Position numbers and translations under genes: made by a program | From: a virus | IMG/VR virus record: IMGVR_UViG_3300030380_001638 | Location: 1 to 32,711 of that record | Direction: 5' to 3' (one strand) | Length of the DNA: 32,711 bases | Notes under the pieces: model-generated | Databases searched by the model: none | What the model was told of the DNA's origin: nothing | Seen by the model: only the letters and a program-made list of their open reading frames with translations | Shown here: positions 1 through 32,711 of the stretch, piece after piece | Layout of the letters: every line of letters starts with the position of its first letter | How positions within the stretch are numbered: the stretch's first letter is position 1

Positions 1-141
1 TGTGTATCTCGTACAAATGAAATGCACCGAGATGCTTTAAAAGTATTACCTAAATATAAATTAGTAGAAACCAATTGTATACCAGAAAGGGGAGGTAAGT
101 ATGGAACAAAGAGATTCCCAAGCTCAACACATTCCGTATAA
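1..141 (+). CDS. C-terminal end of an unknown protein (partial at the window edge)
   Basis: An open frame enters from the left edge and runs 46 codons to a TAA at 139-141. Its end overlaps the next gene by 41 bases. The visible residues are basic and polar, with a Gly-Gly-Lys-Tyr-Gly-Thr-Lys stretch near the end. I do not recognise a family. The long overlap with a gene that has a good ribosome binding site leaves room for this being a chance frame, but the + strand is otherwise packed and an incoming gene is expected here. Confidence 0.45.
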   Translation, partial: CVSRTNEMHRDALKVLPKYKLVETNCIPERGGKYGTKRFPSSTHSV

Positions 142-316
142 AGCTATGACGTATCCAGTAGATGAGTTCGGTAGATTAGGTGGGTTGTTTAGCCTAGTTG
201 ATTTACCTGTAGCCAAGTTTGTAAAGTACCGCGACCTACGTGAAGAAGATCAAAAGAAAGTAGATGAATCACCAATGTGGAGGAAGCATGCCGAGAAACC
301 TTACCAAAACCTATAA
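101..316 (+). CDS. Hypothetical protein, 71 aa
   Basis: This is a small soluble protein with no recognised family. A strong purine-rich ribosome site (GGGGAGG, 89-95) lies 5 bases before the ATG. The sequence is mixed charged and hydrophobic, with an Arg/Lys/Asp/Glu-rich second half and no membrane segment or Cys pair. The next gene starts inside its last 29 bases, which suggests coupled translation. It opens a run of short genes that in phages often act on the host early; that role is inference. Confidence 0.75.
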   Translation: MEQRDSQAQHIPYKAMTYPVDEFGRLGGLFSLVDLPVAKFVKYRDLREEDQKKVDESPMWRKHAEKPYQNL

Positions 317-500
317 GAAAGAATGTTTTAAGTTCCTTGATAGCCTCAGGGAAAGCGGCGAATGTAATATGTTTGGCGCATGTACGTATCTAGTAGACGA
401 CTTTAACCTCGACAAGAAAGACGCAGTAGCTTGCTTACAAGAATGGATGAATAACAAGCGAGAAGAAAAACTGCAAGAAGACTTTGAATTAGCTAATTAG
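288..500 (+). CDS. Hypothetical protein, 70 aa
   Basis: The start is placed at the ATG at 288 because GGAGGA at 279-284 sits just upstream; an earlier in-frame ATG at 264 has no such site. The protein is highly charged and probably helical, with Cys residues in a Glu-Cys-Asn-Met-Phe-Gly-Ala-Cys stretch near its middle. It contains a Val-Asp-Asp-Phe-Asn-Leu-Asp-Lys-Lys-Asp segment that could be a small helix-turn-helix-like unit, but this is weak. No function is assigned. It overlaps the previous gene by 29 bases. Confidence 0.72.
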   Translation: MPRNLTKTYKKECFKFLDSLRESGECNMFGACTYLVDDFNLDKKDAVACLQEWMNNKREEKLQEDFELAN

Positions 501-509
501 GAGAATAGC

Positions 510-818
510 ATGAAGAAAGCAACAACAGCAATACATAGAGTAACTAAAGAACGATTCCCAATGAGCGGTTATAAGTTTACTGTAACAAACAGAGAAGATC
601 CAGCTATCATAGAACTAAAGAAAAACGTAAAGGCTATGAACAAAGAAAGAGGTTGGGGAACCAAGATGAGAGTAAGACTTATGGGTCGTGGTCCTAGAGT
701 TATGTGGGCCAAGATGGATGGTAGACACCCAAGAGCTTATGACTGCTACTTACCATTAGATAAGGCTACGCATTATGACGTTTATGTTAACGACATACCA
801 AAATATTATAATGCTTGA
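510..818 (+). CDS. Hypothetical basic protein, 102 aa
   Basis: TAGGAG upstream of the ATG gives a clear ribosome site. The protein is strongly basic, with the run RLMGRGPR near the middle (about residues 56-63) and several Arg/Lys clusters, so nucleic-acid binding is possible. There is no zinc site or recognised fold. Its last seven bases overlap a possible tiny membrane-peptide gene. Confidence 0.78.
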   Translation: MKKATTAIHRVTKERFPMSGYKFTVTNREDPAIIELKKNVKAMNKERGWGTKMRVRLMGRGPRVMWAKMDGRHPRAYDCYLPLDKATHYDVYVNDIPKYYNA

Positions 819-891
819 GCTTATACTATATAGTTTCGCAGGCGGTGCAGCATTGGCCTACATCGTCTGGTATCTAGCAGAATATTATTGA
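811..891 (+). CDS. Possible 26-aa membrane peptide
   Basis: A short frame from ATG 811 to TGA 891 encodes a peptide that is almost entirely one hydrophobic segment (Leu, Ile, Ala, Gly, Tyr, Val), enough for a single membrane span. It starts inside the end of the preceding gene, as many genes here do. There is no convincing ribosome site, and so short a frame could be chance. Small single-span peptides are common in phages and can be lysis or exclusion factors, but nothing here shows which. Confidence 0.35.
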   Translation: MLELILYSFAGGAALAYIVWYLAEYY

Positions 892-979
892 ATAGAATAC
901 TCGCCCAGCACTACGCCTTCTTAGCACGAGAGGACTTAATGTATAACGTGACATAAGTAGTAAGATACTTTAGGGTTTA

Positions 980-997
980 TCTGATGTGGCGATCAGA
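980..997 (+). promoter_or_regulatory. Six-base-pair hairpin upstream of a small gene
   Basis: TCTGAT at 980-985 and ATCAGA at 992-997 are perfect complements around a 6-base loop (GTGGCG). It lies in the largest gene-free gap (892-1019) of the + strand block, 22 bases before the chosen start at 1020. It could be an operator, an mRNA structure or a promoter element. A 6-bp palindrome can arise by chance in 32 kb, so the only support is its position. Confidence 0.3.
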
Positions 998-1019
998 CGA
1001 GTTTACAATGGAGAATGTT

Positions 1020-1241
1020 ATGAGTGACGATAAGCATATATACAAAAAGCCTAATGGCGAAGAGATTCACTGCTATGGTAGCGTAGAATGGGATAGTAAT
1101 TTCCACGTATGCTGTGATGATGAGGAGTTCGATGGAGTGGTAGTGGATTGTGATGGCGAAACATATGATACATGGGATAAAGTCTGTGCGTATCTAATGG
1201 AAAACTACCGTGAAGATTTAGCGGAGATAACAGCAGTATGA
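1020..1241 (+). CDS. Hypothetical acidic protein, 73 aa
   Basis: The start is at ATG 1020, six bases after GGAG (1010-1013); earlier ATGs at 984 and 1008 lack a good ribosome site. The protein is very acidic in its middle and C-terminal parts, with a Cys-Cys-Asp-Asp-Glu-Glu cluster and many Asp, Tyr and Trp residues. Acidic phage proteins of this size can be DNA mimics; that is only a suggestion. Its stop overlaps the next start as ATGA. Confidence 0.7.
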   Translation: MSDDKHIYKKPNGEEIHCYGSVEWDSNFHVCCDDEEFDGVVVDCDGETYDTWDKVCAYLMENYREDLAEITAV

Positions 1242-1465
1242 CAATAAATCCTACATATAAAGTTCATGAACGTATTATGCAGACCGTAGTAGAGTTAACT
1301 GAAGAAGAACATGATCCATTTGCGGTGGCGGGCACATTGCTCGCCATTGCTATTTTTGTATACCGATCTGAGAAAATGGAATGGAATACTATTAGTAGAC
1401 TACTAGGCGAATGCGTTAAACAAAGTGTTATATCAGAAGACGTAGTAAAGGAGACATTGCATTGA
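1238..1465 (+). CDS. Hypothetical helical protein, 75 aa
   Basis: The gene begins in an ATGA overlap with the previous stop and ends in a TTGA overlap with the next start, so it is probably translated by coupling. The sequence is helical, with a hydrophobic middle (about residues 28-42, Val-Ala-Gly-Thr-Leu-Leu-Ala-Ile-Ala-Ile-Phe-Val) that could pack as a helix or form a marginal membrane segment. No family is recognised. Confidence 0.68.
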   Translation: MTINPTYKVHERIMQTVVELTEEEHDPFAVAGTLLAIAIFVYRSEKMEWNTISRLLGECVKQSVISEDVVKETLH

Positions 1466-1746
1466 AGAAAGAAACTTATTTATATGACGCAATAAAAGTA
1501 CTAGAAGATTGTACAGAGTTGATGATTAAGAAAGGTAAAGACTATCAAGGCGGTTCTGTTTGTGATGATGACTATTACCCTCATGGATGGAAGTCTTTTG
1601 ATAGTATGCTAACAACTAAGATACTACGATTTAGATCTGTCATGGAACAACAAGGTAATGTAAACTATGATACAGCAGATGACTGTCTCAGAGATCTAAT
1701 TAATTATGCAGCACGTTGTGTTGTATGGCTTAACCGACAGCAATGA
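1462..1746 (+). CDS. Nmad1/DUF1599-like protein, 94 aa (nucleotide-modification associated)
   Basis: The start is TTG at 1462, eight bases after AAGGAG (1448-1453), and it overlaps the previous stop as TTGA. The layout matches the small all-helical DUF1599 family, named Nmad1 because it recurs near phage genes for modified nucleotides. A Lys-Lys-Gly-Lys-Asp-Tyr segment (about 23-28) is followed by a helix with MLTTKILRFRSVMEQQ, then Asp-Cys-Leu-Arg-Asp-Leu-Ile-Asn-Tyr-Ala-Ala. Members of this fold are related to MazG-type NTP pyrophosphatases. The nearby dCMP-type thymidylate-synthase homolog fits that context. Family membership is by eye and moderate; the biochemical activity is unknown. Confidence 0.55.
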   Translation: MKKETYLYDAIKVLEDCTELMIKKGKDYQGGSVCDDDYYPHGWKSFDSMLTTKILRFRSVMEQQGNVNYDTADDCLRDLINYAARCVVWLNRQQ

Positions 1747-1916
1747 TATTGTATGCAATAGTAATAGAGCCTTTCGATGATGGAACTGAGTACGTCAAGG
1801 AAGGCTCGATATGGAGTGTTGAAACTCCTGTAAAGCTATTTGATACTAAAGAAGCTGCAGAAGAAGAAGCTAAGAGATGGAACACAGGAAAGGTAGTGGA
1901 ATGGTCAACACCGTAA
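1743..1916 (+). CDS. Hypothetical acidic protein, 57 aa
   Basis: The frame starts in an ATGA overlap with the previous stop and ends at TAA 1914-1916, inside the start of the next gene. The first 30 residues look like a beta-rich segment (Ile-Leu-Tyr-Ala-Ile-Val-Ile-Glu-Pro-Phe), followed by a Glu/Ala/Lys helix with the run EAAEEEAKRW. No independent ribosome site is visible, so coupled translation is likely. No family is recognised. Confidence 0.6.
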   Translation: MILYAIVIEPFDDGTEYVKEGSIWSVETPVKLFDTKEAAEEEAKRWNTGKVVEWSTP

Positions 1917-2623
1917 AAGATATACGCACAACATTTATTGATATGTATCGGGATAAAGAGATACAGCCTGATGGTAACATTGAGATAATAGGAGCTAGTT
2001 TTTTAGCAACAGAACCGACAATATTTGGTAAACCGAATCGCGAATACCAGGAAGCTGAGGTCAGATGGTATGACACACGCAGCTTAAATCTTGAGGAGTT
2101 AAAGAAAGAATATGGAAAAGTACCAGTCATTTGGAAAGAGTATGCAGCGAATAGTAAAGGCGACATTAATTCTAATTATGGCAATCTCGTGTATAGCCTT
2201 GTTAACGGAACTCAATATGAGTATGTACTTCAGGAGCTGAAACAAAACCCTCATTCACGTAGAGCTACAATGATTTATACTAACCCACGTATGCATACTC
2301 AGTATAGAGAACATGGTAAGAACGATTTTGTTTGTACTAATGCAGTAACCTATTACAAAAAAGGAGAACTGCTGCATGCTGTAGTACAAATGAGATCTAA
2401 TGATGCTATCTTTGGTTACATAAATGATTTATTCTGGCAGCAAACCGTCTTACGTAGATTGTGTGATGATCTTAGTTTAGTATCAGGCCAGATAGTATGG
2501 CAGGCTCAGAGCTTGCATATATACCCAAGACACTTTCACCTAATTGATTTACCAATAGAAGCACCTATTGATTACGAGTTAGAAGACATGGGAGCTTACG
2601 AGATAGGAGCATATGATGAATAA
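1901..2623 (+). CDS. Thymidylate-synthase-fold enzyme, probable dCMP hydroxymethylase or dCMP methyltransferase
   Basis: The 240-aa product follows the ThyA plan closely. It has Glu53 and Trp78 (E. coli Glu58/Trp80), the His-Ser-Arg-Arg phosphate-binding turn (118-121), catalytic Cys145, Arg165 exactly 20 residues later as in ThyA, Asp168, and His206-x-Tyr208. The key difference is Asp176 where ThyA has Asn177, at identical spacing (Arg+11). T4 dCMP hydroxymethylase has Asp179 at this place, and this residue decides dUMP versus dCMP. The His after the catalytic Cys in ThyA is Thr here. The expected reaction is folate-dependent one-carbon transfer to C5 of dCMP. The start at 1901 follows AGGAAAGG (1886-1892). 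Hydroxymethylation and methylation cannot be separated from sequence alone. Confidence 0.82.
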   Translation: MVNTVKDIRTTFIDMYRDKEIQPDGNIEIIGASFLATEPTIFGKPNREYQEAEVRWYDTRSLNLEELKKEYGKVPVIWKEYAANSKGDINSNYGNLVYSLVNGTQYEYVLQELKQNPHSRRATMIYTNPRMHTQYREHGKNDFVCTNAVTYYKKGELLHAVVQMRSNDAIFGYINDLFWQQTVLRRLCDDLSLVSGQIVWQAQSLHIYPRHFHLIDLPIEAPIDYELEDMGAYEIGAYDE

Positions 2624-3062
2624 TAACTTACTAAAGTTTCCATCTATAAGAATGGCTTTTAAACAAACAACCGATGCGTTAGATAATCTGGCGCAAGAAG
2701 CAGTTAGGCATAGTAGTAAAGAGGTAGCTGAAGCTTATAGAACTGCATTTAGTTTAGTACGTGAAGGCATAAAGCAAGCAGAAAACCTAGGTGAATCTAA
2801 ACTACAAAAGCAAATTGTAGATGTAATGGATAAGGTATTAGCAGCAAGACATAAAGACCTACAGTCTCAAGCTGAAAGAACTAGACAACTAGTTGAAAGA
2901 AGATATGAGCAATGCTCTACTGATCTTGCAACAGAACTAATAAATAACCTAAAAGAGCTTAAGGTTTCTAAAGAAACTTTAAACGATAATATAACCGAAT
3001 TATATGAAGCTGCTGCTTACCATGTAAGTAAGTACTATGAAGAGAAAGGTATTGATGTATGA
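2613..3062 (+). CDS. Hypothetical helical or coiled-coil protein, 149 aa
   Basis: ATAGGAG precedes tandem ATG codons (2613 and 2616), and the gene overlaps the previous one by 11 bases. The product is almost wholly helical, with long Glu/Lys/Gln/Leu-rich stretches between about residues 20 and 125, so a coiled-coil or helical bundle is likely. I see no catalytic motif. It lies between nucleotide-metabolism genes and small membrane proteins, so context does not point to one role. Confidence 0.78.
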   Translation: MMNNNLLKFPSIRMAFKQTTDALDNLAQEAVRHSSKEVAEAYRTAFSLVREGIKQAENLGESKLQKQIVDVMDKVLAARHKDLQSQAERTRQLVERRYEQCSTDLATELINNLKELKVSKETLNDNITELYEAAAYHVSKYYEEKGIDV

Positions 3063-3286
3063 AACCATATCATAACGAAGGATTTGGTTGGGCTTTTTTC
3101 TGGGTGGTAATGCTAATGCTAGTGTTACCACTTGCAGGCCTAATGACTATAGACGATACATGGGATAGACTAGTAAAAAAATATACAGACCCATGGAAGT
3201 CTGACTGTTGGGAAACCGCCAAGCACGAAAGAGTTTGTCGAGATAATAATCAATGTAAATGGTTTAGGAATTTTTGTCATGAATGA
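3059..3286 (+). CDS. Small membrane protein with a Cys-rich tail, 75 aa
   Basis: The gene starts in an ATGA overlap with the previous stop. One clear membrane segment spans roughly residues 11-29 (Ala-Phe-Phe-Trp-Val-Val-Met-Leu-Met-Leu-Val-Leu-Pro-Leu-Ala-Gly). The C-terminal half carries four Cys residues in a Trp- and charge-rich tail, which could form disulfides if exported. It could be an exclusion, lysis or membrane-anchoring protein; none of these can be shown from the sequence. Confidence 0.72.
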   Translation: MKPYHNEGFGWAFFWVVMLMLVLPLAGLMTIDDTWDRLVKKYTDPWKSDCWETAKHERVCRDNNQCKWFRNFCHE

Positions 3287-3374
3287 AGGAGAAGCATTGT
3301 TACTTACTATGATGATTGTTGTAGTAGGAACCTTAATATTAAACGCAATAGTATATGGAGTTATAAATGCCTAG
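3279..3374 (+). CDS. Small membrane peptide, 31 aa
   Basis: ATG 3279 to TAG 3374, with TAGGA at 3265-3269 upstream. After a short acidic start (Met-Asn-Glu-Gly-Glu-Ala) nearly all residues are hydrophobic, forming one membrane span. It overlaps the previous gene by 8 bases and the following gene by 8 bases, which matches the gene packing here and supports it being real. Its role is unknown. Confidence 0.5.
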   Translation: MNEGEALLLTMMIVVVGTLILNAIVYGVINA

Positions 3375-3582
3375 TCACTTTCCAGTATATGTAAAAAGTA
3401 ATGCCAAGAATATAGGGTTTAAAGACATGGCCGATGTAGATTTCTATGTTGGCTTTAGTAAATATAATAGTAACCATATAGGTAATGTAAGAGTAACACA
3501 AGAAGTATTAGATAAAAATACCAGAAGATTTAGATTGTATCTTAATGACGAGTTAATATCAACCAAACATATAGAAAGGTAG
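3367..3582 (+). CDS. Hypothetical protein, 71 aa
   Basis: A TATGGAG ribosome site precedes the ATG. The product looks beta-rich, with alternating hydrophobic residues (Phe-Pro-Val-Tyr-Val; Val-Asp-Phe-Tyr-Val-Gly-Phe; Arg-Phe-Arg-Leu-Tyr-Leu), and is basic. No family is recognised. It is followed three bases later by the methyltransferase gene. Confidence 0.7.
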   Translation: MPSHFPVYVKSNAKNIGFKDMADVDFYVGFSKYNSNHIGNVRVTQEVLDKNTRRFRLYLNDELISTKHIER

Positions 3583-3585
3583 AGC

Positions 3586-4425
3586 ATGGCTAACGCAAGA
3601 GGAAAAGAAATAGATAACACGCACCTAAGTATAGATCAAGCAGAAGCTAGAGGCTTTATACATAGAGATTATATAGCTCACTGCTTGCGATGGACTAAGA
3701 TAGCTAAGGATCTAAACCTTGGTGGTAAGTATAAAGAAGCCGACATAATAGATGTAGGTTGTGGTAAAGATATGCCGTTAGCTAGAATGCTACTGACAAA
3801 TCGTATGGCGCCAAGAAGATATTTAGGTATTGAATATAACAAGATGGAATTACCGTCTATGTTTGATAACACAACCTTCAAACCTGAGTTAATGCAAGAT
3901 GTAAACTTTGTAACAACCGACATTATGGAAGATAGCTTTAACGTTAGTGTTTGTCTTGAAGTGCTTGAGCATGTTGAACCGTCAATGGCTATTATGATAC
4001 TTGATCAAATAAGTGATGTAGTAGTACAAGGAGGTACATGTTACTTTTCAACACCATGCTATGATGCAAAGGTAGGAGCAGCTAAGAACCACGTAAATGA
4101 GATGACGTATGAAGCGTTTGGTGCTTTACTAGAAGCAAGAGGCTTTGAGATACTAGATCATTACGGTACGTTTGCTTCACAAAAAGATTACAAGCATGAG
4201 CTTGATGGTAACACAAAATATCTGTACTCAAAGCTTAGTGAGTACTACGATACAAACTATCTTGCAACTATCTTCGCACCACTATATCCTAGCATGGCAA
4301 GAAATGTATTATGGAAATGTAGAAATACACAAAGCAAAGACTTTAATAAAAGGTTTATGCCTATTAGAGATATGGAAGGTATATTAGGATCATCTGATAA
4401 AGCCAGCGATCTAAGGTATGCGTGA
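3586..4425 (+). CDS. Class I SAM-dependent methyltransferase, 279 aa
   Basis: A Rossmann-type methyltransferase domain is visible. Motif I is IIDVGCGKDMPLA (about residues 54-66). An acidic residue ends strand 2 (Leu-Gly-Ile-Glu-Tyr, 80-84), and Thr-Thr-Asp-Ile (110-113) is followed by Cys-Leu-Glu-Val-Leu-Glu-His-Val (123-130) as in UbiG-like enzymes. A Tyr-Phe-Ser-Thr-Pro strand and an Asn-His-Val-Asn-Glu-Met segment follow. It lacks the (D/N)PP(Y/F) motif of amino-methylating DNA methylases and the Pro-Cys/Glu-Asn-Val set of C5 DNA methylases. A small molecule, lipid, protein or modified base is therefore the more likely acceptor. An AAGG ribosome site precedes the ATG. The substrate is unknown. 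Confidence 0.8.
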   Translation: MANARGKEIDNTHLSIDQAEARGFIHRDYIAHCLRWTKIAKDLNLGGKYKEADIIDVGCGKDMPLARMLLTNRMAPRRYLGIEYNKMELPSMFDNTTFKPELMQDVNFVTTDIMEDSFNVSVCLEVLEHVEPSMAIMILDQISDVVVQGGTCYFSTPCYDAKVGAAKNHVNEMTYEAFGALLEARGFEILDHYGTFASQKDYKHELDGNTKYLYSKLSEYYDTNYLATIFAPLYPSMARNVLWKCRNTQSKDFNKRFMPIRDMEGILGSSDKASDLRYA

Positions 4426-4477
4426 GCCAGAAAGATACTATGACTGGATGTTATGGAAATTAAAACAGGAGAAAGAT

Positions 4478-4966
4478 ATGAATGCTAAATGGTCTAAGGT
4501 AGATAGTGATATTGACTGGCCTAAGAACATTCACGACATGCACCTCAAATTCGGGGTGCATGCGTGGGTAAAAAGAAAGCTGGCAGAAAAGGATTACTAT
4601 TCTTTGCACGAGTTTCTACAGTTTCGTATGAGGTTTCTTGATGAAGAACTAAATGAAACTAAAGAAGCGATAAAGTACCGACATGCAGATGATATTGTAG
4701 ACGGCTTGATTGATCTTTGCGTAATAGCAATAGGAACATTAGACATACTACAAGTCGATGCTAATACAGCTTGGCATAGAGTACATCGAGCTAATATGAG
4801 TAAAGAACCAGGTGAAAAAGAATCTAGACCTAACCCTTTAGGTCTACCCGACATGATAAAGCCTGAAGACTGGGTTGACCCAGATCATACAAATAATACA
4901 GGTATCACACATTATTTCTTGCGAAAGGATTACGTTGATGACGAACCAGACTATGAGCAGAAGTAA
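4478..4966 (+). CDS. MazG-like all-alpha NTP pyrophosphatase, 162 aa
   Basis: The helical core carries the metal-binding signature of the all-alpha NTP-PPase superfamily: Glu-Glu-Leu-Asn-Glu at 56-60, then DDIVDGLIDL at 71-80. Family members cleave nucleoside triphosphates to monophosphate and pyrophosphate. T4 dCTPase/dUTPase belongs to the same superfamily. Beside a dCMP-type thymidylate-synthase homolog, a dCTP- or dUTP-cleaving role is attractive but unproven. I place the start at ATG 4478 because AGGAG at 4467-4471 lies six bases upstream. An in-frame ATG at 4418 would add 20 residues, but its only ribosome site (AAGG) is one base from the ATG. A strong inverted repeat lies inside the gene. 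Confidence 0.75.
   Translation: MNAKWSKVDSDIDWPKNIHDMHLKFGVHAWVKRKLAEKDYYSLHEFLQFRMRFLDEELNETKEAIKYRHADDIVDGLIDLCVIAIGTLDILQVDANTAWHRVHRANMSKEPGEKESRPNPLGLPDMIKPEDWVDPDHTNNTGITHYFLRKDYVDDEPDYEQK
4532..4566 (+). repeat. Strong hairpin inside the pyrophosphatase gene
   Basis: CATGCACC (4537-4544) and GGTGCATG (4555-4562) are perfect complements. The stem extends outward by CACG (4532-4535)/CGTG (4563-4566) past one bulged A, and inward by two more pairs, giving about 14 paired positions around a 6-base loop. It has no T-run after it, so it is not a simple intrinsic terminator. It begins 54 bases after the chosen start codon and could affect translation, be an RNase III site or be a structured DNA signal. 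Confidence 0.6.
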
Positions 4967-5099
4967 ATTAATTAATCATATCAATCACTTAAAGATAGAA
5001 GTTGATGTACTCAAAGCACGTAAGGCAGACTTAAAAATTATTGAGATGTTAGAGTCTAGGCTTAAAGAGTATAAAGAAGAACTTAAAGGCGCGGGATAA
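4938..5099 (+). CDS. Small coiled-coil protein, 53 aa
   Basis: The start at ATG 4938 follows GAAAGGA (4922-4928). It overlaps the end of the pyrophosphatase gene by 29 bases. The product is one long amphipathic helix with regular Leu/Ile spacing and alternating Lys/Glu, consistent with a coiled-coil. No family is recognised. Its stop codon sits in the loop of a G+C-rich hairpin just before the DNA polymerase gene. Confidence 0.65.
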   Translation: MTNQTMSRSKLINHINHLKIEVDVLKARKADLKIIEMLESRLKEYKEELKGAG

Positions 5100-5107
5100 A
5101 CCCGCGC
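5089..5107 (+). promoter_or_regulatory. G+C-rich hairpin upstream of the DNA polymerase gene
   Basis: GCGCGGG (5089-5095) and CCCGCGC (5101-5107) form a perfect 7-bp all-G/C stem with a 5-base ATAAA loop. It stands out in an A+T-rich genome and spans the stop codon of the preceding gene, 28 bases before the polymerase start. No T-run follows, so it may be a processing site, a weak or factor-assisted terminator, or a promoter-associated hairpin. Confidence 0.6.
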
Positions 5108-5135
5108 TACTAAAAGTATATTAGAAAGGAAAAAT

Positions 5136-6977
5136 ATGCAGTTAGTATTTGACATAGAAACCGACGGGTTTTTAGAAGATATGACGAAGTGCCATGTACT
5201 TGTCTGTCAAGACGTTGTAACTAAAAAGATTTATACGTTTACCGACATTCAAAATGGACTAGACTTCATGAAAAATGCTGATGCGTTAATCGGTCATAAC
5301 ATTATTGGTTTTGATTTGATGGCATTGGAAAAACTTTATGGATGGAAACCGTCTTCTAAAACTGCTTTGATCGATACATGGGTCATGAGCCAGACATTGC
5401 AGTTTAACCGACAACATAAGCATGGCTTAGCAGGCTGGGGTAGCTATCTTGGCTTTAATAAAATGGATAACAGTGAATGGGCTGCTGACGGATTTAAGAC
5501 ATACGATCCGCGAATGATCGACTACTGTATTCAAGACGTAAAACTAAATACTAAAGTTTACGAAGTATTACTGGCCGAGTTAGAAAAAGCTATACAAATC
5601 AATGACTTAATCAAGAAAGGTTTGAGAGTCGAGCATGATGTAGCTGAGTTCGAAGCTATAGTACGTAAGACTGGCTGGCTGTTTGACTTAAATAAAGCTC
5701 AGGAAAACTTACGACTTATGACAAGACACATGAATAAGATTGAGTCTATCATTGAGCCTAAGCTAGGTACAACTAAAGTATTTATAGATAAAGCACCTAA
5801 GACTGCTAAGTATACTAAGAAAGGATTGTATACAGCTACTACAGCTAGGATACTGTCTGAGTATTTAGGCAACAATGTAATAGGCGAAGATGCTTTATCA
5901 GATAATCCTCCAATACAACCTGGTCAGGAGTTTCAAAGAAGCAAAATAGAAAAAGTAACACTGAGTAACATGGAACTAGTTAAAGAGTGGTTACTATCTA
6001 TTGGCTGGAAACCAGATGATTGGAATGTAAAGCGTGGACATACAGGTAACTGGATACGTACAGGACCTAAACTTACATCAACGTCACTAGCAAAACTAGG
6101 TAGGCAAGGTAAGCTAATTGATAGGTACTACACTATTAAGAACCGTAAAGCTACTATCGAATCATGGCTAGAAAGGATTCAGAAAGATGGCACAGGAAAC
6201 TATCGTCTTCATGGTAGGATGTTTACTATTGGTACTCCTAGCTTTAGATGCCGTCACGAAGTTATCGTTAACTTACCAGCAGTGGATGCAGAGTATGGTA
6301 GAATGCTTAGGGAACTATTCATTGCTGAACCAGGTTATAAAGTTGTTGGTGCGGATTCCGCTGGGAATCAGCTGCGTGGCTTATGCCATTACGTGGGAGA
6401 TAAATCCTACACAGACTTGGTGGTTAATGGGGATCAACATACACGCAATGCTGATGTTCTTGGTTGCAGTAGGAGCGTGGCTAAGTCTTTTCTCTACGCT
6501 ATTCTATTTGGTGCAGGCGATGCAAAGCTTGGTCAAACTCTTACGGGGGTAAGTAGTGCGCCTAAAGGTAAAGAAGCCAGACAAAAGTTTATGAATAACT
6601 TACCTGGGTTTGAGCAGCTAGTTAATAAACTACGTGGTGTATTTAATCAGTATGGTTGTATACCAGGACTAGATGGTCGTAAGATCTTTGCTAGATCTGA
6701 TTACCAAGTACTTAATTATTTATTACAAACTACCGAAGGTATTACTTGTAAAGCAGCTTTAAGTTATGCTATGAATAAAATTAAAGAGGAAAAGCTTGAT
6801 GCTTATCCTGCTATATTCTATCATGACGAGCAAGCATGGATTGCAAGTGATAAAGATTCTAAACGTGTAGGTGAAATACTACAAGAGTCTTTTCGTGAAG
6901 CACCTAAATGGTTTGGTGTTGAATGCATGGATGGTGGTGACTATGTAATAGGCAACTCATATGCGGAGGTACACTGA
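5136..6977 (+). CDS. Family A (T7-type) DNA polymerase with proofreading exonuclease, 613 aa
   Basis: This is the replicative polymerase. The N-terminal 3'-5' exonuclease keeps its acidic residues: Asp6-x-Glu8, Gly-His-Asn-x-x-Gly-Phe-Asp, and Tyr-Cys-Ile-Gln-Asp. Polymerase motif A is GADSAGNQLRGL with Asp407. The O-helix has Arg-Ser-Val-Ala-Lys-Ser-Phe-Leu-Tyr, placing Tyr at the position of T7 Tyr526. Motif C is FYHDEQAW. Two differences stand out. The near-universal motif A Glu (T7 Glu480) is Gln412, and the next O-helix aromatic is Phe rather than Tyr (Leu-Phe-Gly-Ala-Gly-Asp). Its length is somewhat below T7 gp5 (704 aa). An AAAGGA site precedes the ATG, and its TGA overlaps the next gene's ATG. 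Confidence 0.95.
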   Translation: MQLVFDIETDGFLEDMTKCHVLVCQDVVTKKIYTFTDIQNGLDFMKNADALIGHNIIGFDLMALEKLYGWKPSSKTALIDTWVMSQTLQFNRQHKHGLAGWGSYLGFNKMDNSEWAADGFKTYDPRMIDYCIQDVKLNTKVYEVLLAELEKAIQINDLIKKGLRVEHDVAEFEAIVRKTGWLFDLNKAQENLRLMTRHMNKIESIIEPKLGTTKVFIDKAPKTAKYTKKGLYTATTARILSEYLGNNVIGEDALSDNPPIQPGQEFQRSKIEKVTLSNMELVKEWLLSIGWKPDDWNVKRGHTGNWIRTGPKLTSTSLAKLGRQGKLIDRYYTIKNRKATIESWLERIQKDGTGNYRLHGRMFTIGTPSFRCRHEVIVNLPAVDAEYGRMLRELFIAEPGYKVVGADSAGNQLRGLCHYVGDKSYTDLVVNGDQHTRNADVLGCSRSVAKSFLYAILFGAGDAKLGQTLTGVSSAPKGKEARQKFMNNLPGFEQLVNKLRGVFNQYGCIPGLDGRKIFARSDYQVLNYLLQTTEGITCKAALSYAMNKIKEEKLDAYPAIFYHDEQAWIASDKDSKRVGEILQESFREAPKWFGVECMDGGDYVIGNSYAEVH

Positions 6978-7402
6978 TGACATGGGTAGAAGTATATTAT
7001 AACTTACATAAGAGAACCTTTTCAGTAAGACAAGCAGGTAGAGTATGGTTTCATACTAATGTACTGACATTACATAACTGTAAGTTTGCAGTACAACCTG
7101 CTGGTCGAGCAAAGGTTCTCAAAGAAAAGAAAAAGAATGTACACGCTTTTATAAGAGGATTCTTTGTTAGAGGTGACGATCATACTAATCATAGAATGCT
7201 TCATAAGTCACAAGCAATGTACAACCCGTATTACTTTTCTACATTTGTAGACGTAAACACGGGCGAACCAGTATACGAAGCTGATACAGTTTATTTAAAT
7301 AACTGTTGGCCTAAACCGGAGATTTATTATGAGAGTTCCAAAGGTTCCAGTAAAAATAAAGCTTCCGTTAATAAACCCAGTAGCAAGAGCATTGCTGCGT
7401 GA
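6977..7402 (+). CDS. Hypothetical basic protein, 141 aa
   Basis: GGAGGT upstream and a TGATG overlap with the polymerase stop define the start. The first about 110 residues are compact, with Trp, Tyr and His residues and many Arg/Lys, beginning with a likely beta-hairpin (Val-Glu-Val-Tyr-Tyr-Asn-Leu-His). The last about 25 residues are Ser/Lys-rich and probably disordered, and overlap the next gene by 74 bases in another frame. Its place between polymerase and exonuclease suggests a replication accessory role, which is inference. Confidence 0.78.
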   Translation: MTWVEVYYNLHKRTFSVRQAGRVWFHTNVLTLHNCKFAVQPAGRAKVLKEKKKNVHAFIRGFFVRGDDHTNHRMLHKSQAMYNPYYFSTFVDVNTGEPVYEADTVYLNNCWPKPEIYYESSKGSSKNKASVNKPSSKSIAA

Positions 7403-7478
7403 AAGGAAAGCTAAACAGGTTATACCTGATAAGAAAAAGTATAACCGTAAACGCGATAAATATAAGGACATTACATGA
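7329..7478 (+). CDS. Small very basic protein, 49 aa
   Basis: ATG 7329 follows GGAG and the frame closes in an ATGA overlap with the exonuclease start. The product is extremely rich in Lys and Arg (for example Lys-Lys-Lys-Tyr-Asn-Arg-Lys-Arg-Asp-Lys) after a Pro/Val/Ile-rich N-terminus. Nucleic-acid binding or membrane association is plausible. Its large overlap with the previous gene is unusual, but both junctions look designed for coupled translation. Confidence 0.6.
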   Translation: MRVPKVPVKIKLPLINPVARALLRERKAKQVIPDKKKYNRKRDKYKDIT

Positions 7479-8290
7479 AATTATTTATTGATGCCGATAG
7501 TATTATGTTTAAAGCTGCTTGTACTCAAGACACTAAACACGATACTCGAGTTGTTACTCGTAAAATAATAGAAGACACTATTGCAGATACATTTGCAGAT
7601 GAAACTTACATTGCTATAAAAGGCAAAGGTAATTTTAGATATGATATATACTCTGGCTATAAGTCTTCTCGCAAAGATAAACTAGATGATAAGCTTAAAG
7701 AACGTCTTAATGATGCTCATGCTTACCTAGTTAATGACTGGTCTGCTGTACAATCAGATGGTATGGAAGCTGATGATGTAGTATCTATATGGTCTTATGA
7801 AGCAAGAGAAGCTGAAGAAGACTTTGTGATTGCACATATTGATAAAGACATAAATCAAGTGCCTGGTAATCACTACAACTACAACTCTAAGCAGATCTAC
7901 TTTGTTGATGATGAAGTAGCTGACATGAATTTCTGTACACAATTACTTATAGGTGACAACGGTGATGACATACCTAAAGTAAAGAGAGGTTATGGTATTA
8001 AAACAGCACAGAAAGCTCTTGCTGAAACTACATATGATAATCGTATGGATACTGTAGTAGATGTATGGCAACGACTATATGGTAAAGGCTGGGAAAAGCA
8101 GCTCAATATGGTTGGTAACTTAATTTACATGAAACGTACATGGGATCTTGAGGAGTGGAATTATGAAGATCGTTATACCAGGAAAGCCGATGTCGGCAAA
8201 CAGAATGGAAGGGATACGAGCGATACGCACGAAGGACGGAAGGAACTTCACGCAGACGTACCCGACCAAAGAGTACAAGGAGTTTCTTGA
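7475..8290 (+). CDS. 5'-3' exonuclease (T7 gp6/FEN-like), 271 aa
   Basis: The metal-binding pattern of flap or 5' exonucleases is clear. Asp6-x-Asp8 is at the start, Tyr-Lys-Ser-Ser-Arg-Lys near 69-74, Gly-Met-Glu-Ala-Asp-Asp-Val-Val-Ser near 97-105, His-Ile-Asp-Lys-Asp, and GDNGDDIPKVKRGYG for the helix-hairpin-helix region. Such enzymes remove RNA primers and degrade host DNA in T7-like phages. The conserved part ends near Asp-Leu-Glu-Glu-Trp at about residue 228. The remaining about 43 residues are polar, without domain character, and are encoded out of frame over the start of the resolvase gene. They may be a read-through tail. Confidence 0.9.
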   Translation: MKLFIDADSIMFKAACTQDTKHDTRVVTRKIIEDTIADTFADETYIAIKGKGNFRYDIYSGYKSSRKDKLDDKLKERLNDAHAYLVNDWSAVQSDGMEADDVVSIWSYEAREAEEDFVIAHIDKDINQVPGNHYNYNSKQIYFVDDEVADMNFCTQLLIGDNGDDIPKVKRGYGIKTAQKALAETTYDNRMDTVVDVWQRLYGKGWEKQLNMVGNLIYMKRTWDLEEWNYEDRYTRKADVGKQNGRDTSDTHEGRKELHADVPDQRVQGVS

Positions 8291-8543
8291 ACGATTTAAA
8301 GAAGCTACTGAAGATCAAAGTTGGCAGTTCGAAAGAGCTGCCGACATTAAAATAGTATTTAACGTGTTCTTTAGTAACAGAGCGTCAGACCTAGATAACG
8401 TACTTAAACCGTCTTTAGATGCGTTGCAAAAAGTATTTGAGTGGAACGACAGATACTGTTATGAAATAGAAGCACACAAGCACCTTGTAAAAAGAGGTGA
8501 AGAAAAACTGGAGATAAATATTGAACAATTATGTAGACAATAA
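8163..8543 (+). CDS. RusA-family Holliday junction resolvase, 126 aa
   Basis: The start at ATG 8163 follows AGGAG (8151-8155). The protein has the RusA plan. It opens with MKIVIPGKPMSANR, followed by Tyr-Pro-Thr-Lys-Glu-Tyr, and the catalytic acidic stretch is SDLDNVLKPSLDAL near residues 74-87 with the conserved Asp residues. A C-terminal Glu-Trp-Asn-Asp-Arg and Lys-rich strand follows. RusA enzymes cut four-way junctions; in T7-like phages this job belongs to gp3, so RusA probably replaces it here. The first about 110 bases are distinctly richer in G+C than their surroundings. Confidence 0.85.
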   Translation: MKIVIPGKPMSANRMEGIRAIRTKDGRNFTQTYPTKEYKEFLERFKEATEDQSWQFERAADIKIVFNVFFSNRASDLDNVLKPSLDALQKVFEWNDRYCYEIEAHKHLVKRGEEKLEINIEQLCRQ

Positions 8544-10167
8544 GCGCTATCCTTGCGAAGATTGTGGAAGCTCTGACGGTGTAATGTTTGACTCTACTGA
8601 CAATCACACGTATTGCTTCGCATGTGGGACATATCGTAACGAAGATGCTAAGATATTTACAAAAGTATTACAGCATAGCGATAGAGTAAAAGGAGTAACA
8701 AGTAATGGACCCAATGCCGATACAAATAATAATGGACAACTGGACATCGCCGATATTCATAAGTATCCTTGTTTTGGTATGCCTAGTAGAAATATTTCGG
8801 AGGATGTAGCAAAATACTTTGGTGTTAAGACACATCAATACGATGACAAGCCAGCACATTTCTATCCATATGGAGATGATGCTTACAAGATACGTATACT
8901 ACCTAAAGAATTTAGAATGATTGGTAAAGCTAAAAAGCTTTTTGGTCAAGATAAATTTACAGGTGGTAGAATGCTAGTCATTACTGAAGGCGAGATAGAT
9001 GCCCTAACAGTAGCACAGGCTTGCTTAGACTTTAACAAAAGGATATATCCTGTTGTATCTATACCGTCTGCTAACCAGCTGCAAATACTATTACAGCAAC
9101 GAGAGTGGATTAGACGATTTGAATCTGTTATACTATGGTTTGATAATGATGCTGCAGGTATTAAGGCTATAAACGAAGCTAGTAAAATTATTGGCTTTGA
9201 TAAAGTAAAAGTAGTATCATCAGATCAAAAAGATGCTAGTGATTTATATATGAAACACGGTGCAAAGGAAGTTACAAATGTAATATGGAATGCACAAAAG
9301 TATAATCCAGCTGGCATACTTAGTGGTGAAGCTATATGGGATAAGTTTGTAGAAAGACAAAATACAGAATCAATACCTTATCCTCCTTGTCTAAATGGTC
9401 TTAATGAAAAACTAAAAGGCATGAGACAAGGTGAAATCACTTTGTTTACTAGCGGCACAGGCTCAGGTAAATCTACAGTTATTAAAGAAATAGTATGGCA
9501 CTTACTTCGTACTACTGACGAAGAAAAGGTTGGCCTTATATCTTTAGAAGAAAGTGTAGGTGATACAGCTGAAAAGTTTATTGGTATGCCTATTAATAAA
9601 CGGGTAGGAGGAGAAATACCTGTTACCGACAAAGAACTAAGAGATGGTTTTGAAGCTGTATTTAAAGACGAACGTCTTATATTGCTAGACCACCAAGGCT
9701 CTGTTGATGATAGCTCTTTGATAGATAAGATAGAATACATGGCTCTTATGGGATGCAAGTATTTATTCCTAGACCACATTACTATTGCAGTCTCAGAAGG
9801 TAGTGAAGGACTATCAGGTAACGAAGCAGTAGATAAAGTTATGAGTGACTTACTAAAGGTAGTAAAGAAACATAACGTATGGCTAGGTATTGTAAGCCAC
9901 TTACGTAAGTCAAGTGGTGGTGCATTCGAAGAAGGCAACATGGCTTCTATTGACGACATTAAAGGCAGTGGTAGTATCAAACAAATATCGTTTGACATTA
10001 TCGCTTTTTCAAGAAACTTAGTAGCTGTAAACGAGTCTGATCGTAATCAGATTAAGTTTTCAGTTCTTAAATCTAGGTATACAGGCTTAACAGGACCTGC
10101 TGGTAACAGTAAGTACAACCAAGTAACTGGTAGATTAGAGAAAGGAGATGGCTTTGAAATTATCTAA
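8521..10167 (+). CDS. T7 gp4-like primase-helicase, 548 aa
   Basis: All parts of full-length T7 gp4 are visible. The N-terminal zinc ribbon has Cys12-x2-Cys15 and Cys32-x2-Cys35 around CGSSDG. The TOPRIM primase has Glu156 in Thr-Glu-Gly-Glu and Asp208-x-Asp210, then Asp-Ala-Ser-Asp-Leu. The RecA-type helicase has Walker A GTGSGKST with Lys317, Walker B Phe-Leu-Asp-His, and a Asp-Ile-Lys-Gly-Ser-Gly sensor region. Residue numbers match T7 (Glu157, Lys318) almost exactly. The start is TTG at 8521, seven bases after GGAG (8510-8513), with no usable ATG nearby. It makes primers and unwinds DNA for the polymerase upstream. Confidence 0.94.
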   Translation: MNNYVDNKRYPCEDCGSSDGVMFDSTDNHTYCFACGTYRNEDAKIFTKVLQHSDRVKGVTSNGPNADTNNNGQLDIADIHKYPCFGMPSRNISEDVAKYFGVKTHQYDDKPAHFYPYGDDAYKIRILPKEFRMIGKAKKLFGQDKFTGGRMLVITEGEIDALTVAQACLDFNKRIYPVVSIPSANQLQILLQQREWIRRFESVILWFDNDAAGIKAINEASKIIGFDKVKVVSSDQKDASDLYMKHGAKEVTNVIWNAQKYNPAGILSGEAIWDKFVERQNTESIPYPPCLNGLNEKLKGMRQGEITLFTSGTGSGKSTVIKEIVWHLLRTTDEEKVGLISLEESVGDTAEKFIGMPINKRVGGEIPVTDKELRDGFEAVFKDERLILLDHQGSVDDSSLIDKIEYMALMGCKYLFLDHITIAVSEGSEGLSGNEAVDKVMSDLLKVVKKHNVWLGIVSHLRKSSGGAFEEGNMASIDDIKGSGSIKQISFDIIAFSRNLVAVNESDRNQIKFSVLKSRYTGLTGPAGNSKYNQVTGRLEKGDGFEII

Positions 10168-10600
10168 GGACGATGCGATGTACATGAACATTGCTAGAGT
10201 AGTAGCTCTTAGATCTCGTGACGAACAATTCAAGGTAGGTGCAGTAATAGCTAAGGGTAATAAGATCCTTAGCTACGGCTGGAATGGTACACCTCACGGT
10301 ATGGATAACAATACACGAGACTCTAAAGGTAAAACTAAATGGGAACTAGTACACGCAGAAACAAACGCAATAACTAAATTAGCAGCTTCAACTTCGTCTT
10401 CTGAAGGAGCTACCTTGTACTTAACTCATTCACCATGTAAAGATTGCACTAAACTTATACTACAAGCAGGTATAAAAAGAATGATATATGCTGAAGTATA
10501 TAAGTCTAACAAAAACGGTAAACGAGTACCTGAGTTAGAAGCATTAAAGTTTTTATTAGATAACGGTGTGGAGGTGCATGAATGCGAAACATTGAAATAA
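10154..10600 (+). CDS. dCMP deaminase, 148 aa
   Basis: The zinc-binding cytidine/deoxycytidylate deaminase signature is complete: His67-Ala-Glu69 and Pro-Cys95-x2-Cys98, with a Gly-Trp-Asn-Gly-Thr-Pro substrate loop near 42-47. The enzyme converts dCMP to dUMP, feeding thymidylate synthesis. I choose TTG 10154 as start. AGGAG at 10143-10147 is six bases from it but directly touches the ATG at 10148, which would be too close to work. It overlaps the helicase gene by 14 bases. T4 encodes both a dCMP deaminase and a dCMP hydroxymethylase, so coexistence is not contradictory. Confidence 0.88.
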   Translation: MKLSKDDAMYMNIARVVALRSRDEQFKVGAVIAKGNKILSYGWNGTPHGMDNNTRDSKGKTKWELVHAETNAITKLAASTSSSEGATLYLTHSPCKDCTKLILQAGIKRMIYAEVYKSNKNGKRVPELEALKFLLDNGVEVHECETLK

Positions 10601-11040
10601 GAGAGAATACTAATGAAGTTATTAGGTATCCTGAGGATATGTATTGTGTTTATTTTCATCAAGACCCAGACACTGATGAAGTAATTTATGTAGGTAAAGG
10701 TACGTTACATCGAGCTTATCAGATTACAAACCGTAGTTATGATCACCATGTATGGTTACTAGATAAGCTTGATAACTACAAGATACAAGATATTGTTAAG
10801 ATAAAAGGCGGTCAAATGACCGACAAAGAAGCTACTATTGTAGAAGCTCATGAAATAAAATGTTGCCTAAGAAAGGGATCTGACTTACTCAATGTAGCTC
10901 AGAATCCTTTTCGCAAAACAAGGAGAATGAATGCAGAATATAATAGATTATCTGGAGCAGAAGATACTAAGCACGCCACAAAGGTGGGCAGTGAAGCTAG
11001 TACTCGAACACGAGTTACAGCCGAAGCAACTAGTATATGA
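10582..11040 (+). CDS. GIY-YIG family nuclease-like protein, 152 aa
   Basis: Residues 21-110 fit a GIY-YIG domain. Val-Tyr-Phe (23-25) and Tyr-Val-Gly-Lys-Gly (36-40) match the two namesake strands, with Arg44 as the catalytic Arg, Glu83 or Glu88 as the metal ligand helix, and Asn104. Such nucleases include homing endonucleases and phage enzymes that attack host DNA. GGAGG sits seven bases before the ATG. The last 110 bases overlap the RNA polymerase gene in a different frame, so the C-terminal about 36 residues may be dispensable. No second DNA-binding domain is visible. Confidence 0.7.
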   Translation: MRNIEIRENTNEVIRYPEDMYCVYFHQDPDTDEVIYVGKGTLHRAYQITNRSYDHHVWLLDKLDNYKIQDIVKIKGGQMTDKEATIVEAHEIKCCLRKGSDLLNVAQNPFRKTRRMNAEYNRLSGAEDTKHATKVGSEASTRTRVTAEATSI

Positions 11041-13294
11041 TGCATTAACTATACTACAATATCACTTTAGAAAAACGTCTACATCTGAGTCAGCTACGTG
11101 TAAACTTACTGCAGCTTCAGTTGCAATAGGTAAAAACGTACTACTCAGACAAGGTGTAGAGCTAGGTTTTAGAGCCGACGTAACAGTCGGCGACCTAGTT
11201 CTAGAAGCTTTCTATGAATGTGGTTACATAAAAATATTTAGAGCTCCTACTGAAGCGCAAGTTGAGTGGGAGAAAAACCCGGTAGGTAAAAAGCCATTTA
11301 GCCGGGCACCGTACATGATTGAAACATCAGATAAGTGGTTACAAATAGGATCATTACCATCTGATGTAGTCAATGAACTAATACAAAATACCTCATTTAC
11401 TAAAATTAATCGTGTCCATCATTTGTTTCAGGAGAATGGACATCCTGTTATTAAGCATTGGGGATATGATAAGGACCAAGATTTCAAGGATCTGTTAGAT
11501 CAACCGTTTGTTAATGCAATAAACAAGCTGCAACAAACAGCGTGGACTATTGATAACGACATCTTGGAAGCAGTAATAAAAAACAAACGTAAGTTTGTAA
11601 CTGAAACCTTAAAGGTATCAGATGAGACCGGTAAGAACTACCGTTACTGCATTTTTGGTAACAACGATGAGTTACAAGGCAAAGACTTATACTGGAATAA
11701 TACCGTCTTTAAACCAGAGTTAGGCAATAAGTCTTTGGAAAAGAAATATTACAGCGAGTTACGACGTTTAACTAACAAGCTACGTAATAAGCCTAACAAA
11801 AAGCTATTGGAAAAAGCTCAGGCTAAGTATGATGAAGCTGCTACTCACTGGAATGCTAAGTTAGTATTACTTAAAAACCGTAGTAAGTTTGATGCATACA
11901 ACATGACTATACAGAAAGCCGAAGCATTGAAGGATAAAATCTTCTTTCAGTATGTAGATGCCGACTACCGTGGCAGGCTATACTACCGTGAATCATATCT
12001 AAACTATCAAGGTAAAGATATGGAACGTGGTCTACTTAAATTTGCTAATGCAAAACCGATGACTGAAGAAGGTTTATATTACTTTGCTGTACATACGGCT
12101 TGTACGTACAACCAATCTTATACTATCGATAACATACCTGATTGGTGTGAAGCTGATTACAAGTCACATCTTGAAGATGAAGGACTTACAGACATATCAG
12201 TCGACAAAATGACTATCGATGATAGAGTAAAATGGGTAATTCATAATGAGGATTTCATTAGAAATACCTGGAATAACCGTACTATACACGACAGAGCAGA
12301 AAAAGGCGTAAGCTTTCTTGCTTGTTGTAAAGCATGGTGCGGTTTATGGGATCAAAAAGAGGAAAATGGTGTGTATTACTTAAGCCTACCTATTCCTATT
12401 GATGGTTCTAACAATGGTTGGCAACACCTTGCTGCTATATCTAAGGATAAAAAGGCAGGTGAGCTAGTAGGTTTAGTAAAAACTGATATACCTAAGGACT
12501 TTTATGTGCAAACAGCTAAAGCATTAATATCTCGCGTACCTGACTGGTTCGCGCAGAGAGACATGCCTATGAAACACATAAGGAAAGGTATATCGAAGCG
12601 TGGAGCGATGACTAGAGCGTACTCTGCGGGCCACTTAGCCATAGCTTTGAACATGTATGCTGACTGTTATGCTGAAGGTTTCCATAGTAAGTACAATATT
12701 ACTATGAGCGACTGTACCGACTTGTCATATAACTTAATAAAAGCTATAGATGAGGTGTGTCCGGGTCCGCTTGAGACTATGAGTTACCTACAGTCAATAG
12801 CAAACCACATAATATCTGACTTGAAAGAGCCAGTTGTCGAATGGACTACACCTTCCGGCTTCCCAGTACGTTACGAAAACTACGTAATGGAAGACGTAAA
12901 GTGGAAAAGCTGGATCTCTGATATGAGGATACAACACGTAGGCAAAGAACATAGGCTAGTGTATGGTAAAAAGATACCTAGTCCTGGTGGCTTTGCATCA
13001 GGTATAAGCCCTAACTTCATACATAGTATGGATGCGGCTCATATGGCACTCATTATCCATCATTGGGACGGTGACTTTGCCGCGATTCATGATTCATTTT
13101 CTACTCACGCTTGTGATGTAGCTAGCTTATTAAGTTTAACTAAAGAAGTGTTCATTAAAATGTACAATCATAAGGATTTCTATAAGGATATAGCTGAAAT
13201 GCTATTGCTAGAACCTGAGAACTTTAATTATAACTATAAACTAGGGGAGTTAGATGTAGAAGCTATACAAGATAGCGACTATTTCTTTTCATAA
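10931..13294 (+). CDS. T7-like single-subunit RNA polymerase, 787 aa
   Basis: All signature motifs of the T7 family are in order. They are Asp345-Tyr-Arg-Gly-Arg349 (T7 DxRGR), motif A IPIDGSNNGWQH with catalytic Asp491, motif B SKRGAMTRAYS with Lys556 and Tyr564, the helix Asn-Phe-Ile-His-Ser-Met-Asp, and motif C Ile-His-Asp721-Ser-Phe. At 787 residues it is shorter than T7 RNA polymerase (883). AGGAG at 10921-10925 is five bases before the ATG. It should transcribe phage genes from its own promoters, which I could not identify. It is last in the + strand replication block rather than first as in T7, so it cannot be an entry-driven early gene in the T7 manner. Confidence 0.95.
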   Translation: MQNIIDYLEQKILSTPQRWAVKLVLEHELQPKQLVYDALTILQYHFRKTSTSESATCKLTAASVAIGKNVLLRQGVELGFRADVTVGDLVLEAFYECGYIKIFRAPTEAQVEWEKNPVGKKPFSRAPYMIETSDKWLQIGSLPSDVVNELIQNTSFTKINRVHHLFQENGHPVIKHWGYDKDQDFKDLLDQPFVNAINKLQQTAWTIDNDILEAVIKNKRKFVTETLKVSDETGKNYRYCIFGNNDELQGKDLYWNNTVFKPELGNKSLEKKYYSELRRLTNKLRNKPNKKLLEKAQAKYDEAATHWNAKLVLLKNRSKFDAYNMTIQKAEALKDKIFFQYVDADYRGRLYYRESYLNYQGKDMERGLLKFANAKPMTEEGLYYFAVHTACTYNQSYTIDNIPDWCEADYKSHLEDEGLTDISVDKMTIDDRVKWVIHNEDFIRNTWNNRTIHDRAEKGVSFLACCKAWCGLWDQKEENGVYYLSLPIPIDGSNNGWQHLAAISKDKKAGELVGLVKTDIPKDFYVQTAKALISRVPDWFAQRDMPMKHIRKGISKRGAMTRAYSAGHLAIALNMYADCYAEGFHSKYNITMSDCTDLSYNLIKAIDEVCPGPLETMSYLQSIANHIISDLKEPVVEWTTPSGFPVRYENYVMEDVKWKSWISDMRIQHVGKEHRLVYGKKIPSPGGFASGISPNFIHSMDAAHMALIIHHWDGDFAAIHDSFSTHACDVASLLSLTKEVFIKMYNHKDFYKDIAEMLLLEPENFNYNYKLGELDVEAIQDSDYFFS
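11162..11198 (+). repeat. Nested inverted repeat inside the RNA polymerase gene
   Basis: CTAGGT (11162-11167) pairs with ACCTAG (11193-11198), and inside it GCCGAC (11174-11179) pairs with GTCGGC (11186-11191) around a GTAACA loop. This makes a two-tier stem-loop with an asymmetric internal loop about 230 bases into the gene. It may only reflect coding constraints. It is recorded because both stems are perfect. Confidence 0.45.
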
Positions 13295-13296
13295 TC

Positions 13297-13476
13297 ATGA
13301 TTAAAATAAAAAATAACGATCAAATAGGTATAGATGAAGAAGACATTGCTTTCATATACAAATATGGCATTGTGTTTCTTAATGGCAGTGAGATACATTA
13401 TACTCAAAGCTTTATAAAGAAATATGTAGAGCAAAATAATCTTTATCACCTATACCATCACGATATATGTGGTTAG
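13297..13476 (+). CDS. Hypothetical protein, 59 aa
   Basis: The frame runs from ATG 13297, two bases after the polymerase stop, to TAG 13476, and ends exactly one base before the stop of the convergent gene. It has no obvious ribosome site. The composition looks protein-like, with alternating hydrophobic strands (Ile-Ala-Phe-Ile-Tyr; Ile-Val-Phe-Leu) and a C-terminal His/Tyr-rich tail. No family is recognised. Coupled translation from the polymerase gene is possible. Confidence 0.5.
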   Translation: MIKIKNNDQIGIDEEDIAFIYKYGIVFLNGSEIHYTQSFIKKYVEQNNLYHLYHHDICG

Positions 13477-16400
13477 TTACATATCTATTTGCAATATGCG
13501 GGAGCCCTTAGCGGCTTCCGTAAGTTGTTTTTTAGCTTTACCGACCTCGTCAATTGTTTGACGGTTGCGTGCTGCAAGGTTTAATCCTTTTGGTCCTATA
13601 ATATTATCAAAGAACTTTAGCATTTGTGTCCCTGTAAGCTGATCTATCTTTCCTCCTTTAAACTGGGATTGATTAGGTAGTAACGCATCAGCTGCAGCTT
13701 CAGCTCGCTTTCGTTTTTGTGCTTCATATACCATAACAGGAGTTCCTTTCTTTCTAGCAGGGTGCTCCATTGTATCATATAAAGTATTAACTAAGTTATC
13801 TTTATCAAAAAGGTTTGTGCTTGTATCATGAAGTAAAAAGTAAAAACCTCTATACTCATTATCCATATTAATATCAATCTTAGTATCCCCGATATTTTTG
13901 AGCTTGGTTCTAAACCTTTCTGTAGCTCCGGGTGTCCAGTCTCCCATAATACTGTTGACATAAGAATACTCATTGATAACATCCCACCAATTTTTATTAG
14001 AAATATTACGCACTTTTGCAGCGCCATCCAAATCAGTTTTGATAGCATCCATAATAGGTAGCATGTAGTTACGTTGCAACTGTCTAAATGAGTTACCAGT
14101 AAATGTTCTGTTCATCCAGGCACCATCGATACCTTGAATAACAGCGGGTATAATTCTACCTCTACCCCAACCACCGGGCTTACCTTCTCTTATAGCACTA
14201 CCAGAAGGAGCTGACTCATATAAAGGTACAGCACCTACTTGTTGTACAGGAGATCCTTCAGGTAAACGAACTCTTATATCTCCTTTAGTTTCTTTTAGTA
14301 CAGAGCTTTTAGCGCCAATATAGTTATCAACACCAATAGCATTTTTAACTTTCATAACTTCATCAGATAACATAGCAACAACGTTGTTTGCTCTAAGTAA
14401 CTGACCAACTTGTACTACACCTGGATCTAACTCAGCATCAATAGAGTCTGCTAGTATATCATGTAAGAAACCAGCAACTACATCTTCTCTAGTTGGAGGT
14501 CTTTTAGCATTCATCTCCTTAATTTTCTTGTCTATTACAGGTCCTATTTCAGGACTGTTAATAACTCTTCTTATTGCAACAGACTGAGGGCCAGTAAAGA
14601 TAGTTTCATATACAGCTCCTCTTAAATTTTTAAGTAGCTGACCGTAAGCTAGCGTCATAGGAGGCTTTTTAAGAAAGTTATCTCTATCTTTTATAGCTAA
14701 CTTAAGTATTTCATACATTCGAGGTGATAACTTATTATCAGGTACAAAGTTATGAGCATGCTTTTGCCCGTTCTCAAGCATAAAGTAAGACATGCCATCT
14801 CGTATATCACCAGCAGCTAACTCTTCGTCTGTTTGTACTCCTTGATATAAGTCTTTTACAGGTATATCGTCTAAGTTTTTAGTAGCACCTAGCTTTCTAA
14901 GTACACCAGCTCTGTATGCAGCTTTCATAGAACCTAGTTGCATTAAGTTACTAGCAGGACCATGAGTTTTACCATCTAATTCTACAGATATGTTACTTTT
15001 AAATGTTGTATTATTTTTCTGTGCCTTATCAAACTGATATAGTTCATGAGCAGCTTCTATTAAATTTAAACCTTCTAACTCTTCACCAATGGCTTTACTT
15101 TTTAACCCATCAGAAAGCTTTAGCCTAGGCATTGTAGCCAAAGAAGGCGGTACTGCAATACCGTTAGGTCCTAAACCTATCTTCTTTACATCTTCTAAAT
15201 ACTTTTGATCTTGTTCAGGAGTTAACAAAGTATCTGCTATAGACTTACCGTCCTGAATATAGCTCGCAAAGATACCATGGTTAGGACTATTCCATTCAGT
15301 ATCAAATGCAGCAACTCTGTTTTCAGGTAAAAGCTTGTCAGCACCTGTAATAAAGTGCTTTGCCATTACTTCTTTAAACATTAATGTTGTATCGTTGTTA
15401 ACATTAGGATTTACGGTAGGAACTCGTATACCACCAGTTACAAATCTAATCCATGGAACAAGTTGAGGATTAAATCTAGTTTGTGTAGCATGCATACGGC
15501 TTTGTAGTTCTTGTACAGCAAAGTCTAAATGGTTAGCCTGATTACTGTATCTAGCAATAGTGTTTAAACTTTCTATAAACCTAGTAACTTGTTTATCCAT
15601 TTCAAAATCAGGTCTATAATCAGTATTAATATCATCTTGCCGCTTTTTAGCTAGCTCACCTCTAAATGCTATCATTTTAGCAGGTCCTATTTTAAGCAAA
15701 TCACCTAGTTCAGGTGGTCTAGTTCTATCTTTAAGCCCTGCAAGTACTTCCATTGCTACTTGAAAATATATCTTTCTTCTTAGAGGATCTACACCATGAG
15801 CAATGCTGTTCATGTTTTCTCTAGCTTCTTCTATTTCAGCTATTTTTCTATCTACTACGGCAGTAGTTTTTTCTTTTCGTAGTTTTCTACTTTCACCTTC
15901 TCCAGCTTCAGTAAGTTTTAGCTTACCTCTAGGCGCTGTAGCAGGTTTTATTTCGTAGTTACCAAATACTTCTGGAGAAGAATCTTCTGCAGCTTGAATC
16001 GCAGCAGCTCCTGTAGGTGTAAGTTCGTACTCTACGGTTCTATTAAAACTGTCAGATACTCTAGTGTATAGTTCAGGATTAGCAGCGTGGTACATTTCTT
16101 TTGCTAGTGTACCTATTGTTTCAAACTGATCACCAGCAACACCTTGCTCTGTGTATTCATCACTAGGTCTTCTTTGCATAGCGTTTTGTTCGCGCTTCCA
16201 AGCTCTAAATATCTCTCTACCTAGCTGCTGATTACCTACACCACGTCTTAGTTTACCTTCTTCTGTTAAAGGTAGTTGTTCTTGCTCTGCTAAAGCTCTT
16301 TCAGAAAAGTCATCTATATTATCTGTTGCTTCAGGTTTAGCATTATACTGATTTTTATGTATAAACTTTTCAGTAACTATACCCATAGTTCTAGCAAACA

Positions 16401-17016
16401 TAGGATCTACTTGTACTACGTCATCACCTCTCATTTTACCAGCATCAAAACCTTTGGGATCAAACAATATACCTTTAGTAGATAACGGGTTTAATCCAGC
16501 ATCTTCTACATTCAACCCCATTGCAACAGGAAGTGCTTGTCCGGCTGGCATATAAGCAAGATCAACTGTAGCACCTGACTCTAATTTATTTTGAAATAAC
16601 TGTGTAAATCTGTCAGATCTTTTTATAGCTTCACCAAACCCATCGTTTGTATAGTCATCAAAGTCTTTTACGTCAGGACGCATTTCGCTTAGTGGTTTAG
16701 CTCTTTCAGCTTCTCTTTGCTGTACAGCAGTCTCAGCAAACCTTGCAGCATCTTGCTGTGCTATTTGCTGTGCAAACTGTTGTCTTGCTTCTGTCTGATC
16801 TACTCTACCTTTTTGCTCTTCAGGTAAAACAAACGGAGCTGGTATAGGACGTATAGGTTGTGGCTGTGGTTGTGCAGCCAAAGAAGCAGGACCTTCTTCC
16901 ATTAGTTTCTGTAAAGCAGTTTTAGGTCTAAACTGTTCAGTTAAAGCGGCGGAAGCAGCTTCACGCTCCTTAGTCATCTCTATTGTGTTTGTTTGTGGAT
17001 TTATTCTTATTGCCAT
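13477..17016 (-). CDS. Probable virion single-subunit RNA polymerase (N4 mini-vRNAP-like), 1179 aa
   Basis: Four motifs of T7/N4-type RNA polymerases occur in order. A TxxxR element (VTGGIRVP, Arg531) corresponds to T7 Arg425 and the N4 TxxGR motif. Motif A is VELDGKTHGP with Asp681 and the D-G-x3-G spacing of T7. Motif B is LKKPPMTLAYG with Lys783 and Tyr791, nearly identical to T7 (Lys631/Tyr639). A motif C candidate is MLPIMDAIKTD with Asp990. The spacings (150, 110 and 199 residues) resemble N4 vRNAP. The length is close to the about 1,100-residue active core of N4 vRNAP. It is last in the virion operon, where T7 encodes an ejected core protein, so packaging and injection are likely. The N-terminal about 350 residues include a Gln/Pro-rich part and are otherwise unassigned. 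The start at ATG 17016 follows GGAG; an upstream TTG is unlikely. Confidence 0.8.
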   Translation of the reverse strand: MAIRINPQTNTIEMTKEREAASAALTEQFRPKTALQKLMEEGPASLAAQPQPQPIRPIPAPFVLPEEQKGRVDQTEARQQFAQQIAQQDAARFAETAVQQREAERAKPLSEMRPDVKDFDDYTNDGFGEAIKRSDRFTQLFQNKLESGATVDLAYMPAGQALPVAMGLNVEDAGLNPLSTKGILFDPKGFDAGKMRGDDVVQVDPMFARTMGIVTEKFIHKNQYNAKPEATDNIDDFSERALAEQEQLPLTEEGKLRRGVGNQQLGREIFRAWKREQNAMQRRPSDEYTEQGVAGDQFETIGTLAKEMYHAANPELYTRVSDSFNRTVEYELTPTGAAAIQAAEDSSPEVFGNYEIKPATAPRGKLKLTEAGEGESRKLRKEKTTAVVDRKIAEIEEARENMNSIAHGVDPLRRKIYFQVAMEVLAGLKDRTRPPELGDLLKIGPAKMIAFRGELAKKRQDDINTDYRPDFEMDKQVTRFIESLNTIARYSNQANHLDFAVQELQSRMHATQTRFNPQLVPWIRFVTGGIRVPTVNPNVNNDTTLMFKEVMAKHFITGADKLLPENRVAAFDTEWNSPNHGIFASYIQDGKSIADTLLTPEQDQKYLEDVKKIGLGPNGIAVPPSLATMPRLKLSDGLKSKAIGEELEGLNLIEAAHELYQFDKAQKNNTTFKSNISVELDGKTHGPASNLMQLGSMKAAYRAGVLRKLGATKNLDDIPVKDLYQGVQTDEELAAGDIRDGMSYFMLENGQKHAHNFVPDNKLSPRMYEILKLAIKDRDNFLKKPPMTLAYGQLLKNLRGAVYETIFTGPQSVAIRRVINSPEIGPVIDKKIKEMNAKRPPTREDVVAGFLHDILADSIDAELDPGVVQVGQLLRANNVVAMLSDEVMKVKNAIGVDNYIGAKSSVLKETKGDIRVRLPEGSPVQQVGAVPLYESAPSGSAIREGKPGGWGRGRIIPAVIQGIDGAWMNRTFTGNSFRQLQRNYMLPIMDAIKTDLDGAAKVRNISNKNWWDVINEYSYVNSIMGDWTPGATERFRTKLKNIGDTKIDINMDNEYRGFYFLLHDTSTNLFDKDNLVNTLYDTMEHPARKKGTPVMVYEAQKRKRAEAAADALLPNQSQFKGGKIDQLTGTQMLKFFDNIIGPKGLNLAARNRQTIDEVGKAKKQLTEAAKGSRILQIDM
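13499..13533 (+). terminator. Intrinsic terminator for + strand transcripts, inside the opposite gene
   Basis: CGGGAGCC (13499-13506) pairs with GGCTTCCG (13513-13520) over 8 bp with one G-U pair and a 6-base loop, followed by TAAGTTGTTTTTT. This is the classic stem plus T-run for transcripts coming from the RNA polymerase and the 59-aa gene. On the other strand the same bases encode the last residues of the 1179-aa protein. No matching terminator for the - strand was found beyond 13,477. Confidence 0.75.
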
Positions 17017-17017
17017 A

Positions 17018-20000
17018 TTATTCTCCAAAACCCCATCTATAAGCTTGTTTGTCTATTTGTTGATACGCAACCTGCGCTATTGGCGTAATCTTTACTATAG
17101 TTTCTGGCGGCTTTTCCCCTGTAGCAACGTCAAGAGCTATATCTCCTATTCTTAGTGCTTTACTTACACCAGCTGATTCACTAGCTATAGTACCAAAGAA
17201 CCATTCTACGTTTGACTGGTATCTTTTTTCGTACATAGGAAATACGAAGTCTATAACTCTTTCACCTGTACCTAATAAACCACTAGCACCTACACCTCTT
17301 CTAAGATACTCAGTACCTTTAAAGTAAGGTGTAGTTTCGCCGTACTTTAGTAGATCTTTTAAATGCTGCGATACAAATCCTAATAGAATCATTGTAGCAA
17401 CTGTAGCAAATAAATTGTATTTCATTGCAGGTGTACCACGTTTAGCCATTTCACCATACATTTTAGGTATATGGTTAGCTGTAAACGTAGCTATGAAACC
17501 TTGAAACTGCGTGAACAAAGCAAATCTAGGATCTTGAAATATTAGTGGTCTATTTGCAGACTGTGGTAAAGCAACAGCATCATTTATAAAATTAAACGTA
17601 GCGTCGTTTATATCTCTTTCCCATCTAGCTTTTAGTTCAGGATCAGGTTGTACAGTTTGGTTATCATTTACAAATTGCTGATGGTATTCTTTTAAAAACT
17701 CTGTGTCTAAACCTAGATTTCTTAAACCTTCTTCAGCTTCTCGAGACTCGTTAGTTGTAACATCTGAATTACTAGCAGCTACCATTATAGATACTTTATC
17801 AGTAATATAATCTAAAGCTATAGAAGCTCTTGCAGCACGTGCAGCATTAGTCCATTGTTGTAGTAGTATAACTTTAAAATACATATCAAGTATTCTTTGG
17901 TGCCATCTACCGGTTTCACTAACACCAGTAGTATGAGCAGCACCAACTTCCCAATCAAAGAACCCTAGCTTTTTAGCTACCGCATGACCACCTTCTCCTC
18001 TCATATGAGGTCTTGGCTGGTTAGATAGTGCACCATATGATCTGTTTGCAGTATTTTTTATTTCATCTACAAAAGATCTAGCAATAGAATTTATACTACC
18101 TTTTTCTCCAAAGATTTGTTTTACTGTTAGCCCCTTACTTGTTAGACCTAGCTCAACAAAGTTTGACACAGTAGCTAGTGGTAAGCCGGTTATTGTAGTA
18201 ACAAACAAAATATTCTTTTGTGCAAACCTAAGTATAGGTGGAATGTTTCGCTTGTAGTTACCTGACTCCGCATCAAAATAATTTTTAAGATCAAACGCAA
18301 GTTTATCAACTCGTTTTTGTGCTTGTGTTGCTGTATATCTACCTGATTGTATTAACTCTTCTTGTATCTTGTTTAAGTTGTAATTAAGTTTAGAGTTATT
18401 ACTACCTACGTATTCTTCTAATACTGTATATCTTACAGCAGACTTGGCAGCATTAGAGATGTTAGTAAATATATCTCTTTCCATAAACTCTTGAAACTCA
18501 GCACGATCAGAAAGATTTAAAGTTCTACCTCTATGTGATTGTGGTTTAAATGTAGATCTGTCAGTAACAGAAAAGCCACCATCAATAGCTTGCTCAAAGT
18601 TAGAAGGTATATCAGCACCATCTATTTGTAATATAGCATCAGTAAGTCTAGTTGCTGTTTGAGGATCTATTACTTGTTCACCTTCAGCATTTTCTATTTG
18701 TGTTAATGCTAACTCAAAACCAGATCTATTTCTTTCTATAGCTAGCTTATCTAACGATTTGTATCTTGATAAGTAATCTTGTACATAACCTAACTCAGAG
18801 TTATGATCACGCTGCATAGCATGAAGTTCATTACCTGTTTCTACAAGCTTGTTATGAAAGTTTCTAAATGCATTAGCAAAAGGTCTTAACTCAGGATCTA
18901 AATCTGTATCCCAGTTTATTTCTCTATTAGCTCTTCCAGCTCTTTCTCTAGCTTTAGTGAATGCATCATAATATTGCTCACTAAATTCTAATCTAGATTT
19001 ACGTTTATCAGTTCTACCAAAAGCAGCTAGCAATTCTGTAACGTCGCCTAACTTATATCTTATTTCAGATATTAAGTTATGCTTTCTGTTTTCATACGCT
19101 TGACCTGATGTAGATCGTTGTAAGTTAGATCCTACAGATTCACCTAATATTCTAGCAGTTACAGAATCGTTTTGTATACCACCCATGTTATCGAAGTAAA
19201 ATCTTGTTTGACCTCTCCATAAACTAGGTATACCCCTCCACCAGTCTTTTAATAAAGCAGGAACAGCACGTTGCTCTTTAGCTTCTATATGTCTTTCTGC
19301 TCTATCATTTAAATCTTCACCAGTAAGTTGTCTTAACCTAGCTTCTGAAGCTTGTCGTTGTCTATTAGTTAATCTACCTGCGAGTCTAGCTCTTAAATTA
19401 TCGACCTCTCTAGCAACATTATCAGTAACAGATTTAGTACGTAAGTTTTCTTGTTGTATATTATACTGTTGACCGTTTTGTGCTATGTCTTGTTGTGCTT
19501 TTCTACCCATATCAGATGTCTGTTTACCTGTATCTGGGCCAGTTCTATAAGCTACGTCTACCCATGCACCATAATCATATACACCACCTGGTATAGATAT
19601 AGCACCACCAAGAGATGTACCCGCAATAGTAGCATCTATAAGTCTATCTTTAAACTCATTAGCATCCCAATCTCTAAAACCGTTAGCAGTATGTGCTGCA
19701 GTATAACCAATAGCTTCTTGTAAAGCTTCTGTTACGCCTTCACCAGCTGCTGCAGTACCTATTCTTCTAAGTTGGTTTCTAGCTACGTTTCTAGCAGTAA
19801 TTTGTTGCTTAGCAAATTGAGCAGCATCAGTAGCTAGTTTAGCAGTTTCTTGCCTACTAGCTTGTAACAACGCTCTTTTAGCTGCATCTTCACTCATACC
19901 TTGTCTTCGAAGAGCTGCTATTGCTGTGTTCCTACCTTCTTTAGTTAACAAAGCTTGTGGGTTTAAAAACTTAAGACCTAATCGGTCTAGCACTGACTGT

Positions 20001-21058
20001 GATACGCCACCGGCTACAGCTAAATAAGCATTCTTATTATCACCTTCTTGATCATTCCATATAGTACCTGTGTATAAAGCTACAGGAGATAATACAGCAC
20101 CCGCAGCTGCAACGCCTACTGCACTAGCAGCTACATAAGGAGCAGCAACAGCGCCAGCTATTGTAGCAGCCATGTAAGGTAATGATATAGCACCGTTGTT
20201 AGCAATGTATTGTAAAAATCCTTCTTTACCAAAGAAGCCATCGATGTCTTTATAACTAGTTACAATTTCAGGTTCTTTAGATAACTTTTCTCTAGCTCTA
20301 TATATGCCAGCTTCACCTACGTTTTTAGCCCAGTCCCAACCAGAAGTTTCTCCTATAAGTTCTACAGCACCATACAATCCTTCGATAGCACCTGTAAGAC
20401 CTACATCCCAAGCTGTAGAAAAAGGACTTGTAGCTTTATTTTGAAAGTCTCTTGACCTATCTCTAAACATTACGTTATTAGAAGCATAAAGCCCACCGCT
20501 GTAAGCTAGCTGAGTTTCGTCAATAGCTTTTTGCCTAAATTGTGTTTCATACTGCGTTTCGTCATATATAGCTTGTGCAACAACGTTCTTAGCAACATCG
20601 TAGTTTTCTCCTAAACCATCTGTTCCTAAAGCTTTAGCAGCAGCATAGGCTCTTGTTCCTGCTTTAGACGTATATCTATTAGGTTCTAATACACCTGTTT
20701 GCATCAAGGTTTGTTCCCAGCTTCTACCCTGATCGTCTTGTAAGTCTATTAGCTCACGACCGTTAGGATCAAATTTACCTGTACGTATTACGTTAGTAAA
20801 CCCTTCTCTTTTAGCTAATGTTTGTAGAGCTTCGTTGGCTTTACTAGAACCTGCAGTTCCTATTCTATAATTATCAGGACCAAATATTTTAGTAGTTTCA
20901 GGAGCATCAATACCTTTCATTCTAAACTTAAGTGGATTACCGTTATCATCTACCTCAGTTTTAGAAGCCAGAGTATCACCATCTACAAAAGCATAGTCAT
21001 CGTTAAGATCTTTGCTCAGTAGTCTGTTTGATATTCTGTCAATGGTCTCTTGCTTCAT
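17018..21058 (-). CDS. Giant ejection/internal virion protein with N-terminal staphylococcal-nuclease domain, 1346 aa
   Basis: Residues about 20-150 form a thermonuclease (SNase) domain with every catalytic residue present. Asp26-Gly-Asp28-Thr, Arg46, Asp51, Glu54 and Arg101 match SNase Asp21, Arg35, Asp40, Glu43 and Arg87 with near-identical spacing. An Ala/Val/Gly-rich hydrophobic stretch around 290-330 and a second near the C-terminus could enter membranes. The long middle is helical and charged. Size, position between the transglycosylase protein and the virion RNA polymerase, and membrane-active segments fit a T7 gp15/gp16-type DNA-ejection protein. The nuclease would then enter the cell with the DNA; this is inference. 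Its ATG overlaps the previous stop (TAATG). Confidence 0.82.
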   Translation of the reverse strand: MKQETIDRISNRLLSKDLNDDYAFVDGDTLASKTEVDDNGNPLKFRMKGIDAPETTKIFGPDNYRIGTAGSSKANEALQTLAKREGFTNVIRTGKFDPNGRELIDLQDDQGRSWEQTLMQTGVLEPNRYTSKAGTRAYAAAKALGTDGLGENYDVAKNVVAQAIYDETQYETQFRQKAIDETQLAYSGGLYASNNVMFRDRSRDFQNKATSPFSTAWDVGLTGAIEGLYGAVELIGETSGWDWAKNVGEAGIYRAREKLSKEPEIVTSYKDIDGFFGKEGFLQYIANNGAISLPYMAATIAGAVAAPYVAASAVGVAAAGAVLSPVALYTGTIWNDQEGDNKNAYLAVAGGVSQSVLDRLGLKFLNPQALLTKEGRNTAIAALRRQGMSEDAAKRALLQASRQETAKLATDAAQFAKQQITARNVARNQLRRIGTAAAGEGVTEALQEAIGYTAAHTANGFRDWDANEFKDRLIDATIAGTSLGGAISIPGGVYDYGAWVDVAYRTGPDTGKQTSDMGRKAQQDIAQNGQQYNIQQENLRTKSVTDNVAREVDNLRARLAGRLTNRQRQASEARLRQLTGEDLNDRAERHIEAKEQRAVPALLKDWWRGIPSLWRGQTRFYFDNMGGIQNDSVTARILGESVGSNLQRSTSGQAYENRKHNLISEIRYKLGDVTELLAAFGRTDKRKSRLEFSEQYYDAFTKARERAGRANREINWDTDLDPELRPFANAFRNFHNKLVETGNELHAMQRDHNSELGYVQDYLSRYKSLDKLAIERNRSGFELALTQIENAEGEQVIDPQTATRLTDAILQIDGADIPSNFEQAIDGGFSVTDRSTFKPQSHRGRTLNLSDRAEFQEFMERDIFTNISNAAKSAVRYTVLEEYVGSNNSKLNYNLNKIQEELIQSGRYTATQAQKRVDKLAFDLKNYFDAESGNYKRNIPPILRFAQKNILFVTTITGLPLATVSNFVELGLTSKGLTVKQIFGEKGSINSIARSFVDEIKNTANRSYGALSNQPRPHMRGEGGHAVAKKLGFFDWEVGAAHTTGVSETGRWHQRILDMYFKVILLQQWTNAARAARASIALDYITDKVSIMVAASNSDVTTNESREAEEGLRNLGLDTEFLKEYHQQFVNDNQTVQPDPELKARWERDINDATFNFINDAVALPQSANRPLIFQDPRFALFTQFQGFIATFTANHIPKMYGEMAKRGTPAMKYNLFATVATMILLGFVSQHLKDLLKYGETTPYFKGTEYLRRGVGASGLLGTGERVIDFVFPMYEKRYQSNVEWFFGTIASESAGVSKALRIGDIALDVATGEKPPETIVKITPIAQVAYQQIDKQAYRWGFGE

Positions 21059-23901
21059 TATTCACCAACCTGTAATTGTGATTTTGCCCACTCAAAGAAG
21101 CCTGTTGAGTCTGCCTTATTAGCTTTTCGTTCCCATTGCTCTTTAACGTCATTCTCTAAAGCTGCCCAGTCTTCTGTAATAGCTCTAAACCACTCGATAG
21201 CTATAGCGTTATCATCAGTAACGTTTTGAAAAGCAGGGTTTTGTGATTTCATAAAGTTTACAGCGTTTTGTCGTAATCTTTCAAAGTCTCTAGAGTTTAC
21301 AACTTTACCATAACCACGCTTCTTTTCTTCTTGACTCTTTGGTTCTGTTCTAAGTAATGATAAGAAGTCTAAACCTTTAACGCTTTGTCTTATTTTAAGG
21401 CCATTTAAGTAAGGAACTAAACTAGTAGGTTTATATTCTTTAGTTTTAGCATCTTCAACAAGATCATTATAAGCAAGATTAATTAAACTAGGCATATCTC
21501 CTAAGTCAACTTTATTTTCTAGTGCCCACTTAGCTACACGAGCAGCATCGCCATCGACTCCCATACCATCATAGTAAATATTTTTACCATCTTTTTTGCC
21601 AGCAATATTGTTACCCTGGTTGTCTCTTATATTCTTAGCAAAAAGCTCTTGGTATTTAACCATTGCTTGATTATACTCATCTGTTTTAGGTACGTATGTA
21701 GGGTTTTCAGTAAAGTTAAACAAGTTTATTTTAGTACCATTTCTATCGTAGTAAACTGTTTCAGCGTTTGCCCCAGTTCCTACTTTAAATTCTTGACCTA
21801 CAACCGTTACTCTTTGACCTTGCTTATTTAAACCATAAAACTTTTTAGTTTTTCCTTGAGAAACTAGTTGCGTAGGTAAGTATTCTAAGTCGTCGTAGTT
21901 ACCAGTCTGTATAAACTTAGCTAATGATGTAGGAGTAAACTTCTTTGCAGCCGCAGCAGATGTAGCGTACTTTCTACCGGCAGCTTCTTTAGCATCTATT
22001 CTTTCCATGTACTGTTTAAGAGCAAAGTTTAAACTACCACCATGGTTATAACCTAGTAATCTAGAACCAAGGTACATTATAGCCATACGCTTAAGTTCTT
22101 TTGAATCAAACACGTTACCTAATAATCCTTTTAAGAATCCTTCAGCTTTTTTCTGTTCTGCTGGAGGAGCTTTCTTACCAGTGTCTTTAACAGTCTCTGT
22201 GTTATTATTAGCTCCTGGTTGATCTGGCCCTGGTCCTGCATCATTATTAGTAGTATTAAGAATAGCTTTTGCTACTTCATCTTTTCTGTCATAGCCCTCT
22301 TCAATAGGCTCTAACTTTGTCATCTTTTCTTGATCGGCTTTACGAGCTAAACCTTCCTCTCCTCTCTTTTGTAGGAAATCAGCTCTTTGCTTTTCATTCA
22401 TTCCGTATTCTTTAAACATTCTAGTTAAAGACTTTGGAGGCTCATTGATGGCAATCATATCAGCTGTTTCTTTTTTCTTAGCTCTTACAGCTTCGTTTTC
22501 TGCTTGTAACCTATCTCTAAAACCTTCTAGTCTTTCTAATAATGTAGGCTTTTTAGGTACTATATCTTTACGCTGATCACCAGGTCTCATAGCAGCATCA
22601 GGATACATTGTAGCATCTATTCTACCAGCGCCCGGTCTCATGATAGCATCATCTTCATACACATCAGCAACCTTAGGTATAATAGCTTGTTGGTCTGTCT
22701 TAAACATAGCTGAGTCTGCACCCATACCACCAAAGTCTTGGTCTTGTAGTGCATCTAAATATTCTGGTGTTAAGACTTGACCGTTTCTAACAGGGTACGG
22801 ATTAATTTCTGTTGCTTGATTTGATAGTGCATCAGGTAAATTTGTTACTGGTTGAATAACATTTTGAAACCCAGCAGGTCTCGGTACTACATTTTTACCT
22901 CTAACTTGATTTAAGTACTGCGCAACGTTACCAGAAGTCGGACCTGGAATAGGCTCCATAGAGGCCATGTTTGTTCTAGGTATACTAATATTCACAGGAG
23001 GTACTAATGATGTATCAGTGACAACCTCTGCGCCACTAGGAACATCCTGTGGCTTAATTTGAGCAACATCAACACCAGGTATTTTATCTGTTGTCTTTTT
23101 AGCTTTAGAGTCGTAATAGTCTGATATACTAGCAAAAGTCATCTTACCATCTTTACCTGCCCAAACAGGGTTTAATTCATAGTTCGAACTACCTGGTCTA
23201 AAAACTTCTTGATTTAAATCTCCTTTGTTATCACCACTTCTAAACTTTTCAAAGTATGCACCAGGAGCTGCTTGCATAATTCCTAAATGTGCTTCTCCAC
23301 CATACTTCCATCTGTCTAAATACGTTTCATACAATTTTAATTGATCAGCAGGACTCATACTTGCAACATCAGATGTAGTAAAATCTTTATCTATCTTACC
23401 TTGATCTTTTAAATCGTTTATAGCAGTATCGGTAAACTGAAATAAACCAGTAGCACTACTATTAGGGTTCTTAGCTGTAGGATCAAAGCTACTTTCTCCA
23501 GCTATCATGTTATATAGCTTGTCTTTACTAAACTCTGATCCCTCGTACTTATCTAGCATCTGGTTAAGTTGTACTTGAAAGTCTTCATCTTCATCTAATG
23601 AACTACGAGAGAATACTTTTGTGCCCTCTTGTGCATACATAGCTTTATTTTGATTTTGCTTTTGTCGACCTACATCATTCATCTTTTTTATTGTAGGTCC
23701 AAACATTTCTGTAGCTTCTTTGTTTACTACAAATTCACCGGGAGTAAGCCAAGCTGGCACAGTGTCTGTACCTTTAGGATCGCCTGGATGGTCATACATA
23801 GGTATAGACTGCATAGCAGGTACGTTAGCTTGCGGTATATCAAATTCAAAAGACATCATATTCCCATGTCGGTCTTTTCTTGTAAACTTCTTAAGCTGCA
23901 T
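21058..23901 (-). CDS. Internal virion protein with lytic transglycosylase domain, 947 aa
   Basis: Residues about 128-215 carry a soluble-lytic-transglycosylase domain. Catalytic Glu136 lies in MIAGESSFDP, followed by NSSATGLFQF (about 147-156) and a Leu-Gly-Ile-Met-Gln segment. It should open peptidoglycan during DNA entry, as T7 gp16 does. Near the N-terminus is TVPAWLTPGEFVVNKEA (47-63), a motif often seen in tape-measure and other tail-interior proteins. The remainder is long, polar and helical, with Lys/Glu-rich segments at 460-620 and no clear membrane span. Overlapping TAATG junctions on both sides show tight coupling within the virion operon. Confidence 0.82.
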   Translation of the reverse strand: MQLKKFTRKDRHGNMMSFEFDIPQANVPAMQSIPMYDHPGDPKGTDTVPAWLTPGEFVVNKEATEMFGPTIKKMNDVGRQKQNQNKAMYAQEGTKVFSRSSLDEDEDFQVQLNQMLDKYEGSEFSKDKLYNMIAGESSFDPTAKNPNSSATGLFQFTDTAINDLKDQGKIDKDFTTSDVASMSPADQLKLYETYLDRWKYGGEAHLGIMQAAPGAYFEKFRSGDNKGDLNQEVFRPGSSNYELNPVWAGKDGKMTFASISDYYDSKAKKTTDKIPGVDVAQIKPQDVPSGAEVVTDTSLVPPVNISIPRTNMASMEPIPGPTSGNVAQYLNQVRGKNVVPRPAGFQNVIQPVTNLPDALSNQATEINPYPVRNGQVLTPEYLDALQDQDFGGMGADSAMFKTDQQAIIPKVADVYEDDAIMRPGAGRIDATMYPDAAMRPGDQRKDIVPKKPTLLERLEGFRDRLQAENEAVRAKKKETADMIAINEPPKSLTRMFKEYGMNEKQRADFLQKRGEEGLARKADQEKMTKLEPIEEGYDRKDEVAKAILNTTNNDAGPGPDQPGANNNTETVKDTGKKAPPAEQKKAEGFLKGLLGNVFDSKELKRMAIMYLGSRLLGYNHGGSLNFALKQYMERIDAKEAAGRKYATSAAAAKKFTPTSLAKFIQTGNYDDLEYLPTQLVSQGKTKKFYGLNKQGQRVTVVGQEFKVGTGANAETVYYDRNGTKINLFNFTENPTYVPKTDEYNQAMVKYQELFAKNIRDNQGNNIAGKKDGKNIYYDGMGVDGDAARVAKWALENKVDLGDMPSLINLAYNDLVEDAKTKEYKPTSLVPYLNGLKIRQSVKGLDFLSLLRTEPKSQEEKKRGYGKVVNSRDFERLRQNAVNFMKSQNPAFQNVTDDNAIAIEWFRAITEDWAALENDVKEQWERKANKADSTGFFEWAKSQLQVGE

Positions 23902-24632
23902 TATTGTTTTCCTCCACCTGAAAAAGCTCCACCTTCATCAAATACACTTTGTGTAGGTTGACTGTAGTCAGGTATATCATTCATAGCTTGCGTACCAGGA
24001 TCCAATGGAGCTCCTGTAAAATTTCCTGAGCTGTCAAATCCTGTATAGGCTTCATTATAATTATCAAACATATCCACACCTTCACCCATAGGAACTTCAA
24101 ATGCTAGCTTTTGTGTATTTAATCTGTTTAACTCTATATCTCTTAGCTGATCACCAGTTGTTACACCTGGCTTTATACCTAACATAAGCTTTTCTTGTGT
24201 ATCAGAATAACCGGGAGCTATTTTACTTAGTGGGTATGTATAATCTCCGGCACCTTCAAATTTATTTGTGCTTGGATTATATACAAAACCTTCAGTATCA
24301 TTTAAATAATTTTGTATATCTTGCTCCGTTAAAACTTTACCTTTAGTAAAATAATCGGGTTCAGATAACATGGGAGGTCCTTCGCTACGGTCCATTATAG
24401 AACTACCATACATAGCAGGATCTATTACTGGTACATCGTAGCTTTGATTAAAAGCAGCAGAATCAAAAACGTTGTTGCTTGGCGCACTTCCACCTCCCGT
24501 TAAGTCATTTGCAAAACCTGGTATAGAGTTTAATGCTCCTAATGGAACAATTGGCACATTAAAGTAATCGCTATCAAAGTCTATACCACTACTAGATCCT
24601 CCTGATGAGGAGCCACTTCTAAAGCCTACCAT
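23901..24632 (-). CDS. Putative virion protein, 243 aa
   Basis: No family is recognised. The N-terminus is Gly/Ser-rich (RSGSSSGGSSSG) and the C-terminus ends in a Gly-rich tail. In between the protein is rich in Asp, Asn, Pro, Tyr and Phe with few long helices, suggesting an extended structural protein. It starts one base after the stop of the 228-aa gene and shares a TAATG junction with the 947-aa gene. Position implies a tail or internal head protein. Confidence 0.72.
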   Translation of the reverse strand: MVGFRSGSSSGGSSSGIDFDSDYFNVPIVPLGALNSIPGFANDLTGGGSAPSNNVFDSAAFNQSYDVPVIDPAMYGSSIMDRSEGPPMLSEPDYFTKGKVLTEQDIQNYLNDTEGFVYNPSTNKFEGAGDYTYPLSKIAPGYSDTQEKLMLGIKPGVTTGDQLRDIELNRLNTQKLAFEVPMGEGVDMFDNYNEAYTGFDSSGNFTGAPLDPGTQAMNDIPDYSQPTQSVFDEGGAFSGGGKQ

Positions 24633-24633
24633 A

Positions 24634-25320
24634 TCAACGTCCTCTAAAATTATTAAACATATTCTTTATGCCAGTCATCATGTTTCTACTAGGATCTTTA
24701 GATATTTCGTACTCTAAAGTTAAGCTTCCACTACCTTTACCTGCGTCAGGCTTAACACTATATCCTGCTCCTAAAGGTAGCTTACCTGATTTCATTAATG
24801 ATTTAAAATAGTCTTCAGAATCTATACCCATAGGTGTCATACCTTTACCACTAAACATCATGCTTTCAGCAGACATAGGAGGACCAGATACTCTGCCACC
24901 CATATCATATTTTTTAGCAAGATCAGGACTTATTTTTTGTTGCACAGCTTCAGGTAACTTAGCAAATCCTTTAAACTTACTAGGTACTTTACCACCAGTT
25001 TCCATGCCTAACGGTCCTATATAACCACCTCTTGCAAAGAATAAGCTTTTTAAGAATGGTGCAAGTAACTCACCACCTATCTCTCCTGCCATAGCGCCTA
25101 GTGGTCCACCCATAGCACCACCTGCAGCAGCAAGAGCTTTCTTTGCTCCTTCTTTTCCTACTTGTCCTAACGCATAATCTATAGCTTTAGTTTCTGCAAG
25201 ATCAACAGCCATGCCTAAAGGTGAAGGTCCCTGTTTTTGTATTTGTGGTACTTGAGGATCTCTTCTTCTTTGCATAGGAGCCATACCCATGCCCATCATT
25301 GGTTGTGCAAGACTTATCAT
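24634..25320 (-). CDS. Putative virion protein with glycine-zipper segment, 228 aa
   Basis: A Met/Gln/Pro-rich start is followed by a Gly/Ala-rich stretch at about 65-90 (AAAGGAMGGPLGAMAGEIGG), a glycine-zipper pattern that can insert in membranes. Three short Gly-Gly elements recur after it (Arg-Gly-Gly-Tyr-Ile, Thr-Gly-Gly-Lys-Val, Met-Gly-Gly-Arg-Val). Such small proteins between nozzle and core genes can be ejection proteins comparable in place to T7 gp14, though no similarity is claimed. GGGAGG precedes the ATG, which overlaps the previous stop as ATGA. Confidence 0.75.
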   Translation of the reverse strand: MISLAQPMMGMGMAPMQRRRDPQVPQIQKQGPSPLGMAVDLAETKAIDYALGQVGKEGAKKALAAAGGAMGGPLGAMAGEIGGELLAPFLKSLFFARGGYIGPLGMETGGKVPSKFKGFAKLPEAVQQKISPDLAKKYDMGGRVSGPPMSAESMMFSGKGMTPMGIDSEDYFKSLMKSGKLPLGAGYSVKPDAGKGSGSLTLEYEISKDPSRNMMTGIKNMFNNFRGR

Positions 25321-25874
25321 TTGCCACCTCCCGTTTGAGTAGTAGTAGTTGTCTGAGGCACGGCCTGTGATCCTAAATAGCCAAAGTATCTAGTAGCCAT
25401 AGTATCATCAGCATCTAATAACTGTTGTTTATAAGCTTGCTGTACGCTACCTACATCTCCTAACAAGTCTGACCCACCCAAGGCGGTTTGCTGTCTGTCT
25501 TTTGCAAACTCTAAAGATCTATCAGCTAATGCTTGATTCATAGCAGCCTGAGATCTAGCAGAACCTAGCATACCACCAGTAGCTGCTTGTCCCATAGCAC
25601 CACCTAGTATACCTTTTAAGTCTGATTCTCTAGCCGCAGCAGTATCAAACAAACCAGTTCCTTGCATCATGTCTTGAGCATAGCCTTTTTGTGCAGTTAG
25701 CGCGTCTTTTTGCTCTTGAGTAAGACCTGCTACAACTGAACCAGGACCTGCTGTTCTATCAGCTTCATACATATCAGTAACGTCTGATAAAACTCTTTCC
25801 ACGTAGGGAGCAAACTGACCAGCTATTCCTGAGTTTACTACCTGTTCAGTAGTGCCTCCGCCTCCACTTCCCAT
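25317..25874 (-). CDS. Putative virion structural protein, 185 aa
   Basis: It opens with MGSGGGGTTEQ and ends with a Thr/Gly-rich tail (TTTTTQTGGGK), both likely flexible. The middle is Ala/Gly/Gln-rich and helical, including TGGMLGSARSQAAMNQAL near residues 99-116. I know this general pattern from small tail or core proteins of marine podoviruses, but give no specific name. AGGAG six bases before the ATG and an ATGA overlap with the next gene place it firmly in the virion operon. Confidence 0.75.
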   Translation of the reverse strand: MGSGGGGTTEQVVNSGIAGQFAPYVERVLSDVTDMYEADRTAGPGSVVAGLTQEQKDALTAQKGYAQDMMQGTGLFDTAAARESDLKGILGGAMGQAATGGMLGSARSQAAMNQALADRSLEFAKDRQQTALGGSDLLGDVGSVQQAYKQQLLDADDTMATRYFGYLGSQAVPQTTTTTQTGGGK

Positions 25875-25875
25875 A

Positions 25876-26346
25876 TTAATCTCCTATTTTTCCTCTAACA
25901 GAAATATATAAATTACCATTAAAACGTTTTTCTAAAAATTTACCATAACGTAAAGCATCGTCATATGGTTGTACTGAGTCTGCTCGCCAGTACTTGCCAC
26001 CATGTTCTTTAGTATGGTCTATCATATGAGTAAACAACTCATGTACTACTTTACCGTTTAATCTATAGTTTTTATCTACAATACAATCGTTAACATCCAT
26101 AACAGCTTTATTGTTGTAGTAGTTTACGTATGTTGATGCAGCCAAAAACCCCTTTAAATCGTTATCATAATATCCTAGTACTAAAGCATTAGGATCTTTT
26201 TTACTTTGTTTATCTACTAAATTACAAAAGAAACGTATCCAGGTATTTTGGTTACGCTCAATACCTTTATAGTCGTTTTGTTCATTAGATTTATTCATTA
26301 ATAATATTGCTTCCAAAACATCATTTTGGCCTATAGCTCTTATCAT
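25876..26346 (-). CDS. GNAT-like acyltransferase domain protein, 156 aa
   Basis: The order of strands and helices suggests a GNAT fold. An N-terminal Met-Ile-Arg-Ala-Ile strand, a central Ala-Leu-Val-Leu-Gly-Tyr-Tyr strand, Met-Asp-Val-Asn-Asp-Cys-Ile-Val as the beta-4 segment, then a loop and helix (Leu-Asn-Gly-Lys-Val-Val-His-Glu-Leu-Phe) where acetyl-CoA usually binds. The usual Arg/Gln-x-x-Gly-x-Gly/Ala loop is degenerate, so it may bind but not catalyse. It lies among virion genes and might modify a virion or host protein, or serve structurally. Its ATG overlaps the previous stop as ATGA. Confidence 0.55.
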   Translation of the reverse strand: MIRAIGQNDVLEAILLMNKSNEQNDYKGIERNQNTWIRFFCNLVDKQSKKDPNALVLGYYDNDLKGFLAASTYVNYYNNKAVMDVNDCIVDKNYRLNGKVVHELFTHMIDHTKEHGGKYWRADSVQPYDDALRYGKFLEKRFNGNLYISVRGKIGD

Positions 26347-26510
26347 TTCTTGTCTATCCTTTCCTTAAGGTCTGCAAGGCTAGTGGCAGCTCTAATGTCT
26401 GCCAATAGCTTTAAATGTTCTTCTTGTCTTTCGTTAAGTGCTCTAATTAACTCTAATAGCGTAAAGTCTAAATTAGCATCTCCTGTGCTAGGAGGATTAC
26501 TAATACTCAT
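26343..26510 (-). CDS. Small helical protein, 55 aa
   Basis: ATG at 26510 overlaps the nozzle stop (TAATG) and the frame ends in an ATGA overlap with the GNAT-like gene. A strong GGGAGG lies upstream, inside the nozzle gene end. The product has a short polar N-terminus and then one long amphipathic helix rich in Leu, Glu, Arg and Lys, suggesting a coiled-coil adaptor or a chaperone-like helper. No family is recognised. Both overlaps and the ribosome site make it a convincing gene despite its size. Confidence 0.72.
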   Translation of the reverse strand: MSISNPPSTGDANLDFTLLELIRALNERQEEHLKLLADIRAATSLADLKERIDKK

Positions 26511-29500
26511 TAGCGCTTACCTCCCTTCTTAACGTCTAGTTGTAAACCAGATACGTTCCAAGCTTTATTGTTAGCTGCTGTGTTAGCATTAGCTGCTTGT
26601 GCATCATCGATTCTATAATTAATTAATCGACCAAATACTCGCATATCTGATTTATAATTACTAGCTACACTAAAATCATTTATAACTAACTTGTTAGCTT
26701 TAGCATTGCTTTGAGCGTTATCTTCTGCTACAGTTAAATAAGATAGCTGACCTGGATTGTTAGTAGCTCTAGCACGTATACGTAACGTAGCTCTTACAGG
26801 CTCACCACCTACAGTTTCAATACTACCACCATCAGCCCATAATGCCATGCTGTTTACTTGCTCAGTATCAAATGTAGGACTAATAGATAGTTCTGTTCTT
26901 TCAAAGTAAGATACGTAATTAGTACCAGCAAAAGTAAATCCTAAATCTGCAACACGTATCCTGTTAGTAATAGTACCATCAGAAGCAGTTTCAGATTGTA
27001 AAAGTATAGGATATATCTTAGTGGCATTTATTTTAGTTGCCTCCCATGGTCTTACAATATCAAATGTAGTGCTAATACTTGTACCACTTGTACTAAATGT
27101 AGGAGCAGCATCAGAAACATTAGTTCCTTCTGCAGCATTGGTAAGGTTTGTAGTTGTTGGTGCTACTCTACTTGTTACAACTTCTGTTACAGGAGCAAAT
27201 GCGGTTACAAAGTTAGCTGTAGCACTAAACTGACTAGGACTAATAGCTATATTTGTAGGACTGCTAGAGCTGTCTGGTGTTAAGGATAGTAAAGTATTGT
27301 TAGTTAATGCAGCTAATATATCTAGCAAGGCTTGCTGCATAGATTGCACACCACCATTAGGCTTAGCTAGTTCTGTACTGTTTTGTGTAGCATCAGTGTT
27401 ATAATAAGCAGCTAAGTAAGCTGAATTGCTACTGTGACTTGTTTGACCATAGTCGCTATCATTTGCAGCTTTAACAAATGTAGGATCTAAGAGTCGTCCA
27501 GGCCCTTCACCATAATGCTTATCAAATAGCACGCTACTGCCACTAGCAGTATTTGCAGTAAGAGTAACACGGGTCCCTCTAGCATAGACAATATCTACCC
27601 CCTCAGTTGTGGCTATATTACTACCTGTAGAATTAGTTATTAATCCGGTTAGTAGCGTACCAGTTCGGCTAGTACCATTAACTACTGTATAAGCAAAATT
27701 ACCTGTTATAACTTTTCTACTTGTAGCTAAAAATGTTAATACAGCTCCTGATCTAGAAACAGTAAAGTGCGTAGTATCTGTGTGGGCTGCTTGCAACGCT
27801 GTAGCTATCTGTTCAGCAGTTACTTCAGCTGTAGTTTGTGAACCATCAGGATCAAAAGCAGGATAAGCAGATAAATCATTAAAGTTAACTGTTATAGCAT
27901 TACCTAAAGGTGGCGTTAGCGTAACACTATCTGTAGTGCTAGCTGCGGCCACCCCAGCGCGCGTTTGTGCTGCCGTGAACGTACTATTAGAAAAGCCTGT
28001 TGGTAATGACCCAGCACATGTTAGAGCCACACTGAAGTTGTTTGTGATTACACCTACTGTAGAAGATGTAGCAGTAACTAAACCTGTAGCTGTAGCTGTT
28101 GTAAATCCTGAACCTGCGTTTATAAGTCCTGCAACTTCAGTAACAATATTAGCTCTAGTAAACTGTCCATCTAGTATTTTACTTTGTGTACTAGCATCTG
28201 GAAACGTTACAGTAAGTGTTATAACCTTTTGGCTGTTATCTACACCAGCAGCAACTACAGTTACACTAGAGTTTAGATTACCACCAAACGTTGTTTCACT
28301 ATAGCTACTGCCACCGGAAGATGTACTGAATGTTACAGTTATAGGATTATGGTTTGCACCTATCCTAGAGGTAAGTCTAACGTTATTACCACTAGCTGCA
28401 ACACTATAAATAGAACTACTGTTTCCATTAAATTGACTCAATGCTTGTAATTTAGTTATTATATCATCACGTATATCTGCAGCTGCAGTCTTACCTTTAG
28501 CTAATGTTATTGTTTGATCTATAGCTGCATGTATACCTGAGGCTTCAGAAGATTGTAGTCTCATAGATATAGCAGGACTAAGACCAGTAGATATACCATA
28601 CACACCAACACCGGCTGTACTAACATTAGTTACTAGGTTACTTGTAGCACCACCACTAATAGCAAAAGTACTTGTATTAAATGTTCTGGGTCCTGGTACG
28701 TCTGATGTTAATGTTAACACATTTGTACTAGCTGTTGCAGTAAAGTCTCCTAACGCATTGTTAGCATTAATGTAGTCTCTTACAGCAGCAACAAATGTAG
28801 TCATATTAATAGTTGCGCCATTATTATGGTTATTACCTAGTATAACAACAGCAGGAAAACTAACATCACCTATACCATGTGACGCGCTACCTTTAATAAT
28901 AGCACTAGCACCACCATCAAGAAAGTTACTTTGGGTTCGATCATAAGCAAAAGTAGCAGAAGAAGGAAATGTTAACGTAGTTATTTGATTAACAACATTA
29001 GGTCCTGTGTCTCCTGTTATAGCTAAATCTACAACTTCTCTTGTGTTTGTTTGAAAAGTACTAAACGTTCCTACAGATATAGTCTTCTTAGCTTTAGTAC
29101 CCACTGTACGTCTAGGTGTTTTACCGTTTATAGTTACAGCAACGCTTTCTTTTTTACCTCTGTTAACGTAGCCAAAAGAACCACTGTTGCCCGTTAAAGC
29201 AATGGTAGCAGAAGGTATCCCACCACCTTTTATAGGTCCCATATCTCCTGACATAACTCCGTTTAAGTCTCTTATAGTCCATGTATTATCTCTATAGTTC
29301 CATATTAATACTTCGTCTAGTTCACCAGCAAGCGAATCTAGTGTAGGATAGCAAACCCATATTTCATTCTCCAAATGATTTTGCATTAGCATCAATTGGT
29401 TTTCGTGTATTGGGTTTAGATTATTAAAAAAGTAAGTTTGTACTCTACCACCAGCTAACGATTGTATATTAGATGGGTTACCTTGAAACACGTATATATC

Positions 29501-30760
29501 GTTACGCCCTACTACAAAGTGTTTACCATCATATTCTTTTACAGCTCCTTTTGTAAGAGCACCATACTCGTCTGTAACAGGTGCAAAACTAACAGGCACA
29601 TTAACGTTACCTGTAAGACGCATAGCATGTATAGAGTCTGTAGCATATATGTACATGTTACCTTGTAACGGCTTCATGTCTTGTATTTGACTTGTTTCAG
29701 ATAATGTAAATTCATCTGCAGTACTAGCACCAGCTTCAAAGGGATTCCAGTTAATAGGTAATGCACCCGGCGCAGCAACATCAGAAGTTCTAACAACACC
29801 TGATAGTCTACGTATTGTAGCACCGCTTGTATCTATTTCAGTTAAATCACCTGCAACAAGTAAGTTACCAAACGCTTCTAGTACACCACATCTTACATTT
29901 ACAGGATTACGCGAGTTAACATTTACTGTTACAGTATTACCGTTACTCAAGTTACCTATTACAACAACAGTAGTATTAGTAGCTGCGTCTGTGTATATCT
30001 GAAAGTTATCTCCTGATACAGATGGAGTAGATCCTGGTAAATCGCCTGGTACAAAGTTAGTACCATTTACTGTACCACTACCAGCCGGACTACCTCCCTG
30101 TGCATTCTTTGTAGTTGTCCCTGTTACGCTAATGCTGTTAGCTGCAAAGTCTACTTTCTGTCCTAAATCAAATACATTACTATCTCCTGTAGAGAATGTA
30201 TCTGAGTGAGTTGTTTGTGCTACGTTATAACTATCCCAACCAGGTAGCTCAGCTAATACTATATTATTAATGTTTGTATTACCTGGCGTATCCTTTATAT
30301 AATGTGGTTTTTCTATCCCATTGTTTATAATAAACGTGAAACCACCATTGAATAACGTATGCATCCATCCATCAGTGCTAAATGTAAATCCATTACCACT
30401 GTTTAAAGTAGAGGGAGTTATGTCTCTTTTATTTCCTAAATGATCTTGTATGTAAACCTTTTGGCCTACAATAATATTGTTGTTAAGTAAGTCTACTACA
30501 AATATATAATAACAACCTGTTGGCTGTAAGTTAGGGTCTTGCCACGCAGCAAAGTATCTAACCTTACCATGTGACAACGAACCTGTTAACTCATCTGCAA
30601 TATTATTAAGTAGCAGTTCTCCTTCCATTTTTCTTATGGCACCATCTTTAAATCTAACATTACGTACGTCAGTAAATATATTAGGTGCTAAAGCTATAGG
30701 CGGAGTATCTTTAACAACACCTTTACTGGCTATATCGACAATGTTTAGATCTTCTGCCAT
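26510..30760 (-). CDS. Nozzle/tail tubular B-like protein with a large repeat insertion, 1416 aa
   Basis: The N-terminal part looks like a podoviral nozzle or stabilisation protein. It has the early segment NVRFKDGAIRKMEG (34-47), beta-rich repeats, and IWNYRDNTWTIRDLN (486-500), a typical strand of this family. The end (about 1370-1416) has the family-like Arg-Leu-Ile-Asn-Tyr-Arg-Ile and Leu-Gln-Leu-Asp-Val-Lys-Lys-Gly-Gly-Lys-Arg pattern. Between about 575 and 1050 lie four related beta-helix-beta modules of roughly 100 to 150 residues, making it nearly twice as long as T7 gp12 (794 aa). AGGAG six bases upstream sets the start. Nozzle identity is by pattern, not by search. Confidence 0.75.
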   Translation of the reverse strand: MAEDLNIVDIASKGVVKDTPPIALAPNIFTDVRNVRFKDGAIRKMEGELLLNNIADELTGSLSHGKVRYFAAWQDPNLQPTGCYYIFVVDLLNNNIIVGQKVYIQDHLGNKRDITPSTLNSGNGFTFSTDGWMHTLFNGGFTFIINNGIEKPHYIKDTPGNTNINNIVLAELPGWDSYNVAQTTHSDTFSTGDSNVFDLGQKVDFAANSISVTGTTTKNAQGGSPAGSGTVNGTNFVPGDLPGSTPSVSGDNFQIYTDAATNTTVVVIGNLSNGNTVTVNVNSRNPVNVRCGVLEAFGNLLVAGDLTEIDTSGATIRRLSGVVRTSDVAAPGALPINWNPFEAGASTADEFTLSETSQIQDMKPLQGNMYIYATDSIHAMRLTGNVNVPVSFAPVTDEYGALTKGAVKEYDGKHFVVGRNDIYVFQGNPSNIQSLAGGRVQTYFFNNLNPIHENQLMLMQNHLENEIWVCYPTLDSLAGELDEVLIWNYRDNTWTIRDLNGVMSGDMGPIKGGGIPSATIALTGNSGSFGYVNRGKKESVAVTINGKTPRRTVGTKAKKTISVGTFSTFQTNTREVVDLAITGDTGPNVVNQITTLTFPSSATFAYDRTQSNFLDGGASAIIKGSASHGIGDVSFPAVVILGNNHNNGATINMTTFVAAVRDYINANNALGDFTATASTNVLTLTSDVPGPRTFNTSTFAISGGATSNLVTNVSTAGVGVYGISTGLSPAISMRLQSSEASGIHAAIDQTITLAKGKTAAADIRDDIITKLQALSQFNGNSSSIYSVAASGNNVRLTSRIGANHNPITVTFSTSSGGSSYSETTFGGNLNSSVTVVAAGVDNSQKVITLTVTFPDASTQSKILDGQFTRANIVTEVAGLINAGSGFTTATATGLVTATSSTVGVITNNFSVALTCAGSLPTGFSNSTFTAAQTRAGVAAASTTDSVTLTPPLGNAITVNFNDLSAYPAFDPDGSQTTAEVTAEQIATALQAAHTDTTHFTVSRSGAVLTFLATSRKVITGNFAYTVVNGTSRTGTLLTGLITNSTGSNIATTEGVDIVYARGTRVTLTANTASGSSVLFDKHYGEGPGRLLDPTFVKAANDSDYGQTSHSSNSAYLAAYYNTDATQNSTELAKPNGGVQSMQQALLDILAALTNNTLLSLTPDSSSSPTNIAISPSQFSATANFVTAFAPVTEVVTSRVAPTTTNLTNAAEGTNVSDAAPTFSTSGTSISTTFDIVRPWEATKINATKIYPILLQSETASDGTITNRIRVADLGFTFAGTNYVSYFERTELSISPTFDTEQVNSMALWADGGSIETVGGEPVRATLRIRARATNNPGQLSYLTVAEDNAQSNAKANKLVINDFSVASNYKSDMRVFGRLINYRIDDAQAANANTAANNKAWNVSGLQLDVKKGGKR

Positions 30761-30772
30761 AGTTATCTCCTA

Positions 30773-32509
30773 TTAAGCGCATTCACGAATCCCAGTCTGC
30801 GGATCCACAAAGCACGCTTCGACTTTATCTTCTTCTTGAATTGATTGAATCTCAGCCGTATCTTTCTTTTCTTCTTCCACGGTCGTAAGTACTCCGTATC
30901 GTTTACCACTAAGTCTGAACGTTGTACATCCTTTCGCCCCACCTTTCCAGGCATCCACGTAAACTTGCTTAAACTCCTCGTACCCAACATCGTCTCCTAC
31001 ATTACAAGTTTTAGAACAAGCACTATCTACATAATGCTGTGCTAGTAGTAAAACAGATAAATGCTCTTGTACAGTAGTCTCATTAGCTGTCTTACCTTCT
31101 ACGCCTTTAGCGTAAGCATAGTCTTCTACCCGCTCAACCTTAGGTCCATCAAAAGTTTGAATTGTTCTATCGTAGTAATGACTGAAGACGGGCTCAATCC
31201 CTCCTGAAACATTGTCAGCAACCAAGCTAATAGTGCCAGTAGGAGCGATAGACGTAAGGTGTGAGTTTCTGATACCATGCTCTCTTATTAATTTCCTTAC
31301 TGATTGTGGTAAACCTCTTATGAAGTTTGATTTTAAATACTCTTCTCTATATAGCGGAAAAGATCCTTTTTCTTTAGCTAGTAATGCAGAAGCTTTGTAA
31401 CAGTTATCTCTAAGACAAGCAAATACTTTTTCTGCCCATGACATAAACCCTTCAGATGCATATGGCAAACCAATCATCTCACCTGCATTAGCAAGACCAG
31501 TAACTCCTAGTCCCATTCTACGTTTGTCTTTAGCTTCATCTGACTGTTGCTTTAACGGATATATAGTTCTATCAATAACATTATCCATTGCTCTTACTAT
31601 TTCAGGTATATCTTTTTTAAACTGATCAAAGTCAAACATGTTTATTTCGCTTTCAACAACATACTTTGTTAAGTTAAAGCTACCTAATAAGCAAGCTCCA
31701 TAAGGTGGTAATGGTTGTTCACCACAAGGGTTTGTTGCTACTATTTCTTCACAGTACTGTAGGTTATTCATTTCAGCTATACGATCTACAAATAACACAC
31801 CAGGCTCTGCCCAGTCCCATGTAGATTCCATAATCTGATCCCATAGCTTTTTAGCACATATAGTCTTGTATACTTTATGCTCAAACACTAAGTCAAACGA
31901 GTTATCATTGGGATTAGTAAGGGCTTCCATAAACTTATCAGTTATACCTACACTAATATTAAAACCAGTAAGACGATCAGAATTACGTTTAGCGCTAACG
32001 AATTCCTCAATGTCGGGATGGTCGACCCTGAGGACACCCATCTGCGCCCCGCGTCGGTGTCCCGAACTAGCGATGGTCTGACAGATAGAATCAAAGATGC
32101 CCATAAAGGATACTGGACCACTAGCTTGGCTATCGAGCGATTTAATCTTATCGCCTCTGGGCCTGATCTTTGAGAAGTCGTAGCCAATCCCACCACCTCT
32201 GCGCATTGTTTCAGCTGCTTCACTTGCTCTCTCCATTATTGTATTCATACTATCTTCTATAGTTCCTGATACAAAGCAGTTATAAGCTGTAGTTATTCGA
32301 CTGCTTCCTATTGCAGATTGTACTCTACCAGCAGGTAGGAACCTCATATTACCTAATATATCTTTTAAACTAGATTTATGTTGATCATCATCTGCCAAAG
32401 TTCTAGCTATTCTAGAAACCTTTTCATTAAATGTTTCGTCATTTTGGCAGTACTTCATCTTATCTATTTCTATAGATATTGGCTTTGTAGGTCCTACGTA
32501 TGGCTCCAT
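30773..32509 (-). CDS. nrdJ: Class II (adenosylcobalamin-dependent) ribonucleotide reductase, 578 aa
   Basis: It reduces ribonucleotides to deoxyribonucleotides with a B12-derived radical. Visible marks are Tyr-Asn-Cys78-Phe, the MRRGGGIGYDFSKIRPRG loop, the triad Asn260-Pro-Cys262-Gly-Glu264 with Cys273 nearby, Ala-Pro-Thr-Gly-Thr-Ile-Ser near the phosphate site, and a C-terminal Cys567/Cys577 pair for re-reduction. No N-terminal ATP-cone is present. Length and motifs fit viral class II enzymes. The start is ATG 32509 because AGGAG ends six bases before it and directly touches the ATG at 32515. It is transcribed with virion genes rather than with the other nucleotide genes. A short stretch at 32011-32080 is strikingly G+C-rich. 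Confidence 0.93.
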   Translation of the reverse strand: MEPYVGPTKPISIEIDKMKYCQNDETFNEKVSRIARTLADDDQHKSSLKDILGNMRFLPAGRVQSAIGSSRITTAYNCFVSGTIEDSMNTIMERASEAAETMRRGGGIGYDFSKIRPRGDKIKSLDSQASGPVSFMGIFDSICQTIASSGHRRGAQMGVLRVDHPDIEEFVSAKRNSDRLTGFNISVGITDKFMEALTNPNDNSFDLVFEHKVYKTICAKKLWDQIMESTWDWAEPGVLFVDRIAEMNNLQYCEEIVATNPCGEQPLPPYGACLLGSFNLTKYVVESEINMFDFDQFKKDIPEIVRAMDNVIDRTIYPLKQQSDEAKDKRRMGLGVTGLANAGEMIGLPYASEGFMSWAEKVFACLRDNCYKASALLAKEKGSFPLYREEYLKSNFIRGLPQSVRKLIREHGIRNSHLTSIAPTGTISLVADNVSGGIEPVFSHYYDRTIQTFDGPKVERVEDYAYAKGVEGKTANETTVQEHLSVLLLAQHYVDSACSKTCNVGDDVGYEEFKQVYVDAWKGGAKGCTTFRLSGKRYGVLTTVEEEKKDTAEIQSIQEEDKVEACFVDPQTGIRECA

Positions 32510-32514
32510 ATTCA

Positions 32515-32551
32515 TCTCCTAATAGTATATATATTGATCTCTAATAGGAGA
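32515..32551 (-). promoter_or_regulatory. Inverted repeat covering the nrdJ ribosome site
   Basis: TCTCCTAATAG (32515-32525) and CTAATAGGAGA (32541-32551) can pair over 10 of 11 positions around a 15-base A+T-rich spacer. On the - strand mRNA the downstream arm contains the AGGAG used by nrdJ, so folding would hide it. The element fills the gap between the 43-aa gene and nrdJ. It could tune reductase translation or mark a processing site; the spacer is long, so stability is modest. Confidence 0.45.
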
Positions 32552-32553
32552 CA

Positions 32554-32685
32554 CTATGTTTTCTTTTTACTGCGTTGTGCTGTCGCCATAGCTTTAGCTG
32601 TAGGAGCACCTTTTGCACCTTTCTTACGCATCTTTTCACCACGCTTTTTCTTAGCGTGAATGTTAGCCCACAATCCTTTTTTCAT
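32554..32685 (-). CDS. Small strongly basic protein, 43 aa
   Basis: ATG 32685 to TAG 32554. The product is dominated by Lys, Arg, Ala and Gly: an MKKGLWANIHAKKKRG start, then Lys-Gly-Ala-Lys-Gly-Ala-Pro-Thr-Ala-Lys-Ala and a Lys-rich end. I recall very similar short Lys-rich proteins next to structural genes in marine podoviruses, but no function is known to me. Binding to packaged DNA or RNA is plausible. It has an AAGGGA site upstream. Confidence 0.75.
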   Translation of the reverse strand: MKKGLWANIHAKKKRGEKMRKKGAKGAPTAKAMATAQRSKKKT

Positions 32686-32711
32686 TTAGTTAATCCCTTC
32701 TGTTTCTCATA

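Follow-up and report, generated by a model that had tools for sequence, protein, structure and literature searches.

In the main survey of these enzymes, the virion RNA polymerase (vRNAP) of N4 was found only in N4-like phages or prophages, and a fused HExxH (zincin-like) domain was almost always present in N4-type vRNAPs (PMC5512222). The N4 protein, gp50, has approximately 3,500 aa with large N- and C-terminal domains, the latter being autoinhibitory (PMC12633501), and its promoters combine a conserved loop with a free stem (PMC4496689). The virion RNAPs of phiKZ and P23-45 are also packaged phage enzymes for the earliest genes, but their kinship is with multi-subunit cellular RNAPs rather than with T7 or N4 (PMC4666361, PMC10770324). 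Outside Schitoviridae, the RNAP of vB_PunP_Y3 (Poorviridae) has been published as vRNAP-like on a PSI-BLAST claim (PMC11654794), and a large protein of StenR_269 as vRNAP-like by a guess from composition (PMC10747016). An initial sequence-only reading of this locus, in which a natural mini-vRNAP outside N4-like phages seemed undescribed, was slightly too strong, given the vB_PunP_Y3 claim.

The window, that is the whole stretch of DNA analyzed, comprises 32,711 nt of the virus record IMGVR_UViG_3300030380_001638 (Table 1). Our data support the presence of a natural mini-vRNAP in a marine phage group outside the N4 family, as a compact version of the giant N4 enzyme, and early-gene hairpins, in which the loop is conserved and changes in the stem compensate each other, are newly found in genomes carrying its relatives.

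Table 1. Features of the window, with predicted functions (positions in nt from the first letter of the window)
Feature	Position	Strand	Evidence and remarks
Candidate vRNAP promoter, early hairpin GGCGCGGG[ATAAA]CCCGCGCT	5088..5108	+	28 nt before DNA polymerase ATG; eight other genomes have a hairpin at this position
DNA polymerase gene, following the hairpin	5136..6977	+	phrog_17 E 1.4e-92
T7-like single-subunit RNAP, 787 aa	10931..13294	+	PF00940 E 4.8e-54, phrog_414 E 9e-102; convergent with vRNAP gene
Predicted vRNAP (single-subunit RNA polymerase of virion type), compact, Cys-free, 1179 aa	13477..17016	-	Motifs, profile, fold; ATG at 17016, stop at 13477
Motif C YMLPIMDAIKTD (D990)	14032..14067	-	D990 in strand-turn-strand of predicted model
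Box before motif C, VIQGIDGAWM (D964)	14113..14142	-	Aligned with T7 FVHSQDGSHL; invariant columns
Motif B DNFLKKPPMTLAYG (K783, Y791)	14641..14682	-	Aligned to N4 RGIAKNPLTITIYG and T7 RSVTKRSVMTLAYG
Motif A SVELDGKTHGPAS (D681)	14950..14988	-	PHROG_2206 match E 1.7e-4; N4 counterpart VEADGVTNGP; invariant
Catalytic-Arg motif SRMHATQTRFNPQ (R507)	15463..15501	-	Alignments to N4 and T7 (T7 to N4); equals N4 R424 / T7 R425
Probable ejection protein of the virion, large (1346 aa), Cys-free	17018..21058	-	phrog_6958 virion structural protein E 2e-27
Probable ejection protein, 947 aa, Cys-free, carrying an SLT transglycosylase domain	21058..23901	-	PF01464 E 2.5e-5
Three small Cys-free genes (243, 228, 185 aa), same block	23901..25874	-	Zero Cys
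Candidate promoter of T7-like RNAP, GTGTCTCCTATTAGAGA	32538..32554	-	22 nt before ribonucleotide reductase ORF; heads operon ending in vRNAP gene

Catalytic residues, homology and fold of the polymerase

The hallmark residues of single-subunit RNAPs (Arg, motif A Asp, motif B Lys/Tyr, and motif C Asp) are collinear and conserved in the vRNAP. R507 in SRMHATQTRFNPQ aligns with GRMQMLGKYNPQ of N4 and GRVYAVSMFNPQ of T7, motif B (NFLKKPPMTLAYG) carries K783 and Y791, and D990 lies in the motif C stretch LPIMDAIKTD. R507, D681, K783, Y791, and D990 are invariant in an alignment of nine relatives, down to approximately 41% identity, and K783, Y791, and D990 are kept in 18 out of 18 family members. 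Motifs A, B, and C of the sequence-only reading, with Asp681, Lys783, Tyr791, and Asp990, are thereby borne out, decoys giving no score. Its TxxxR, placed 150 residues before motif A, corresponds to T527–R531 (TGGIR), where R531 is not conserved; with the aligned catalytic R507 this spacing becomes 174, while those of 110 (motif A to Tyr) and 199 (Tyr to motif C) hold, compared to 135, 119, and 273 in N4. A TTG at 17028, considered as an alternative start, is a scan artefact, and the ATG at 17016 aligns with the start Met of most relatives.

Profiles were needed, since searching PDB, Pfam, and cultured phages with the vRNAP as a single sequence yielded no match. Early, shallow profile comparisons were weak, and a strong signal was observed only with 18 family members and a 12-member Schitoviridae alignment: the 18-relative profile matches the Schitoviridae vRNAP core with hhalign E 5.5e-10 over 471 columns, as strongly as T7 matches N4 (1.4e-8), and none of the shuffled and reversed decoys score. 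Conversely, the Schitoviridae profile matches 15 of the 18 family members at E ≤ 0.005 (best decoy 1.2), and PHROG_2206, “virion RNA polymerase,” matches eight of them (best 4e-11). T7-type RNAPs belong to the same superfamily and share motifs R, A, B, and C, but the profile match is weaker (E 0.0056), and the phage has a separate true T7-like RNAP. No relatives of the vRNAP were found in a scan of bacterial and archaeal genomes.

The AF2 model (pLDDT 77.7, pTM 0.69) has the palm/fingers/thumb fold, judging by Foldseek comparison with PDB, where all 50 matches listed are mitochondrial, N4 or T7 RNAPs (probability 1.00, E approximately 1e-12 to 1e-10, reaching 8.6e-13 for yeast mtRNAP, with 1.2e-11 for the N4 RNAP domain 9pnq); matches in BFVD are mostly vRNAPs and phage RNAPs. 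Among the best fold matches are 3c46 and 2po4, that is N4 mini-vRNAP, an engineered core (residues 998–2103) of similar size and fold, whereas the vRNAP of the window is naturally encoded and has an N-terminal part of its own. Global TM-scores are modest (0.40–0.51, rmsd 10–15 Å), so the domain arrangement is uncertain. The empty single-sequence searches could be taken as a sign of a chance or misread motif in an unrelated structural protein, but profile, fold, and family searches all indicate RNA polymerases, the fold search already refutes this explanation, and we give it practically no credence. Sequence and model together support assignment of the gene to single-subunit RNA polymerases of the N4 virion type, and the conserved residues suggest a catalytically active enzyme.

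Size, composition and genomic position

Full-length relatives have 1163–1599 aa, some being of 1,450–1,600 aa and one carrying a NADAR domain; the giant size of approximately 3,500 aa is not observed. The vRNAP has no giant N- and C-terminal domains, and no HExxH was found in the 18 family members, compared to 11 out of 11 longer Schitoviridae frames. Cysteine is absent from the vRNAP in 17 of the 18 relatives and, likewise, from sampled Schitoviridae vRNAP fragments, whereas the T7-like RNAP of these phages has 10–13 cysteines (12 in the window). Among relatives, divergence is faster in the vRNAP than in the T7-like RNAP, the latter retaining 75–99% identity.

The vRNAP gene is the last in the virion operon, as first proposed, following the ejection proteins and convergent with early genes. 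The accompanying suggestion that it occupies the slot of a T7-type ejected core protein holds in part, as the slot equally resembles that of N4 gp50, also the last virion-operon gene facing early genes. The vRNAP and its five neighboring virion genes encode no cysteine at all, and the 243-, 228-, and 185-aa proteins have no family match. Operon position and the Cys-free block are indirect hints that the vRNAP may be packaged in, and ejected from, the virion. The same block, and the faster divergence relative to a T7-like RNAP that alone could serve transcription, would also suit a vRNAP-derived ejection (core) protein that lost polymerase activity and became structural in the DNA-ejectosome. 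However, a structural relic would not need the five residues invariant in nine relatives, and the early hairpins are maintained through compensatory change; we consider such a loss of activity improbable.

The phage was initially described as a T7-like podovirus, which agrees with its T7-like RNAP but not with its head genes, which are closest to those of roseophage CRP-7, the nearest isolate, and not to Autographiviridae or Schitoviridae. In the relative g1, identity to CRP-7 is 51% for MCP, 53% for portal, and 40% for scaffold, a gp34 homologue is present (E 4e-31), and the head module and gene order of the CRP-7-type group are shared. The capsid module differs from that of N4: TerL, portal, and MCP of g1 have no blastp match to the N4 counterparts. 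CRP-7 gp33 (1235 aa, “hypothetical protein”) occupies the same slot, convergent to a T7-like RNAP, has no Cys, and contains motif-like EADARQSNAG, KDYARGLVVAGLYG, and VIQGGDSTIM...AIHDALITG, so that motifs, slot, and composition hint at a vRNAP. With hhalign it aligns with N4 at motif C (P 0.0018); it has no significant alignment to the vRNAP family of the window (E 0.15), and the model of the gp33 family (pLDDT 37.6) is too poor to judge the fold. The hairpin family described below was not found in CRP-7.

Early hairpins and the second polymerase

In relatives, four to eight hairpins precede early genes; the loop is conserved, the stem shows compensatory changes, and by inspection a hairpin precedes the DNA polymerase gene in all nine genomes. 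In six genomes, 31 hairpins are on the early strand and one on the other (control mean 0.02–0.06), and stem covariation is 1.077 vs. 0.278 in shuffled data (0/500). Since the left end of the window falls downstream of the hairpin cluster, a single hairpin is present in it. Loops of 4–6 nt differ between genomes, and their pairing with vRNAPs is not one to one: ACAAG and ATAAA loops occur together in g1, and ATAAA is common to G3 and G11, whose vRNAPs are only 49% identical. N4 similarly has variable-stem hairpins before early genes, but with 3-nt loops and three hairpins, compared to up to eight per genome here. A dyad-operator reading was ruled out, as the stem varies while the non-palindromic loop is conserved. 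Scanning viral contigs for the promoter pattern ATAAA-N9-CTAATAATAT proved too permissive and was discarded, as it yielded at least 120 stretches, most of which probably match by chance in AT-rich DNA.

The 17-nt motif GTGTCTCCTATTAGAGA, which looks like a promoter and may be used as such by the T7-like RNAP, has exact or near copies in nine genomes and is near-constant between them, whereas hairpin loops differ. This makes it a better candidate promoter for the T7-like RNAP than the hairpins; moreover, the T7-like RNAPs of G8 and g1 are each at least 98% identical to that of the window, yet the loops are different. Use of the hairpins by the T7-like RNAP is one variant of an explanation we regard as unlikely, the other being that they function as RNA (as terminators or as sites for an RNase or a regulator), with host RNA polymerase starting early transcription and the packaged enzyme having another role. 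Indeed, a sequence hairpin may work at either the DNA or the RNA level, and T-runs follow some hairpins in g6 and G11, which could be terminators. On the other hand, an Rfam search with the hairpins gave no match, only one of eight G3 hairpins has a terminator-like score, sigma-70-like sites show no excess (28 vs. 30.2; 16 vs. 12.9), and a conserved loop with a free stem matches the published N4 vRNAP promoter logic (PMC4496689). The early hairpins are candidate vRNAP promoters, and the combination of vRNAP and hairpins suggests a phage that brings in its own polymerase at the onset of infection.

Proposed cascade and its implications

The explanation that, as a whole, we consider quite probable is a natural mini-vRNAP, packaged, ejected, and reading hairpin promoters in a two-polymerase cascade. 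Its computed base consists of the polymerase fold, the invariance of the catalytic residues, the N4 vRNAP homology, the lack of cysteine, and the covariation of early-strand hairpins. An N4-type single-subunit RNA polymerase, trimmed to roughly catalytic-core size, would be produced late under a T7-like promoter preceding its operon, packaged together with other Cys-free virion proteins, and at infection ejected ahead of or with the DNA. It would then transcribe early genes from small hairpins extruded in DNA, with a conserved loop and an interchangeable stem. One early product would be the 787-aa T7-like RNAP. From a duplex promoter of another kind (STGTCYCCTATTAGAGA), this RNAP would in turn express the late and virion genes, among them that for the vRNAP of the next generation. 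The core-sized virion-type polymerase outside N4-like phages, as originally proposed, is thus supported by fold, N4 vRNAP profile homology, lack of cysteine, and early hairpins. With less confidence, we lean slightly toward a reading in which natural mini-vRNAPs outside Schitoviridae form a lineage, every enzyme having a hairpin loop of its own, and in which polymerase and hairpins co-diversified while the T7-like RNAP and its 17-nt promoter stayed fixed.

A family of approximately 1,180-aa proteins seemingly doing the job of N4 vRNAP separates what ejection and early transcription need (the core, no cysteine) from N4-specific parts, which on such comparison are the N-terminal domain, the HExxH region, and the autoinhibitory C-terminal domain. 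The hairpins provide many natural promoter variants for probing loop recognition, and with CRP-7, the nearest cultured relative, part of the question can be tested immediately; the CRP-7-type group is reported to be widespread in the ocean (PMC6918029). If co-diversification is true, these phages would offer a library, made by nature, of hairpin-specific RNA polymerases that are compact and orthogonal, and a simpler transcription cascade than that of N4, with two polymerases in place of three.

Single-subunit polymerase motifs and fold

The gene order of the window, an IMG/VR virus record, places the gene of the compact virion-type RNA polymerase (vRNAP) at the end of the virion operon, as the sequence-only reading had held, with a gene of a T7-like RNAP (PF00940, E 4.8e-54 in Pfam) facing it. 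The vRNAP belongs to the single-subunit RNAP superfamily and shares homology with the N4 core. It matches the PHROG "virion RNA polymerase" at motif A (E 1.7e-4); this PHROG matches 8 of the 18 family members (best 4e-11), and two members also match the T7 RNAP PHROG, spanning motifs A–B. Profile searches support the assignment made from sequence alone: comparison of the 18 members with the Schitoviridae vRNAP core (an alignment of 12 members) yields probability 96.6 and E 5.5e-10 over 471 columns, while in the same setting the known true pair, T7–N4, has E 1.4e-8, and comparing the window family with T7 RNAPs gives E 0.0056. By hmmsearch, the Schitoviridae profile retrieves 15 of 18 members with E between 1e-9 and 5e-3, and no shuffled decoy scores better than E 1.2.

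Structure prediction likewise recovers the RNAP fold. Foldseek matches of the AF2 model (pLDDT 77.7, pTM 0.69) include yeast mitochondrial RNAP (E 8.6e-13), the RNAP domain of N4 vRNAP (1.2e-11), and T7 RNAP (4e-11); no other fold appears among the 50 matches listed. As TM-scores are ~0.3–0.5 and rmsd is large, the match concerns the fold, exact domain placement excepted. In the model, D990 lies within a strand-turn-strand and Y791 at the start of a helix, which would fit motif C and the O helix.

The predicted conservation of D681 (motif A), K783 and Y791 (motif B), and D990 (motif C) holds in all nine members aligned, and for the last three residues, in 18 of 18 sequences of a larger alignment, fragments included. 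The catalytic arginine, on the other hand, had been misplaced in TGGIR (T527–R531): the aligned residue is R507 in SRMHATQTRFNPQ, invariant in the same nine members. This motif aligns with N4 GRMQMLGKYNPQ, and the latter in turn with T7 GRVYAVSMFNPQ.

Features of the window and its relatives
Feature	Genome	Coordinates	Strand	Details
vRNAP gene	window	17016 (ATG) to 13477 (stop)	minus	1179 aa
T7-like RNAP gene	window	10931–13294	plus	787 aa
STGTCYCCTATTAGAGA, candidate T7-like RNAP promoter	window	32538–32554	minus	heads the operon ending in the vRNAP gene
Virion protein gene	window	17018–21058		1346 aa
Early stem-loop	window	~979–1001		
Early stem-loop	G3	11723		
Early stem-loop	G8	4724		
vRNAP with NADAR domain	L013	5415–10211		
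gp33	CRP-7 (L036)	17859–21566		1235 aa, annotated as hypothetical

Relatives and known virion polymerases

Four scans of IMG/VR yielded about 20 loci related to the vRNAP, with identity down to ~38% in the best segment; no tblastn match was found in cultured phages, and no relative in bacterial and archaeal genomes. The relatives named here are g1 (L002/L003), G3 (L009), g5 (L025), g6 (L015), G7 (L010), G8 (L028), G9 (L031), G10 (L029), and G11 (L011). Several relatives are long contigs, and two of them with end repeats, g1 (55.9 kb) and g5 (58.1 kb), are likely complete genomes. The convergent T7-like RNAP gene adjoins the vRNAP gene in every relative checked whose record extends that far. 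Conservation of these neighbors differs unusually, being 75–99% for the T7-like RNAP and dropping to ~40% for the vRNAP. In one relative, L013, the vRNAP polypeptide has a NADAR domain near the C-terminus (residues ~1401–1510; PF08719 E 7.7e-4, under the curated cut-off; phrog_1017 E 7e-10), possibly an injected enzyme reversing ADP-ribosylation-based defense.

The vRNAP is distinct from the giant Schitoviridae-type vRNAP, lacking both the giant N- and C-terminal parts (for N4 domain roles, see PMC12633501, PMC5512222) and the HExxH motif present in 11 of 11 longer Schitoviridae vRNAP frames. Capsid, portal, and terminase, tested in g1, are not N4-like. By sequence similarity (MCP 51%, portal 53%, also measured in g1), the phage belongs with roseophage CRP-7. 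In that cultured phage, gp33 lacks cysteine, is encoded at the equivalent position, and contains strings resembling motifs A, B, and C, among them AIHDALITG. It may represent a highly diverged vRNAP; no hairpin family was found in CRP-7.

The novelty suggested by the sequence-only reading stands in part. In the literature searched, we found no report of a core-sized vRNAP outside Schitoviridae or of its promoters, but a vRNAP-like gene outside this family has been claimed once, for vB_PunP_Y3 (PMC11654794), and one was guessed for StenR_269 (PMC10747016).

Cysteine-free block

Of 18 relatives, 17 have a vRNAP free of cysteine, and the vRNAP of the remaining one has a single cysteine; the T7-like RNAPs of the same genomes have 10–13. 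Products of the five genes upstream of the vRNAP gene in the window operon (1346, 947, 243, 228, and 185 aa) also lack cysteine, and genes beyond them encode it. Sampled Schitoviridae vRNAP fragments are cysteine-free, and for the LUZ7 vRNAP this was proposed as a requirement for crossing the tail and periplasm (PMC3715699). A lytic transglycosylase domain, a feature that an ejection protein should have, is present in the 947-aa protein. The vRNAP itself would be packaged and ejected. The 1346-aa protein shows some resemblance, at E only 0.56, to a staphylococcal-nuclease-like domain in its N-terminal part.

Early hairpins and the second signal

Among the relatives, six with records spanning the early region carry perfect hairpins on the early strand, 4–8 per genome (31 on this strand vs. 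1 on the other); Markov controls give 0.02–0.06 per genome, understating the search made, since the choice of loops was itself based on inspection of these genomes. Independent support comes from unsupervised grouping, which recovered the hairpin families (none in most shuffles), and from stem covariation. The loop is conserved inside each genome (ACAAG in g1, ATAAA in G3 and G11, TATWCA in G8, TATYCA in g6, GARAAC in g5), and the stem varies by compensation. In the AYAAR-class alignment of 18 sequences, 97.9% of cells are paired vs. 57.7 in shuffled ones, partly by construction since sequences were selected for stems, but the variety of pairs is not: 8 of 8 pairs change on both sides, and covariation is 1.08 vs. 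0.28, attained by no shuffle. Slid registers reach at most 57% pairing. By inspection, a hairpin immediately precedes the DNA polymerase gene in nine of nine genomes examined, including the window, and in G3, CTAATAATAT follows most hairpins with a constant spacing to the loop. No Rfam family matches the hairpins, and no excess of sigma-70-like sites was found. An early stem-loop, TCTGAT[GTGGCG]ATCAGACGAGTTTA, is also conserved; its one compensatory substitution turns GAT/ATC into GGT/ACC, and it has no Rfam match.

The second signal, 17-nt STGTCYCCTATTAGAGA, is nearly constant across nine genomes (the window and eight others), and resembles a T7-type duplex promoter. It is located before late operons and ribonucleotide reductase, and once in the early region, where a G-run often comes next. 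In both g1 and G8, the T7-like RNAP shares at least 98% identity with that of the window, yet the hairpin loops of the two genomes differ; identity between their vRNAPs is 45%. The simplest reading assigns the hairpins to the vRNAP and STGTCYCCTATTAGAGA to the T7-like RNAP. Loop-to-vRNAP pairing is not one to one: two types of loop occur in g1, and a single type is common to G3 and G11.

The hairpins share the logic of N4 vRNAP promoters, where a hairpin is needed, certain bases are fixed, and other stem positions are free (PMC4496689), and we infer both activity and promoter use of the vRNAP. Fold, motifs, homology, the Cys-free block, and covarying hairpins all support the initial proposal of a natural mini-vRNAP outside Schitoviridae, one that would follow N4-type logic and is predicted to work like N4 vRNAP.
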